From Glutamicibacter sp. PS (GTDB taxonomy: Bacteria > Actinomycetota > Actinomycetes > Actinomycetales > Micrococcaceae): DNA of 64,000 nt. Positions 1 through 64,000 of the stretch are shown piece after piece (the first letter of the stretch is position 1; each line of letters opens with the position of its first letter). The notes beneath the pieces are model-generated. The model saw only the letters and a list, made by a program, of their open reading frames with translations, was not told the origin of the DNA and did no database searches. Both the position numbers and the translations under genes were made by a program. The stretch spans positions 1,234,971 to 1,298,970 of the forward strand of contig JANCMB010000001.1 in assembly GCA_031317595.1 (NCBI GenBank), read 5' to 3'.

Positions 1-749
1 TCCACGTCCGGGAAGCCAGCGCCTGTTAGATAGTTGGTCAGCGCGTCGACCCACACGTACATAACGTGCTTCTCATTACCGGGTACCGGGATACCCCAGT
101 CGAAGGTGGTACGCGAAATCGACAGGTCATTGAGCCCGCCCTCGACGAAGCGAATAACTTCGTTGAAGCGTGAACGCGGTGCGCCGAATTCTGGGTTCTC
201 CGCATAGAAGCTCAGAAGCTTGTCCTGGTACTTCGACAGGCGGAAGAAGTAAGACTCCTCCTCCGTCCACGTGACTTCGGTGTCGGTCTCCGTGGAATAG
301 CGAACCCCATCTTCGCGCACCTCGGTCTGGTCCTCGGTGTAAAATGCCTCGTCACGTACCGAGTACCAACCAGCGTACTTATCTAGGTAGATGTCTCCGT
401 TGGCTTCCATGCGACGCCAGAGCTCCTGCGCGGCCGCGTGATGATCGGCGTCGGTCGTGCGGATGAAGCGATCATAGCTGGTGCCCAGCTCATCGTTCAT
501 GGCCTGGAACGCATCCGAATTACGCTGCGCGAGCTGAGCGGGTGTGATCCCCTCTTTCTCGGCCGTCTGCATCATCTTCTGCCCGTGCTCGTCGGTGCCG
601 GTCATGAAAAAGACGTCATAACCGTCCAGTCGCTTGAACCGAGCCATGGCGTCGGTGGCGACGACTTCGTAGGCATGCCCGATATGCGGGGTGCCATTTG
701 GGTAGGAGATCGCAGTGGTGATGTAGAAAGAGTTTTCGTCTGAGGTCAC
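1..749 (-). CDS. metG: Methionyl-tRNA synthetase, N-terminal part (cut by window edge)
   Basis: Charges tRNA-Met with methionine in the cytoplasm. The first 249 residues are visible; the rest lies beyond base 1. After a GTG start at 749, the protein reads into a Rossmann-fold class I synthetase N-terminus with the HIGH motif at residues 22-25 (within [12 protein letters not shown]). It continues through the GTDEHGQK segment and the connective-peptide region, ending near [11 protein letters not shown], which binds methionine and adenylate in this family. The GTG start is preferred because the protein then begins a few residues before the conserved [10 protein letters not shown]. The ribosome site is weak (AAGG about 13 nt upstream). 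It is unrelated to the neighbouring polysaccharide genes. Confidence 0.95.
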
Positions 750-804
750 GATGTCAAATTTACCTTAGTTGTCTTCGAGTAATTCGGCTCCGGAGCCGGT
801 CGCG

Positions 805-1797
805 TCAGGTGAGGCGATCCAGCTGGTTCCAGAACGAACTACGCAGAATCCTACGGATCTGCTGCTGGTCCGTCTTCCATTCTCCCAGAACTTGCGCGCA
901 ATCCTTAAGCAGCGTGCGATCAATTTCCGGCGGCAGGGTTGGTCGGTCCGCAAGGATCTCAAGAAGTTCGTTCTGTGTGGTGCTTGCTAGCCATGACTCC
1001 GCAACCTTTATGCCGATTTCTTCGGCCGTAACCTCTTCGCGGTGCTCATAGGCCGCGGCACCCTGATAGCCGGCTCCCGAGCTTCCACTGGAATACACGA
1101 CAGCCGCTGGCTCGCTCGAGTCTACGACTTGAGGCGACTTCTTTTGAGCCATTACCGCGGGAGTTGGCGACTTAGGAGCAACAGGAGAAACGGTTGGTGC
1201 TTTCGAAATTTCCGAGGCCGACTCGGCATGTTTCTGATCCCACTCGACAACCCGTGTGAAGGCACTATCAAGCACAGCGTCCGGGATCTTCTCCACCGCA
1301 TCTGCAGTCAGTGCGAGGTGCTCGGCGACCGAGGCTACACCCAGTCGACCTTCCGGCTTACTAACGCCGAGGATGACAACCTTCATCCCCAAGTCCTGGG
1401 CCTCCTCCACCGCTTCGGCAAGGTCATCGTCACCCGAGATCAGGTAGGCCACCGAGGCCGCACCCGTTCTTGCCACGCCGACGAGGTCTAGTGCAAGCCT
1501 AAGGTCCACTCCCTTCTGCTCGCCGTTGTAAGAGATACGGCCTAGCCGCACCTTCACCCCCGGTAGAAGACCAATACGTTTATGCTGCTCGGTAAACAGA
1601 CCATCCTTGGATGCGTCATACCAGTAGACCCGTAAGTTATTTAGACCCGTATTTTTCTTCACTGCCTGAACGATGCCGTTAATCAGGGTTGAGTAGTGAG
1701 TAGTAAAAGTCGAACGCAGAGTGGTACCCGATACCCGGTGCCCGCCGACAGATAGAAGGAATCCTGCATCGATAAATATTGCCGTTTGGTTCACCAT
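805..1797 (-). CDS. NYN-domain (LabA/DUF88-type) putative RNase
   Basis: A 330-residue cytoplasmic protein. Residues about 5-150 form an NYN domain, a PIN-like nuclease fold. It opens with FIDAGFLL (acidic Asp after a beta strand), has the second acidic cluster at GVDLRLALDLV and a third at SGDDDLAEAVEEA, which together would form the metal site. A Ser/Pro/Ala-rich linker follows (about 190-245), then a predicted helical C-terminal segment of about 80 residues (EEIGIKVAESWL to the end). Such proteins are thought to act on RNA, but no substrate can be deduced. The ATG at 1797 immediately precedes the domain. It is encoded alone, 55 nt from the metG start and in the same direction. Confidence 0.8.
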   Translation of the reverse strand: MVNQTAIFIDAGFLLSVGGHRVSGTTLRSTFTTHYSTLINGIVQAVKKNTGLNNLRVYWYDASKDGLFTEQHKRIGLLPGVKVRLGRISYNGEQKGVDLRLALDLVGVARTGAASVAYLISGDDDLAEAVEEAQDLGMKVVILGVSKPEGRLGVASVAEHLALTADAVEKIPDAVLDSAFTRVVEWDQKHAESASEISKAPTVSPVAPKSPTPAVMAQKKSPQVVDSSEPAAVVYSSGSSGAGYQGAAAYEHREEVTAEEIGIKVAESWLASTTQNELLEILADRPTLPPEIDRTLLKDCAQVLGEWKTDQQQIRRILRSSFWNQLDRLT

Positions 1798-2013
1798 GAT
1801 TCGATCCTACTGAGATCAGCGTTGGTCCGAACCCCGCGCAAGGATGATTCGATGCTCCGAGAATGGCTCAATATTGCACTTTGCCTTCCGCCCAGCGAGA
1901 AGAATCCCCGGAATCACGCGGACAAACTTGGGAAATCAGGCAGGGTTGGCGCCTATTCGAACTGAGCTAACGATTCTATAACTCTTCATGCGGCTCGACC
2001 TGAGATTAAAGAG

Positions 2014-2048
2014 GAGACGGTCCCATACACATGGCATGGAACCGTCTC
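2014..2048 (-). terminator. Intrinsic terminator-like hairpin after wecB
   Basis: An inverted repeat with 13-nt arms (GAGACGGTcCCAT at 2014-2026 and ATGGaACCGTCTC at 2036-2048, one mismatch) lies 16 nt past the wecB stop. On the minus strand it is followed by a short T-rich stretch (CTCTTTAATC). It would end the 2-17 kb polysaccharide transcript. The rest of the 1798-2063 gap shows no gene. Confidence 0.65.
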
Positions 2049-2063
2049 GTCTACAGCGAAGAA

Positions 2064-3248
2064 CTAGATGCTTGCGGCCTGAATCAAGGATTCTTCATCA
2101 GGCAACTGCGAATCGAAGTCCTCAATTCGTTGCCCTACACCTAGCAGTTGAGCGATAGCGGCCACCGTACGCTCAGAAGCCTTGCCGTCACCATAGGGGT
2201 TCACGGCGTTCGCCATTGCCTTGTATGCGACGTCGTTGTGCAACAATTCGGTGACCGAATCGAAGATGACATCCTCGGCGGTGCCGATCAACCGCACGGT
2301 TCCCGCTGCGACAGCCTCGGGACGCTCGGTATTCTCGCGCATGACAAGAACCGGCTTGCCCAAGCTCGGCGCCTCTTCCTGAACACCACCGGAATCGGTC
2401 AACACCACCGAAGAAGCATTGATGATACGCGTGAATTCTCCGTAGGCGAGCGGCTCGGTGAGCGTGATGTTTGGACGTCCTTCAATCTCCGGTAGGAGAG
2501 CCTCACGAACTGCGGGGTTGCGGTGCAATGGAAGAATGAACTCCACATCCGGCTCCGACTTCGAAAGGCGCGCTAGGGCACGACCGATTCCACGCATCGG
2601 CTCGCCCTGATTTTCACGACGGTGAGTCGTAACCAGAACAATGCGCTTGCCCGATTGCACCAAGGCCTCAAGCTTGTCGTCCGTGAACGGTACGCGCTTT
2701 TCCACCACGGTGAGCAAGGCATCAATCACCGAGTTACCGGTGACTACGATGTCGTCGCCCCTGAAGGTTTCGCGCATCAGGTTGGAACGACTTAAGGACG
2801 TCGGAGCCAAATGCAACGAGCTAATTTGGCTCGTTAGCTTACGGTTTGCCTCTTCCGGGAAGGGAGAGAAAATATCGTAACTACGCAATCCAGCTTCCGC
2901 ATGGACCACCGGGATACCCCGATAGAAGGCGGCGATGGCGCCTGCGGTCGAAGTGGTGGTATCGCCCTGAACCAGGACGGCGTCCGGCTTCTCTTTCTCG
3001 AAAATCTCGTCGAGACCGGTGATCGTCTTGGTGAGCAGCCCGTTTAGGGTCTGCCGCGGCTGAATGACATCGAGGTCGTAGTCGGGGGTGATGTCGAAAA
3101 GCTCGTTCACCTGATCGAGCATTTCGCGGTGCTGACCAGTCACGGTCACCACACACTCGAAACCTTCGGTTTCTTTCAAAGCCTTAACGATCGGAGCTAC
3201 CTTGATAGCCTCGGGTCGTGTGCCATAGATCGGCATGATCTTCTTCAT
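2064..3248 (-). CDS. wecB: UDP-N-acetylglucosamine 2-epimerase (non-hydrolysing)
   Basis: Interconverts UDP-GlcNAc and UDP-ManNAc in the cytoplasm, the first step towards UDP-ManNAcA. At 394 residues it has the usual length of the family. Visible signatures are YGTRPEAIK near the N-terminus, LVQGDTTTSTAGA, the VHAEAGLRSYD segment with the following FPEEANRK, and the C-terminal nucleotide-binding DSGGVQEEAPSLGKPVLVMR. The ATG at 3248 is 25 nt downstream of wecC, so the two are almost certainly one operon. It is the last gene of the minus-strand cluster, followed by a hairpin terminator. A glycosyltransferase of similar fold is unlikely because the epimerase motifs are complete. Confidence 0.95.
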   Translation of the reverse strand: MKKIMPIYGTRPEAIKVAPIVKALKETEGFECVVTVTGQHREMLDQVNELFDITPDYDLDVIQPRQTLNGLLTKTITGLDEIFEKEKPDAVLVQGDTTTSTAGAIAAFYRGIPVVHAEAGLRSYDIFSPFPEEANRKLTSQISSLHLAPTSLSRSNLMRETFRGDDIVVTGNSVIDALLTVVEKRVPFTDDKLEALVQSGKRIVLVTTHRRENQGEPMRGIGRALARLSKSEPDVEFILPLHRNPAVREALLPEIEGRPNITLTEPLAYGEFTRIINASSVVLTDSGGVQEEAPSLGKPVLVMRENTERPEAVAAGTVRLIGTAEDVIFDSVTELLHNDVAYKAMANAVNPYGDGKASERTVAAIAQLLGVGQRIEDFDSQLPDEESLIQAASI

Positions 3249-3273
3249 GAGGTGCTTCCTCTCGGACGACGCC

Positions 3274-4506
3274 TTAGCGCCACAGACCGCGGGTATCGAT
3301 AACTTCCTTACCGGCCAGAGCGGTGGCCGGCACGGTCTTGAACTGATCGTGGTCGACCAGGAGCGTCAGGACGCTTGCGTCAGCGAGGGCAGTATCGGTA
3401 GGAGTCAAGGTCAAATTGCTGAGACCGTCCAAGGACTTCGGCAAGGCCTCGACATGCGGCTCAACGGCGAGGAACTCCACGGAAGGATTCGCCTCAGCAA
3501 GCTTGCGCGCAATCGCGATCGACGGCGACTCGCGCATATCGTCAATGTTTGCCTTGAAAGCCAGCCCCAGCAGTGCGACCTTACCGTTGAACTTGTCCGA
3601 CTTCGTGGCCTCTTCAACCTTGCTAATGACCCAGTTCGGCTTAGCGTCGTTAGTCTCACGGGCTTGACGGATAATCTGCGCCTGCTCAGGAACTGCCGAC
3701 ACGATGAACCACGGATCCACAGCGATGCAGTGGCCGCCCACACCGGGACCCGGCTGCAGAATATTCACGCGCGGGTGACGGTTAGCCAACTCGATGAGCT
3801 CCCAAACATCGATCCCCAGCTTGTCGGAGATGACGGAGAGCTCGTTGGCAAATGCGATGTTCACGTCACGGAAGGAGTTCTCGACCAGCTTTGCCATTTC
3901 GGCAGTTACAGCATCGGTGGTCAGGATGTCAGCTTCGCAGAAGGTTGCGTACAGCGCCTTGGCCTTCTCTGCTGCTTCCGGAGTAATACCGCCAACGATG
4001 CGATCGTTGGTAACCAGTTCTTCCATTACGTAACCTGGCAGCACACGCTCCGGGCAGTGTGCGATCAAGAGGCTGTCGGAAGTCAGGTCCGGGCGCTTGG
4101 CAAGTAGGTAGTCGGCGAGGTGCTGAGTGGCGCCTGGAGGGGAGGTCGACTCGAGGATAACCAACTCGCCGCCCTTGAGCTTGGGAGCGATACCGTCGGC
4201 GGCAGCCTCAATGTAGGAGAGATCGGCGGTGTAGTCCTCGTTGAATGGAGTCGGGACGGCTACGATGTATGCCTCGGCCTCCGGAGTGTCAAAGCTGGCG
4301 CTCAGAGTCCCTTCCGCTACAGCCTTGGCCACGAATTCGCCAAGGGCTGGTTCAACGAACGGCACCTCGCCCTTATTAACAGCTTCGACCGTGCGCGGCG
4401 TTACGTCGACACCTTTGACGACAATTCCCTTTGAGGCCAGGATTGCTGCGGTCGGTAGACCGATGTAGCCCAGACCGATAACGGCAACTTCTTTAATGGT
4501 GTTCAC
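3274..4506 (-). CDS. wecC: UDP-N-acetyl-D-mannosamine dehydrogenase
   Basis: Oxidises UDP-ManNAc to UDP-ManNAcA with two NAD+. The 410-residue protein has an N-terminal Rossmann motif (VIGLGYIGLPTA, residues 9-20) and the middle UDP-sugar dehydrogenase domain. The catalytic cysteine is Cys260 in GPGVGGHCIAVDPW, and the C-terminal UDP-binding domain follows with GLAFKANIDDMRESPS. It shares the UDP-glucose 6-dehydrogenase fold. The immediately following wecB is what argues for UDP-ManNAc as substrate. The start is GTG at 4506, with a purine-rich GAGAGAAAG upstream. A 115-nt gap to the upstream glycosyltransferase could hold a local promoter. Confidence 0.92.
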   Translation of the reverse strand: MNTIKEVAVIGLGYIGLPTAAILASKGIVVKGVDVTPRTVEAVNKGEVPFVEPALGEFVAKAVAEGTLSASFDTPEAEAYIVAVPTPFNEDYTADLSYIEAAADGIAPKLKGGELVILESTSPPGATQHLADYLLAKRPDLTSDSLLIAHCPERVLPGYVMEELVTNDRIVGGITPEAAEKAKALYATFCEADILTTDAVTAEMAKLVENSFRDVNIAFANELSVISDKLGIDVWELIELANRHPRVNILQPGPGVGGHCIAVDPWFIVSAVPEQAQIIRQARETNDAKPNWVISKVEEATKSDKFNGKVALLGLAFKANIDDMRESPSIAIARKLAEANPSVEFLAVEPHVEALPKSLDGLSNLTLTPTDTALADASVLTLLVDHDQFKTVPATALAGKEVIDTRGLWR

Positions 4507-4621
4507 GAACGTCGCTTTCTCTCAGGTGCAAGTTCAGGCCCTGCCGGACCCATAGATAAGTTCTATAACGTTTAGGTTACGGAAATAGCCTCTCAAACCA
4601 TACCGCAAAGCGGGAGCAGGT

Positions 4622-6379
4622 TCACCGTGATTCTTTAGTTACCTGCTCGTAGATTTCCACGAGATGACGCGCATTCGCATCCCAAGTTCGCGTATTCAAA
4701 ACCAATTCGCGTCCACGTTGCCCCATGGAGTCGAGCAATTCAGGCTGACTCTGGGCTTGCACGATGGCGTCGGCCCAAGCTCGCTCATCGCCGGGCTCGA
4801 CCAAGTGACCATTCTCACCGTCAACGATTAATTCCCGGAGGGCTGGTAGATCTGAAGCCAAAACTGGCACTCGGCTAGCAAGCGCTTCGACAGGCTTTAG
4901 CGGTGTCACAGCGCGCGTAACCTCCAGATCCCTTCGAGGCACGACAAATACGTTCAGCGCTGCATGGTACGCATGCGCCTCATGCCGAGGAACTCGGCCT
5001 GGAAAATGACAAATACGTTCAATGTCCAGGTCGACTGCCAGCTTGCGAAGATTCTCGAGTTCTGCCCCATCCCCAACGATGAGGACTCTTAGAAGCGGGA
5101 TCTCGTCTTTTATCAGGGCAGCGGCACGAAGTACGATATCGAGCCCTTCATACGGAACGATGCTACTGATAGTTCCGACGTAGAAGGCTCCCTCCTCAAG
5201 GGCTAGACGCTGCCGCGCATTCGAGCGTGGCAGTGGATCCTCCAAGAACCTTTCACCGACCGCGTTCGGCAATATGTCTATCTTGTCAGCGTTCACGCCT
5301 GCAGCAATTAGGTTTGACTTCATGGACTCACCAAGAGTCACAACTCGGTCCGCGGACCGAGCCAATTCAGCTTCACGCGCCGTGAATAGTCGGTATCTCT
5401 CAGATTGCTTGGCATCCGGACCGCGAGTGGAAGCCCAAGTATCCGCCAATTGCCCTCGCACCTCATAGATCCATGGAATGTTCAACTCTCGTGCCACCGC
5501 GCGGACGGATAAGGCATTCGAGTAATCCGTGGTCGTATGCAACACGGTCGGGCGGGAGCGTAGCGCCAGCTTAAGTAGCTCCTCGGTCTGTTGTTGCAGA
5601 AGACCCGATAGATCATGACGCGCCGGAAACGGAAAAATTCGCCGATAGGTAATGGCACCGACCTTATCCTGTTCCCTAGCAAAGACGTGCCCAATGTTGA
5701 CTGGGTATTGCGCACGAGTGACAGCCACTGGCACACAATCCCGCTCAACTAAAGCGCATAAAATAGAATGCGTACGCTGCGCATATCCGCTCCCCGTCGC
5801 CGGCAATGAATTAGTTGCAAAATACAAGACATCGCTTGACTCGGACGAAGCATTTTGCGACTTGCTTTCTGTGCATTGGAGAATAGGGTCAGCTCCGCAG
5901 AGTGTACGGAACTCACTGAGGTAATGGAGATACTGTCTTGAACTACCTGCTTCTTCCAATAACTTGAGAGCTTTAGTCAATTCGCCTAATTGCCAGTGCA
6001 ACCGAGCTCGTCGCCTTTGGGTTCTGGTCGAGTCCGGAAGGAATTTAAGCACTTGCTCTGCCAAGTCCCATTTATGCATAGCAATACAAACGTCGCTCAG
6101 AAATAGTCCATCACTAACGCTTCTACTCGATGACTTCCATACGTTTAGTAAAGATTCCAGATCAGACGACTGGTCTCCCAGTAAGCACAGAAAACCACGA
6201 ACCTTTACTTCTGAAATTGGAAGACGAACCAAGGAAGCTATCGGTAAACGCCGAACAATCCTCTTGAACCTCCGGGCCACTTGGAGAACGAAGTTCCCTG
6301 GATCGTCTTGCAAATTGGCGCGAACCAAGCTTGTCACGTTAAGAACGTTCTGAGACAGAACTGCAATTCGCGACATCAT
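4622..6379 (-). CDS. Family 4 glycosyltransferase with helical N-terminal region
   Basis: A 585-residue cytoplasmic or membrane-associated glycosyltransferase. Residues 1 to about 175 are helical and resemble degenerate TPR repeats (AEQVLKFLPDSTRTQRRRAR, ALKLLEEAGSSRQYLHYL), possibly for protein contacts. From about 185 a GT-B enzyme begins with the acceptor-side motif LPATGSGYAQR. It continues through YEVRGQLADTW and the C-terminal donor domain (FYVGTISSIVPYEGLDIVLRA, LLRVLIVGDGAE, and the EX7E-like TPLKPVEALASRVPVLASD). GT4 retaining enzymes typically use UDP- or GDP-sugars; the specificity here is unknown. Its ATGATG start overlaps the stop of the upstream GT by 4 nt, indicating translational coupling. 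Confidence 0.85.
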   Translation of the reverse strand: MMSRIAVLSQNVLNVTSLVRANLQDDPGNFVLQVARRFKRIVRRLPIASLVRLPISEVKVRGFLCLLGDQSSDLESLLNVWKSSSRSVSDGLFLSDVCIAMHKWDLAEQVLKFLPDSTRTQRRRARLHWQLGELTKALKLLEEAGSSRQYLHYLSEFRTLCGADPILQCTESKSQNASSESSDVLYFATNSLPATGSGYAQRTHSILCALVERDCVPVAVTRAQYPVNIGHVFAREQDKVGAITYRRIFPFPARHDLSGLLQQQTEELLKLALRSRPTVLHTTTDYSNALSVRAVARELNIPWIYEVRGQLADTWASTRGPDAKQSERYRLFTAREAELARSADRVVTLGESMKSNLIAAGVNADKIDILPNAVGERFLEDPLPRSNARQRLALEEGAFYVGTISSIVPYEGLDIVLRAAALIKDEIPLLRVLIVGDGAELENLRKLAVDLDIERICHFPGRVPRHEAHAYHAALNVFVVPRRDLEVTRAVTPLKPVEALASRVPVLASDLPALRELIVDGENGHLVEPGDERAWADAIVQAQSQPELLDSMGQRGRELVLNTRTWDANARHLVEIYEQVTKESR

Positions 6380-7563
6380 AGACTCTCGTCCCTTCGACGG
6401 TCTTCGACCAATGCCACTAACTCATCAAGAAACTTCGCAGCGAGTTCGTTGAGAGATGCATGATCGGCAACCCAATCACAACCATTACGAGACACATCCA
6501 ACTTTTCCCGATTATGAGAAAGGTCAACTAAGTAATCTTGAATAGCACGTACACTTTGGGGAACAACATGACCCGCTTTCGCTTCACGGATGACCTCAGC
6601 GGCTTCTCCACTTACAAGCCCGGTCACGTGTCGATTCAAGTGCATTAGCTCGTATAGCTTCGACGGAATGGTGTGTTCGAAGCTTGGCCAATCAGAGCGA
6701 AGCGATACCAAGCAAGTATCTGCCCAAGCATAGTTTTTCAGCACTCCACCACCAATGACTGGTTCTCTAAAGTCAACATCGACGTGTAGATCTTCAGCCA
6801 GTTTGCGCAGTTTATCCTCTTCCGTACCCCGCCCCACAATACGAAGTTCTACGTATTGTTGAATCCCGGAAACTGCTTCTATTACACTTTCTAGCCCTTG
6901 ACTACGACCCAGATTACCAAGATAAAGCACTCTAAGGCGATTACCCCTAGGGCACTCTTCCAACGGCACTAGTGGGGTGCTGAGGTCGACACCGTTACGT
7001 ACCACAATCGTACGATTTGAGCGCGTTACTCCCATTTTTTCAGCCAGCCCATTAGTAGTTGTTACTAATAGATCCGAGCGCCTCAGAAGGAAACCCAATA
7101 ACCCGCTAATCATTGGCTCTAACCAACTGATTCGCAGTACTTTGGAGTCCTTGAGCAAGTCGGGCCAGGCATCTCGTAAATCAACTACGAAGGGAACTCG
7201 CCAGATTTTACTTAGGGCATAGCCAACGACCATCGTTGGCAAGGCAGGAACAGTTGCTATGACTACGTCCGGGGTAGAACTTCTCAATCCAACTGGCAAG
7301 CTACGCACAGCGTCACAAAAATGCTTGACCAGCTTGCCAAGCATCGAGTGGGATGCAGTAAACGAACGGTATCTATGAATAACTACGTTGGTCGGTGGGG
7401 CACCCTCCACATTTTCAGGATAAACAGCCTGGCTCGTCGGAGCAGGCGTTACCACCGACACTTTATGCCCTTGCTCGGCAAAGTACTTAGTGAAGGCCGC
7501 CCAGCGCCTTTGCGGAGGTGAGTGCTCCGGCCAGAAGGAATGTGTTAGAAGTAATACTCGCAT
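6376..7563 (-). CDS. Family 4 glycosyltransferase
   Basis: A 395-residue GT-B enzyme. It opens with RVLLLTHSFWPEHSPPQRRW, the typical acceptor-domain start of WbuB-like GT4 proteins. A hydrophobic segment follows (ATVPALPTMVVGYAL, then VVDLRDAWPDLL). The donor domain has VLYLGNLGRSQGLESVIEA, LRIVGRGTEEDKLR and the HTIPSKLYELMHLNRHV segment, which corresponds to the nucleotide-sugar binding EX7E region. It is likely to transfer one residue during assembly of the wec-locus repeat unit on the inner membrane face. The start lies 48 nt below the preceding gene and the stop overlaps the next gene, so it is part of the same transcript. Confidence 0.87.
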   Translation of the reverse strand: MRVLLLTHSFWPEHSPPQRRWAAFTKYFAEQGHKVSVVTPAPTSQAVYPENVEGAPPTNVVIHRYRSFTASHSMLGKLVKHFCDAVRSLPVGLRSSTPDVVIATVPALPTMVVGYALSKIWRVPFVVDLRDAWPDLLKDSKVLRISWLEPMISGLLGFLLRRSDLLVTTTNGLAEKMGVTRSNRTIVVRNGVDLSTPLVPLEECPRGNRLRVLYLGNLGRSQGLESVIEAVSGIQQYVELRIVGRGTEEDKLRKLAEDLHVDVDFREPVIGGGVLKNYAWADTCLVSLRSDWPSFEHTIPSKLYELMHLNRHVTGLVSGEAAEVIREAKAGHVVPQSVRAIQDYLVDLSHNREKLDVSRNGCDWVADHASLNELAAKFLDELVALVEDRRRDESL

Positions 7564-7611
7564 CTACCGTTTGCCCCCACAGCGGACTGAATCCAACCAG
7601 CCATCAGCCCG

Positions 7612-9528
7612 TCAGAAAAACAGATGCTGATCATTCCTACCGAACCATTGAATTCTACCAGTTGCCGTGAGCTCCGCATCACTGAGTTTCCACGTATGCA
7701 TACCACCGTCCCCTGTACGCATTTGCATGAAATTGAATCGATCAGACGAATAGATGCGACCTCCCTTTTTGCTGATGTCACGTAGAAATTGAGTGTCTTC
7801 ACCACGGCCACGTGCCTCAAAGGGTGTCTCCTTGAATACGTCAGCATGACCAAGCATCGTCGGCCCCATGACCAAATTTGTGAATCTATGCTCACGGTCT
7901 TCAAATCGAAGCAATGTAACGTCGGACGCTTCGAGGTACATGTAGTGCGCTTGCTTGCCGACTATCGATGCCCCGCTATACCTAAGCGCGGAAACTTGAT
8001 CGAATAGGTAGTAAGCTCCGTACAAATCATCGTCATCCATCTTTGTAATGAAGTCTCCGTCACACCTTGCAACCGCAAGATTCAGACACTCACCTAGTGA
8101 CAACTCATCACCAGCTTCTAGTGTCACAAGCTCTGCAATTCCAAGGTCTGCTGCCTTCGCCTGCATCAGACTCGAATCCAACGAAAATTTATGCGCCACC
8201 AATACGAGCTGAACGTCAACCGCGGCTTGCCTCCCGACCGTTTCGAGAATGTGCTCAACCTGCGCAGGTCGAATAGTGGAAACAACAACGCTGACCCGTG
8301 CCTTAGACGCCATGGACTTTGGACCCAACGTGAGCTTGCCGTCGATTCCAATCGCCCTAGCGATACTCTCAGCTCGATGTGCATAAGTGTGTTCAGACCA
8401 TATTCTGCGTTGCCCGAGATGCACAGTTCTGTCTCGAAGCTCTGGACTTCTTACTATGCTACGAATTGCATTTGCCGCATCGTTCGAGTTGTCTACTTGG
8501 ATTACTTCGTTAGCAGCAAAAAAATTCTGAATGGCTAGACTTGGTGCCGAAACGACGGCAGCTCCAGAAGCGGTAATTTCGAAAATTCTGCGAGCACACA
8601 TGCTTGGAGAATCAACAACCGAATTAACATTCAAGAAAACATTATAGTATTTGTATGCGGTGAGCATCTTGTCATACGGTAAAGAACCGACGACATGCGA
8701 GTCATATGGTTCAGGGAATTGATACTTGTTGTCACCACCATACTGCCTCGAAAAAATATCAAACCCATGTGATAATTTAGGGGCGACTTCCGCAGCCCCC
8801 GAAAGCACGATATCCATCTGCTCCCGGCGTTCAGGGAATTTATGGGCAAAGTACATTCCTGCGAATGCAACGTCCCTTCGCGCCTGACTAATGGGTCTCA
8901 CGGGATTATGAAAACTTGGCTGCGCAGCGAAACTTAGCGTCCGAACATTTTCGTGCCCTAAGTGTTTTTTATAGCTAGGAATCATGCGTTCGTCAGATGT
9001 GAAAACATGATCGAACAGCCTGGCCGTCTCAAGGAAATCATAAAAGTGTGGAGGGTCCTCCTTGTTCCAGAAGACTGTCGGTATCTTGGCGTCAGAAAAC
9101 GCGCTTACCATGTCAATAAATGCGGGCCTCGGAGCTGTCGGACCGGTTAGGTGATATTGCCAAGCACCGCCGTTCCCAGCCCACGCTGACTCGACAAACA
9201 ACAAATCAAATTCTTGGTTCGCCAAGTCTGAAGACCAACTATCGGGAGTGATAAACGTGCATTTCCACTCCGGATACCATGCTTTCGCACTAAAATCATC
9301 CACAACTATCGCCACGGATAATGTTTGACCAGCCTCCAACGCGTCGCTGAAGCTAACGGAGGGCAACTGCAATCCAACAGACTTTTCAACTTCACTTTGC
9401 AGAGCGCTCGCTGAAAAGGATGGGGCCTCGCTGGAGTGCTGGCGCTCGTACCAGTCACGGAGTTGGACAAATCCCCCATGCCTAAGATGCCATGCGGCTC
9501 GTCGCAATTCTCTGACACTAATCTTCAT
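7612..9528 (-). CDS. Two-domain glycosyltransferase (CgeB-like GT-B plus GT2-like)
   Basis: A 638-residue protein. Residues about 70-400 resemble the CgeB/DUF3880 type of GT-B protein: DLLFVESAWAGNGGAW, PTVFWNKEDPPHFYDFL, then VAFAGMYFAHKFPERREQM and the C-terminal RRIFEITASGAAVVSAPS. Residues about 410-600 resemble a GT2 domain with GT-A fold: VSVVVSTIRPAQVEHIL, and a metal-binding acidic run DDDD in FITKMDDDDLYGAYYL. Its ATG at 9528 has GGTGAGG just upstream. It lies directly below an intrinsic terminator, so it probably has its own promoter or receives read-through. The sugar specificities are unknown. The two catalytic modules could add successive residues. Confidence 0.8.
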   Translation of the reverse strand: MKISVRELRRAAWHLRHGGFVQLRDWYERQHSSEAPSFSASALQSEVEKSVGLQLPSVSFSDALEAGQTLSVAIVVDDFSAKAWYPEWKCTFITPDSWSSDLANQEFDLLFVESAWAGNGGAWQYHLTGPTAPRPAFIDMVSAFSDAKIPTVFWNKEDPPHFYDFLETARLFDHVFTSDERMIPSYKKHLGHENVRTLSFAAQPSFHNPVRPISQARRDVAFAGMYFAHKFPERREQMDIVLSGAAEVAPKLSHGFDIFSRQYGGDNKYQFPEPYDSHVVGSLPYDKMLTAYKYYNVFLNVNSVVDSPSMCARRIFEITASGAAVVSAPSLAIQNFFAANEVIQVDNSNDAANAIRSIVRSPELRDRTVHLGQRRIWSEHTYAHRAESIARAIGIDGKLTLGPKSMASKARVSVVVSTIRPAQVEHILETVGRQAAVDVQLVLVAHKFSLDSSLMQAKAADLGIAELVTLEAGDELSLGECLNLAVARCDGDFITKMDDDDLYGAYYLFDQVSALRYSGASIVGKQAHYMYLEASDVTLLRFEDREHRFTNLVMGPTMLGHADVFKETPFEARGRGEDTQFLRDISKKGGRIYSSDRFNFMQMRTGDGGMHTWKLSDAELTATGRIQWFGRNDQHLFF

Positions 9529-9596
9529 AATACCTCACCGAAAATCGGAAACTTTAATAATTAGCCCGATAAAACAAGCTGATCGCAGTAAGTCAG

Positions 9597-9645
9597 CCAA
9601 AAGCCCAGATTGAAGTTTCAAGTTAACCGCAATCTGGGCTTTTGG
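9597..9645 (-). terminator. Intrinsic terminator inside the wec cluster
   Basis: Perfect 16-nt arms CCAAAAGCCCAGATTG (9597-9612) and CAATCTGGGCTTTTGG (9630-9645) with a 17-nt loop. The arms supply a T4 on either strand, so it could work in both directions. It sits between the stop of the 1672-aa gene (9679) and the start at 9528, splitting the cluster into two transcription units or attenuating the downstream one. Confidence 0.75.
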
Positions 9646-9678
9646 TTGGGCAACTATCGATTTCGTCGAACCATCGGT

Positions 9679-12600
9679 TTACGCTCGTAGTCTATCGTCC
9701 AGCTCCTCTGTAATCTTAACCCTTTGTCCATTACGAACAGAGCGCGGCACCTGAATGGCACTGTTGAGCATTTCCACAGTTTGCTTGAGTAGCGGATCGC
9801 TAGAGACTCCATATGCATTTATGGCGTCCAGAACAGCACTAAATTCGGAAGTTTCGCGAAGAGTGCTGATGTAACGCTTGATGAATCCAATCTGGCCCGC
9901 TGCTAAGTAGTTAATGGCGCCCTTTCCTGCAGAGTTGGAAGTCTCTGCACGCGTTTTGAGCAATGACGACAATACTTGTAGCCGCTCAACCACCATGAAC
10001 TCAAAGTCTTCGTCGCGTCTCGAGATCGAGTTAGACCGTAGCACACGCATATAATCTGCCGATTCCAGCGCGCTAGCCGATACTACTGACAAGCCATCAC
10101 GCTTTAGTAACTGCGCCATGAATGCAACATCTTCGCCACTCTTTAGTGAAGATTCATAGTAGCAATCTTTAACCACTGCCGATGGGAGAAGCTTGGCACC
10201 ATTCATACCTAACGCACCCGCACGCTGGCCCAGCGGAAGCCGCCGTCCGTCAAGTTCGTCCACCCTCCGAGTTGTCGGGGTGTCGCGATTAACTAGGCCA
10301 CTATCTTCATCAACGTCAGAAAGTCTACCGAGCACTACGGTCGACTCATCGGCCCTCGAATACAAAGATAACAAGTAGTTCGGCTCGAAAAAGTCATCGT
10401 CATCGGCAAAGACGATAAATTCTTTCTTGGCTGAGGAAATGCCGACATTTCGTGCGTTGGCGACGCCTGCCACGTTCTGTGGATGAATCTGGACACTCCC
10501 TAAACCTGAGTCGACAGCCCAGGAACGAAGTAGCGCCAACGACCCGTCATCCTCGCCATTCGGCACAGCTACGAGTTCTATCAGATCTAGCGGCATTGAC
10601 TGTTGCTGAATTGAACTCAACAGTTTCGGTAAGCGAGTGACACCCCGATAAGTAGCTAAGACGATGGATATCCCTTTGGACTCAAAATCGAAATCGATGT
10701 TATCTCGGTGATCAGTCACTTCAATAACTCGGCCTAATTCGATACTCGGTCCGTCAGCATGGGTTGCAGTGACTTGGTACGTTCCGTCTTCCCTGTCAGA
10801 GACCAATATGTGGCAGAAATCGGATACTCGAATTAGATTCGCAATATCTCGTCTAAGTAGCGTGTCGGTACTTGAGGCACAGTTAACTAGGACCTCGAGT
10901 CCGTCTAGCCTGACTTCTTTCGTGAAGTCTAGATCACTTGCCAACCATTTGGCAGCGGAGATTGCACGATGATGAGTTACAGCATATCCGAGAGACCGAA
11001 GTAGATAGACTGCCTCATCGTGTCCTGTCAAGCCTTGTGCAAATACGTCCAAATCTTCCCAAAGCGCACGAACCTTGAGATCTTGATTTCGATGTTGTTC
11101 ATACAGTACTGCAAAATCTTCTCGGCCATGTTTGCTGTCTTCGCACCACCTTCCGTCGTTGACCCAACGAGTGATGAATGGTTTACCCTTAGCGAGAGCA
11201 CCGGCTCGATTCGAGCTAGCATCTCCGTGACTTGACCCGACAACAATATTGGGTGAGTCAACCAACGAAATATTTGGCAGAAGATCAGGCCAACTCCCGG
11301 CACTACAATTTAATGCAATTTGGTTGGAATTCGGATTAAGCCGCATATAGGAAATCAGCGATTTCCGGTCGTTAGAGCATACGACGTCGCACTTACGCGC
11401 CAGTTCCTTCCCCAAGGCGAGAGTCTCCGGGTCGCTTCGACTAACGAACACACTCCGAGTGCCGATCATTCTAGCCCTAATGACAAGTGCTTGTAGCGTC
11501 TTCAGAGTCTCGGCGGCCAAGAGCTGCTTGCCATCAACAAGCTTCGAGCGGTTGGAGTCAACGCTGCCGTATTCAAACAGCAAGACGTCTGGCACTTCGT
11601 CGAGTGCAGCACTAATCTCTGTTGGATCGACTACCTTGACATCGCAATACAGAGACAGATTTGGCAGACTTGCACCTGACCCCACATAGACAATTGATGG
11701 GCTATGAAGTTCCGTATCTAAATCTGGACGGTTAACCCTCTGTTTGCGGCTAACAAGTCCTCTTAGATCCGCAAATTCTCTAAATAGCTGAATCCCCTGC
11801 TCTCGCGCGACTTCTTCAAGCCGCTCACGACCGCCCAAAAGTGCATCTGCCCCTGCCAAAACACGAGAGTAGATTTCATGCACAGGGTTGTCATTCGTCA
11901 GTTGTCGGTGGCTTCCCAGAAAAGACGAACATTCGGGTGACGATGGAGCGTTCCATACAAATGGCACACCAACACGTCGAGCCGCTATCAGAGTTGCGAG
12001 CGATTCAATAAGGCCTCCGCCCGCAACGGCGACCTCAATGCGGTTGTGTTTAAAGAAACTGGCCAAGTCGGAAGCTACTAGGGCTATGTAGTAATTCGTA
12101 CGTAGCGAACCGTCGAAAACGACTGATTCATCAACATCTAAATCGAAGAAAGTGCCACTATGATCCCTAATGTGTTCCTGCCTCGGAAGCGTGGAGCCAA
12201 CGCGCACGAATTTTATGTCTGCGTCACCACGGCTAAAACCAGCCGCTTCACATGACGTTTGGTCCGTTCCCACAAAAGCTACTGAGCCTGGTCGGGGATC
12301 ATATAGCGTACCTTGCGACGAAAGAGGAACAATACTGTCTAAGTTCATCGCAGTTTGGAATATGCCACGAACCCAGTGTTCCCATTTCTTCAGTTCGCCA
12401 TTGTCATTCGCCGTCAACTTGATGTTCTCGTCTAGTAATGAAATTGCGACGGAGTATTCCTCTTGCTCCCACGCGCCCCGAACGACCTCCAACAACGTAT
12501 CCTTGGAGGAATTCTTTTCATGTGTATCAAGTGCCTCTGATAGCTCCAAGCTGAACTCAATGTCCTGGACGTTCGGAAGGGCCAGATTCTCCGACAGCAC

Positions 12601-14697
12601 CTGGCCCAAGAGTTCAGTCCAAGCCGCGTTTACCTCGGAGCGGGAATATTTAGTTGCAAAATCGCGAACTCGTGCAGTTCTTCGAGGGAAGGACCCGGCG
12701 TGGCCGATAGTTTCAAGAATTAGACTCGCTGCGTTCGCAGTGTCGTCAAAGACAAACTCTTCTGGAAAAATATCGGATGCACCGGTGCGATTCCACACAA
12801 TAGGAAGACTGCCAGAAGCCATACCCTCCACCGGAGCCAAGTGAAAAGTCTCCCGATAGCTCGGCGACAGCATCCACCCGATCTTGCGGAACCATGAAGC
12901 CATATCAGCGCCAAAAGGCTCGAACGACACATGCCCCGATAGTAGTTCACTCGAACCTATTCGACGGTAAAAGTCCCGATAAGCAGCCTGATGCGCCTGC
13001 TTCTTCCACTCCCACGAGTAGTTCCACGGATAGTGACCACGCAAGTGAAGGATGAATCGCTCATCCTGCTCAAGCAACGTTTCTAGGAGATCCAGTGCTC
13101 GATCAGGTCTCTTTAAGATAGGCACGTAACCTGCAAGACCCAAATGAAACTCCGAGCCAGGCAATTTTGAGCGTGTCAAGTCTGCAAAATTTACCGTATT
13201 AGAAATCACGGTAGTTTTGCTAGCTGGCCACCCATGTTCGACTATAGCTTTTTGGCGATAAAACTCAGAAACAAAAACAATATGGTCTACATTTTCGAGG
13301 CGAAGGCGGGAAATCCAAGGCTGAAGCAACTCATAACCGTGCAACCGAACAATCAGTTTTTGACTAGATTTCTTATTTTCTGAGTACCAGATTGCATTAA
13401 AGCTAGCAAATTCACAGACCACAATGTCAGCCCAGTCAAGGAAAGGCTGGCTTTTGCTTGGTTGCGGTGTCGAATTATTGTCCCATAAATCTATTCTTAG
13501 GGAAAATTCCTTCGAGTCACTAAGCAGTTCCACCAAGTCGCCCGCGAATTTGAAGTCTGCGCCAGCTAAAACCACCTTCGGAGCAGCGGATAGCTTGAGG
13601 TTTAGAGGGCTAACGCCAAACGCATCAGCCATACGAATCTCCCTGACTTTTTGGGGAAGTAGACGTAAAGTGTCGCTGTCAGCCTTCGCATGCGGCTGCC
13701 CAAAGAGCATAGACTTCAAGGCCATTGACTCTACTTCGCCTTTGCCGAGAAGTTCACTCAATAGAATCGGACGAATTGAACGGCGGCTGAAGTCTTCGGC
13801 GATGAAGACAGATTGCCAATCCTCGGCCACTGTGTCAGGAACAATACCCACCCGCTGTACCCTAAGATCAACGTTAAAAGAGTCGCGTGTCACATGAAAA
13901 CAAGTGCCCGGAACGCTAGCTTGAATAGCAGTCGATGGGTCTGCCTGTAGCTCCAACCACTCCTCGCGAGTCCCCTCAAAGCAATAGGTCGCATCGATGG
14001 AGCCCATTTTTATCTGCTCAGATAGACTCGCTAAATTATACAAGTACAATCTTGGGTCTACTAGACCCGAGAGGTGAACCACATTCGAGGTACTGCGGTC
14101 CTCGGACGCCAGCCATGAAGGCGCCACGCTGGAAACGCGATCCATTATTGGCAAGTACGTTTTACCACAAGCGGAACTTGATGATGTTTCTACTAACGCC
14201 CGCTTTTCTTCCGTGAAAACTGTAAGCCTGCGAGAGCCTAGGACCAGAGACTCAAAGACCGAAGAGTTCGTCCACTTAGTACGATCGTAGTCCGACTCAA
14301 AGTCATCAATAAAAGCCCAGAATTTATCTTTAAGTTGTTTTCCGCCGGCCACCCCCCTACATAAGGTCCAACCGAATCCCAGAACATGGTCGTAAACTTC
14401 AGACTGTCCAGTGGATACTGCTACCTGAGCTAGTTTGCGACTTCTCTCTAGTGGCTCGAGGCTGGAGAAGTCTTCCCCGAGGATGATGTCGCAATCAAGG
14501 GACTTCAGTGACTCAGGCAAGCCAGCTGCGTCACCCGACGGATGCAGTATGGCGAGATCTGCCCCCTGCTCAATCAGTACGTCAAGTTGTTCAGTTAACC
14601 AGCGGAAATATATACCCGGCGATTTCGTTTCATAATCAACGACGCATAGCAAAGTCAGCCCGGATAATGGACTACCTTTTAGATCTGCATTTGTCAT
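9679..14697 (-). CDS. Giant multi-domain glycosyltransferase (1672 aa)
   Basis: A 1672-residue protein with no transmembrane segment apparent. Residues 1 to about 370 are of unknown type. From about 370 to 690 a GT-B (GT4-like) unit is readable: KVVLAGADFKFAGDLVELL, LIVRLHGYELLQPW, FHLGLAGYVPILKRPDRALD, and the donor-site stretch SYRETFHLAPVEGMASGSLP with its glutamates. Residues about 780-1340 contain a second, more diverged region with Rossmann-like pieces (VAVAGGGLIESLATLIAARR). The C-terminal 330 residues form a GT2 domain: SIVLATYRGVTRLPKLL, VANARNVGISSAKKEF, the acidic metal site VFADDDDFFEPNYL, and SGEDVAFMAQL as catalytic-base region. It may add several sugars in one chain. The ATG overlaps the stop of the 187-aa gene (TGATG). 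Confidence 0.82.
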   Translation of the reverse strand: MTNADLKGSPLSGLTLLCVVDYETKSPGIYFRWLTEQLDVLIEQGADLAILHPSGDAAGLPESLKSLDCDIILGEDFSSLEPLERSRKLAQVAVSTGQSEVYDHVLGFGWTLCRGVAGGKQLKDKFWAFIDDFESDYDRTKWTNSSVFESLVLGSRRLTVFTEEKRALVETSSSSACGKTYLPIMDRVSSVAPSWLASEDRSTSNVVHLSGLVDPRLYLYNLASLSEQIKMGSIDATYCFEGTREEWLELQADPSTAIQASVPGTCFHVTRDSFNVDLRVQRVGIVPDTVAEDWQSVFIAEDFSRRSIRPILLSELLGKGEVESMALKSMLFGQPHAKADSDTLRLLPQKVREIRMADAFGVSPLNLKLSAAPKVVLAGADFKFAGDLVELLSDSKEFSLRIDLWDNNSTPQPSKSQPFLDWADIVVCEFASFNAIWYSENKKSSQKLIVRLHGYELLQPWISRLRLENVDHIVFVSEFYRQKAIVEHGWPASKTTVISNTVNFADLTRSKLPGSEFHLGLAGYVPILKRPDRALDLLETLLEQDERFILHLRGHYPWNYSWEWKKQAHQAAYRDFYRRIGSSELLSGHVSFEPFGADMASWFRKIGWMLSPSYRETFHLAPVEGMASGSLPIVWNRTGASDIFPEEFVFDDTANAASLILETIGHAGSFPRRTARVRDFATKYSRSEVNAAWTELLGQVLSENLALPNVQDIEFSLELSEALDTHEKNSSKDTLLEVVRGAWEQEEYSVAISLLDENIKLTANDNGELKKWEHWVRGIFQTAMNLDSIVPLSSQGTLYDPRPGSVAFVGTDQTSCEAAGFSRGDADIKFVRVGSTLPRQEHIRDHSGTFFDLDVDESVVFDGSLRTNYYIALVASDLASFFKHNRIEVAVAGGGLIESLATLIAARRVGVPFVWNAPSSPECSSFLGSHRQLTNDNPVHEIYSRVLAGADALLGGRERLEEVAREQGIQLFREFADLRGLVSRKQRVNRPDLDTELHSPSIVYVGSGASLPNLSLYCDVKVVDPTEISAALDEVPDVLLFEYGSVDSNRSKLVDGKQLLAAETLKTLQALVIRARMIGTRSVFVSRSDPETLALGKELARKCDVVCSNDRKSLISYMRLNPNSNQIALNCSAGSWPDLLPNISLVDSPNIVVGSSHGDASSNRAGALAKGKPFITRWVNDGRWCEDSKHGREDFAVLYEQHRNQDLKVRALWEDLDVFAQGLTGHDEAVYLLRSLGYAVTHHRAISAAKWLASDLDFTKEVRLDGLEVLVNCASSTDTLLRRDIANLIRVSDFCHILVSDREDGTYQVTATHADGPSIELGRVIEVTDHRDNIDFDFESKGISIVLATYRGVTRLPKLLSSIQQQSMPLDLIELVAVPNGEDDGSLALLRSWAVDSGLGSVQIHPQNVAGVANARNVGISSAKKEFIVFADDDDFFEPNYLLSLYSRADESTVVLGRLSDVDEDSGLVNRDTPTTRRVDELDGRRLPLGQRAGALGMNGAKLLPSAVVKDCYYESSLKSGEDVAFMAQLLKRDGLSVVSASALESADYMRVLRSNSISRRDEDFEFMVVERLQVLSSLLKTRAETSNSAGKGAINYLAAGQIGFIKRYISTLRETSEFSAVLDAINAYGVSSDPLLKQTVEMLNSAIQVPRSVRNGQRVKITEELDDRLRA

Positions 14698-15260
14698 CAG
14701 ATGGTTCCTTCAAGAATTCCGGTCGCATACAGGTTTAAATATTGAAATTCTGCGTTCACTGGAGCGCCCTCTTCAAAGTCCTCATTGTTTACATATGGCA
14801 GGACAGCATCACAGGCACTTTTTATCCGCTTCACTGGATAGTTATCAGTTTCGCTTGAATCGATGAACCAAACGGGTATGCCATTCGTGCGAGATTTACG
14901 ACATAGTTCATAAACTTCTTCTCGAAGTCGAGCGCCCATTTCCTCGACAGTCGAGAACCAAGCTCCCTCTTGAAATGCTCCTCGATCAATGACGACAATT
15001 CCGGAGAAGCTATCAGTAATGAGTTCGTGGCTGAGCCCTGGCAGTGCTGTTTGTGTTAATATCTTATGTGACTCTAAATATCGCTGTAGCTTCGTAGACA
15101 AGACCCCGTATATTTGGACATCATCGAGCGAACGAGGACTTATTCTGAGTAATCGATCAAGGCTCACGCCCGTTGGATTCGACGGGACGCTTGGAGTCGA
15201 AGCACGTCCAATATTTGTGAGAACTTTGTCTAGTCCTTCTCGTGACGGAGTTATAGACAT
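14697..15260 (-). CDS. Hypothetical protein (187 aa) coupled to the giant glycosyltransferase
   Basis: Not recognised. A 187-residue soluble protein with alternating strand/helix character: GIVVIDRGAFQEGAWF and GIPVWFIDSSETDNYPV look like beta strands followed by loops, with a helix at EEMGARLREEVYELCRK between them. The start overlaps the stop of the 581-aa gene by one base (TAATG). Its own stop overlaps the next start by one base (TGATG), so it is translated with both. This suggests a stoichiometric partner or a separated domain of the adjacent glycosyltransferases. No catalytic motif can be named. Confidence 0.75.
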   Translation of the reverse strand: MSITPSREGLDKVLTNIGRASTPSVPSNPTGVSLDRLLRISPRSLDDVQIYGVLSTKLQRYLESHKILTQTALPGLSHELITDSFSGIVVIDRGAFQEGAWFSTVEEMGARLREEVYELCRKSRTNGIPVWFIDSSETDNYPVKRIKSACDAVLPYVNNEDFEEGAPVNAEFQYLNLYATGILEGTI

Positions 15261-17005
15261 TAGGATGATATCCCCTTTTCGCTAAGCATCGACCTCAGGT
15301 CCATAACTATTTGCTCGACATCTCCTAGTTGAGTCTTGACCGTGGCCGGTTTCAAGGACAGGCTACTTCCCGGTTCAATGAATGCCCACGATTTGGCCGA
15401 AGACCCCGCGTAGTCACTCCATTTCGAAGGGAGATAAGGATTCACGGCATGGTGCTCTCCGGAGCGAGCATCATTGACAATTAGGTAGTCAAAGTTCTTG
15501 GTGATTGCCAAGAACTTCAAATAAGGAAGGGAGCCGTTTAGTGAAACTTGCTTTTCGATACCGTATGCTCCGACGCCTTCTATGGCTCGATTAACCAAAT
15601 CATTAAATGCTACGGCCGACATTCCACGTGGTCGTGATCCAGTCTCGCCACTAGGAATATAGTTCGTGAAAACATGCAGGTGAACACATTCTCTGAGTGC
15701 CGCCGGTAACATACGAATTGCCGTCGTGACTTCGGTCAGGCCTCTGGTCGAATAAAATTCACCGAAATACGCGAGGTTCAACTTGCTACTATCAACTTGG
15801 TAATTAACAGTCTCGGTATCGTAATACTCAGAAGGTAAAGTGGGATGATTACTCACCACGCTATACCGTTCGACGCGCTCGCGTAGCTCTTCACTGTAAA
15901 TGTGTTCCAGCATCGTGGTCCGCTGATGCTCGTTAGTAAAAAGTATTGTATCCGCGTGGGCATAGGCTATTATCTCGGCGATACCAAATATCGTTCTATG
16001 CTCAGCAGGGACAGGCCCGTATCTGTCTTCAATGGGCTCAAGAAGTTCGAGCGAGAAATGATCTTCTTTGATAGTTCCACCCCTAGGCAGACCCTCAACA
16101 TCTAGTGACAACGGGTCAGAAAATTCTGCCGTCCACGGCAAATGTGGATACTTCCGTTTCACCAAGAGACCCGCATAATGCGAAGGTGCCCACATGGCTC
16201 TTGTGTAAAGGAGCTCGTAAGATCGCCCTGATGCGATTAGATCTCCTGCTAATCTTGAGGCGCGAATCGCATATCCCTTGAATGAGTCCCACGTCGCCCA
16301 AGAGGGTGCCATAGGCAGAAAGGTCCGCGAAGAGACGTACGGGGCAGCAATTCGCTCGATTGTAGGATCCACTTTTTTCTTATGAGCGAAACTGCAAGCA
16401 ATTACGTCATAGACCTTGGATGATTCGCGCAATCTCTTCGACGCTACGACGGCACCAGTATCAGTGTACGGCGAAAAGTTATATAGGATCGCTATCGCGT
16501 TCGGTTCACCTATTAGTCTCTTCCATTGAATCTGAACTCGATCTTGCGTAACAAGCTTGTCATTGACACGCACTCGCTCTTGGTATGGCAAAGCCGCCAT
16601 TTCCTGAGCAAGCATGCTATAAATACGATCTTCAAACAGATCGAATGAGCCTGTTTCCGGAGTGTTAAACAGGTTCTTCATCAGTTCTAGTCGCGAGAGA
16701 GTGGACAGAATCATTTCTGAGTCAACTCTATCGGGTTGCGCCCTTGGGCTTCCGTCGCGTGATGAAGACTCATCGATATACACATTGGAGCTCACGCTCA
16801 AGGCCTTCACTGCACTTGCTATTTCAGACGTCTCGGCGAGCGAGCAGATCAAAGTATCTTTTCCGTCCATGTCCTGCGACAAAATCGCAAGCGCGGCGGA
16901 TACGACATCGGCGGCCGTGGCTGAACGCCAATTCTCGTGTCTGAGCTTGGGCCCCCGTTTCTTTGCTTTAAAGTTCGGAAACGTGTCGATTTGAATAAAC
17001 GTCAT
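15260..17005 (-). CDS. GT-B-like protein of the wec cluster (581 aa)
   Basis: A 581-residue protein whose central and C-terminal parts resemble a GT-B glycosyltransferase. IAILYNFSPYTDTGAVVASKR looks like an acceptor-domain start. Then come SYELLYTRAMWAPSHYAGLL, LPWTAEFSDPLSLD, a hinge near DTILFTNEHQRTTML, and a donor-domain strand LNLAYFGEFYSTRGLTEVTT. The C-terminal half lacks a clear EX7E pair: YLIVNDARSGEHHAVNPYLPSKWSDYAG replaces it, so catalytic competence is uncertain. The first 180 residues are of unknown function. It is the first large gene after the small membrane protein and is coupled to the 187-aa gene by a one-base overlap. Confidence 0.78.
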   Translation of the reverse strand: MTFIQIDTFPNFKAKKRGPKLRHENWRSATAADVVSAALAILSQDMDGKDTLICSLAETSEIASAVKALSVSSNVYIDESSSRDGSPRAQPDRVDSEMILSTLSRLELMKNLFNTPETGSFDLFEDRIYSMLAQEMAALPYQERVRVNDKLVTQDRVQIQWKRLIGEPNAIAILYNFSPYTDTGAVVASKRLRESSKVYDVIACSFAHKKKVDPTIERIAAPYVSSRTFLPMAPSWATWDSFKGYAIRASRLAGDLIASGRSYELLYTRAMWAPSHYAGLLVKRKYPHLPWTAEFSDPLSLDVEGLPRGGTIKEDHFSLELLEPIEDRYGPVPAEHRTIFGIAEIIAYAHADTILFTNEHQRTTMLEHIYSEELRERVERYSVVSNHPTLPSEYYDTETVNYQVDSSKLNLAYFGEFYSTRGLTEVTTAIRMLPAALRECVHLHVFTNYIPSGETGSRPRGMSAVAFNDLVNRAIEGVGAYGIEKQVSLNGSLPYLKFLAITKNFDYLIVNDARSGEHHAVNPYLPSKWSDYAGSSAKSWAFIEPGSSLSLKPATVKTQLGDVEQIVMDLRSMLSEKGISS

Positions 17006-17069
17006 AATCTAGTCCGGCCGTCCGTTATGTTTTTTGAGATAAGTCGGCTATAAATCAATTCGGGCCGTA

Positions 17070-17465
17070 TTATTTGTCCAGTGCCTTGGAAAGTTGCGAT
17101 TGTAAGTAACGAATCTCTTCAATGGTTTTACTATGGAGCTCCCGGGCTACAGGACTCTGCTCGACAGAAATCGTCTTCACTGCTTTCTCCAACCGCTGAG
17201 CTGCTTTGTTTATCTCAGTGGTGTTCACAGAAGCATTGACAGGAATTGACTCTCGCATAACCTGCCGAACTACCGTTCGTAAATCATGCAAGTGAACACG
17301 CTGTCGGATAAGGAGCCATACCACCGTGGCTACAAGTCCTAGTCCTATAAGCATGACTGAAACTTCAACGCTTATCAGACCAATAATCGCGCTGGCGAGG
17401 AAGCAGAGAATGGCTATGACGGGCAATGTCCGAGCGACGGCTTTCGAACTTGCGATACTTTTCAC
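17070..17465 (-). CDS. Small membrane protein with coiled-coil tail
   Basis: A 131-residue protein. Two adjacent hydrophobic segments (about 13-31 VIAILCFLASAIIGLISV and 33-52 VSVMLIGLGLVATVVWLLI) form a helical hairpin. A hydrophilic, probably coiled-coil tail follows (INKAAQRLEKAVKTIS, EIRYLQSQLSKALDK). The start is GTG at 17465 with GGAG 5 nt upstream. It heads the minus-strand polysaccharide cluster and might scaffold the soluble glycosyltransferases at the membrane. That role is inference from position. The family is not recognised. Confidence 0.7.
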   Translation of the reverse strand: MKSIASSKAVARTLPVIAILCFLASAIIGLISVEVSVMLIGLGLVATVVWLLIRQRVHLHDLRTVVRQVMRESIPVNASVNTTEINKAAQRLEKAVKTISVEQSPVARELHSKTIEEIRYLQSQLSKALDK

Positions 17466-18643
17466 GAGGGCTCCATCCCAATCGTCACGATGAGTGTCTA
17501 ATCAAGTATATCGATTGGTCCCGGATCGTTCTCGTAACCGCGTGTCTAGCATTACCGTTATCAAGCAACCCTTCTAGGCCGCGATACATACTATGGCGGG
17601 TTCGCATCGTTAGACAACGACGTTTGCTCGGGGACCCACTAGCACCCCGGTGAGCCACACACTAACTCAGACGCATGTGACAAACTTGCAGATCATGCGA
17701 CAGATACGATTACTTGTTCCTTCAGACCGTGATTCACATCGCTTCAATAGTAGTGAAGCGTGTCATGCAACGGCCACCGTTCGACCGGTAGCACTTAGAA
17801 CTGCAAACTAGTCCGGACCTCGACCTTGACTAAGTCTTTCACTTGCGAATCGGGTCAAATTGAAGATTCGGACCCGGATCCCCCGAGTCGTGGCTAAATA
17901 GTCGATTTCATCAATCTGCAGCCTTAACAGGCTGCGAGTCGCTATATGACCCGGCATCTCCAATCCGGTTTTACCAGGCGCTTCATGACTTTGGGCGATA
18001 TTTCTAGCCCCAAAACACGCTAGTCACTGCTCAAGCAAGTTCTTTAGTTGCAAAAGACTTTTACTGTTTTCATCACTCCGCCTTGGATACCGCTTGTGAT
18101 TCTTCGCCGCTGCGGGGTTTTAGATCTCGGCACATCGGCGATAGGGCCTAATTAATAGTCATGCAGTATGCGTAAAAGCCCAGATGCTCAAGAGGCTGGA
18201 AGTTTGTAGCGTCGTGCTGGCCATAAAGAAAGCTGGTACTGGATGTACACTCACCACTTCCAAGAACGATGGCTAACTAACGTGCCATTTCAAGAGACGC
18301 GGACTCCGTGGCTGGCGCGGGTTTCCTACTGAATCTAATGTAATCGATCACTACTCAGTTATAGCCATTCCACCAGGCAGTCCGCTCAACGGCATCTGCA
18401 AGAAGACGTCAAGTGACCGCGTAAACGGCCGAACGACCAGTGAAGGAATTAATCCGGCTACGGTGTTGGTCAAGCGTGAAGTTGCGACGTTGGCAGTGCC
18501 GCGCTCGGTCGAGCTGGATCGCTCGTTGATGAGGAAACGTGGCTGATACCAAGCAGGAGACACGATTCAGGTTTGAGTAGGAAAGTTCAGTTTCGGTAAA
18601 GAAGCTGGTTAACTTATTGAGTCGCTCGCAACTGGAGGTCCCT
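17466..18643. other. 1.2-kb gene-poor region between divergent polysaccharide genes
   Basis: No convincing intact gene on either strand. Composition is more AT-rich than the flanking housekeeping genes. It must hold the promoters of the minus-strand wec cluster and of the plus-strand gene at 18644. A TATACT on the minus strand (17510-17505) is a possible -10 for the 131-aa gene, without a good -35. An open but start-less frame lies at 18277-18546 (separate entry). The rest looks like decayed or non-coding DNA. Confidence 0.5.
18277..18546 (+). pseudogene. Possible start-less gene fragment
   Basis: A frame of 89 codons stays open between TAA at 18274 and TGA at 18544 and has no usable start near its beginning. 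The translation has protein-like stretches (VIDHYSVIAIPPGSPLNGIC and TVLVKREVATLAVPRSVELD). It ends about 100 nt before the next gene and in the same direction. It could be the 3' remnant of a decayed gene. The family is not recognised and chance openness cannot be excluded. Confidence 0.25.
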
Positions 18644-20134
18644 ATGAAACGCACACGAAAACTTGGAGTATACGAAGGTGTCCACCCGTATATATACAAG
18701 AGCTTGGATCATTTTCTCGAATCTGATTTGGATACGGGCATTCATTCGTTTCAGAAGAATGGACGTATGGTAGATCTCTTGTTCGAAGCTCGTGATAGCG
18801 AGACACTGCTGGTGTTTTTCACAGCGGCAGTGGCACCTGGCAAGACGTGGCCATATTTTTCAGGAAGAGGGATCGCGTCGCGTACCGGTCATTCGTTGTT
18901 GGCTATTTCTGATCCGTCTATCGCAGCAGATAGTAGACTCTCAACGAACTGGACGCTGGGCGATTCAAACTACCAGCTTCATCACGATCTACCGGACATT
19001 ATTCGCAAGATTGCTGGCAACAGACGGATCATCTTCGTCGGTGCTTCAGCAGGAGGTTTCCCCGCGCTCTACTACGGGTCAAAGTTCCCAGATTCCGTTA
19101 GTTTGGTAATGAATCCTCGAACGAACGTCTTCACGCCTCCTTCGCATATTCAACATAGTGCAGAGAAACTGTTCCCTGGAATGACTGCTCGACAGATTTC
19201 CGAGCTGATACCTACTAAGTTAGGTCAAGCTATGAACACGGTAGTGTACTTTCAAAACTGCTCGGACGACCGTTATTATGGTTCGCATGCCATCCCCTAC
19301 CTGAGTAATCAGACTTCCACCGGTCGAGTTTATTGGAAACTTGGCGACTGGGGCGAAGGCCACGTCGCCCCCGGGTCGAAAGAAATCGCTGAGGCTATCG
19401 AGCATCTCAGCTCGGCCCCCGACTGGGCTACAGGTGCACTCAGATCGGGTGCGACTCTGCTTGCAGATATAGATGACTTGGTTGACGAACACCAGCGTCG
19501 CGGTTACGGATCACCTGAGCTAAATGAAGTAGCCCAAGATCTCATCACTGTTGGTGGCCTTGAGCAGCGTATTCTTTCGCTGACGCAAGATTTCGCCGCG
19601 CTCAAAACTGAAAACAAATTGCTTCGCGAAGACATTCAACGCTTACGACAGCCCAAAAAAGCAGCGCATATCCCTTCAGGATGCAAATTGGGCAAGAACG
19701 TCAACATTGATCCGACCGTTCACTTGATGGCGAATCCAACGTCCAACCCGATTGCGATCGGCGATAACACGAAAATTCTCCGCGACGCCGAGTGGATCGG
19801 TCCAATCTCTGTGGGCTCCGGATGCTACTTCAATAAAGGTTCTTACATCCGGGCAGAGGTCGCAATTGGAAACGACGTGCTGGTCGGGCCATTCGTTCGG
19901 TTTGTCACGGACACTCACCAAATCGGTCCTGCTGAAAAACGTGGAGGCCCCAACTACCGGACGTCGATCACCGTCGACGACGGAGTCTGGATTGGAGCAA
20001 GCGTTACTATCGTGGGCGAAGTAAAAATCGGTCGTGGAGCAGTTGTAGCGGCAGGATCCGTCGTTACCAAGGATGTGTCTCCTAATACCCTCGTCGGCGG
20101 AGTTCCTGCAAGGAAGATTAAGGATCTACCTTGA
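18644..20134 (+). CDS. Fused alpha/beta-hydrolase-like domain and hexapeptide-repeat acetyltransferase
   Basis: A 496-residue protein. Residues about 20-270 look like an alpha/beta hydrolase: IIFVGASAGGFPALYYGSKF carries a GxSxG nucleophile elbow, and the WGEGHVAPGS region could supply the histidine. A short coiled coil follows (residues about 312-343, EQRILSLTQDFAALKTENK). The C-terminal 145 residues form a left-handed beta-helix O-acetyltransferase with hexapeptide repeats: IAIGDNTKI, ISVGSGCYF, VAIGNDVLVGPFV, a catalytic-type histidine in TDTHQIG, and IGRGAVVAAGSVVTKDV. The ATG at 18644 follows GGAGG at 6-nt spacing; an in-frame TTG at 18617 has no such site. One chain thus joins a putative esterase to an acetyltransferase, probably for polysaccharide decoration. 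Confidence 0.82.
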   Translation: MKRTRKLGVYEGVHPYIYKSLDHFLESDLDTGIHSFQKNGRMVDLLFEARDSETLLVFFTAAVAPGKTWPYFSGRGIASRTGHSLLAISDPSIAADSRLSTNWTLGDSNYQLHHDLPDIIRKIAGNRRIIFVGASAGGFPALYYGSKFPDSVSLVMNPRTNVFTPPSHIQHSAEKLFPGMTARQISELIPTKLGQAMNTVVYFQNCSDDRYYGSHAIPYLSNQTSTGRVYWKLGDWGEGHVAPGSKEIAEAIEHLSSAPDWATGALRSGATLLADIDDLVDEHQRRGYGSPELNEVAQDLITVGGLEQRILSLTQDFAALKTENKLLREDIQRLRQPKKAAHIPSGCKLGKNVNIDPTVHLMANPTSNPIAIGDNTKILRDAEWIGPISVGSGCYFNKGSYIRAEVAIGNDVLVGPFVRFVTDTHQIGPAEKRGGPNYRTSITVDDGVWIGASVTIVGEVKIGRGAVVAAGSVVTKDVSPNTLVGGVPARKIKDLP

Positions 20135-20371
20135 CCAGGGCCAAGCGTGCCGCGATGCGACATCAAGTTAGAGCGGTTCCGCAACACGTCATGTATCGCT
20201 AATTTAACAACAAACTATTCGAAACTAGTCAAGTTCTGACGGATTAGACATATCTCCATTCCTCCGATGTGGACTGCAGGCAGGTACTTCTCCGTTATAT
20301 GCCTTCTATAACTTTTCTGTATCAATTACGCGAATATTCGGTTTTCCCGCCCAGTGAGTCCGCGATACGTG

Positions 20372-20611
20372 ATGGAATATAGGAATAGATTCCAACAACT
20401 AGAACTGGGGCATGTCATGTTGGCGAAGAGATTACTTGAACTGCAAAAGGAATATGCTTTGCACGAAAATACTATGGCTCTCTCTAGCACTCTAGGACTC
20501 ACTGTAGAGCGTACCGAAGAGCAAATAGTCTCCGAATATAACGAGGCACTACTCCAGCTTCTCGCCCAACATCTCGAACCAGAGAGTGATCGGGGAAATC
20601 CCCCAGTCTAA
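20372..20611 (+). CDS. Small hypothetical helical protein
   Basis: An open frame of 79 codons from ATG 20372 (possible GTG starts at 20354 and 20369). It is rich in Glu, Leu and Gln and likely all-helical: QLELGHVMLAKRLLELQKEY and IVSEYNEALLQLLAQHL. No clear ribosome site is present. The amphipathic pattern argues for a real coding past, but it lies in a region full of broken frames. Family and function are not recognised. Confidence 0.35.
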   Translation: MEYRNRFQQLELGHVMLAKRLLELQKEYALHENTMALSSTLGLTVERTEEQIVSEYNEALLQLLAQHLEPESDRGNPPV

Positions 20612-21554
20612 GGGTCATACTCTAGCTTCGTGAGCGACAATGCATCTGACGCTCACGGGGCCAACAATTTTAAGGCTACTTCGTCTTTCAGACGCCCCGC
20701 ATACGCCAGAAGATTCTTGGTTACTATCAATCGTTTGCATCGATCCAATGAGAGCGAAGGCGCTGGAAGGTGCGATAGACGCTGTTGCGGCCACAACAAA
20801 GGAATCATAGCTGTCAAGCATCGTCCACGCAACGAGTTAAAGTCGAAGTTCTTAGTTCCCTAAAATGTCCACCGGTTCAGACGATGGAGATCGAAAGCGA
20901 GATTCTAGATACTCCTCATCGGATATACCGTCGCATGATTATGTTGCTTCATATTTGGCGTGGAACGTCGAAGGTAAAATTCACATGGACGAAAGTCAAG
21001 CTAATCAATAAGGTCCAGCCCTGCCAAGTATTCCTAACAAATGGTTTGTTTAGAGCTAAATATCCAACTTTTGAGGCAGCTTGCCAAATTAGTTTCGTCG
21101 GCGGCAGATTAAGTGCTGTCGTCGCTCCAATACTACCGGCCACAGAAAACATGCTTATCCTCAAGTCAAGAGTCTCCGTGTTGGGAAACGCCCGATTGCT
21201 CGGCAATTCTAGAGTAACTATTTTGAGCTTTCTTTAGTCCGGTACGTCGCGCTCCCATAGCCCTGCAATTTTACTTGGCATTCGAATTTTATACGGTCCA
21301 CTCTAGCTGGCACGGTTCATACATTTGTAAACCTGACGTTTGAGAATGACTAAGACGTTTGTGTCAGGCACAAAAGCTCGTTGTGCCCGATTCTTCCATC
21401 GTCTGCGACAATCCATTGTCGACTTACCAACGACACATGCATGATTTAATTTCTTTAAAGTAATAAGAACATGTCTCAAATTCGCTCTAGTAAGCCTGCA
21501 AGCGTTTCAGTATGTTCTGTCGCCCTAGTTTGTAAGGTACCGACTTTTTACGCT
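20612..21554. other. Gene-poor, apparently decayed region before serA
   Basis: About 0.9 kb with only short, interrupted frames on both strands. Protein-like pieces occur in the plus direction at 20640-20810 (separate entry) and at 20865-21011 (48 codons, ending MDESQANQ then stop), in different frames. This is what a frameshifted relic would look like. No IS ends, tRNA or other recognisable element was found. Confidence 0.45.
20640..20810 (+). pseudogene. Short open frame, possible remnant
   Basis: Fifty-six codons from ATG 20640 to TAG 20808. The translation is protein-like: DSWLLSIVCIDPMRAKALEG followed by AIDAVAATTKES, a strand and then a helix. The frame continues for nine more sensible codons after the TAG, suggesting an in-frame stop in a decayed gene. 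The opposite strand is also open here, so coding direction is uncertain. The family is not recognised. Confidence 0.25.
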
Positions 21555-21587
21555 GAACTCCCGAATAGCAATGCTATTCGGGAGTTC
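21555..21587 (-). terminator. Hairpin terminator downstream of serA
   Basis: Perfect 15-nt arms GAACTCCCGAATAGC (21555-21569) and GCTATTCGGGAGTTC (21573-21587) separated by 3 nt, about 110 nt beyond the serA stop. The T-tract is poor on both strands (ACTTTC on plus). It may insulate serA from the decayed region on either side. Confidence 0.6.
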
Positions 21588-21695
21588 ACTTTCATAATCT
21601 GCCACGGCCGCTAAGCCGATTCGAGCTGAGACTCTGCGGCCATCTCCGGGCAAATTAATATAGTCTCAATATGGGCTCAACGAAATCGCGAGGGA

Positions 21696-23291
21696 TTAAT
21701 CGGCCAGATTCACTTCACGAGCCAAGCTCGCGCCAATCGCTGCGCCCACAACATCCAGCACGCCGTGCGGCAGCGCGCTATCAATGCTGATTACAGCTAG
21801 TGCCTCGGATTTCTTTTCATCCCGCGACACCTGCATACCTGCGATATTCACGCCCTGCTCCCCCAGTACGTTGCCGAGGCTTCCGACTACGCCTGGTCGA
21901 TCGGAATAACGCACGATGATCATGTGGTCAGTAATCGGAATTTCGATCTCATGCCCATTTACGCCGACCAGCTTTTCGATCTGCTTAGGACCGGTCAGGG
22001 TGCCTGAAACTGCCAGCTGAGTACCCTCGTTGGTGGAGCCCTTGATGGTGAGTTGGTTGCGGTACTCCGGCGAGTCAGAAGTCGTCACCAGTCGGGTGGC
22101 GACGCCACGTTGCTCCGCTAGCACTGGCGCGTTGACGTAGGAGACCTGGTCGGACACCACGTCCATGAAGGCACCCTTTAGGGCGGAGAGTTCCAGTGCC
22201 TTGACGTCGAGTTCCGCGATTTCACCGGCAACGACTACGTCGATGCTGGTAAGCGATCCGGTGGACAGTGCGTTGAAGATTCGTCCCAGCTTCTCGATGA
22301 GCGGGATGCCCGGGCGAACGTTCTCGTCGATGACGCCACCAGCCACGTTTACGGCATCGGGGACGAGTTCACCAGCCAGTGCCAAACGTACAGATTTTGC
22401 AACCGATACGCCGGCCTTCTCCTGTGCTTCTTCGGTCGAAGCACCGAGGTGAGGGGTTACGGTGACATTCTCGAATTCGAAGAACGGTAGGTCCGTGCTC
22501 GGTTCCTTCACGAATACGTCGATGCCAGCACCGGCAATCTCTTCGTTCTTCAGTGCCTCGTACAGTGCATCTTCGTCGACCAGACCACCGCGGGCGACGT
22601 TGATGACGAAGGCGCTCTTCTTCATCTTGGTGAAAGCGTCCTTGCCGAGCATACCAATGGTCTCGGGGGTCTTTGGCATGTGGATGGAAATGAAGTCGGC
22701 TTGCTCGAGGAGTTCGTCAAGAGTCACTAGGGTGACACCCAGCTGGGCGGCGCGCGCCGGAGTCACGTAAGGGTCGTAGGCGATAATTTCCATGCCAAAG
22801 CCCTGAAGTCGGGCAGCGACAAGGGCGCCAATGCGGCCAAGGCCGATGATGCCGGCCTTCTTTTCGTAAAGCTCTACGCCGGTAAAGGCACTACGCTTCC
22901 AGGCGCCGCCCTTTAGCGATTCATTGGCGGCCGGGATCCGGCGTGCCAGTGAGAGCACGTGGCCGACGGTAAGCTCGGCCGCCGAGATGATGTTCGAGGT
23001 CGGCGCGTTCACAACCATGACACCGGCTTGGGTGGCTGCCTTGATATCAACGTTGTCCAGGCCAACGCCGGCGCGGGCAATCACCTTGAGGTTTTTAGCG
23101 GCTGCAATGGCTTCGGCATCCACCTGGGTAGCCGAGCGCACCAGAATGGCATCTACATCGGCAATGGCGGACAGTAGTTGCTCTCGGTCGGCACCATTGG
23201 TTTCACGGATTTCGAAATCGGGTCCCAGCGCGGCGATAGTTGCCGGCGAAAGCTGTTCGGCCAGAAGAACGATTGGCTTGTTATCAGACAC
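21696..23291 (-). CDS. serA: D-3-phosphoglycerate dehydrogenase (long form)
   Basis: Oxidises 3-phosphoglycerate to 3-phosphohydroxypyruvate with NAD+, the first step of serine synthesis. The 531-residue length and domain order match the actinobacterial long form. A substrate domain is split by a Rossmann nucleotide domain (KKAGIIGLGRIGALVAARL). The active site shows FVINVARGGLVDE (Arg) and TVTPHLGASTEEAQ (His). An intervening domain about 320-450 is followed by a C-terminal ACT domain (MIIVRYSDRPGVVGSLGNVL) that normally binds serine for feedback control. The start is GTG at 23291 with GAAAAGG upstream. It is monocistronic between the two polysaccharide loci. Confidence 0.97.
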   Translation of the reverse strand: MSDNKPIVLLAEQLSPATIAALGPDFEIRETNGADREQLLSAIADVDAILVRSATQVDAEAIAAAKNLKVIARAGVGLDNVDIKAATQAGVMVVNAPTSNIISAAELTVGHVLSLARRIPAANESLKGGAWKRSAFTGVELYEKKAGIIGLGRIGALVAARLQGFGMEIIAYDPYVTPARAAQLGVTLVTLDELLEQADFISIHMPKTPETIGMLGKDAFTKMKKSAFVINVARGGLVDEDALYEALKNEEIAGAGIDVFVKEPSTDLPFFEFENVTVTPHLGASTEEAQEKAGVSVAKSVRLALAGELVPDAVNVAGGVIDENVRPGIPLIEKLGRIFNALSTGSLTSIDVVVAGEIAELDVKALELSALKGAFMDVVSDQVSYVNAPVLAEQRGVATRLVTTSDSPEYRNQLTIKGSTNEGTQLAVSGTLTGPKQIEKLVGVNGHEIEIPITDHMIIVRYSDRPGVVGSLGNVLGEQGVNIAGMQVSRDEKKSEALAVISIDSALPHGVLDVVGAAIGASLAREVNLAD

Positions 23292-23498
23292 GAGTGAGGC
23301 ACCTTTTCAGTGAGAGAGGTCAACGTGGTTGAGCCACTTGTGTTGTGGCTTCGGTTCTTAGCCTAACCACAAAATTCCCGTGTTCATGCCGAAAAATCGC
23401 ATATTACGCTTAAAAACGGCCTCGCTTGTGAAAGTTTTCACTAATGCCGTACTGTGCTGTTATAGTTTGATTTGTGCGCGCACCCAGCGCCCGCGTCT

Positions 23499-24983
23499 TC
23501 AGTAGGCTCCAGCCGGTCGCACCATGGCTTTGAAGGTGTGCCACATGATGATGACATCGCCGAGCACCGACCAGTTCTCCACGTAGTAGAGATCTAATCG
23601 CACGCTCTCTTCCCAGCTAAGGTCGCTACGACCGTTCACCTGCCAGAGCCCGGTGAGGCCAGGACGAATCAATAACCGTCGGAAGGTCCGATACTCGTAG
23701 GCCTCCACTTCGTTGCGTAGCGGTGGGCGTGGTCCAACGAGCGACATATCACCGCGCAGCACGTTGAAGATTTGCGGGAGCTCATCGAGCGAGAACTTTC
23801 GAAGGAATTTACCCACCCGTGTTACTCGCGGGTCTCGATGCAACTTGAAGAGCGGACCGGCGCCCTCATTGAGGTTCCTGAGCTCTTCCAGACGCTGTTC
23901 AGCGTCAACGACCATGGTTCGGAACTTATACATCACGAACCCCTCGCCAGCCTTCCCCACTCGCCGTTGAGCGAAGATCACGGGGCCTGGGGAGTCCAGA
24001 TACACCGCCACGGCAATGACTCCCAACAACGGGCATAACACCACCAACGCAAGGGTGGAAAGCACGATATCGATCAGCCTCTTGATCCACCAACGCGTAC
24101 CGGTAAACGACGGAGGATCCACGTGAATTAGCGGTAGCCCCTCCACGGGGCGCAACTTGATGCGCGGACCGGCCACGTTGGTCAGCGACGAGGCAAGAAT
24201 GAGTTCGGTACCCGTAGTTTCCAGATCCCACCCGAGATTTTGCACCGCAGCAGTCCCAGCCTGTAGATGCCCGGCAACCATCACCGCATCCGCCCCGTGG
24301 GATTCGATCAGGGAATCCAAATCCTCGAAGTTGTAGGAGACGAATACGCCGGGTAGATCCAAGGAGGTCCCGGTGTCTTCCACGGCGGCCACCACTTCGT
24401 ACACACTCGCTGACTTGTTCCTAATCTGACGCACTAGATAGGAGACGTCATTCGCCGCACCGACGACGATGACACGTGAAAGCACTGCGCCACGCCGGGC
24501 CCTGAAGTGCAGTACTCGGCGCAAGAGCCAGCGTTCGAGACAGATTGTCATCATCCCCGGCAACACACCCAACAGAACGAGTTCGGCCCTCAGGGGCTCC
24601 CCGATAGCCAATATCGCAATCGCCACGAGCCCGGCTGTCAGCAGGCTCGCCTCGAGGACCCGCTTATACTCCTCCGATCCGACACCAAGAATTTGCGGTT
24701 GCCGCGCACCTTTAAGCGAGAGCACCGCAACCCACAGCAAGGCCACCATCCCTATTGCCAGAATGTGTGTCGACTTTGCACTTGCGATCGCGGTTCCACC
24801 GGCACCAGCCAGCCACGAACAGATCACCAGTGCATCAAGTGCGTAGATAAGCTTCACCCAGCGGCGCCGTCGTGCGCGAGCGGGTGCCCATACAGCCCGC
24901 CGTCGCCCGCCCGCCAACGATGTCCATGGCATAGACAGCGCCGTGACAGGACTTGATGGTGGTTCCCCAAAACCACTAACCAT
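23499..24983 (-). CDS. Polyprenyl-phosphate hexose-1-phosphate transferase (priming phosphoglycosyltransferase)
   Basis: Starts repeat-unit assembly by moving a sugar-1-phosphate from a UDP-sugar to undecaprenyl phosphate (WbaP/CpsE type). The N-terminal part has about four membrane helices (LIYALDALVICSWLAGAG, ILAIGMVALLWVAVL, SLLTAGLVAIAILAIG). A soluble Rossmann-like domain follows (VIVVGAANDVSYLVRQI), then a re-entrant membrane segment (LIDIVLSTLALVVLCPLLGV). The catalytic domain contains FAQRRVGKAGEGFVMYKFRT, FSLDELPQIFNVLRGDMSLV, VGPRPPL and RPGLTGLWQVNGRSDLSW. The ATG at 24983 is chosen because GGGGGAG lies 8 nt upstream; a GTG at 24992 is in frame. The sugar is unknown, probably glucose or galactose. 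Confidence 0.93.
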   Translation of the reverse strand: MVSGFGEPPSSPVTALSMPWTSLAGGRRRAVWAPARARRRRWVKLIYALDALVICSWLAGAGGTAIASAKSTHILAIGMVALLWVAVLSLKGARQPQILGVGSEEYKRVLEASLLTAGLVAIAILAIGEPLRAELVLLGVLPGMMTICLERWLLRRVLHFRARRGAVLSRVIVVGAANDVSYLVRQIRNKSASVYEVVAAVEDTGTSLDLPGVFVSYNFEDLDSLIESHGADAVMVAGHLQAGTAAVQNLGWDLETTGTELILASSLTNVAGPRIKLRPVEGLPLIHVDPPSFTGTRWWIKRLIDIVLSTLALVVLCPLLGVIAVAVYLDSPGPVIFAQRRVGKAGEGFVMYKFRTMVVDAEQRLEELRNLNEGAGPLFKLHRDPRVTRVGKFLRKFSLDELPQIFNVLRGDMSLVGPRPPLRNEVEAYEYRTFRRLLIRPGLTGLWQVNGRSDLSWEESVRLDLYYVENWSVLGDVIIMWHTFKAMVRPAGAY

Positions 24984-24989
24984 GAGCCG

Positions 24990-25002
24990 CACTCCCCCAG
25001 TG
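24990..25002 (-). promoter_or_regulatory. G5-loop hairpin at the ribosome site of the priming transferase
   Basis: On the minus strand CACT-GGGGG-AGTG forms a 4-bp stem whose loop is exactly the G5 Shine-Dalgarno, ending 7 nt before the ATG at 24983. It is one of several SD-in-loop structures in this locus. Confidence 0.35.
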
Positions 25003-25024
25003 AATGAGCCATCATGGCGAACTA

Positions 25025-25037
25025 TGACCGGCGGTCA
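25025..25037. promoter_or_regulatory. Possible operator palindrome
   Basis: TGACC-GGC-GGTCA is a 13-bp dyad in the 198-nt gap upstream of the priming transferase gene and downstream of the LuxR pair. The position fits an operator, possibly for the adjacent LAL regulators, but no second copy was noticed and no promoter hexamers are obvious. Confidence 0.25.
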
Positions 25038-25190
25038 CGGATCTTATGTGCGAGTACTGATCCGTCGCTCGTCGTACATACGTCGCCTTCTTAGTTCTCA
25101 ACTTAGGTAGGAACAATGAACTATTCACGCGAAGTTTTCCCGCAATTTACTTGTCTTTCAGCAGAAGCGCGACCGGTGGACTACTTACTA

Positions 25191-27818
25191 CTACTTGCTC
25201 GTAGCGATCCTGCTACCCGATGCTGCGGAACGCAGGCCAACGAACTGGGCTAGTTCGCTACGCTCTCCGAGTCCGAGCTTGGCAAAGGCCCGGTAAAGGT
25301 GTCCTTCCACGGTGCGCACCGATAGGTTGAGCTCGGCCGCTATATGTCGGTTGCCCTCACCCTTGGCCGCAAGAGAGGCGGTCTGTAGCTCGCGCTCGGA
25401 TAGGCCGTGCTCGGCGAGCGCTCGAGCGACTATGACCGGCGCGTTTTCCCACGAAGACCTTGTATACAGCCATCGACGGGCCCACACGCGATCGTCCTCG
25501 GAGGCGTTCTTCGATAGCAAGATCGCACTGCAGGCCACCACCGCAAGACCTGCCATCTGTTCGTGGACCTGCTCCTTGAGCTGAGCTATCCCATGCGGAG
25601 CATCTTGCTGGGCTGCGAACATGATCGCGGCCATCGCGCCAGGTACCCCATCGCCCACTACGGGCTCGATCTTTGCCAAGTCCGCAATTTCGTTGGCCAT
25701 TTCCTGCGTTGGAAGAGTCTCAAAATTGCAGAACACGCTCCAATGCCCCACAACCGCCATCACGGGCAAAGCCTGCACGCGAAGGTGCCCGAGTTGCTCT
25801 CTGAGCGCTGATGGTTGTTTTCGGTAGATAGCTAAGTCACCAAGTCGTGCGTATTCACGGTAGATCAGCGGCTCGGTGTCGAGGATGTCTTCGACCCTCA
25901 AGGACAAATCGCGCCAGTCATGGCGCCCTCGCAAGTGCGGCTGACGAAGAAAGGCACTAACCACGCAGATACAGGCCAACTGATGGGCGTCTGCGGCCAG
26001 TGCGTCCAACGCGGCTGCGGCCAATCCGTCCACCGTTCCGATGAGGTCCCCATCGTGTTCTAGAGCGCGTGCACGTTCGAGCCCCTGCAGGCCGGCGGCC
26101 ATGCGTCCCAGGTCCTTCGCGCCTTCCAAAAACCGAGAACGGGTTTCTTCGCTGGTGTCACGGCAGGTACCTTGCATTGTCTCGCGGATGAACAGCACCG
26201 TGGCCAAGCGTTGGCGAACGGCGAGACTCGTAATCTCTGACAGGCGACCTTCAATGTCCTGTACTGCCGGGTGGAATACCGGCAGGATCATCATCTCCAG
26301 CCCCGCGACCACGGCAAGCGCTAGTACATCAATCGGCGGGTTAGCCTCGAGGATCTGGGTGAAGGCGTGTGCCCGTGCGTGCGGACTGAGCTCTTGTGTT
26401 AGCGCCATCAGCAGTTCGATACGCAAGGTCAACGCCGCCCAGCCACGCTCACCGTCCTGTCCGGCGATTCTTCGTAAGTTTTCCAGTGCATGCTTGCGTG
26501 GTCCGGTGGTGGCGGTACCGACCGTCAGCAAGAAGATCCACCGCTCACTCAGTGCCTCGAGTTGTGCATCAGTCAGTGCGTGAGCGGACAAGTGTTCGAG
26601 CCCGTGGAAAGCCTCGACGTGCCGTCCGAGCCCTGCGATCGCCGCGAGTCGTTCGAGCTCGCAATAGAAGTCTTGCTGCTCTCCGGCACTTCGCTTCGCG
26701 AGATCGAGTGCCCCTTGGTAATCACCTTCATTATTCGCCAGCGCAGCGGCCTTGGCGACGCGCTGAATCGCCGGTGTTTCGCCTACCGACAATGCCCACC
26801 AGGTTGGTTGCCATCGATATGAGTTGTCGAACTGTAGGTGCTCATTCCATACGGCATACAACCGGCGCGCGTGGGAGGGCGATACTAAGCGCCGAACGGC
26901 ACCGATCACCCATTGTGAGCTGAGCTCAACCGTTCCATCGGCACGCTGCGTGAGTAACCCGTTAAGCCCCTCCAGAGTTAGGTTATCTGGCACCAAATGT
27001 GTCAGCTTAGCCCTCGATACTCCTCCCGAGAGCGCTAGTGCCACGACGGTATCAAGGGCTTCAGCGGAAAGGCCGCGGAGGGTTTCCCACACTCTTCGAT
27101 ACATCTGGTCTTGGTCCCACAGCTCTTCGATCCCTAGGAGGAGTCGGCCTGCGGTGACGTGGTGCAACTCGTGGATGTTAATGAGCTCAATCAGGAGTTC
27201 GATCAATTCGAGGAGACCGCCGGTGGCTCGGTAGACTGCGTGGGTCGTTCCCGGGGTAGGTCGGTACCCAAAGGCTACGGACAATTCAGCTTCGATCTCT
27301 GCGAGGTTCAAGGCAGAGATCACAAGTGTTGGCAGATGGCCCAAGGCGCTGAGCGGCTCGAGGTTCTCCAGCTTGCTGATCGAATGCGAGGCACATAACA
27401 CGAGATCCACGTGGCCGCCCTGTATCAGTTGAGTGAGAACATACGCCGATTCGGCATCCAAGTACTCACCGTCTTCGATCAGTACGAGCACACGTTGCTG
27501 ATTCGACTGCACCAGTCCTGCGACATGACTTCCAAGCTGACGCAGCGCCGATGCAAAATCCGGGCCAGGCGGCTTCTGGTCAATCAGGTGCCTCAAAGCG
27601 CCGAAGGCCTCGGTCCGGGCTTCTGGCCGACACCGTAGGCGGACTGCCCGTTTGTTTCCGCCCGCTGCGACGTAGGCACCGTGTAGTACATCGGCAAACC
27701 GTCCGGGGCCGGCACCAAAGGGACAGACTACCCCGATGGCGTGAAGCGCCGACGAGCTCAGCAGCTTGAGGGCAGCCTGTACGTGATGTCCGGAGTGCTG
27801 GGTATGGTCGGACTCCAT
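25191..27818 (-). CDS. Large LuxR-family (LAL-type) transcriptional regulator
   Basis: An 875-residue regulator. The C-terminal 60 residues are a LuxR/GerE helix-turn-helix: LSERELQTASLAAKGEGNRH, then IAAELNLSVRTVEGHLYRAF. The N-terminal 250 residues resemble a STAND-type ATPase. The Walker A position reads CPFGAGPGRFAD with no GK[ST]; a Walker B-like VLVLIEDGEYLDAES is present. The middle is all-helical. ATP binding is therefore doubtful. The ATG at 27818 follows the stop of a paralogous regulator by 5 nt (AGGAG 10 nt upstream), so the two are co-expressed and probably control the exopolysaccharide genes around them. Confidence 0.88.
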   Translation of the reverse strand: MESDHTQHSGHHVQAALKLLSSSALHAIGVVCPFGAGPGRFADVLHGAYVAAGGNKRAVRLRCRPEARTEAFGALRHLIDQKPPGPDFASALRQLGSHVAGLVQSNQQRVLVLIEDGEYLDAESAYVLTQLIQGGHVDLVLCASHSISKLENLEPLSALGHLPTLVISALNLAEIEAELSVAFGYRPTPGTTHAVYRATGGLLELIELLIELINIHELHHVTAGRLLLGIEELWDQDQMYRRVWETLRGLSAEALDTVVALALSGGVSRAKLTHLVPDNLTLEGLNGLLTQRADGTVELSSQWVIGAVRRLVSPSHARRLYAVWNEHLQFDNSYRWQPTWWALSVGETPAIQRVAKAAALANNEGDYQGALDLAKRSAGEQQDFYCELERLAAIAGLGRHVEAFHGLEHLSAHALTDAQLEALSERWIFLLTVGTATTGPRKHALENLRRIAGQDGERGWAALTLRIELLMALTQELSPHARAHAFTQILEANPPIDVLALAVVAGLEMMILPVFHPAVQDIEGRLSEITSLAVRQRLATVLFIRETMQGTCRDTSEETRSRFLEGAKDLGRMAAGLQGLERARALEHDGDLIGTVDGLAAAALDALAADAHQLACICVVSAFLRQPHLRGRHDWRDLSLRVEDILDTEPLIYREYARLGDLAIYRKQPSALREQLGHLRVQALPVMAVVGHWSVFCNFETLPTQEMANEIADLAKIEPVVGDGVPGAMAAIMFAAQQDAPHGIAQLKEQVHEQMAGLAVVACSAILLSKNASEDDRVWARRWLYTRSSWENAPVIVARALAEHGLSERELQTASLAAKGEGNRHIAAELNLSVRTVEGHLYRAFAKLGLGERSELAQFVGLRSAASGSRIATSK

Positions 27819-27823
27819 GAGAC

Positions 27824-30328
27824 TCAGGGCTCCTGTGCTCGAACTGGCAACAATAGGTTGCGTAGCTCGCGCCGATTGCGGATGTTGAGCTTGGTATGAA
27901 TTTGGTAGAGGTGTCCTTCGACCGTACGCACCGATATACTGCAGGATTGGGCGATCTGCGCATTACGTAAACCGCTTGCGGCAAGCTCGGCGATCGCCAG
28001 TTCACGTGGCGTGAGCACCTTACTCCATTGCTTCTGGGAAGCCATGGTACGTGGCGGTGAAGGATCCACTCCGGCAGCAACGGGTAAGAAGCGTCGTAGC
28101 CTTTCGGATTGTTCCCCCATGACTTGGTGAACCCGGCGGCGTGTGGCAACGTCAGGGTGAGCCTCAGCGTGGAGCAAAAACTCGACGTGATACCGTTGCC
28201 CACCGCTTGCTAACTTGCTCCGCAGAGCAAACCCGGCAACAGTATTTCCCGTGCTTTCGGCGGCCGCGAGGTCTCTGAGAGTGCGGATCAGTGGGCTTTC
28301 ATCATTGGCTGGCAATGACTCGAAATCTTTAACACCAATGTCCTGTCCCAGAGCGAGCAGAACTCCGAATGACTCGGCGGCGCAGGAGCCGAGTCCTGCC
28401 GCCACAGCCCGTTGGGATAGATCTTCGAGGATCTGTATGTGCCCCGGGTGCCTGCGATAGCTCAGTATCACCGCGGCTAGTTGAGCCACGGACCAACTGT
28501 TAACGGTAAGTACCGTTGGTCGCGCCAGCTGCACCAGCGCATCGATACTCGCCGGAGTTAGTCGGGTCTCGAGAGGCTCGGCTGCCAACTGCAGGCAACG
28601 GGCCATCTGTGGGATCATCTCCGTACGATTGATCGCTTCCTGCGCCGCGAGCATGTGTGCCAGCTGCTGGGCACATTCGAGCCGGCCCAAACGCAAAGCT
28701 CTAATACAGGCGAAATAGGTGACGAAAGATTCGGCGGCTGCATCGGCCTGGAGCGATCGAAGCGCAAGGTTATCAACACGTTGCGCAACTGCCCAGTCAT
28801 AGGTCCGTACTGCAGTGGCTTCAGCCAAGAACACCATGGGCGAGAACAAGAGACGGAATCGGTGATCGTGACGGTGATCGGCTAACCGCTCAATATCCCT
28901 GACGGCGAAAGAGAGCAGCTTGCTCGCCTTATACTCATAGCCTTCGTGGGCCCACCGGTAGGCGACACAGAGAAGCGCCATAAGCCGATGCGCCGCATCG
29001 CTCCAGGTTGTTGCCTCCAGCACCGCGCGTAGTGCATCAGTCGCTTCCGCTTGCACGTGGACCGCGGGCAGGTGGCCTTGGCGTATGGCGGCGTACCAAT
29101 CGAAAAGTAGCGCCTGTTCGAACCATTTCGAGCTTTGGACATTGCTCAACCCTTTGGGTTCGGCCGCATCGTGGGTCGTGACTTCCTCCCACCGAGTCAG
29201 TCCAGCCGCGGCGGAGCGGCGGGCCAGGTCTGCCGCGAGACGGACCTCTGCCGTTGCTGTGGCTAACTGTGGTTGCAAATCTGTCAGCCGGTCGTAGGCG
29301 ACTTCGTAACAGGCGGCGGCGATCTGCTCGACCGCCCTCTCAACTTCTCCGGCGAGGCTCGTTTTGATAGCGGCGCCAGCGGGTATGATACGACCTGGTC
29401 CCTTACGACGCACAAGATCTAAAAGCAGTAACCCGTCCAGGGCTTCAAGATCACCGGACGTTTGCAGTAGCTCACTGAGAGAGATTCCATCTTGTCGCAC
29501 GATGCGGTGGAACAAGCTCTTTTCGGCATCGTCGAGGGCCGAGAGATCGGGTTCAGTCGTTTGCGGGCAGAGCACAGGAGACTTCAGCCCCCAGCACCCA
29601 TGTTGTTGAATTAGATGTCGTGCTCGGATATCGGTCCGCAAAGCGGTATCGAGCATATCGAGATCTCCCCTACTCATCGCCCAGTAGTGGGCACCCACCT
29701 CCGGAGTTCGCGGACCTTGCAAACACTCGGAGAGATACCGTTCCAGTTCTGACCGGTTCAGTAGCGGCATATTGACCACGCGTAGCTCACCGTGGCTTAG
29801 CATGCTATCCACCGCAGGATCTATGCCATCGCGCCGGTCCACAAACAGGATCAACAAGAGGTGCCCGGTTTGGGCCAGCGTGGTCAGCAGTCTGCTGCTA
29901 CGTGAATCGAGCGCTCCAGCATTTTCGACCAGCACCGGAACGCGTTCGTTTCCGTAGTCTTGGAGCTTTTGGCGGAGCAGGTCGAGCACTTCGGCATCAG
30001 TGGCATGCTCGGCTAACGGCTCGGTAGCCAACAAGAAGAGTAAGGCCCCGAGATCGATATGCTGTGAGAATCGGCTACAGGTAATACGCAGCAGTGGCCC
30101 ATCGCCCACGAGGCGCGCAATGGCATCATGGGCCAAGGCTCGGTAGCGCGAACCGGTGCCGGTGACGAGCACATAGCCTCTGTCTGGCGCAGTTGGATCA
30201 AAGGATCCAATCGTTTCTTTGATCTTCCGGGCCGCTGTTTGGCTCAGCGCACTGTCCCAGCGCTGTTCTGTATCGGTTTCTGCCGAAAAGTGCCCGGAGA
30301 TATCCCCCAATATCGTCGTGCTATTCAT
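27824..30328 (-). CDS. Large LuxR-family (LAL-type) transcriptional regulator, paralogue
   Basis: An 834-residue protein with the same architecture as the following gene. The N-terminus is ATPase-like (YVLVTGTGSRYRALAHDAIA) without a canonical Walker A lysine, and it has VPVLVENAGALDSRSS at the Walker B position. A long helical region leads to a C-terminal LuxR HTH (LTPRELAIAELAASGLRNAQ, then IAQSCSISVRTVEGHLYQIH). The start is taken at ATG 30328, preceded by GGGGGAAAG at 1-3 nt less than ideal spacing; the frame is open for 17 more codons upstream. Divergence between the two paralogues is high outside the HTH. They may heterodimerise or read different signals. Confidence 0.88.
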   Translation of the reverse strand: MNSTTILGDISGHFSAETDTEQRWDSALSQTAARKIKETIGSFDPTAPDRGYVLVTGTGSRYRALAHDAIARLVGDGPLLRITCSRFSQHIDLGALLFLLATEPLAEHATDAEVLDLLRQKLQDYGNERVPVLVENAGALDSRSSRLLTTLAQTGHLLLILFVDRRDGIDPAVDSMLSHGELRVVNMPLLNRSELERYLSECLQGPRTPEVGAHYWAMSRGDLDMLDTALRTDIRARHLIQQHGCWGLKSPVLCPQTTEPDLSALDDAEKSLFHRIVRQDGISLSELLQTSGDLEALDGLLLLDLVRRKGPGRIIPAGAAIKTSLAGEVERAVEQIAAACYEVAYDRLTDLQPQLATATAEVRLAADLARRSAAAGLTRWEEVTTHDAAEPKGLSNVQSSKWFEQALLFDWYAAIRQGHLPAVHVQAEATDALRAVLEATTWSDAAHRLMALLCVAYRWAHEGYEYKASKLLSFAVRDIERLADHRHDHRFRLLFSPMVFLAEATAVRTYDWAVAQRVDNLALRSLQADAAAESFVTYFACIRALRLGRLECAQQLAHMLAAQEAINRTEMIPQMARCLQLAAEPLETRLTPASIDALVQLARPTVLTVNSWSVAQLAAVILSYRRHPGHIQILEDLSQRAVAAGLGSCAAESFGVLLALGQDIGVKDFESLPANDESPLIRTLRDLAAAESTGNTVAGFALRSKLASGGQRYHVEFLLHAEAHPDVATRRRVHQVMGEQSERLRRFLPVAAGVDPSPPRTMASQKQWSKVLTPRELAIAELAASGLRNAQIAQSCSISVRTVEGHLYQIHTKLNIRNRRELRNLLLPVRAQEP

Positions 30329-30367
30329 CTTTCCCCCATGGCGCCCCAGCAACACGGAGTTATTAGA

Positions 30368-30385
30368 ACGTTTCCCCAAAAACGT
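30368..30385 (-). promoter_or_regulatory. Inverted repeat with G4 loop upstream of the LuxR pair
   Basis: ACGTTT-CCCCAA-AAACGT on the plus strand (6-bp arms, 30368-30373 and 30380-30385). In the minus-strand transcript the loop reads TTGGGG. It lies about 40 nt before the ATG at 30328, so it cannot mask that ribosome site directly. It may be a DNA operator or part of the leader. Confidence 0.3.
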
Positions 30386-30583
30386 CCAACTGTGGCGAGT
30401 GCCACAAGACTACCGCTATTCGAAGTCAACTTCTACCGTTCGTTCCACTATTCGCCAAACTCTTTGATCCGCCTCTGCCATGACCGCTCACTGCGCACAT
30501 TCGGTCGCGGCGCGCCTGGGCGCAAGTCATGATCAGCTTCTGGGCCGGCACGGGTTCTTCTCTCATCACGAACCTTCGCTACG

Positions 30584-32005
30584 CTACCCGAAGGGACGAA
30601 TCGCAACCCGGCGAAACTGTACCGGAACCCGCTCTGGCCTCAGTGACAGTAGCGAGACATACTCCGTGGTCAATGGCTCGCTTAGAGCCACCAAACCGAG
30701 GTACTCGCCGTCTCGACGGAGCACCAAACCTTCCTCGTTGCGGTGTACTTCCACCTCGACCCACTGCCCCTCCGATAAAGGCGCACCCTGCACCTCCAAG
30801 AGCCGACGCATGCCCGAGCCTGTACAGCGCCACAGGGACAGCCCTCCGGAGGGGGAGAGCTGTAGATGGTATCCGGTGCGCTGGCTGTCTTCGAAGGCGC
30901 GGTATGGCTTGTCGGTGGGCACCGCGAACGCCAACCCGGCGATCGGATTCCCGCCCGATAATGTCGGCCACCGCAGCTGACAAGAAACGGAGCCTAGGCT
31001 CTCGGCGGGCACATGGAGCGAGCCGAGGGTATAGCTGTTTTTTCGCTCCGCCGAGAGTTCCACGGCGGCAAGTTCCGGTCGGAAAACCGGCTGGGCGGAC
31101 CAGGACAGCGCGTCGGGCAGGTCACCGGCCGCACGCCGGCCAGAGATAAAGTCATCGCTTCGCGGCTCCGAGATTCTGGCCTGCCCCGCAGCGACGTACA
31201 GCAGATTGGAGCACATCATCCCGCGCACCCCCAAGGCTGCGAAGTGTTCGCGTTGCCATCGGGTGTGGATCTCCCAGCAAATCACCGGTTTACCGGTAGC
31301 CACGAGCGCCGCTATTTGCTCATCGCTGGTCGAATCGTGGACACCGAGCAGGTCAAAGTCTCTGGCCAGTTTTCCGGCCAGCTCAATGGTATCCGGCGCG
31401 AAGTACCCCCAGGTTGGGTAGCCCCGTTCGGCGGCCAACTCACGACCGGCGGCGGTACTGTTCTGCTTCCATACAATGGCGTTCTTGGCCTGCGGCCACC
31501 GGTCTAGTTCCTCAAGCAGTTGCGCGGCGTGGACCCCGGTTTTATCTTCGATAAAGAGCACACACCGACCAGCTAACTCTGCCATTACGGACTCGAGACG
31601 CGGAATCGGCCGCAACGGTGTCGCAGGTCCAAGCCACCGGCGGGCATCGTTTCGCATTCCCTGGAGCTCAGCAAAGGAAGTCTGTGCGATCAACCCGTCT
31701 TCGCCGGTTAATCGCTCTAGGCTTGCGTCATGATGGCAAACAAAGACCCCGTCACTGGTGCGGTGCACCGAAAGTTCCACCGCGATAGCCCCATGTGCGG
31801 CGGCCTGCCGATAGGCGTGCAACGTATGTTCTGTCCAGTTGTCTCCCGAGCCGCGATGCGCGATAACAAACTGCTCCTGCTCCAGCATCGAACGCACGCT
31901 CGGCACGGTAGCCGAGCGTGCGCACGAAGCCAGGGATCCGGCGAGCGCGGTCAGAGGCACCAGCGATAATAGCTGTCGCCGGGTGAGCCCTCGTCCGGTT
32001 TCCAT
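30584..32005 (-). CDS. Tat-exported lipoprotein glycerophosphodiester phosphodiesterase
   Basis: Cleaves glycerophosphodiesters outside the membrane. The 473-residue protein starts METGRGLTRRQLLSLVPLTA, a twin-arginine signal, with a lipobox LASC just after. It is therefore probably exported folded and lipid-anchored. Residues about 45-270 form a GDPD TIM barrel: VIAHRGSGDNWTEHTLHAY (His-Arg and Glu), AVELSVHRTSDG, VFVCHHDASLERLTG, VLFIEDKTG and a late PVICWEIHT. The last 160 residues are a beta-rich, lectin-like domain (YHLQLSPSGGLSLWRC, VEVEVHRNEEGLVLRRDGEY). A role in trimming or remodelling a glycerol-phosphate-bearing surface polymer is inferred from the neighbouring cytidylyltransferase and CDP-alcohol transferase. 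Confidence 0.87.
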   Translation of the reverse strand: METGRGLTRRQLLSLVPLTALAGSLASCARSATVPSVRSMLEQEQFVIAHRGSGDNWTEHTLHAYRQAAAHGAIAVELSVHRTSDGVFVCHHDASLERLTGEDGLIAQTSFAELQGMRNDARRWLGPATPLRPIPRLESVMAELAGRCVLFIEDKTGVHAAQLLEELDRWPQAKNAIVWKQNSTAAGRELAAERGYPTWGYFAPDTIELAGKLARDFDLLGVHDSTSDEQIAALVATGKPVICWEIHTRWQREHFAALGVRGMMCSNLLYVAAGQARISEPRSDDFISGRRAAGDLPDALSWSAQPVFRPELAAVELSAERKNSYTLGSLHVPAESLGSVSCQLRWPTLSGGNPIAGLAFAVPTDKPYRAFEDSQRTGYHLQLSPSGGLSLWRCTGSGMRRLLEVQGAPLSEGQWVEVEVHRNEEGLVLRRDGEYLGLVALSEPLTTEYVSLLSLRPERVPVQFRRVAIRPFG

Positions 32006-32031
32006 AACCGGCGCCTGCCCGCTACCGGTTA
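32005..32031 (-). promoter_or_regulatory. SD-in-loop hairpin at the GDPD start
   Basis: Seven-nt arms TAACCGG (32005-32011 on plus) and CCGGTTA (32025-32031) with a 13-nt loop. In the mRNA the loop carries the purine-rich GCGGGCAGG, the 5' arm begins at the stop codon of the upstream gene, and the 3' arm ends in the A of the ATG. Pairing would restrict initiation. Confidence 0.45.
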
Positions 32032-35000
32032 GGGCACTTCGACGATCAGGTCGTCGAAGGCCGCGGTGACCGGAGTATTGCTGGCGCTACCCGAGACGTA
32101 GAGACGAGCACGCACCCCACCGGCAGCTTGCAGCGCTGCCTCAGAGTCAGTTGCTTCGACCTGCCATTCGGGCGGCTCATTGGATCCGTCCTTCCAGACC
32201 TTGGCCCCGAGCGTGGTCGGCGAGCTGCCGTCGGCTTGGAATTTGAGCCGGAGTTTTTGGCCTGCTTGGTAACTCAAAGTTGGCAGGGAGAGTGTGCCCA
32301 ACGTCGACTCGTTTCCCTGAACTATCTTCTCGAGGATCAGCAACCCCGAACCATCGGCCGCTATCCGTAATTTGAGTTGATACTGGTTACCAGCGTCCTG
32401 ATAGCGCGGCGAGAAGTAGAGGTAACTTCCTCCCCCGTTGGCAACCTTGTCCAGTGTCACGCTCACCGTACCGGTAACTTCCGCCTCGGCGAGGGTCGGT
32501 AGTGTCGCACCTGGCCCGTGCCCTGGAGATCCGGCTACGAGTTTGCCAGTGCCCGATGAGACAAAGATGGACGCGGCACTCGAAGTGCGTGCCCAGGTCC
32601 CTCCAATATCGGCCGTGCCCCAGCCACCGGTTTCGCTCCGGCCAAAGGCGTCGGCCGCCAGTGGACCGGGCGGGATGGTGGCCTCGACCGTGCGCGTGGC
32701 GGAATCCGTGGCACCTTGCGGATCGGTGACTGTCAGTGTGATTTGGTAGCTTCCGGCACTGGCGTAGTGGTGCGTTGCCGTGGCTCCGGTGCCGTTCTCT
32801 CCGTCGCCAAAGTCCCATGCGTAGGACAGCTGTCCGCCTTCGGGGTCAGAGGAGCCCCTGCCGTCCACAGACACGTCGAGGTTCTCGATGTTCGCGGTGA
32901 ACGATGCGGTCGGTGCCTGGTTTGGCGGGCTGACCGTAACCTGTTTGCTAGCGGTACCGGTGGCACCCTTGTTATCGGTGACCGTGAGTTTTACCGTGTA
33001 GGACCCGGCCGCGGCGTACGTATGGGTCGCGGAAACGCCGGTGCCGGTGGCCCCGTCCCCAAAGTCCCACGCGTAGGCGGTAATGTTGCCATCGGGGTCG
33101 CTGGATTCGCTGCCGTTCACCGATAGTTTCAGCGCCTGCGTGTCACTGCTGAACTTCGCGGTCGGTGACAGGTTCACACTTTGTCCTTGGCCGGCGGCGT
33201 AGTGATCGGCGATCCTAGCGGCGCTCAACGCACGAGGATAGATCGCAATCTCATCAACTTGACCGGCGAAGCCACTGGTGGGTGCCGATGGCCAGCCATT
33301 GAGCCGATCCACGCCGAGCCTCCAGTAACCTTCCATTTCCAGGGCCGTGGTCGTGGAGGCCCGCGAAGCTACCTGGGCACCATCCACGTAAAGCCGCATC
33401 CCGTCGCTACCCAGGGTGGCGACCACGTGGTGCCACTTGTTATCCGTGTAAGACGCCGATGAGGTGATGGTCCGCCGGGTGCCGCGCTCGGTGACTCCAA
33501 AGGACAGTCGTCCGAAGGAGTTGAGATAGGTCACCCGGTCGTAGTTACGCGACGTGCCGGTCACCGCATCGGCGAATCCGATCAGTCGTCCGGTCTGGTT
33601 GGCCCCGGCTCGGAACCACAGTTCGGTGCTGAACCGGTTGGTGCGTTCAGCGCGTACATCGTTACCCGCGGTCCCGCTGCCGAGGGTGATGGCCGAGCCG
33701 CTTCCACCGGGAATGGTCGCGCCATTGACTCGGCTGGCTGCACCGGTAAGGCTGAGATCTTCGGCATTACTGGCGTCCACGACCGTGTTCCCGTCGGTGG
33801 CTCGCACCGGCCAGTAGGCGGTGGGCTGATCGGCCTTGATGACCGCCTCATAGCTGCCGACCGGTTGGTCGCTGGTGGCCACGGTGATCGATACGGTAGA
33901 ACTTCGCGCCTCCCTGCCGGTCGGGTCCACCGCAAAGATTCGATAGCTGTGCGTACTACCGGGCGTCAGACCGGTATCGGTAAAGGAATGCCCTGGACGC
34001 ATCCAAAAGTTTGACCGACCGCTGGTGGTGTGAATCGGATTGCCGTTATTGCCATCGCGAATTACGCGATATTCCAGCATGGAATCGTCCATATCGCTGG
34101 CGGCCTGCCAGCGCACGCGGACCTCACCTGCTTTATTGGATGAGAGCGTGGGCACGAAGTTGTTGCCTTGCGGTTCCGGTCCGCGCAGGTTGGGTGCCTT
34201 GGAGCTATAACTGAAGCGCACCAGACCCTGCTGGTTCGCGTAGTTCGCCCGGAGGAACTCACCGCCGTAGACAATGTACTCGTCGTTGCCGGTGACCGAC
34301 CAGGGTCCCTGGTACTGTCCGGTGTAATTGCCAGTGCTCAAGGCCGGGAACCAGTTACGCAACTGAGGGTGCGGTAGCCCCTCAAAGTTGGTGTATCCGT
34401 GAATCTCACGGCCAATCGTGCCCACCGCGTCCTTGCCGAAGGCCATGGCGCGGTTGTAGCCCCAGTTCACTTCCTGCGGGAATCCTCCGACATTGCCGCA
34501 GTAGTGCGGGTGCCCGGCGAGATAGACCAAATCGTTGGTGACGTGCACCGAATAGGTATCCCCGTGGCAGTCCTCCAGCCAACGGGTACCTAGGTCATCC
34601 CAGTCGATGGCCACAATTCCTTCGAGGGTGGCCTGCCGTCCGTAGGTGAAGCCGCTGGCGTAGAAGGTGCGTTGGTCGCTGGTCAGCGAGGTGATCGCCC
34701 CATCGCCGCCGACACCATTGCGCACATAGGCCGAGGCCTCATAGGCTAGCTTCGCTCCGGTAGCGGTCTCCACCACGGCTAGACCGCTGGCTTGGTCGCC
34801 GGTTCCGTTGACCGTGTCGAAGTAACCACCGATGGCCAGCTTCGAGGCATCGGGTGAAAGCGTTAGCGAAGTGACCTTACCGCCGGTGACCACCGGGCGG
34901 AAGGAGAACAGTGCGGCATCCGAGGCACGCACCGCTGCCACTTGTTCCCGCCAGGCGGCGCCGACGCGGAAGAACGATCCGCCGAAGAACACCGTGTCGC

Positions 35001-35523
35001 CGCGCGCAACAATGGAGTAGACGCTACTCGATGGTTGCGGATCGAAGTCGGCTATGCGGGCGCCGGTGGATGGATTCAATGCCACCAGACGTTCGGCCGG
35101 TGCTCCATTCAGGCTCGTGAAGTCTCCACCCACGTAGAGCCGCTGACCGTCGGGCGAGGCCGCGAGCGATAGCACCTGCGCGTTGAAGGACGGTGCAAAG
35201 GAGGTAATCAGTTCGCCGGTGGTGATGTTGTAGGCCAGCAGGTTATTTCGTGTGACGGTTTGGGTGCCGGGAGCCGCACCGGCGGGTCGGGCCGTGCTGA
35301 AACTACCACCGGCATACACGGTGTCCCCGATAATGACCTGAGACCACACCACGCCGTCGATCTGTACGGTGGGCAGGGCATCGGCGGTCACGGTCGGTGG
35401 TAACGCGCCCGGATTTTGCGGGTGTGCGTCGGCTTGCGCCGCCGCCGGGAAGGCTAGCAGCAGGGCACCGGCGAGCGCCCAAACGCCAATCGCGGCCCCA
35501 CACCGGGTTAAGATGTTGCGCAT
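32029..35523 (-). CDS. Secreted multi-domain protein (beta-propeller-like, Fn3, LamG, two PKD, C-terminal jelly-roll)
   Basis: A 1164-residue extracellular protein. The Sec signal peptide covers residues 1 to about 35 (VWALAGALLLAFPAAAQADA). Residues about 50-430 are repeated strands with VYAGGSFSTARP, LYVGGDFTSLNG, VFFGGSFFRVG and LAIGGYFDTVNG, a delta-60-like propeller. An Fn3-like domain follows (about 460-555), then LamG (about 570-780: LWFRAGANQTGRLIGFADA, KWHHVVATLGSDGMRLYVDG). Two PKD domains contain YAWDFGDGATGTG and YAWDFGDGENGTG. The C-terminal module starts DAFGRSETGGWGTADIGGTW. ATG 35523 has AAAGG at suitable spacing; GTG 35538 overlaps the upstream stop and is an alternative. It probably binds or organises the exopolysaccharide. 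Confidence 0.88.
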   Translation of the reverse strand: MRNILTRCGAAIGVWALAGALLLAFPAAAQADAHPQNPGALPPTVTADALPTVQIDGVVWSQVIIGDTVYAGGSFSTARPAGAAPGTQTVTRNNLLAYNITTGELITSFAPSFNAQVLSLAASPDGQRLYVGGDFTSLNGAPAERLVALNPSTGARIADFDPQPSSSVYSIVARGDTVFFGGSFFRVGAAWREQVAAVRASDAALFSFRPVVTGGKVTSLTLSPDASKLAIGGYFDTVNGTGDQASGLAVVETATGAKLAYEASAYVRNGVGGDGAITSLTSDQRTFYASGFTYGRQATLEGIVAIDWDDLGTRWLEDCHGDTYSVHVTNDLVYLAGHPHYCGNVGGFPQEVNWGYNRAMAFGKDAVGTIGREIHGYTNFEGLPHPQLRNWFPALSTGNYTGQYQGPWSVTGNDEYIVYGGEFLRANYANQQGLVRFSYSSKAPNLRGPEPQGNNFVPTLSSNKAGEVRVRWQAASDMDDSMLEYRVIRDGNNGNPIHTTSGRSNFWMRPGHSFTDTGLTPGSTHSYRIFAVDPTGREARSSTVSITVATSDQPVGSYEAVIKADQPTAYWPVRATDGNTVVDASNAEDLSLTGAASRVNGATIPGGSGSAITLGSGTAGNDVRAERTNRFSTELWFRAGANQTGRLIGFADAVTGTSRNYDRVTYLNSFGRLSFGVTERGTRRTITSSASYTDNKWHHVVATLGSDGMRLYVDGAQVASRASTTTALEMEGYWRLGVDRLNGWPSAPTSGFAGQVDEIAIYPRALSAARIADHYAAGQGQSVNLSPTAKFSSDTQALKLSVNGSESSDPDGNITAYAWDFGDGATGTGVSATHTYAAAGSYTVKLTVTDNKGATGTASKQVTVSPPNQAPTASFTANIENLDVSVDGRGSSDPEGGQLSYAWDFGDGENGTGATATHHYASAGSYQITLTVTDPQGATDSATRTVEATIPPGPLAADAFGRSETGGWGTADIGGTWARTSSAASIFVSSGTGKLVAGSPGHGPGATLPTLAEAEVTGTVSVTLDKVANGGGSYLYFSPRYQDAGNQYQLKLRIAADGSGLLILEKIVQGNESTLGTLSLPTLSYQAGQKLRLKFQADGSSPTTLGAKVWKDGSNEPPEWQVEATDSEAALQAAGGVRARLYVSGSASNTPVTAAFDDLIVEVP

Positions 35524-35542
35524 GTTCATGCCTTTCACGCGC
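35518..35542 (-). promoter_or_regulatory. SD-in-loop hairpin containing the start codon of the PKD protein
   Basis: In the minus-strand RNA GCGCGUG (35542-35536) pairs with CAUGCGC (35524-35518), 7 bp with one G-U. The 11-nt loop AAAGGCATGAA contains the Shine-Dalgarno, and the AUG at 35523 lies within the 3' arm. This favours the 35523 start and suggests translational control. Confidence 0.45.
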
Positions 35543-36344
35543 TCGGAGTGCCCGAGAGTTGTTGAATGTTCTCGCCATTGCCGGTACTGAAGCGCAGGGT
35601 GATGGCCCCCGGTTTCGCCTCGGGCAGCGCGAAGAGAAAAGTAGCCGTGGCGCTATCCCCGGCAGCGAGCTTGGGCTCGAGCGGGGTAGTGCGCGGGTCG
35701 CTGAGCGGAGCCAGCGGCGTGAGCTCGGCACCGGCGAAGGCGAGGAGCTCGGTATGCGACAAGTCCAGTGACTTCCTGCCGCGATTGTCTACGCGCAGGG
35801 TGATCAGCACCGCGGGACCCGCAACCTGTCCGATTCCCTCGGCCTCGGCCTTCGTCAAGGACAATTCCTTAATCGTCATCTTGGCTGCGGTTCCTACCGG
35901 GACCGTGGCCTCAAGTGGCACCGTCTTGGCAACCACAGGTTGCTTGCGTGCCTGATCGGCGTCGTTAGCAACCTTCAGTCCGCCTCGGGCTTTCAAGTCC
36001 TGCGGTTTATTTTCGGGCGCGGTGCTCGGTTGTGGCTCCGCGCCCGGCGTTGTTTCTTTTGATTTGTCGGCGGTGTCCGGCTCGTCGGCGTGCGTGGTGC
36101 CATCCTTCGTACCCTGCAGCTTTGTGCTGGTTCCGTCGCTGTTCTTCGTTGCTGCCGCCTTGGACCTTTCGGAGGCCGCTGGGGCGTGCACGTCTGGCAC
36201 CGCTTGGGTGTTGACCTCCGAGGGCATAGCCGCTCGTGGTGGTCCAGCGGACGCCGCGCATCCGGCCAGCAGCAAAGTGGTGGCGGCCAAAGCCGTCCAG
36301 CGAAGAGTGGGCGCCGAGGCTTCGGCGAGAGTTAGGCGTTTCAT
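35535..36344 (-). CDS. Lipoprotein with extracellular beta-sandwich domain
   Basis: A 269-residue protein with signal sequence WTALAATTLLLAGCAASAG. The lipobox is LAGC, so it is lipid-anchored on the outer face of the membrane. A low-complexity Ala/Thr/Lys/Glu linker (residues about 40-140) leads to a compact C-terminal domain (about 145-255) of DUF4352-like character: VLITLRVDNRGRKSLDLSHT, LEPKLAAGDSATATFLFALP, AITLRFSTGN. Such domains are immunoglobulin-like and non-catalytic. The stop overlaps a possible GTG start of the PKD gene, so they form one unit. A role as membrane partner of the secreted proteins is inference. Confidence 0.8.
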   Translation of the reverse strand: MKRLTLAEASAPTLRWTALAATTLLLAGCAASAGPPRAAMPSEVNTQAVPDVHAPAASERSKAAATKNSDGTSTKLQGTKDGTTHADEPDTADKSKETTPGAEPQPSTAPENKPQDLKARGGLKVANDADQARKQPVVAKTVPLEATVPVGTAAKMTIKELSLTKAEAEGIGQVAGPAVLITLRVDNRGRKSLDLSHTELLAFAGAELTPLAPLSDPRTTPLEPKLAAGDSATATFLFALPEAKPGAITLRFSTGNGENIQQLSGTPSA

Positions 36345-36369
36345 GTGGTGCCCCCGCAGTGGTCGTGCT

Positions 36370-36810
36370 CTAGGCCCGGTGAATGCTTTCCCGGGGTTGA
36401 CTCAGCGCGTTCAGGGCCACGCGCAGTTGAGTGCTTGAGGTGTGCATGGTGTAAGGAAAATATTCGATCCTGACTCCGACGGCGGCGAAACGCCGTTCGA
36501 GTTCGCGTCCCTTGCTGGTGCCCTTCCAGTCGTCTCCCTTGAAGAACACGTGATAGCCCAGATCCCGCCAGGCCTGCAGTCGATCGGAACTGGTTTCGAT
36601 GTACACCTGATCCACGAGCGAAATATGCTCGACGATCTCGGCACGTTCCAAGGTGGGGATCACCGGTCGAGCGCCCTTGGCGGCTTCGACCATTTCGTCA
36701 CTGACCACGCCGGCCACCAGAAAATCGCAGCGTGCCCTGGCCTGCCGCAAAATGTTCAGGTGCCCGATGTGGAAGAGGTCGAAAGCCCCTGCCGCGTAGC
36801 CAATGATCAT
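36370..36810 (-). CDS. Cytidylyltransferase-family protein (glycerol-3-phosphate cytidylyltransferase-like)
   Basis: A 146-residue nucleotidyltransferase of the TagD class, normally making CDP-glycerol from CTP and glycerol 3-phosphate. It starts IIGYAAGAFDLFHIGHLNIL with the HxGH motif (HIGH). The family's acceptor-site stretch reads VFFKGDDWKGTSKGRE. The usual RTEGISTT loop is replaced by TMHTSSTQLR, so the exact substrate may differ (another polyol phosphate or an adenylyl transfer). The ATG at 36810 follows GGGGAG at 7 nt. Together with the CDP-alcohol transferase at 44.7 kb and the GDPD at 30.6 kb, it suggests an activated polyol phosphate used in the polymer. Confidence 0.83.
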   Translation of the reverse strand: MIIGYAAGAFDLFHIGHLNILRQARARCDFLVAGVVSDEMVEAAKGARPVIPTLERAEIVEHISLVDQVYIETSSDRLQAWRDLGYHVFFKGDDWKGTSKGRELERRFAAVGVRIEYFPYTMHTSSTQLRVALNALSQPRESIHRA

Positions 36811-36872
36811 GAGTTACTCCCCTGCCCTGTGCTCGTGGTGCCGGTGTGTGCCAACGTGATGCGCACAAAGAC

Positions 36873-38063
36873 TTAGGTTGGCCCGTGGTGCGCAATGGGA
36901 ACGTTCTGGGTGCTGGGTCGGGCTCTGGCGTGGCGCCGCGAGCGTACGAGATCTTGGCAGAGCGCCTCATAAGCGGCGGCGACCTGATCCCAGTCATAAG
37001 CTTCGGCCCGCTGGAGTGAGAGTGCTGCCCGGCGCGCGATCTGTTCCGGCCGTGCTTCAGCGGCCTCGAATAATGTGGCGGCCTGAGCTGGGGTGGAGAA
37101 GTAGGCGCCGGCGGCCCCGAGGACTTCGCGATTGAAATTCACGTCAAAGGCGTTGACGGCGGTCCCGGCCCCAATGGCACGCAGCAATGATGGGTTAGTG
37201 CCGCCCACCGAATGTCCGTGCCAATACACCAGCGCATGCGCATAGAGCTGATCGAGTAGTTCTTGGTCCCATACTCCGCCGAGGAAGCGGACGTTGTCGG
37301 TGGCTGCCGCATGTACCGATTGCGTGTATTGCTCGGCGTAGGGTGCCGAGCCGACCACCACCAACGGGTAACGTGCCGCGGCCTTCGCATAGCCTTGGAC
37401 GATCAGGTGGACGTGATTTTCCGGCTCGAAGCGTGCCACCAATAGGTGGTAGCCCCCCGGTGCTATGCCCAGCTCAGCTAGCTTCTCGTCTCCGGGTGCG
37501 TGAAGAAGCGGGGCGCCGTAGGCGATCTGCCATGTCGCGGCCTGATATCGCGTGGCGTAGTAGTCGGCGATCCCTTGGGCATCGGCGATCAGTTCACGCG
37601 ATAGCCGGACCGCCAACCGTTCACACATCAGGTAGTATCGCCGACCCGTTGGGCCCCATTTGGCGCGCCGGGATTCCAACCCGTCCACGTGGGTGGCGAC
37701 CGGAATACCTGCGGCGTTCAGTAGCGGCAGCAACGGCGCGTTGGCAGCATTGAAAACGATCGCCGCATCCGGGCGGTGACGAATGGCGTGAACTATCGAT
37801 AGGGCGCTGTGGCTCAGGGTTTCGAAGCTTCGTCGGCGTAGCGCGGGCAGATGAACTAATTGCATGCCCAGATAATTGTCGGTTCGTTCATCGCGGGCGA
37901 CGCCACGGCAGTACACGGTGACCCGATGGCCTTTGGCTACCAGGCGCCGCCCGACTTCTTCGATCGCCGTCTCGAATCCGCCATAGCGGGCGGGGACACC
38001 TCTGGTGCCGATGAGCGCGATGCTCAACGGCGCGGCAGAGTCCGCACGCCTACGACGTTGCAT
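36873..38063 (-). CDS. DUF1972/GT4 glycosyltransferase, rhamnosyltransferase-like
   Basis: A 396-residue GT-B enzyme with the DUF1972 N-terminal signature IALIGTRGVPARYGGFETA and a GT4 donor domain (YHLLVARFEPENHVHLIVQG, VRFLGGVWDQELLDQLY, HGHSVGGTNPSLLRAIGAGT). The family includes WchF/Cps2T-type beta-1,4-rhamnosyltransferases that act on the sugar placed by the priming transferase. The rml genes in the same locus make this plausible here, but it is inference. The ATG at 38063 is chosen because GGGGGAAA lies 6 nt upstream; an upstream in-frame extension of 8 codons lacks support. Confidence 0.87.
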   Translation of the reverse strand: MQRRRRADSAAPLSIALIGTRGVPARYGGFETAIEEVGRRLVAKGHRVTVYCRGVARDERTDNYLGMQLVHLPALRRRSFETLSHSALSIVHAIRHRPDAAIVFNAANAPLLPLLNAAGIPVATHVDGLESRRAKWGPTGRRYYLMCERLAVRLSRELIADAQGIADYYATRYQAATWQIAYGAPLLHAPGDEKLAELGIAPGGYHLLVARFEPENHVHLIVQGYAKAAARYPLVVVGSAPYAEQYTQSVHAAATDNVRFLGGVWDQELLDQLYAHALVYWHGHSVGGTNPSLLRAIGAGTAVNAFDVNFNREVLGAAGAYFSTPAQAATLFEAAEARPEQIARRAALSLQRAEAYDWDQVAAAYEALCQDLVRSRRHARARPSTQNVPIAHHGPT

Positions 38064-38088
38064 GTTGTTTCCCCCAAAATAAAACAAC
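38064..38088 (-). promoter_or_regulatory. SD-in-loop hairpin next to the DUF1972 glycosyltransferase start
   Basis: Seven-nt arms GTTGTTT (38064-38070 on plus) and AAACAAC (38082-38088). The 11-nt loop of the mRNA ends in GGGGG, the Shine-Dalgarno, and the 3' arm abuts the ATG directly. When folded, the ribosome site is confined to a loop. Confidence 0.45.
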
Positions 38089-38123
38089 TACGGCGAGTGT
38101 TCACCGTCGTGCCTGCGCGACGT

Positions 38124-38150
38124 AAAACCGAGGGCATCCCCATGCCTCGG
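38124..38150 (-). terminator. Terminator-like hairpin in the 5' leader of the DUF1972 glycosyltransferase
   Basis: In the minus-strand transcript CCGAGGCAT-GGGG-ATGCCCTCGG folds with one bulged C (38150-38128) and is followed by TTTT (38127-38124). It lies 61-87 nt upstream of the ATG at 38063 and so inside the leader. It could attenuate transcription into the gene. Confidence 0.4.
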
Positions 38151-38438
38151 CCGTGCCAACGTGCAGGTCCGTCGGTGGTAGCCCTGACCCTAGGGCTCAA
38201 CCCCCGGTCCGGCACGGGTAGCGCACTACTTAGTTTGCTCCTGAACTACTCGCTCTGGCTTCGTATCGATCCCCCTCCCCGGACCGTAAATCCGGGCCCT
38301 GACGCGCCCCGCGAGGCAAAAGTCACAGTTGCATAACGGTTACCGGCGTGGAAGCATAGGTGGGGTTGTGCGCGACACCGTCTCGACGGTGCCACTATCC
38401 ATCCGGGATCCGTTGTGCTGGGGAGCACGGGACCGCCC

Positions 38439-40931
38439 ATGAAGGACACAAACTTGTTGCATCCCCCTGTTGAACGCGGGGGCCGTTCCCGGCTCTCGCG
38501 CGCCCTGATGACTGTGCTCGTCAGCGGCTCACTGCTCGCTTCGGCGTTACCTGCGGCCTCCGCCGCCACCTATTATGTGAGCGACTCAATGAATCGCACG
38601 GTCAGCGGAGGCTGGGGCTCCCCCGATTCCGGCCCCGCCTATCAGCTCAACCACCCCGAACGTTTCGCCCTAGCCAATGGCGTGGGCTCGCTGGCCTTGC
38701 TCCCCGGCAAGAGTAGTGTCGCGACTCTCGACATCGATCAACGCGACGTGGCGGCGGGTGTTGATCTCTCCTTTGATTCCTTGCCAACCAGCGGCTCCAT
38801 CTACGCCTCGCTGGCGTCGCGCCAGGGTTCCACCGGCCGCTACGACGCCACCTTACGCCTGTTGGCCTCCGGCGAGCTGCGCCTCGAAGTCGCCCGGCAC
38901 CTCAACGGAACCAAAACCGTCCTCGAGCACGTACGTATCGCCGAATCTGTGCACCCCGGTGAGAGCTTCCACCTGGATTTCAATGTCTCCGGTGATAGCG
39001 AGACCGCGCTGACCGCCCGAGCATACCGCGCCGGCTGCGCCGCGCCCGACTGGCAGGTGCAGCACACGGACAGCGACTCCGCACTCAGTACCGCCGGCGA
39101 TGTGCGGCTCACCGGTTACCTATCCTCCTCGGCGAGCAAGGACTCCGGACTGCACGTGGATAATCTCCGGGCGAAGGAAGCCCCCAAGGATCTGCTCAGC
39201 GAGGAATCGGGCACCGCCGAACCGGCGCCTCTACCCGAGCCCTCTCCGACTCCGGAACCCGAGCCTTCCCCAGCCCCATCCCCCGAACCGGTCGAAGAAG
39301 CACCGGCCCTTCCCGCCGGAGCCCTCTACGTGGCGCCCGGCGGCAACGACGGCGCCAGCGGTTCGGCCGATGCACCGCTGCGCCAGTTGGCCACCGCCGT
39401 CGACAAGGCAAGCTCGGGTCAAAGCATCGTGGTCCGCGGCGGAACCTACCACGAGTCGGTAACGATCCCGAGCGGCAAGACCGTGCATCTGGTGAACTAC
39501 CCCGGTGAAAAGGTGTGGCTCGATGGCGCCTCTACGCTGTCCGGGTTCACTGCCTCCGGCGGGGCTTGGGCCACCGGATGGGACCTAGATTTCGATCACT
39601 CGCCGACCTACACGCGCGGGGCCGACGATAATCAGCAGGAAGCCTGGGGCTTCATCAACGCCGACTACCCGATGGCAGCGCACCCCGAGCAACTCTGGAT
39701 CGATGGTGCACCCCAAACTCAGGTTGGATCACTCGATCAGTTGCGCGCTGGCACCTTCTACATCGACTTCTCGGCCAACAAGCTCTACGTAGGCTCAGAT
39801 CCACGCGGCAAGAAGGTCGAAGCGAGCACCCTCGTCAAAGCCTTGAGCATCCGCGGAGCTAACTCCACGGTGGATGGTATCAATGTCCGCCGCTATGCCC
39901 CGTCGGTACCGGATATGGGTGCCATCACCGCCGAAAAGCCGGGTATCACTCTTCGGAACCTGTCCGTCGAGGACTCGGCCACCACCGGCATCAATGTTTC
40001 GGCCACCTCTAACACCATCTCGAATGTCAAGATTCGTCGGTCGGGCATGCTCGGGATGAACGCCGTCTATGCAGATGGACTGAAGGTGCAGAACATCGAA
40101 TCCTCCGGAAATAACACCGAACGGTTCAACTCCTCGCCCGTTTCCGGCGGCCTGAAGATCACCCGCTCGCGGGGCATTTCGGTTAAAGATTCGGTCTTCA
40201 CCTCCAACCGTGGCCCGGGCTTGTGGATCGATGAGTCGGTCTACGATTCGAAGATCGTCAACAACGACATGATCTCGAACGCCGCGCATGGCCTATCACT
40301 GGAAATCTCTGCCAAGGCCGTGGTCGTGAACAACCGCATCGTCGGCAACGGCGGCAATGGATTCAAGCTCAACGACAGCAGCGATGTGCGGATTTGGAAC
40401 AACACCATCAGCGGCTCAAATCGTCCGCTGAATATCGTGCAGGATAACCGGCGGGGCGAGAACGCCTCCGATCCGGGACACGATCCGCGCCAGAGCTTCC
40501 CGGACCCCACGATGACGTGGGTCGTGAAGGACATTTCGGTGCATAACAACGTGCTGTCCAACACCGGCGGAGGGAACGCGATCTTGGCCGTTGAGGATTA
40601 CTCGCATGAGTTCAGCGCCGCGGAGATGGAGATCTCCACGGATCACAACACTTACCACCGCCTCAGCTCGGGGACTCCACGTTGGTCCACGGTGTGGTCT
40701 TCCGGAACCGGAGATCCGCAGGTCTACACGAGTTTGGCGGCATTCCAGTCGGCACATCAGCAAGAGTCCGGATCAGCCGAGGTAATCGCCTCCAGCGTGC
40801 TGGACGACGAGCATAATCTCACTTCTGCCATCACGGAACGCAACGGGTCAGCTCTAGGCTTGCCATCCGATCTGGCGACGCTGACCGGCCTGAACGCCGG
40901 AAGCAAGCAGATGGGCGCCTACCGGCGCTAA
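38439..40931 (+). CDS. Secreted right-handed beta-helix protein with N-terminal jelly-roll module
   Basis: An 830-residue extracellular protein with Sec signal about 23-48 (LMTVLVSGSLLASALPAASA). Residues about 50-235 form a lectin-like module starting DSMNRTVSGGWGSPDSG. A Pro/Glu linker follows (about 240-285, EPSPTPEPEPSP repeats). From LYVAPGGNDGASGSADAPLR to the end is a parallel beta-helix of the pectate-lyase/NosD type: SIVVRGGTYHESVTIPSGKT, SIRGANSTVDGINVRR, SKIVNNDMISNAAHGLSLEI, VVNNRIVGNGGNGFKLNDSS. Such folds bind or cleave polysaccharides; catalytic residues cannot be assigned. The start is ATG 38439 (a GTG at 38415 is possible). It is the only plus-strand gene of this part of the locus and ends at a strong terminator. 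Confidence 0.85.
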   Translation: MKDTNLLHPPVERGGRSRLSRALMTVLVSGSLLASALPAASAATYYVSDSMNRTVSGGWGSPDSGPAYQLNHPERFALANGVGSLALLPGKSSVATLDIDQRDVAAGVDLSFDSLPTSGSIYASLASRQGSTGRYDATLRLLASGELRLEVARHLNGTKTVLEHVRIAESVHPGESFHLDFNVSGDSETALTARAYRAGCAAPDWQVQHTDSDSALSTAGDVRLTGYLSSSASKDSGLHVDNLRAKEAPKDLLSEESGTAEPAPLPEPSPTPEPEPSPAPSPEPVEEAPALPAGALYVAPGGNDGASGSADAPLRQLATAVDKASSGQSIVVRGGTYHESVTIPSGKTVHLVNYPGEKVWLDGASTLSGFTASGGAWATGWDLDFDHSPTYTRGADDNQQEAWGFINADYPMAAHPEQLWIDGAPQTQVGSLDQLRAGTFYIDFSANKLYVGSDPRGKKVEASTLVKALSIRGANSTVDGINVRRYAPSVPDMGAITAEKPGITLRNLSVEDSATTGINVSATSNTISNVKIRRSGMLGMNAVYADGLKVQNIESSGNNTERFNSSPVSGGLKITRSRGISVKDSVFTSNRGPGLWIDESVYDSKIVNNDMISNAAHGLSLEISAKAVVVNNRIVGNGGNGFKLNDSSDVRIWNNTISGSNRPLNIVQDNRRGENASDPGHDPRQSFPDPTMTWVVKDISVHNNVLSNTGGGNAILAVEDYSHEFSAAEMEISTDHNTYHRLSSGTPRWSTVWSSGTGDPQVYTSLAAFQSAHQQESGSAEVIASSVLDDEHNLTSAITERNGSALGLPSDLATLTGLNAGSKQMGAYRR

Positions 40932-40945
40932 TTCCTCCCATTACG

Positions 40946-40986
40946 GCCGCGGGTCCTGCCATCGCTTAGATGGCAAGACCCGCGGC
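40946..40986 (+). terminator. Intrinsic terminator of the beta-helix gene
   Basis: Long interrupted stem: GCCGCGGGTC pairs with GACCCGCGGC, and inside it GCCATC pairs with GATGGC, closed by a 5-nt loop, followed by TTTCT. It lies 15 nt after the stop. Confidence 0.75.
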
Positions 40987-41012
40987 TTTCTATGTTCTTG
41001 GCAGTCGGCGCG

Positions 41013-41640
41013 TTAACCGAGTGTCGCCCTGGTCTCGGCAGCTGCCTGACGCCACACCAACACGGCCACAAGGAGCACCAAAATCACGGTGCTTAGGGTG
41101 AAAGGTACCGGCAAGAGCGGGTCGATGAGCACCAGGAGGCCACCGAGAGGAACGACAGTGTTGACTTCCGCGTCGCCCTGGCGCCGGATGGCTAGGGCCC
41201 ACACGCCCAGCACAAACACCGCGATGGGGATCGTAAAGGCAAAAGATGCGAAGGGTGCCGAGAGACTACTGTGATGCGTAATGACATCGATTTCGGCTTC
41301 AATACCCGCCGAGAGTGCCCCGGCAGCGGCGAAGATGAAGTAATGTCCGTACCCATAAGCAATGGAACCGCGTAGCCCCTGAATCGCGTGGTGATGCGGA
41401 GGCCAAAAATAAACCCACCACAGCCCGGCGGTGGCAATCAATGTCAACACCGCCAGAGCGATCAGCGGGCCAACCGCTTCACCTTCATGCAAGGCCTCAA
41501 TGATCGCGTTCGAGGCCGACAGGAGACTTTCACCCAACAAGATGAGCGCGAACAGCCCATAGCGCTCGGTGATGTGGTGCGGATGCCATGGTGTCGTGGC
41601 CATCCGCGCGGCCATTGTCGGTTTGAATCCGGCACCGCAC
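41013..41640 (-). pseudogene. LtrA-family membrane protein, 5'-truncated
   Basis: Only the C-terminal half of a low-temperature-requirement-A protein is present (about 205 of the usual 380-400 residues). Homology-like sequence begins at TTPWHPHHITERYGLFALIL with GESLLSASNAI and continues through several membrane helices (LIALAVLTLIATAGLWWVYF, AFTIPIAVFVLGVWALA, STVILVLLVAVLVW). The expected N-terminal helices are missing. The frame runs at its 5' end straight into a broken DNA-glycosylase gene on the opposite strand. The fragment is unlikely to be functional. Confidence 0.7.
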
Positions 41641-42059
41641 AGTGTCAATGTTGGGCATTACTATCAAGGCCGCGCAGGTCAACGGCAGCTACTCCGCATT
41701 GCCAAACGCGACTCTTCGACCCCTCAAGCGCTGCGTTCTTAGACGAAGCAGCTGTAGCCGCGGGCGTAGCTTTCACCGACATTCTCAAAACGCCGACTCC
41801 CGGTGAAAAGCAGGTCGCCATGAAGCAAATCCAAGCGGGTCTGCCCATCCTTGAGGAGGCGTTGGCCTCACGAGGGGTACCACAGATTATCTGTGTATTT
41901 CGGCAACCCGCCCACGCCTTATTGAATATCAAGAAGTCATCCCCCGGGCTGCTTACTCAGCGGACCCATCGGGACGCACGTGCTTTTCGCGTGCCGGGCC
42001 CCTATGCCAAGTTAAGCAACGTCGCTAGAGCAATGGACCAACTCAAAGACGCACTCTAA
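41641..42059 (+). pseudogene. Mug/TDG-like uracil-DNA glycosylase, truncated and frameshifted
   Basis: Plus-strand frame from 41641 reads SVNVGHYYQGRAGQRQLLRI, then a shift near 41704 moves the homology to another frame: RLFDPSSAAFLDEAAVAAG, VAFTDILKTPTPGEKQVAMK, GVPQIICVFRQPAHALLNI and VPGPYAKLSNV. The order GHYYQGR, FTD(I/V), PTPGE, F(K/R)xxA, GPY fits mismatch-specific uracil-DNA glycosylases. The first ~20 residues, with the catalytic N-terminal strand, are missing. With the frameshift, it is a relic. Its 3' end overlaps the convergent Wzy gene by 17 nt. Confidence 0.6.
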
Positions 42060-43338
42060 TAGTCGGCGCACTGATGCCATAGGTTGCTCTCTTAGCGGTT
42101 CCCAGAAATGGCTCATGCTCCCAGTCCGGTCCGAACTCGCGGCTCGGCCGTTCCAGACAGAGTGACAGCGCGAAGAACACTAGGAACATCACGCCAGCGT
42201 CGATCAGCCCGTTTTCCATCAGGCTACGCACCAGAATAAATGCCAGCAACGGCAGGTAGAGCGAGCGGACCTTGCGGTGACGTAAGGCCACCCAAAGACA
42301 GCCGAGCACCCACAATAGTGCCAGCACGGCACCGAACACTCCGGCCTGCGCTAAAAGTGAGATCCAGGAAGAGTCAAATACCTGTTCCTCCCAGTATTGG
42401 CCGGTCACCGGAATGGTTTTCATACTGAGGCCTTGCCCCACCCAGCGTTGCCAACTATCAACGGGCAGCTGCAGGACGGCAGACCAACTAATGGTTCGTG
42501 AATTGAAGGTCAACAGCTCGGCACTATCGGATCTTTCTAGCACCGCGCGAACCAGTGGCGTGTAGAACGTAACGTAGAACAGGACGGGAATCGCGATCAG
42601 GGTCGCCACGAGAGTCTGTACCGGCAGCGTCCGCATTAACAGCACCATGAGCGCCGCAGCACACGCCGCACCGATCAGTGCGGTACGCGACTCGCTGAGG
42701 ATCAGAATGCCAACCAAAAGCAGCAGTCCCCCGCTGTGCCACCAGTGAACGCGAGCACGTAGCGTTTCGTGGAGCAGCATCAACGCGGGCAAACCGGCGA
42801 GCAGGGCAATCTCATTCGGGCTAAGCGGCGGGATTCCACCCGAAAGTCTTCCATGGCCGCCAATAACAAGCCCGGAAACGGAACTGATTCCGCCGACAAC
42901 CGCCAGTGCCACCGCCAAAGCCCACAACAGTCGTTGCGGAGCATAGCAACGCGCCAGGAACATCACCGTCAAAGCCATCAGCAAGACGCGGATCGCCAGC
43001 ACCAATGACGCAGCGAGGTTTCCTTCGGCGAGGGCGCCGACAACGCTGAGCGCCAAAATGGGCAACAAGAATCCCAGCGACCGGACACCAAGCGGAAAAT
43101 GGGCCCGGCAGTTCAGGCAGAGTAAAGATGCCCAACCTAGCGCGCCGAATTGCAGTAGGGCTTTGAGGACCACCACTGGGTCGGCTCCGCCGGTATAGAA
43201 CACGCCCTGCCGCCAAGCCACCACCGAACTCACCGTCATCAACCAAATAAGAATCAGATGAAGCTCGCTCGGGCCGGCCCCCTGCCGGGGTTCTTTGGTG
43301 CCGGCGCGAGGCCACTGGGCCGTGATCGTGCCACGCAT
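42043..43338 (-). CDS. O-antigen polymerase/ligase-family membrane protein (Wzy)
   Basis: A 431-residue multi-pass protein with about 11 hydrophobic segments (for example LILIWLMTVSSVVAW, LGFLLPILALSVVGALAEG, LIAIPVLFYVTFYTPLV, SLYLPLLAFILVRSLMENGL). The family region is LLLLVGILILSESRTALIGA with the conserved S-R-T, followed by a large periplasmic-type loop (about residues 265-330: SWSAVLQLPVDSWQRWVGQG). It would polymerise lipid-linked repeat units at the outer face. It lies 3 nt behind the Wzz-like gene, so it is co-translated. The position between Wzz and Wzx supports Wzy over a ligase. Confidence 0.85.
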   Translation of the reverse strand: MRGTITAQWPRAGTKEPRQGAGPSELHLILIWLMTVSSVVAWRQGVFYTGGADPVVVLKALLQFGALGWASLLCLNCRAHFPLGVRSLGFLLPILALSVVGALAEGNLAASLVLAIRVLLMALTVMFLARCYAPQRLLWALAVALAVVGGISSVSGLVIGGHGRLSGGIPPLSPNEIALLAGLPALMLLHETLRARVHWWHSGGLLLLVGILILSESRTALIGAACAAALMVLLMRTLPVQTLVATLIAIPVLFYVTFYTPLVRAVLERSDSAELLTFNSRTISWSAVLQLPVDSWQRWVGQGLSMKTIPVTGQYWEEQVFDSSWISLLAQAGVFGAVLALLWVLGCLWVALRHRKVRSLYLPLLAFILVRSLMENGLIDAGVMFLVFFALSLCLERPSREFGPDWEHEPFLGTAKRATYGISAPTIRVRL

Positions 43339-43341
43339 TGC

Positions 43342-44727
43342 TCAGCCCTGCCGTGGCCGGATCCGGCGTCGCGGATGACGAAGCATCACCAGCCCGGTAG
43401 CCCCGCTGCGCACCGCAGCCAGATCTTCAAGAGTTCGTCGTAGGGCGCGGGCGGTGGACTTCTTCTGCCTGGAAGTGAGTAGCACCCCATCACAGTGTGC
43501 TGCCACCACGGCGCCATCGATGGGTTGCGCCCCCATGGCCGCAAGGATCACCACGACATCGTAGCTACGTTCCAGTTCCTCAATCAGCGGAGAAATCCTT
43601 CGGAAGACGTCATACCGTCGAAGCCCTGCGGCAGGCTCGCCGGCTGCGAGATAACCCATGGGTACATGAATCATCTCGATCAGCGCCTCGGTGAGTGTGG
43701 CTTGGCCCGCCAACACCTGGCAGAGTCCGGGATGTTCGGCCACTTCACCTGGTTCGATGGCCCCCTCCCGGCTCTGCATGATCACGGCCTTACGCCCCAT
43801 GCTGGCTAGCGTTTGCCCCAGTTCCACGGCGTCGACGGTCGGAGCTTTCGGGTCACTGAGCACCAACAAGCGCTGCGGTAGGTCTCCATCGTTGGCCAGC
43901 AAGAGACTGGAGAGTAGTTGCCGATACCCGTTATCGCGCCGTCCGCGTTCCCGGCGATCGTCGCTCCCGCGCACGATCCCCAGCACCGGCAACCCGGTGA
44001 CGCGTTCGGCGTCGGCCGGACGCAGAATCCGCGGGTCCACCTTGTCAACGAACAACGCTAGAATCATGCCTAAGCTCAGCCCGCAGATGAGTCCCAGCGC
44101 TAAATTCACCGTTGTACGTGGCGAGACCGGATCATCGGGCGCGCTCGCCGGCACCGAAATTTCCGGGGTTACCAGTAGCGATTTCGGATCCGAGTTCTCA
44201 AGTTCGCCGATCCGTGCGGCGAGCAACGGTGCGGCCGCATTAGCAAGATCGGCAGCTTGCTGCGCCTGCGGCGCACTGGCTGTGATTACGATCAGCACCG
44301 TGTCCTCCGGGTTCGTGGCGCTGAGTGCTCGGCGCAGCTCGTTGACGCTGACATCTGCGTCCACGCGGCGCGCCACGGCGGCCAAGAGCGTCGGGTCCCC
44401 GATTAACTGAGGATAGGAGTCGGCACGTTGCAGGGCGTACTGTCCGCGCGCAAAAGCCGAATCCCCTGCCGATTGTACGTTGATGAAGATGGTTGCCTTG
44501 GCCACATAGCTCGGCGTCATACTCAAGGTGATGCCTAGGCTGGCCGCGACCCCCAGAATAGTGGCGAAGAGGATCCACCACTTGCGGGTCCGAAGAACGC
44601 GCAAGTAATCCTTGATATCCATGCCCATCGCTTCCTGAGACTGGGGCGGACGTACCGGTACCGGTGTCATTGGGTTTCCGGGTGACAGGAACAACTGATC
44701 TTCTCGATAGTCCAATGACTTAGCCAT
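43342..44727 (-). CDS. Wzz-type chain-length protein fused to a degenerate BY-kinase domain
   Basis: A 461-residue inner-membrane protein. Residues about 36-230 form a Wzz domain: DIKDYLRVLRTRKWWILFA enters the first membrane helix, followed by an extracytoplasmic helical part. A second membrane helix is near TTVNLALGLICGLSLGMILA. The C-terminal 230 residues have the fold of tyrosine autokinases. However, where Walker A GEGK(S/T) is expected it reads LLVLSDPKAPTVDAVELGQT, Walker A' reads KAVIMQSREG, and the C-terminal Tyr cluster is absent. It is probably a pseudokinase regulating chain length. The ATG at 44727 has GGGAGGT upstream; the frame is open for 10 more codons. It overlaps the preceding gene by 8 nt. 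Confidence 0.85.
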   Translation of the reverse strand: MAKSLDYREDQLFLSPGNPMTPVPVRPPQSQEAMGMDIKDYLRVLRTRKWWILFATILGVAASLGITLSMTPSYVAKATIFINVQSAGDSAFARGQYALQRADSYPQLIGDPTLLAAVARRVDADVSVNELRRALSATNPEDTVLIVITASAPQAQQAADLANAAAPLLAARIGELENSDPKSLLVTPEISVPASAPDDPVSPRTTVNLALGLICGLSLGMILALFVDKVDPRILRPADAERVTGLPVLGIVRGSDDRRERGRRDNGYRQLLSSLLLANDGDLPQRLLVLSDPKAPTVDAVELGQTLASMGRKAVIMQSREGAIEPGEVAEHPGLCQVLAGQATLTEALIEMIHVPMGYLAAGEPAAGLRRYDVFRRISPLIEELERSYDVVVILAAMGAQPIDGAVVAAHCDGVLLTSRQKKSTARALRRTLEDLAAVRSGATGLVMLRHPRRRIRPRQG

Positions 44728-45454
44728 AGCGACGCACCTCCCGATACCACTTGGCAAGGGCCAACACGACGAAGCCGAAGTTAGCGAGCAACAACACCGT
44801 GTACCCGGTAACGAACCCGGCAGGCCACGCTAGGAGCACGAAAAGCAGACACATCAGCCCGAAGTCGGTCGGTAGCACCGCTAAGGAATATGCCATTGAA
44901 GAGGTGCCCTGCCCGCTCATGAAGTGATCGGTCATGCCCCTGTTGAGCCGGCGTAGCTGGTCGGTGAGGATCATCGCAAAAAACTGCACGCTGGCCACCG
45001 CCTGGAACGCCACGGGTACGAGCAACCAGCGAACTTCCAGGTCGTAGAAGCGGTACCAACAGATCAATACCGCGGCGTGCAGCACCGCCGTCTTGATCGC
45101 ATCGACGATGTGATCGAGCCATTCGCCGGCCGCCGAGCCCGAATTTTGCAAGCGGGCCAGTTGCCCGTCGGCCGAATCCAACGCGTAGCCGGCCACCAGT
45201 AGCGCGGCGACGAACCAGGCCATCGGCCAGCTCGGCGCGAAGGCGGCAATCACGAAAATGCCGCCGAACGTACAGACGGCGCTGAGCCCGGTCACCTGAT
45301 TTGGGTTCAGCCCCCACCGGTAAGCCAGTGCAGCCAAGCGCCTCCCTAGCGGCCGGTTGATGTAGCGCGAATAGGCCGGCGCCCCCTTCGCGGTCTTTTG
45401 TCGCTGGCGCAGTTCATGCACCGCCCAGCGGTATCCTCCCGCATGTTGCATCAT
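44720..45454 (-). CDS. CDP-alcohol phosphatidyltransferase-family protein
   Basis: A 244-residue membrane enzyme transferring a phosphoalcohol from a CDP-alcohol to an acceptor. The complete signature D-G-x2-A-R-x8-G-x3-D-x3-D is visible in SADGQLARLQNSGSAAGEWL followed by DHIVDA (residues about 98-122). About six hydrophobic segments follow or flank it (GIFVIAAFAPSWPMAWFVAA, LMCLLFVLLAWPAGFVTGY). Its place between Wzz and a glycosyltransferase points to polymer modification or a phosphodiester-linked sugar alcohol rather than general phospholipid synthesis. The start is ATG 45454 after a G6 run; GTG 45457 and ATG 45451 are alternatives. Confidence 0.88.
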   Translation of the reverse strand: MMQHAGGYRWAVHELRQRQKTAKGAPAYSRYINRPLGRRLAALAYRWGLNPNQVTGLSAVCTFGGIFVIAAFAPSWPMAWFVAALLVAGYALDSADGQLARLQNSGSAAGEWLDHIVDAIKTAVLHAAVLICWYRFYDLEVRWLLVPVAFQAVASVQFFAMILTDQLRRLNRGMTDHFMSGQGTSSMAYSLAVLPTDFGLMCLLFVLLAWPAGFVTGYTVLLLANFGFVVLALAKWYREVRRYG

Positions 45455-45493
45455 CACAGCCCCCCTGCTCGATGAATTTTTCGTACCCGACGC

Positions 45494-46615
45494 TCAGGTT
45501 CTGGCCCGGCGTACGGAAAGTAGCTCCCGGATCCGGGAGTGAAAGTGCTCGGGTGTATATTTCTGGAGATACTCCTGCCGGGCGCGTGTGCCCATCTGAC
45601 GAAGTTGCTCGGTGGTGGCCCCGGCCAACAGGTCGGCGAGCGCCTGACTGTCGCCGGGAGGAAAGATCAAACCGGTCACCTCGTGGAGTACGATCTCGGC
45701 CGGTCCCCCACAGTCCGAGACGATCGCCGGGGTACCGTGACGGAAAGCCTCGATGGCCACAAGTCCAAAGCCCTCGATGCTGTCGGTGGGCAGGATGACT
45801 CCATCGGCAGCGGCGATCCATCGTTCCGGGTCAGGCACTTCTCCGATGACCTGCACGGTCTGAGGTTGCTGGACGAACTGTTCGACGAGCTGCGGAACCG
45901 ACACCTGGGCACCACTGGGTGGCGGTCCGCCGAGCACAAAAAGCGTGCCCGGGCAACCGGCCTGTTGCCAGGCGCGCAACAGTGTGCGGTGTCCCTTGTG
46001 ACCGTTCCAGCGACTGGCCACGACATAGTGTGGCGCTGGGCTATGCAGCATCTGAGCGGGCACCGTCAAGTTTTCGGTTGGGTGCGGCACGGCATTGGGC
46101 ACGACTTGTATGGCAGTCGACGGTAGCCCACTGAAGTGTGCGACGGTGTCGGAGATCGCGATCCGCTGGTCCGTTAGCCGAGCCAACGCACGCAGTACCG
46201 GGGCTTCGCGCGAGATCCATGGCTCCTGGATGTGCAGGGTGATCCGCCGAATCCGTGCCATTCGGGCCAGCGGTGCCAACAGCAAGCAGGCCGAGGTCAT
46301 CAAATACATCCGCTGCGGCGCGGCTTTATGCAGCCTCCACCAGGTCGGAACGGTCAGGCGCAGAAAACGCAGGACCCCCGACGGGTTCAGCCAGGCACGT
46401 CGTAAAATCGGTAGGTCGACATGGTGTACCGCCACACCGCGGCGCACGAGCTCTTTGAAGAGCAACTGCCGGCCGTCTTGGCGATCCACTGGGAGCCAGA
46501 CCTCCACCGTCCAGAGATCACCTAGGGCCTGCACCACCTCGAGAAGCATCCGATCGCTACCGTACAGCTCGTCCGAGGAGTGCACGATGAGCAGGCGTTC
46601 GTTCGTTACGCTCAT
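45494..46615 (-). CDS. Family 4 glycosyltransferase
   Basis: A 373-residue GT-B enzyme. The acceptor domain begins LLIVHSSDELYGSDRMLLEV, a start common in GT4 exopolysaccharide enzymes. Then RITLHIQEPWISREAP and a hydrophobic patch MTSACLLLAPLARMA follow. The donor domain shows YVVASRWNGHKGHRTLLRAW, LFVLGGPPPSG, GVILPTDSIEGFGLVAIEAF (the EX7E motif: E in SIEGFGLVAIEAF) and TPAIVSDCGGPAEIV. The sugar specificity is unknown. Its start overlaps the stop of the Wzx gene by 4 nt (ATGA), so it is translationally coupled. Confidence 0.9.
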   Translation of the reverse strand: MSVTNERLLIVHSSDELYGSDRMLLEVVQALGDLWTVEVWLPVDRQDGRQLLFKELVRRGVAVHHVDLPILRRAWLNPSGVLRFLRLTVPTWWRLHKAAPQRMYLMTSACLLLAPLARMARIRRITLHIQEPWISREAPVLRALARLTDQRIAISDTVAHFSGLPSTAIQVVPNAVPHPTENLTVPAQMLHSPAPHYVVASRWNGHKGHRTLLRAWQQAGCPGTLFVLGGPPPSGAQVSVPQLVEQFVQQPQTVQVIGEVPDPERWIAAADGVILPTDSIEGFGLVAIEAFRHGTPAIVSDCGGPAEIVLHEVTGLIFPPGDSQALADLLAGATTEQLRQMGTRARQEYLQKYTPEHFHSRIRELLSVRRART

Positions 46616-48078
46616 GGCCGGTCACCGGCCATCGCTGGGGTCGTGGCCTCGGCGCGCATCAAGGGCATGAGGATCAAGCCGCGGATGCACAGCCCACCGA
46701 CCAGCGCTCCCAGTGCGGCCGCCCAAGGCACCAAGCTCACCTCGCGTAGCACGAACGCCGCCACGGCCACCAGTCCTAGGGACAGTATGCTGTCGAGGGC
46801 TCGAATCAGGAATACGGCCCGTGCCCGATGTCGCACCGCCGCTAAGAGTCCGTAGGGGGTGGCCACGGCCACCACCATGGCATAGCCGAGCCACCCGAGT
46901 ACGGTCAGCGGTACCGGTTGCCGCCCGGTGATCAATTCTCCGGCCACCGGCAACAGAACCATCCCGAGCGCCCCGCACACCACGGCGGCAAGCAGCAGGT
47001 AACGCACCGCCCGGTCCGTGAAGGCCAACGCCGTTGCCAAGGACTGCTCTTGGCGGGCGGCCAGGCTGGCGAAGAGATAGGAACATACCCCGCTGACCAT
47101 AAGCATGGCTGGTGCCGCGTAAATTCGCGCGGCCTCTAAGGCACCCGCGGCCGCCAACGTCAGCGCACCGGTGACCAGCAGGCGTGCGCCGGTAAGCTGT
47201 CCGGGACGCAAAGCCTGGAGCGCCGCCCGCCAGATTCCGTAGCGCGCTACCGTCCCCCAAGCAATCGGGCGATGCACCCCGCGCCGCTCACTGCGCGGTA
47301 GCAGGTACCACCCAATGAGCATGCCGGCCAGCTGCCCCACCGTGACGGCACCCAGGATGAAGATCAGGCCGCGGTACCCCGCCGTGAGGAAACCGAGGGC
47401 CACAACCAACGTGACCGCGAGGACCAGAAGATCCATCCATATGATTCGGTGGAAGGCGAGAACGGCCATTAAATTGCGTCGGATGAGATCCTCGGCGATG
47501 TACGCGGCGGCCGCTGCGGCAAAGACGAGCGCTCCGCCGACACTCAGCGCCCCACCAAGCCAGCCGGTGATGAACGCCGCCACGACGATTGCGGTGGCCA
47601 GCATCGCAAACCACGATGCTAATCCGGCGCGGATCTCGGCCGCATGTCGGTCGAGCACGAGCAGCGAATCACCCACAAAACCGCTGGTGATCCCGGCGGC
47701 CAGTATGAGTGCGCCGTACAGGATCGAGAACAGTCCCAACGCCTCGATCCCCAGAGTATGTGCCGCCAGCAATGCCACCGCGAATCCGGCCGCCGATTGC
47801 GTGGCTTGAGCTCCGGCGGCCGAACTGACCGCGGCCAGGCCTCGGCTCAGTCGGCCGGTGCCGGAGGCGAAGGAGCCGACGACAGCTGGGGGGCTAGCCG
47901 TACTGGTGCGCGACTGGCTTGCCGCCGGCTCCGTCTGTGGGACCCGATCCACACCGGCGCCTGCTGGCGATCCGGCCAAGCCCATGGACCGGGAGAACGC
48001 ACGGCACGCGGCGGGTCGGCGTCGAGTCGGTTGACTCGATCCGCTGCGGCGCCCATGGCGCGACCATGTGTGCGACAT
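46612..48078 (-). CDS. Polysaccharide flippase (Wzx/MATE-like)
   Basis: A 488-residue membrane protein with about 12 hydrophobic segments after a ~95-residue Ser/Ala/Pro-rich N-terminal extension. Examples are GLFSILYGALILAAGITSGF, AMLATAIVVAAFITGWLGGA, LIFILGAVTVGQLAGMLIGW and AVVCGALGMVLLPVAGELIT. The pattern fits oligosaccharide flippases that turn lipid-linked repeat units to the outer face. The ATG at 48078 has GGGGGC 8 nt upstream. The long, low-complexity N-terminus is unusual, and an internal start (for example ATG 47985) is possible but lacks a ribosome site. It is followed by the coupled GT4 gene. Confidence 0.85.
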   Translation of the reverse strand: MSHTWSRHGRRSGSSQPTRRRPAACRAFSRSMGLAGSPAGAGVDRVPQTEPAASQSRTSTASPPAVVGSFASGTGRLSRGLAAVSSAAGAQATQSAAGFAVALLAAHTLGIEALGLFSILYGALILAAGITSGFVGDSLLVLDRHAAEIRAGLASWFAMLATAIVVAAFITGWLGGALSVGGALVFAAAAAAYIAEDLIRRNLMAVLAFHRIIWMDLLVLAVTLVVALGFLTAGYRGLIFILGAVTVGQLAGMLIGWYLLPRSERRGVHRPIAWGTVARYGIWRAALQALRPGQLTGARLLVTGALTLAAAGALEAARIYAAPAMLMVSGVCSYLFASLAARQEQSLATALAFTDRAVRYLLLAAVVCGALGMVLLPVAGELITGRQPVPLTVLGWLGYAMVVAVATPYGLLAAVRHRARAVFLIRALDSILSLGLVAVAAFVLREVSLVPWAAALGALVGGLCIRGLILMPLMRAEATTPAMAGDRP

Positions 48079-48101
48079 ATTCGACTGCCCCCAATGAATA
48101 T
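48077..48101 (-). promoter_or_regulatory. SD-in-loop hairpin overlapping the Wzx start codon
   Basis: Six-nt arms ATATTC (48077-48082 on plus) and GAATAT (48096-48101), 13-nt loop. In the mRNA the loop carries GGGGG, and the 3' arm GAATAT supplies the first two bases of the ATG at 48078. The geometry matches the sites at 38064, 35518 and 32005. Confidence 0.45.
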
Positions 48102-48212
48102 CGCGTTCCCACCTCGCACGTTAGGCCGTTGGTTGAGGGCGGGCACCAGTAGCCGCTACTCAATGGGTCAAGGAACTACCTAGATGGGCAAAGTGCGGGG
48201 CACGAGATGACA

Positions 48213-48252
48213 CAGCAAATTGCCCGGCAGAGGGCTGCCGGGTAATTTGCTG
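48213..48252 (-). terminator. Hairpin terminator after rmlCD
   Basis: CAGCAAATT-g-CCCGGCAG pairs with CTGCCGGG-t-AATTTGCTG around a 4-nt loop, 18 nt past the rmlCD stop. No long T-tract follows on the minus strand. It separates the dTDP-rhamnose operon from the Wzx operon. Confidence 0.65.
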
Positions 48253-48270
48253 ATCAGACACTTCCTGGGT

Positions 48271-51629
<3,359 letters not shown>

Positions 51630-51766
51630 CCTCTGTCCGATCGGCCAAGGCCCGCTAGCCGACTGGTATGCAATTTATCCGCGAACTAGCACAAGGTCGA
51701 GATTTGGGTGATAATACGAATAATCCCATTCAGGAGACATACCATCCACTTATTGCTGGAGAATCA

Positions 51767-52381
51767 GTGAAGAAATTCCTTGGTAAGGCCCTTGCGCTCG
51801 GCGCAGCGGCTGCCATTGCATTCGGTGGGGCAAATATCGCCCCCACCACCCCGGCGGCCGCAGCCACCGTATCGACCGCAGTAGTCGCCGCAAAGAAGCA
51901 GGCTCCGGTCACCATCAAGACCATTGGCAAGAAAACGGTTAAGGGTTCGGCCAAAGCAACCATCAAGCCCAGTTATTCCAAGGCTAAGAGCGTCAAGGTT
52001 AAGTCCGCGGTACTGACCGTCAAAAAGGGCAAGAAGACGGTCGCGAAAAACAAGAAGTCGGTCAAACTCGGCGCTGGCACCTACACGGTCACCACGACAG
52101 TCAAGTACACCGTCAAGGGCAAGAAGAGCACGGTAAGCAAGAAGCAGACCCTGAAGGTCATCAAGGCGAAATCGTCCTCGAAAAAGCGTTCAGTGAAAAT
52201 GAACGGTCAGGGATACTCCTGCCCAAAGGGCTATCCGGTCAAGGGCAACCGCACCGGCAGTAACAAGGAGTGGAAGTACCACGTTCCGGGCGGCCAGTAC
52301 TACAGCCGCACCAAGCCGGAAGAGTGCTTCAAAACCGAACGGGATGCCCAGAAAGCAGGCTACCGCGCTTCGAAGCGCTAA
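51767..52381 (+). CDS. Secreted Lys-rich protein with C-terminal sunset domain
   Basis: A 204-residue exported protein. The start is taken at GTG 51767 with GGAGA 5-6 nt upstream, because VKKFLGKALALGAAAAIAFG is a clear signal peptide; an ATG at 51668 would bury it. The mature part (about 45-145) is a Lys/Thr/Val-rich, probably Ig-like beta domain (VLTVKKGKKTVAKNKK, YTVTTTVKYTVKGKKSTVS). The last 45 residues read SCPKGYPVKGNRTGSNKEW, YHVPGGQYYSRTKPEECF and ERDAQKAGYRASKR. This is the small Cys/Gly pattern of the sunset domain seen in secreted actinobacterial and Bacillus proteins. The high positive charge suggests binding to anionic wall polymer. It stands alone after rmlA. Confidence 0.75.
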   Translation: MKKFLGKALALGAAAAIAFGGANIAPTTPAAAATVSTAVVAAKKQAPVTIKTIGKKTVKGSAKATIKPSYSKAKSVKVKSAVLTVKKGKKTVAKNKKSVKLGAGTYTVTTTVKYTVKGKKSTVSKKQTLKVIKAKSSSKKRSVKMNGQGYSCPKGYPVKGNRTGSNKEWKYHVPGGQYYSRTKPEECFKTERDAQKAGYRASKR

Positions 52382-52412
52382 TAGACCTCCCCCAAGACCA
52401 AGTAATAATATT

Positions 52413-52446
52413 TGGGGTCCGCCCGATCATGTGTCAGCGGACCCCA
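52413..52446. terminator. Hairpin between the sunset protein and the deaminase genes
   Basis: Perfect 10-nt arms TGGGGTCCGC (52413-52422) and GCGGACCCCA (52437-52446). Located in the convergent gap, 32 nt past one stop and 112 nt past the other. On the minus strand AAATATTATTAC follows, with little T-tract on either side. It probably serves both genes. Confidence 0.55.
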
Positions 52447-52557
52447 GATGCGACCATACAATCGGCTGAATACCAATGCTTAGAGCCCACCTCTGTCAGT
52501 CGAATCTTCGGCTTTCAAAATAAATTCACAAATTACTCGGGTGACGCAAAATTGATC

Positions 52558-54171
52558 TCATTTAATTAAATTTGATATCTCAGAGTCATTTTTCAGGAGT
52601 TCATCAACTCTCCGCTTAACTTGCTTTTCTCGCTTAAATGTCTGCCTAGATCCATGGTGAGGCGCAGATCGAAATTTGAGCTCAGATTTTGGTATCCAAG
52701 CGAAAACCCCATTAGGTTCTCTGAAGCGCGTGGATTCATCAAGTTCAAATACACGAGAAAAAATCCTGCGGGATGCACCTACAAATGGTTGAACCTTCAC
52801 TACGCCCGACTCATCCTTACCGAAACCGAGAGAGTCTTTATACATCTCCGGGGCAAGTGACTTAGGATATGGATCAACGTACACAATTCTAGTGATCCCC
52901 GAAGCTATAATAAGACGCATACACATATGGCATGGAAACGCAGTAACGTACATCGTGGCCCCTGTCGAGGAGACACCATTTCTGGCGCAATCAGTTATTG
53001 CCGACATTTCGGCATGAGTAACACGGCCAAACTCAATCAGTGATGCCGCCCGCGTTTTACTCAAAGGTCCGTTCTCAATTAAAGAGTCAACGTCATCCAA
53101 GCTAAGGGCTCGACACCCACAATGCCCCGCACCACATCCATCCGACGACATACGCAAATTTTCAATAACCTGCTGAACAACTTCTCTCAAAAGGTCATGA
53201 TTCGTGGCCCTATTGTTGTCGCGACCCAACTGGAAGTCGCGGGCATCAGGACTATCACCATTCCAATACTGACCTCCGCCCGCCTTGGGTACTTCATTCA
53301 CGCCGATAGCTATCACATCGCCATTTTCTCGCGCTATAACTGCGCCGACCTGCCGCCCAGAATCAGATGATCTGAGTGATGCAGCATACGCATAGAACAT
53401 ATTCTGCTCATCACGAGTTGGTGTCTCAAACGGCTTACCGAAAAGCAAGCCAATAGTTCTTTTGACCTCAGCTATGAGTCGGTGCCCCACTTCAATATAG
53501 AAATCCGCAAGTGAATTAGTATCTCTCACATTCTGTCCATATTTATTAGGAGACTTCTGATCACGTTCAAGCAATGCAGTTACATGAGGACCAAAGTCAC
53601 TTAGATTTGGGTCATGTCGTCGTAGCTTTGATTCCAGGACTACTGCACGATGTTCTTCCTTATCATTAACTCCTATGAGGGTGAAGCGTGAACCATATAC
53701 ATGACGAAGTAGATCGACCTCGGACGGATGCTTAAGGGTGTGAAGTATCCAGGCAAAACGAGGCTTCTCAGTATTTTCTCGTAAATTCTTACAGCCCTTT
53801 GAATCACTCAATTTCGAGCTTCCCGAACTAGTATTAGGATCGACCCTATCCCTTTTCTTCCCACGCCGGATGTGTCTAATTTCCCTTATCGCTACCGCTG
53901 CCACAGCGCTACCGTCACGCACGGCTTCCCGGAGTCGGTCACCAGCGTCCATCAACCGCTCAGACGAACTAGCTCCAGTCATCTTGCTAGCCTCGAGCAA
54001 ATTGCTGAGCCTTATAAACTTGGTTTCATAGCCAAAGTCCGCAAGCTCTTTCTTCATGCATTCACGGACGCGCTCGACATCAGCGCCAATCGGGGCAACG
54101 ATTCCGATGACGATATCCTGCTCGGAGGGCTCCTCCAATATGAATTGGCTTTTGTGATGTGACTCAGCCAT
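52558..54171 (-). CDS. Anti-phage dCTP/dCMP deaminase, AvcD type
   Basis: A 537-residue cytoplasmic protein. The N-terminal domain begins DIVIGIVAPIGADVERVREC (residues about 20-38), a P-loop-like strand/loop with no canonical GK[ST], then FGYETKFIRLSNLLE. The C-terminal half is a zinc cytidine/deoxycytidylate deaminase: SGRQVGAVIARENGDVIAIG, HAE with zinc-ligand His386 and catalytic Glu388, and PCHMC with zinc ligands Cys414 and Cys417 (TAFPCHMCMRLIIASGITRI). Length and order match the phage-defence deaminases (AvcD) that deplete dCTP/dCMP during infection. The ATG at 54171 follows AGGAGAGG; the frame is open 43 codons further. It lies next to insertion sequences in a low-GC stretch. Confidence 0.8.
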   Translation of the reverse strand: MAESHHKSQFILEEPSEQDIVIGIVAPIGADVERVRECMKKELADFGYETKFIRLSNLLEASKMTGASSSERLMDAGDRLREAVRDGSAVAAVAIREIRHIRRGKKRDRVDPNTSSGSSKLSDSKGCKNLRENTEKPRFAWILHTLKHPSEVDLLRHVYGSRFTLIGVNDKEEHRAVVLESKLRRHDPNLSDFGPHVTALLERDQKSPNKYGQNVRDTNSLADFYIEVGHRLIAEVKRTIGLLFGKPFETPTRDEQNMFYAYAASLRSSDSGRQVGAVIARENGDVIAIGVNEVPKAGGGQYWNGDSPDARDFQLGRDNNRATNHDLLREVVQQVIENLRMSSDGCGAGHCGCRALSLDDVDSLIENGPLSKTRAASLIEFGRVTHAEMSAITDCARNGVSSTGATMYVTAFPCHMCMRLIIASGITRIVYVDPYPKSLAPEMYKDSLGFGKDESGVVKVQPFVGASRRIFSRVFELDESTRFREPNGVFAWIPKSELKFRSAPHHGSRQTFKREKQVKRRVDELLKNDSEISNLIK

Positions 54172-55397
54172 TAGACCTCTCCTAGCACATGAAAATGGGA
54201 TGCAATCCCCGTTTCCGGGATTTTTCAAAGGTTCACCCACTGCGAAGCAGGTCAAATTTATAATCAGTAAGTCAGTAATATCATGAGCTGAGGACAGCAT
54301 TCAATACAGTGCCGCAAAGATACCTAGATTCGATGTCATATATTACTTGGCATATTGGAATCTTAGTCAACCACGGTTGCTGACCAGACAAAGGGATGGC
54401 CATTACTTGCTAAGTAAATAAGTAAAACCTTACCGGGTAACGTGCAATTCCAGGTCGCCGACCGACACTGAGGTCAGAAGGGAAAATGCTCGGGATATTG
54501 ACCGGCGAGAATAATTTCCTCGATCCTACAATTATCGAACCTTAAGCAACACGACCCCTTGTACTTCCTGCATGATACATCGCTTATTTACGGATCGCGC
54601 TTTAGTGGTATTGACAGAGGTGCAGATTATCTCTAGTTAGCCTATTTGAACGATTCCATGAATGACTTAGCTTCTTTGTCTACCCGAATCAGGAAGTGGT
54701 GGCGAGTTCTACGTTGAGACTTCTCCTGGTCGGTTCATTTACAAGACCGCGCAGATGCCAGGTCATCGCTTTGAGTTGTAGCATTATTCATCACTCATTT
54801 TATGTCACGTTTTGACGGACAAACCAGCAGAACGGACATGGCTAAGAACGTATTTCGATACCCAGCTACTCTAGGCAACCGTTCGTAATCACCGTCACTA
54901 ATCACCGGCCTCGCACTGGCTCATAGCACTTTTCGAAGGATACTGGATTGGACGCGTGATGATTCCTACTTATCCGAGATGCCTGAAATCAATCTAGCAT
55001 GATACACATTAAATCTACGTGGATGATTGGCCTGCTGTTTGGGATACCAGCCTGAGACAGGAAGTATGAAGTGACATCAACTGTAGCCCCACACGAACTT
55101 CAGAATGCAAAGTGCTACGGACTTTGAGGCAAACCCGCGCCGTTCATTGGCGTGCAATTCTTGGCACGTCGACAGTCTCGGAACACCTTCAGTCGGCCAA
55201 CAGATACAACTTGCATTCCGTACGATTTCTTGGAGTCGCTTACAGAAATTTCCATGTCTGAAACCGTGCCTAACACCTGCGTACGGGACTAGAGCTCGGT
55301 TCGTTCGTCCGAGACGCTAGGTTCCAAGGGGTAAAGCCTATTACAGATCCCTAGAATGTGGACGCTAGAAACTCAAGTTCGAGCCGGTCAGACTCTT
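54172..55397. other. 1.2-kb gene-free region upstream of the deaminase, leader and possible ncRNA
   Basis: No convincing gene on either strand; AT-rich. The deaminase leader contains a hairpin at 54205-54221 (ATCCCG-GAAA-CGGGGAT on the minus strand, a GNRA-type loop). A possible minus-strand -10 is TATAAA at 54262-54257. A plus-strand TTGACA (54611-54616) with TAGTTA 17 nt on (54634-54639) faces away from the deaminase and has no gene behind it. In the Vibrio AvcD system a small antitoxin RNA (AvcI) lies beside the gene, so this region is where an equivalent would be sought. Nothing here proves one. Confidence 0.4.
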
Positions 55398-56777
55398 TGT
55401 GTAAGACCCTAGTCACTGCGGGTATTCGGGGCTTCATAATACTCAGTTCATCTACGGTTCAATCCGCTCCGGGTAGGTCATCGCCAACTGCTTCAGGGCC
55501 TGCATCCAACCATTCGTGCCGGCCCCTTCAAGCAGACGGGAACCAGTTCCTGGGCGCGGGGTCCGACCCGTCTCATGAGCCCCCTTCAAACGCTCCCAGG
55601 CCCGCTTGTCCTCGAGACTACAGATCACCAGCCAGAGCATCTTCACCGCCGCCGCGTCCGAGGGGATATGGCCCCGGATCTTGGTGACCTTGCGCAACTG
55701 GTAGTTCATCGACTCAATCGCATTCGTCGTGTAAATGACCTTGCGCAGCTCGGGCCGAACTCCAGAAACGCGGTGAACCGCTCCCACGCGGTGCGCCACG
55801 TCGCCACCGCCGACGGATACTTTTCCCCAGCGCGCTGGCTTCGAAATCGTCGAGTGCTTGCCCGCTGATTCGATGCTCGGCGCCGTATAGATGCTCTTCA
55901 GCTGCTTGCTGACCGCCTGGCGGTCACTATGGGACACGAACCCGGTTCGCCGCCCTGGTCAGGTGCACCACGCAGGTCTGCACCGTCGCCCGCGCCGAGG
56001 TCGCCTCGATGGCTTCTTTAGAAACCGGTCAGCCCGTCACAGAAGGCGATCAGCACGTCCTTCACACCCCCCTGTTAGCCAGTTGGGCGCAGACTTGGGC
56101 CCAAAACTTCGCGCCTTCGTTCTCGGTGACCCAGATGCCTAGTTCGTGCTTGATGCCCTCCACAGTCACCCCCGATGGTCATATGGGCGGCCTTGTTGCG
56201 CACCTGATGCCTATCGCGGACCTTGATCACGATCGCATCTAGGTAGAGGATCGGGTAGAACTCCTCCAGCGGGCATTCCTGCCAGGCCGCGACCTCCTCG
56301 ATGACTTCGTCGGTGATCTTGCTGATGGTGTCGTGGGATAGTTGGGTGCCGATGGTGGTTTCCAGATGGTAGGCAATATCCCGCACCGTCATGCCTCCGG
56401 CGTCGAGGGAGATGATCATTTCATCCAGCCCTCCGGTTCGGCGTGAGCCCTTGGGCACCAGGGTCGGAGTGAAGGCCCCGGCCCGGTCCCTGGGGATCTC
56501 CAGGTCGATGTCCCCGGCCACCGTAGACACGGTCTTGGAGTAGGAGCCGTTGCGGGAGTCCGGAATGAACCGGCCTTGAGCCTCGCCCTGCTCGTAGCCC
56601 AGCTGGCTGCTCAGCTCGGCTTTCAGGCTGCGTTCTAGCACTGCCCGGTGATTTATTAGACGAATCCGTCTTTCCCGTCCAGCTGGATCTCGCCGCGATC
56701 GACATCCGGCCAAAGCTCGTCGAAGGCCCCGGATTCCCTTATGGGGTTGCCCGCAAGTAGTGGACACGTGTTCCAGC

Positions 56778-57689
56778 TCACGCGGCCAGCGTGAGCGCTT
56801 CTTCTTCCACGATCTGCAGCCCGCCCCTGAGAACCAGGGCCTGCTCGAACTCAACTGTCGGCACCATTCCTAGGCTCGTGTGCAGCCGACGCCGGTTATA
56901 GAACTCCTCGATCCACCGGCCCACCTCACGCTTGGCCTCCGCCCGACTCGCCCAGACCCGCCGGTCGTAGAACTCGGTCTTCAAAGTCGACCAGAACGAC
57001 TCGGCCATCGCGTTATCCCAACACACCCCGGTGCGTCCCACGGACTGCAACACACCTAACTCCCGGGACGCCTCCCAGAGCTGTGTCGAGGTGAACTGCG
57101 CGCCACGATCGGCGTGGAACACCACATCCGCCGGCAGATCGCCGCGCAGCGTGTGCGCCTTGTGTAGCGCCCGCTCCACCAGGTCCGTAGTCTGCACGTT
57201 GTCCATCGCCCAGCCCAGCACGCGCCGGGAACACCCGTCACGGACCGCACACAGATACAGCCACCCCTCCCGGGTACGTAGGTACGTGATATCGCTGATC
57301 CAGACCGCGTCCAACCGACCCTGGTCCCACTTCCGATGCACCCGATCCGGCAGGTGATGGGTATCCACCCCCGGGATCGTGGTCACCGGCCGGAACTTCC
57401 GTGGGCTGATCCCTTCAATCCCTTGCCGGCGCATCGACGCGGCCACGGTCTTGCGATCCACGCTCACACCCTCGCGACCCAGCTGTGCGGCCACCCTCGG
57501 TGCACCGTAGGTCCGGTAGGAATCGGTGAAGACCTCGGCGATTTTCTCATCGCGTTCGCGTTGTGCCACCGCCCGCGGGCTCGGCCCCAGCGCCTGACGC
57601 TCACACCAGGTGTAGTACCCGGAGGTCGAGACGTTTAACAGCCTGGCCATGCGCTTGATAGAGAAGTTTCCCTTCTCCGCGCGCATCAA
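56778..57689 (-). CDS. IS3-family transposase OrfB (DDE integrase)
   Basis: A 303-residue catalytic subunit. A HTH_21-like start (KGNFSIKRMARLLNVSTSGY) is followed by an rve integrase core with all three acidic residues: VWISDITYLRTREGWLYL, VVFHADRGAQFTSTQLW and AMAESFWSTLKTEFYDRRVW, then the C-terminal YNRRRLHTSLGMVPTVEFEQ. The start overlaps the orfA stop by 4 nt in the -1 frame. Upstream of its ATG the -1 frame is open (SPSERFEL), so the active OrfAB protein would be made by programmed -1 frameshifting, as usual in IS3 elements. Confidence 0.93.
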   Translation of the reverse strand: MMRAEKGNFSIKRMARLLNVSTSGYYTWCERQALGPSPRAVAQRERDEKIAEVFTDSYRTYGAPRVAAQLGREGVSVDRKTVAASMRRQGIEGISPRKFRPVTTIPGVDTHHLPDRVHRKWDQGRLDAVWISDITYLRTREGWLYLCAVRDGCSRRVLGWAMDNVQTTDLVERALHKAHTLRGDLPADVVFHADRGAQFTSTQLWEASRELGVLQSVGRTGVCWDNAMAESFWSTLKTEFYDRRVWASRAEAKREVGRWIEEFYNRRRLHTSLGMVPTVEFEQALVLRGGLQIVEEEALTLAA

Positions 57690-58009
57690 TTCGAACCGTT
57701 CGGACGGTGATGCTTCGACGCGAAGAAGGGGGCCGCTTTTCCCAAAAATTGATTGTCTTCGCGCAGCTCGAAGACCTCCCGGCGCAACCGCTTCAGCTCG
57801 GCACGCTCGTCCTCATCCAACGCTCCGGTTGGCTCGCCGGCACCGCGCCGACGGTCCTTCTCCGCCCGCCCCCAGGTCCCCAGGGTTTGCTCACCGACAT
57901 GGATCTCTCGCGACACCGCGGCAATCGATCGGCCCGTATCAATGACCAGGCCCGCGGCCTCGCGCTTGTACTCCTCGGTGAACTTCCGTCGTTGTTTCTT
58001 CTGCTCTGA
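57686..58009 (-). CDS. IS3-family OrfA (HTH DNA-binding subunit)
   Basis: A 107-residue protein (ATG 58009; GTG 58030 is an in-frame alternative). The N-terminal HTH_Tnp_1 domain reads RRKFTEEYKREAAGLVIDTG, then IAAVSREIHVGEQTLGTW. A charged leucine-zipper-like helix (ELKRLRREVFELREDN) multimerises the transposase. A slippery run TTTTTGGGAAAAG near its 3' end could promote the -1 shift into orfB. Confidence 0.9.
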   Translation of the reverse strand, partial: SEQKKQRRKFTEEYKREAAGLVIDTGRSIAAVSREIHVGEQTLGTWGRAEKDRRRGAGEPTGALDEDERAELKRLRREVFELREDNQFLGKAAPFFASKHHRPNGSN

Positions 58010-58215
58010 CATCCTTTCAGCAGGATTCACATCCCGCTAAATCGGGTGTCCACTAATTCAGGGTAGCCCCACTTACGGCGTTCATGGAGCTAAGGGCTAC
58101 GATGTTCTCGGCGATATCGGAGGCGTTGTCCACGGTGGGCTCTACCTGGTTTTCTGGATGGTCATTTCGGCTTCTTCCTAGTCACTTTCTATCAATTGAC
58201 TAGGGGTCGTACACA

Positions 58216-58586
58216 ATCCATCTAACAGGCTGTCAAGTTTCATGCTTTAAAGCAGTACCACCGGCTCCGATCAACGAGGCATAGGAACGAGTTATATGTT
58301 CTACCTAGAACCGGTGCCTTTGGCCTATTCACCGCGACACTCAGACGCCGCGGGCGTGAAGTTGCCACTGTGACCGGTCTCCATGACTAGCTCTAACATG
58401 GCGTCTCCCTGAGCTTCCATCTCTGCTCCCAAGGGGAATTTACACATAGAGAACCCTCAATGGACCCGTGGTCATCACATCGCAAACAGATTCCCGTGAT
58501 TCATGAACGAAACACCACTACGATGGGCCGATGACCCGTTCCACCCCAAACTACATACTTTGTTCGGGGCACACTTCTACTCCGGC
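58216..58586. other. Gene-free spacer between the IS element and the SDR gene
   Basis: About 370 nt with no open frame of note on either strand and no recognisable repeat, tRNA or IS end. The right part (58500-58586) may hold the SDR terminator, but no strong hairpin was seen. Confidence 0.4.
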
Positions 58587-59339
58587 CTAAACGGCGGTGT
58601 AGCCGCCGTCGACCAAGTGATAACTGCCGGTGATGAAGGACGCGGCGTCGCTAGCGAGGAACGCCACTAGCGAGGCAACCTCTTCCGGGCGACCCAGACG
58701 GCCACTGGGGTGCTTACCCACCAGTGCATCGTAGGCCGACTTATCCATCTTCTGGAGTAGCGGGGTGTCAATGAACCCCGGCGCGACCCTGTTCACTCGA
58801 ACCCCATCGGTGGCGTATTCCACGGCTGCCGTCTTGCTCAAGCCCACCACCGCATGCTTGGTGGAAACGTAGGCCGAACTACCGGCGAAGCCAACGGAGC
58901 CAAGGATAGAGGCCATGTTTACGATGGATCCGCCGCCTCCCTTGCTCATTTCTTTAGCCTGTGCGCGGGTCCCCTTGAAAACCGCATTGAGATTCACGGA
59001 AACAACCTTGTCCCAATCTTCGTCGGTCAACTCGCCGACCTTGGCGGAACGCCCGCCGATCCCGGCATTATTCACCCCGATCTTCAGGGGAGCCATGCCG
59101 GTGGCCGCCGCAATAGTCTGATCAATCACCCCGGTGGAGCTGGCATCACCAATTACCGCAACCGCTTGCCCGCCGGCAGCTTCAATCTGCTCAACGGTGG
59201 CCTGTGCCGCCTCACCGTTGAGATCTTGGACCACGACCTTCGTACCATTCGCTGCCAACAGCAAGGCAATCGCCTCTCCGATTCCGGATCCTGCACCGGT
59301 GACAATTGCCGAACGATCTGCCACTTCATACTGAGCCAT
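58587..59339 (-). CDS. Short-chain dehydrogenase/reductase
   Basis: A 250-residue classical SDR oxidoreductase. The cofactor motif TGxxxGIG is in SAIVTGAGSGIGEAIALLLA, the NNAGIGGR stretch follows, and the catalytic Ser-Tyr-Lys lie in NMASILGSVGFAGS and AYVSTKHAVVG. RVNRVAPGFIDTPLLQKM and ASFITGSYHLVDGGYTAV complete the fold. A conserved acidic residue after beta-2 (VVVQDLNGEAAQ) suggests NAD+ preference. The ATG at 59339 starts the conserved part; the frame is open upstream for 44 codons without a ribosome site. Substrate unknown. No operon partner. Confidence 0.92.
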   Translation of the reverse strand: MAQYEVADRSAIVTGAGSGIGEAIALLLAANGTKVVVQDLNGEAAQATVEQIEAAGGQAVAVIGDASSTGVIDQTIAAATGMAPLKIGVNNAGIGGRSAKVGELTDEDWDKVVSVNLNAVFKGTRAQAKEMSKGGGGSIVNMASILGSVGFAGSSAYVSTKHAVVGLSKTAAVEYATDGVRVNRVAPGFIDTPLLQKMDKSAYDALVGKHPSGRLGRPEEVASLVAFLASDAASFITGSYHLVDGGYTAV

Positions 59340-59605
59340 GCTGGTCTCACTTTCTGTTCGAAGATGGTCACGGAATACCCGTTGGCCTTGTAATGTCGAC
59401 GCTACTCCCGCCGCCGATCGAACGCGATGACTCACCCGACAACATTCAGTCTGCTGCATCACGCCGACCAAAACTCGTACCGAGCCCTCTACGCAGAGAC
59501 CTGACGTATCGACACATTCTTGGAGCTCAGTGAATGGCTTCGTCTAGGGGCAAAATCGTTATACTGGCTGTCACGATGCTCGATAGTCCAGCTTCAAGGA
59601 GCCTC

Positions 59606-59866
59606 ATGAGCGTGAATCCAGTTGTTCCGTGGCAAACCCAAATACCTGGCTACATCTTGACCGCGATCCTACTTGGACTAATCATCGTGGCCTTCGCCAT
59701 GCTTCTGGCCCACCGGCACAGACCACTCGGTATTCGAATCGCGCTCGGCATCCTAGTCCTGGGCTTGCCCTATGTCGGGGCCGTGGTCAGCATCTTGGTC
59801 TGTCGTTATTGGTCCAACAGTTTGCCTTCGAAGTTATCCTCGAGCTCGGAGGGCTCACGGCACTGA
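59606..59866 (+). CDS. Small PLDc_N-type membrane protein
   Basis: An 86-residue protein with two membrane helices (YILTAILLGLIIVAFAMLLA and IALGILVLGLPYVGAVVSIL) joined by a short basic loop RHRPLG. The second helix with its G-P-Y and the following VCRYW resemble the PLDc_N (phospholipase D-nuclease N-terminal) family of small actinobacterial membrane proteins of unknown role. The ATG at 59606 has AAGGAG just upstream; a longer frame from 59534 is not supported by a ribosome site. It is convergent with ilvC. Confidence 0.7.
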   Translation: MSVNPVVPWQTQIPGYILTAILLGLIIVAFAMLLAHRHRPLGIRIALGILVLGLPYVGAVVSILVCRYWSNSLPSKLSSSSEGSRH

Positions 59867-59963
59867 CTTCTGACTCACATGTCAACTGCGCTTGAAAGCA
59901 CTCGTGCACGCTTAGCACGCGATTGAGGGCCCTGCACTTCTTCTCAGCACGAGGTTTAAAAAA

Positions 59964-59993
59964 GGCATCCGACCGCATATGCGGTCGGATGCC
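59964..59993 (-). terminator. Rho-independent terminator of ilvBNC
   Basis: A perfect 30-bp palindrome: GGCATCCGACCGCAT and its complement. On the minus strand it is followed by TTTTTTAAACC. It lies 30 nt past the ilvC stop. Confidence 0.92.
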
Positions 59994-60023
59994 TTCGTGA
60001 GATGTAGCTACTCGCGCTGCAGG

Positions 60024-61061
<1,038 letters not shown>

Positions 61062-61111
61062 CTAATGGTTTCTTCTTGTGTAGAAGTCGTTGTGTTGATG
61101 ATGCCTGAAAA

Positions 61112-61630
61112 TCAGGCGGAAATGGTTTTCAGGGCCCGGTCGGACATGGACTTGGAGCCACGACCGATGGCCAGCATGCCGGCCTGGACGATCTCGCGAA
61201 TCCCGAAGGGTTCAAGCACCGCAAGCAGTGCCTCGATCTTACCGGCGTTACCGGTAGCCTCGATGACCAGCGAATCCTGAGACACGTCGATCACCGAAGC
61301 GCGGAACAGCTCCGCGGCCTGGGTGACCTGCAACCGGGTGCTTGCATCGGCGCGCACCTTGATCATGATGTGATCGCGTTGCACCGAGGCTTCCGGGGCA
61401 AGCTCCACGATCTTGATGACGTTGATCAGCTTGTTCAGCTGCTTGGTGACCTGCTCCAGCGAGTCTCCCTCGGCATCAACCACGACGGTCATCCGGGAGA
61501 TGCCCTCGATTTCGGTCGGTCCCACTGCTAGAGAATGGATGTTGAAGGCACGGCGGGCGAATAGGCTGGCCACGCGAGTCAAAACACCCGGCACGTCTTC
61601 CACCAGCACGGAAAGGGTGTGCTTAGCCAT
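61112..61630 (-). CDS. ilvN: Acetolactate synthase small (regulatory) subunit
   Basis: A 172-residue regulatory partner of IlvB. The N-terminal ACT domain (TLSVLVEDVPGVLTRVASLF, RRAFNIHSLAVGPTEIEGIS, RMTVVVDAEG) binds valine for feedback inhibition. The C-terminal ALS_ss_C domain reads IMIKVRADASTRLQVTQAAE, VSQDSLVIEATGNAGKIEAL and FGIREIVQAGMLAIGRG. It starts 3 nt after ilvB ends and precedes ilvC by 62 nt. Confidence 0.98.
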   Translation of the reverse strand: MAKHTLSVLVEDVPGVLTRVASLFARRAFNIHSLAVGPTEIEGISRMTVVVDAEGDSLEQVTKQLNKLINVIKIVELAPEASVQRDHIMIKVRADASTRLQVTQAAELFRASVIDVSQDSLVIEATGNAGKIEALLAVLEPFGIREIVQAGMLAIGRGSKSMSDRALKTISA

Positions 61631-61633
61631 GTT

Positions 61634-63514
61634 TTAGTCCTCCTCTTCCCATTCCGGGGTCATCCCCCGGGCAATCTGAATCTGGTCGTTGCTGACGCCG
61701 GCCGGAACCATCGGCCACACCATGGAGTCCGCGGAGACCACGAAGTCGATGACGACCGGGCGGTCGTTGATCTCCAGGGCCTTCTGGATGGTGGCGTCGA
61801 TGTCTTCGTCGCGTTCGCAACGCAGGCCCACACAGCCGTAGGCGTCGGCGAGCTTCACGAAGTCCGGAACCCGGGCGGTGCCGTGACCGGTGTTCAGATC
61901 GGTGTTCGAGTAGCGTGCGTCGTAGAACAGGGTCTGCCACTGGCGCACCATACCCAGCGACGAGTTGTTGATCACCGCGACCTTAATCGGGATCTGGTTG
62001 ATCACACAGGTGGCCAGTTCCTGATTGGTCATCTGGAAGCAGCCATCCCCGTCAATGGCCCAGACCACGCGGTCTGGCTGGGCGACCTTGGCACCCATGG
62101 CGGCGGGTACCGAGTAGCCCATGGTTCCCAGACCGGCCGAATTGAGCCAGGAGCGGGGACGTTCGTACTTCACGAACTGTGCCGCCCACATCTGGTGCTG
62201 GCCCACGCCGGCCACATAAACGCCCTCCGGGCCGGTGAGTTCACCGATCCGCTGAATCACGTTCTGCGGAGCCGAGAGACCGTCCTGGGTATCGGTGTAG
62301 CCGATCGGGTAGGTTTCGCGCAGACGGTTCAGCAAATCCCACCAGCTGGACAGGTCCTGCGGTGCTTCGGCAGCAAAGCGGGAGGTGCAGGCTTCCTGTA
62401 GCTGCGGGATGATCTCGTCCAGCGAGCCCACGATCGGCACATCGGCAGTGCGGTTCTTGGAGATTTCGGCCGGATCGATATCGGCGTGGATCACCTTCGC
62501 GTTGGGAGCGAAGGAGGAGAGCACACCGGTGACTCGGTCATCGAAACGCGCACCCAGGGTGATCAGCAGGTCGGCCTGCTGCAGCGCGGTAACCGCCGAA
62601 ACGGCACCGTGCATACCGGGCATACCCATGTGCTGGGGGTGTGAGTCCGGGAATGCGCCGCGGGCGGTCAGCGTGGTGACTACCGGCGCATTGATGAACT
62701 CGGCGAATTCCTTGAGCTGCTCATGCGCGTCGGCCTTGATGACGCCGCCGCCCACGTAGAGTACCGGGCGGGTTGCGCCGGCAATCAGCTTAGCGGCCTC
62801 GCGCAGCTGTTTGTTGTGCCCCTTGGTCACCACGCGGTAACCGGGCAGTTCCACCTTGGGCGGCCAGGAGAATTCCATCTCGGAGACCTGGGCGTCCTTG
62901 GTGATATCCACCAAGACCGGACCGGGACGACCGGTCTGGGCCAGGTAGAAGGCACTAGCCAACACTCGCGGGATGTCCTGCGGGTTGGTGACTAGGAAAG
63001 CGTGCTTGGTGATCGGCATCGTGATGCCCACGATGTCCGCTTCTTGGAAGGCGTCAGTGCCAATGAAGGCGCTGTTGACCTGTCCGGTGATGGCCACCAT
63101 CGGTACCGAGTCCATATGGGCATCGGCAATGGCGGTGACCAGGTTCGTTGCGCCCGGGCCGGAGGTAGCGATGCAGACGCCTACTTCCCCACTAACCATT
63201 GCGTAACCCTGTGCGGCGTGGCCGGCACCCTGTTCATGGCGCACCAAGACGTGGTTGAGCTTGGTGGAATCCATAAGTGGGTCGTAGGTGGGAAGGATAG
63301 CCCCACCCGGTAACCCAAAGACGTCCTTGACGCCCAATTCTTCCAATGAGCGGACGATGGCTTGTGAGCCGGTCATCCTGGTGGGAGCAACGATATTATT
63401 CGGACCCTGGACGGGGTTCGAGGCTTCCACGACGGAAGAGACAGCAGTAGTACCCTTGCTTCGATTGATGTTCTTGGCAACCGACGCCGGACTGGCAGGT
63501 GTTCCGTTGGTCAT
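61634..63514 (-). CDS. ilvB: Acetolactate synthase large (catalytic) subunit
   Basis: A ThDP- and FAD-dependent enzyme making acetolactate from two pyruvates, or acetohydroxybutyrate. 626 residues. Signatures: [19 protein letters not shown], the catalytic Glu in [20 protein letters not shown], the FAD-binding middle domain ([18 protein letters not shown]), and the ThDP/Mg motif [19 protein letters not shown] with [12 protein letters not shown]. The ATG at 63514 follows GGAAAGGG; the frame opens 13 codons earlier inside the attenuator. The first ~45 residues are a variable Ser/Ala-rich extension. Expression is controlled by the upstream leader peptide and terminator. Confidence 0.97.
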
Positions 63515-63553
63515 CGGGATCCCTTTCCTTCTGTATCTCTTCAATATGCGCAT

Positions 63554-63595
63554 AAAAAACGCCCCACGGCCGTCAACGCATTGACGGAAGGGGGC
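63554..63595 (-). terminator. Attenuator terminator of ilvBNC
   Basis: On the minus strand GCCCC...CGTCAA pairs with TTGACG...GGGGC (63595-63591/63565-63561 and 63586-63581/63576-63571), followed by TTTTTT (63559-63554). It sits between the leader peptide and the ilvB start and would stop transcription when branched-chain aminoacyl-tRNAs are plentiful. A smaller hairpin CTGCC-GTAA-GGCAG (63616-63629) lies between it and the peptide and may be part of the alternative pairing. Confidence 0.88.
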
Positions 63596-63633
63596 TAGGC
63601 GCGTTACCGATGTTCTGCCGTAAGGCAGCTGTC

Positions 63634-63681
63634 TCAGGCTCCGCGCCCGATAACTAGTAGTACATCCGTAACTGTTTGCAT
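63634..63681 (-). CDS. ilvBNC leader peptide
   Basis: A 15-codon frame ATG 63681 to TGA 63634: [15 protein letters not shown]. Six of 15 residues are Val, Leu or Ile, with Val-Leu-Leu-Val-Ile in a row. Ribosome stalling here when those tRNAs are uncharged would prevent formation of the downstream terminator. A weak GGGA precedes the ATG. This matches the ilvB leaders described in Corynebacterium and Streptomyces. Confidence 0.88.
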
Positions 63682-63731
63682 AGTCCCAGTCTTGTTCAGC
63701 TCGGCTGAAAGATCAACACAACACGGACCTT

Positions 63732-63748
63732 GTCTCATTATATGAGAC
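63732..63748 (-). promoter_or_regulatory. Probable ilvB -10 element inside a palindrome
   Basis: Minus-strand TATAAT (63742-63737) lies at the centre of the dyad GTCTCA-N5-TGAGAC (63732-63748). The predicted start would be about 50 nt upstream of the leader peptide. No good -35 is seen at 16-18 nt. The dyad could be an operator covering the -10. Confidence 0.5.
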
Positions 63749-63754
63749 TGGAGT

Positions 63755-63790
63755 CCAATGGGTGGACGCCGCGCGGCGTCCACCCATTGG
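63755..63790 (-). terminator. 36-bp perfect palindrome downstream of ilvD
   Basis: CCAATGGGTGGACGCCGC and its exact complement, starting 13 nt after the ilvD stop. It lacks a T-tract (ACTCCAG follows on the minus strand), as many actinobacterial terminator hairpins do. It lies just upstream of the ilvB promoter region and separates ilvD from ilvBNC. Confidence 0.7.
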
Positions 63791-63803
63791 AATTCGAGCC
63801 TAT

Positions 63804-64000
63804 TTAGCCGCAGTATGCGCCGGTAGAGGCCGAGTTCACCAGCTTGGCGTACTTCGAAAGCACACCGGAGGTGAACTTCGCCGGCAACGGTTCCCAGCCG
63901 ACCTTGCGGGCTTCGAGCTCCTCGGGATCCACGAGCAGATCGAAGCTACGGGCCTGAATGTCCACGCGGATCTTATCGCCGTCCTTGACGAAGGCGATCG
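63804..64000 (-). CDS. ilvD: Dihydroxy-acid dehydratase, C-terminal end (cut by window edge)
   Basis: The last 65 codons of an IlvD/Edd-family Fe-S dehydratase acting after IlvC. The read sequence [20 protein letters not shown], then [17 protein letters not shown] and the terminal [15 protein letters not shown] is the characteristic C-terminus of IlvD (GA-x-C/T). Stop TAA at 63806-63804. The gene continues beyond base 64000. It lies upstream of ilvBNC in the same direction. Confidence 0.9.

Follow-up and report, generated by a model that had tools for sequence, protein, structure and literature searches.

A probable stand-alone anti-phage deoxycytidine-nucleotide deaminase on a small mobile insert in Glutamicibacter sp. 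PS

According to published accounts, the deaminases of tested relatives remove dCTP and dCMP, are kept in check by an RNA, AvcI, and are freed when a phage stops host transcription (PMC10511110, PMC12409362, PMC9455884); for the tested Vibrio relative, transcription shut-off is reported to activate AvcD and to deplete dCTP and dCMP (PMC10511110). Here, we compare with these systems a gene, P0002, from the window—the whole 64,000-nucleotide stretch of DNA that was analysed. We consider it very probable that the gene encodes a stand-alone anti-phage deoxycytidine-nucleotide deaminase that would starve phage of dCTP, carried on a small mobile insert. As a kind it is ordinary: a distant, separate branch of a described family.

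The gene and its two-domain protein

The gene and the parts of its product are as follows, with the limits of both domains approximate and those of the N-terminal domain taken from a structural model.

52558..54171, minus strand: putative anti-phage dCTP/dCMP deaminase gene P0002, 537 aa (open reading frame and family profiles)
54176..54183, minus strand: Shine-Dalgarno-like AGGAGAGG, read directly, just before the ATG at 54171
54079..54105, minus strand: GIVAPIGAD, a degenerate P-loop, residues 23-31 (alignment)
53437..54120, minus strand: N-terminal domain, about residues 18-245, with an adenylate-kinase-like P-loop fold (AdkA/UPF0200) whose loop is degenerate (profile and Foldseek)
52732..53415, minus strand: C-terminal zinc deaminase domain, about residues 253-480 (PF00383 and Foldseek)
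53008..53016, minus strand: HAE, residues 386-388, present in all 49 other aligned sequences
52921..52935, minus strand: PCHMC, residues 413-417, with P413, C414, H415, and C417 in all 49 others

The open reading frame runs on the minus strand from an ATG at 54171 to 52558; the earlier note had placed it exactly and left the strand unsaid, and the plus-strand reading of 52558-54171 contains stops throughout. The frame stays open as far as an earlier in-frame ATG at 54300, which would give a 580-aa form. Because matches to relatives at most loci start at residues 6-19 when counted from 54171, we infer that this ATG is the likelier start. The description of the gene as AT-rich stands: its GC content is 47.5%, with 46.4% in the 1.2 kb upstream, against 61% in the two flanks, and its third-position GC is 0.43 versus 0.63 for the nucleotidyl-transferase gene at 50745-51629. 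Elsewhere in the window, 16 kb at 6000-22000 has 49% GC versus about 60% across much of the remainder.

Profile searches against anti-phage dCTP deaminase families, which the earlier note had proposed as a check, returned full-length matches of a strength far beyond chance. With the 580-aa form as query in the PADLOC, NCBIfam, and Pfam scans, the PADLOC dCTPase model matched residues 46-570 over profile positions 139-552 of 630 (E 1.7e-141, 471.2 bits) and was the sole PADLOC family matched up to E 0.1, while the NCBIfam model for anti-phage dCTP deaminase, NF041025, was covered from 2 to 434 of 437 positions (E 3.1e-117, about 392 bits). The latter score misses the curated equivalog cut-off of 400 bits by about 8 bits. 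Such a shortfall is usual for the class in our sample of 394 genomes, where NF041025 matches 11 at E<=1e-30 and reaches its cut-off in none. NCBI's own rule would not name the protein automatically, and its assignment rests on other features. Pfam returned deaminase families alone, all in the C-terminal half (PF00383, E 1.2e-20). Housekeeping dCMP deaminases were not the best matches, the ComEB-type model (TIGR02571) scoring 56.9 bits, far below its cut-off of 219.45. By sequence, the protein belongs over its full length to the known family of anti-phage dCTP/dCMP deaminases, in line with the two-domain assignment that the note had made, and its reading as a defence deaminase is well supported by homology. 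Identity to relatives is 27-46% in two alignments, and given this distance its substrate and trigger may differ from theirs.

The zinc site (HAE...PCxxC) is intact in the alignments, with both motifs at the residues that the note had given, and H386, A387, and E388, like P413, C414, H415, and C417 of the second motif, are common to all 49 other sequences. From the roles of these residues in the superfamily, H386, C414, and C417 would be zinc ligands and E388 the proton shuttle. More broadly, the protein keeps the consensus residue at 58 of the 61 highly conserved positions of the 50-sequence alignment (those with the same residue in at least 88% of the other 49), deviating at 411 (A in place of T), 429 (I in place of V), and 433 (D in place of E).

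The glycine motif of the N-terminal domain, GIVAPIGAD, lacks the GK[ST] by which an active P-loop kinase is recognised. The note had pointed out this absence, and it is normal for the family: none of the 47 readable rows (of 50) carries GK[ST]. A profile built from ten relatives matched AdkA-like kinases (3h0k/3lw7, E 2.2e-5) and dCMP deaminases. Structure prediction, a further check that had been proposed, agrees—the AlphaFold2 model (pLDDT 82.7, pTM 0.81), based on a 31-sequence alignment that omitted the near-duplicates L084, L087, L095, and L103, joins a predicted adenylate-kinase-like domain to a dCMP-deaminase domain. Foldseek matched this model to dCMP deaminases (best E 2.8e-8), to the bifunctional dCMP/dCTP enzyme of PBCV-1 (7fh4, E 8.4e-8), and to 3h0k (E 3.6e-5, TM 0.74 by target length, probability 1.00). 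Two insertions set the protein apart. At about residues 103-134 it has the longest insertion at that place among 16 aligned sequences, with pLDDT under 50 at residues 115-133. The two halves of the deaminase domain are separated by a Cys/His-rich block, CGAGHCGC (residues 346-353, window 53113-53136; pLDDT 51-64), that is absent from the 49 other aligned sequences and is possibly an extra metal site.

Distribution and genomic setting

Within its genus, the gene was found in 1 of 18 genomes. Wider samples, each of which takes in the window's own genome, gave 104 of 395 genomes at E<=0.001 for the family, 4 of 396 at E<=1e-20 for the order, and 2 of 396 at E<=1e-40 in a profile search of the phylum. 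In the family sample both domains were matched in G000 and G308 alone; the other matches, short and centred on the zinc site, are most likely other deaminases. Two-domain relatives occur in genomes of the same family and order, in Arthrobacter liuii (the nearest named), and on plasmids of Azospirillum, E. coli, Klebsiella, and Vibrio. Among plasmid records, 74 of 72,556 matched, and in 47 of these a single place spans 80% or more of the query. Phage records matched more often (1,206 of 50,697), 2 of them covering 80% or more of the query; the others, among the matches listed, cover about one third of it and are mostly annotated as dCMP deaminase. Scanning IMG/VR with the single protein gave no matches, and scanning with an alignment gave 75 loci, from which 33 contigs, each with a two-domain relative of at least 430 aa, were used.

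A tree of 50 sequences (leaving off L065, L067-L071, L078, L105, L111, L112, and L115-L153, which are redundant copies from a single branch or else incomplete, split, or short matches) groups the window protein with G697, G308, and Arthrobacter liuii with support of 0.994. The gene thus adds a separate branch to a known defence by nucleotide depletion, and does so in bacteria among which our searches rarely found the family. Beside the Arthrobacter liuii deaminase (L003:3462-7387), two large open reading frames have partial PADLOC matches to MADS (mad3, E 8e-26 and 3e-25).

Comparison across the genus outlines the setting of the gene.

52383..60024, no strand assigned: whole insert, with the deaminase gene, an AT-rich stretch, nested insertion sequences, and an SDR gene at 58587-59471 (genus comparison)
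54172..55380, no strand assigned: 1.2-kb AT-rich stretch upstream of the deaminase, without a convincing gene or known RNA (scans)
about 55381..58237, minus strand: IS256-family element, broken in two by an IS3-family element (about 56739-58074; Pfam and sequence)

The left border gene, with a sunset domain (51668-52381), is present in 17 of 18 genus genomes, and the right-hand one, which encodes 433 aa without a Pfam or NCBIfam match, in all 18. In the 16 other genomes that have both, the two lie 116-259 bp apart in nine, 937-970 bp in three, and 1.7-3.1 kb in four; in the window the distance is 7.6 kb. The shorter spacing elsewhere in the genus marks 52383-60024 as an insert at a variable site. 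Apart from the deaminase, the genes recognised within it are transposases and the SDR gene and include no defence gene, a point against the defence reading. This 7.6-kb insert, compared with 116-259 bp in 9 of 16 comparable relatives, together with presence in 1 of 18 genus genomes, supports acquisition by transfer on a small mobile insert, as the earlier note had suggested, and the nested insertion sequences it had described beside the gene are borne out by the split IS256-family element.

The note had also seen a surface-polysaccharide locus nearby, and rhamnose-type genes (Pfam) do lie at 48271-51629, with the sunset-domain gene between them and the deaminase. Its further suggestion, that surface and intracellular defence would be neighbours here, is weak: relatives carry other inserts at this variable site, and the insert does not include the rhamnose-type genes. 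We also considered whether the site is a defence hotspot and rejected this. At the same site, relatives (L157-L163) carry a methyltransferase, a Cons_hypoth698 and DsbA-like pair, or proteins (420 aa, 438 aa, and others) with no Pfam match above cut-off. Three of five such proteins, run through PADLOC, gave no match, so that the site between the sunset-domain gene and the 433-aa gene counts as a variable site rather than a defence hotspot.

The upstream stretch and small open reading frames in relatives

In the 1.2-kb stretch upstream of the deaminase, Rfam gave no match up to E 1, there were no tandem repeats, and promoter-like and terminator-like sites occurred at shuffle level. Alignment with the three nearest relatives revealed no conserved sequence by eye, plasmid blastn gave no match, and the stretch has no further copy in its own genome. 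Of 24 windows of 120 nt tested for folding (the first four lying wholly or mostly within the insertion sequence), one folds well: 54712-54831, minus strand, 540-660 nt upstream of the start, with z -2.93 over 60 shuffles and z -2.39 over 200, where 4 of 200 were as good—0.02 for one window, and not significant after correction for 24. It is the first place to look for a regulatory RNA. Scanning both strands at the locus gave no convincing candidate for a partner open reading frame. In the strict AvcID sense of a toxin with an RNA antitoxin, the term 'AvcD-type', which the note had applied, is therefore unsupported: these searches revealed neither an RNA that is AvcI-like or clearly structured, nor a tandem repeat, nor a small partner frame, although a diverged RNA could be missed. 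This sharpens the question of how the deaminase stays off where no RNA like that of Vibrio is visible.

Small open reading frames recur beside the deaminases of some relatives. Random ones are common in the scanned stretches, so only conserved groups count. Of 53 loci with sufficient sequence upstream, 7 have, immediately before the deaminase and in its orientation, a frame of 57-79 codons ending in Trp (7 further loci have too little sequence, and L102 and L103 are near-identical). All seven fall on the branch of the E. coli and Klebsiella proteins, where an eighth member with upstream sequence, L110, has a frame of the same size with another ending. Three E. coli loci off the tree (L167, L168, and L169) add three more upstream frames, one of them Trp-ending, so that the same-strand loci are L074, L077, L100, L102, L103, L110, L113, L156, L167, L168, and L169, with Trp endings in 8 of 11. 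A divergent frame of about 57-63 aa, starting 56-115 nt upstream of the deaminase, occurs in two IMG/VR groups and is alike within each: L097/L098, and L093/L094/L096, the latter branching with Pararhizobium L076.

Differences between related small frames are concentrated at third codon positions: 146 of 309 in four of seven pairs (one-third expected, p 3e-7) and 266 of 608 over all seven, which are not independent (p 6e-8), both counts coming from protein-level alignments that favour a coding-like result. DNA-level alignment of the same four pairs gave 133 of 291 (p 8e-6), and of L101/L076 28 of 94, with no excess. The dN/dS ratio, computable in three of seven pairs, was about 0.09 for L094/L096 and 0.19 for L074/L113, both with saturated dS, and 0.29 for L077/L156. 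Six of the peptides, searched against Pfam and NCBIfam, matched no family over cut-off. The same-strand frame could specify a partner protein of about 60 aa, or it could overlie the region of an RNA antitoxin. The minimum functional AvcI is reported to be about 171 bases (PMC10511110), which is about the length of the small frames; spectinomycin, blocking translation, reportedly did not activate AvcD (PMC10511110), which speaks against a labile protein. Titles and abstract openings among the matches listed in the literature name no such small frame. The window gene has none beside it. The conserved frames beside relatives make the question of the deaminase brake directly testable.

Function, rival readings, and known systems

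By analogy with tested relatives, the C-terminal zinc domain would convert dCTP and/or dCMP to dUTP/dUMP and, once switched on during infection, would starve the phage of dCTP; reaction and defence are both probably as in those relatives. The N-terminal adenylate-kinase-like domain is most likely a sensor or brake, acting through nucleotide, RNA, or oligomerisation, rather than a kinase. The gene itself would have arrived on the small mobile insert. Going further, one might picture the window branch as a self-contained deaminase with neither an RNA nor a protein antitoxin, in which the degenerate domain directly senses a cue of infection, a nucleotide imbalance, and unlocks the deaminase, while other branches pair with a translated partner of about 60 aa, so that a single RNA-antitoxin model would not cover the family; we regard this extension as doubtful.

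An AvcID-type (type III) toxin-antitoxin arrangement, with a short RNA from the 1.2-kb stretch inhibiting the deaminase until phage-induced transcription shut-off removes it, is how the relatives work, and the stretch is long, shows no codon-position GC bias, has room for an RNA of about 280 nt, and includes the well-folding segment at 54712-54831. A diverged RNA could escape such searches; however, the fold is not significant over 24 windows, and the blank Rfam and repeat searches, the lack of upstream conservation with the three nearest relatives, and the shuffle-level promoter-like and terminator-like sites leave this arrangement rather unlikely. The split IS256 transposase next door and the geneless AT-rich stretch would suit a decayed or silent passenger of the insert, but an intact open reading frame, a strong ribosome site, and the retention of the catalytic residues and of nearly all highly conserved positions make decay very improbable. 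More improbable still is a role in housekeeping or salvage, as a dCMP deaminase that carries a fused domain. Although the catalytic domain has the dCMP-deaminase fold, the full-length matches are to defence models, the ComEB score is far below its cut-off, and 17 of 18 genus genomes have no match. The genome also has its own housekeeping Dcd elsewhere (205.6 bits, cut-off 92.8), which makes the window gene an extra one and a metabolic role unlikely.

The stand-alone defence deaminase that we favour can be set beside four kinds of known protein. It shares its family with AvcD of the Vibrio AvcID system, as judged by the family model, and differs in that no AvcI-like RNA was detected upstream. 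With AdkA-like SSO1041 (3h0k, 3lw7) it shares the fold of the N-terminal domain, which in the window protein lacks GK[ST] and is joined to a deaminase. The PBCV-1 bifunctional dCMP/dCTP deaminase (7fh4) and the T4 dCMP deaminase (1vq2) have the same zinc deaminase fold and HAE/PCxxC site, in chains of 140-193 residues without an N-terminal kinase-like domain. The proteins described by NF041025 and PADLOC dCTPase match it at full length, in both domains and in the catalytic residues; from these, the window protein is distinguished by a score 8 bits under the NF041025 cut-off, by 27-46% identity to relatives, and by its private Cys/His-rich insertion at 346-353 and long low-confidence insertion at about 103-134.
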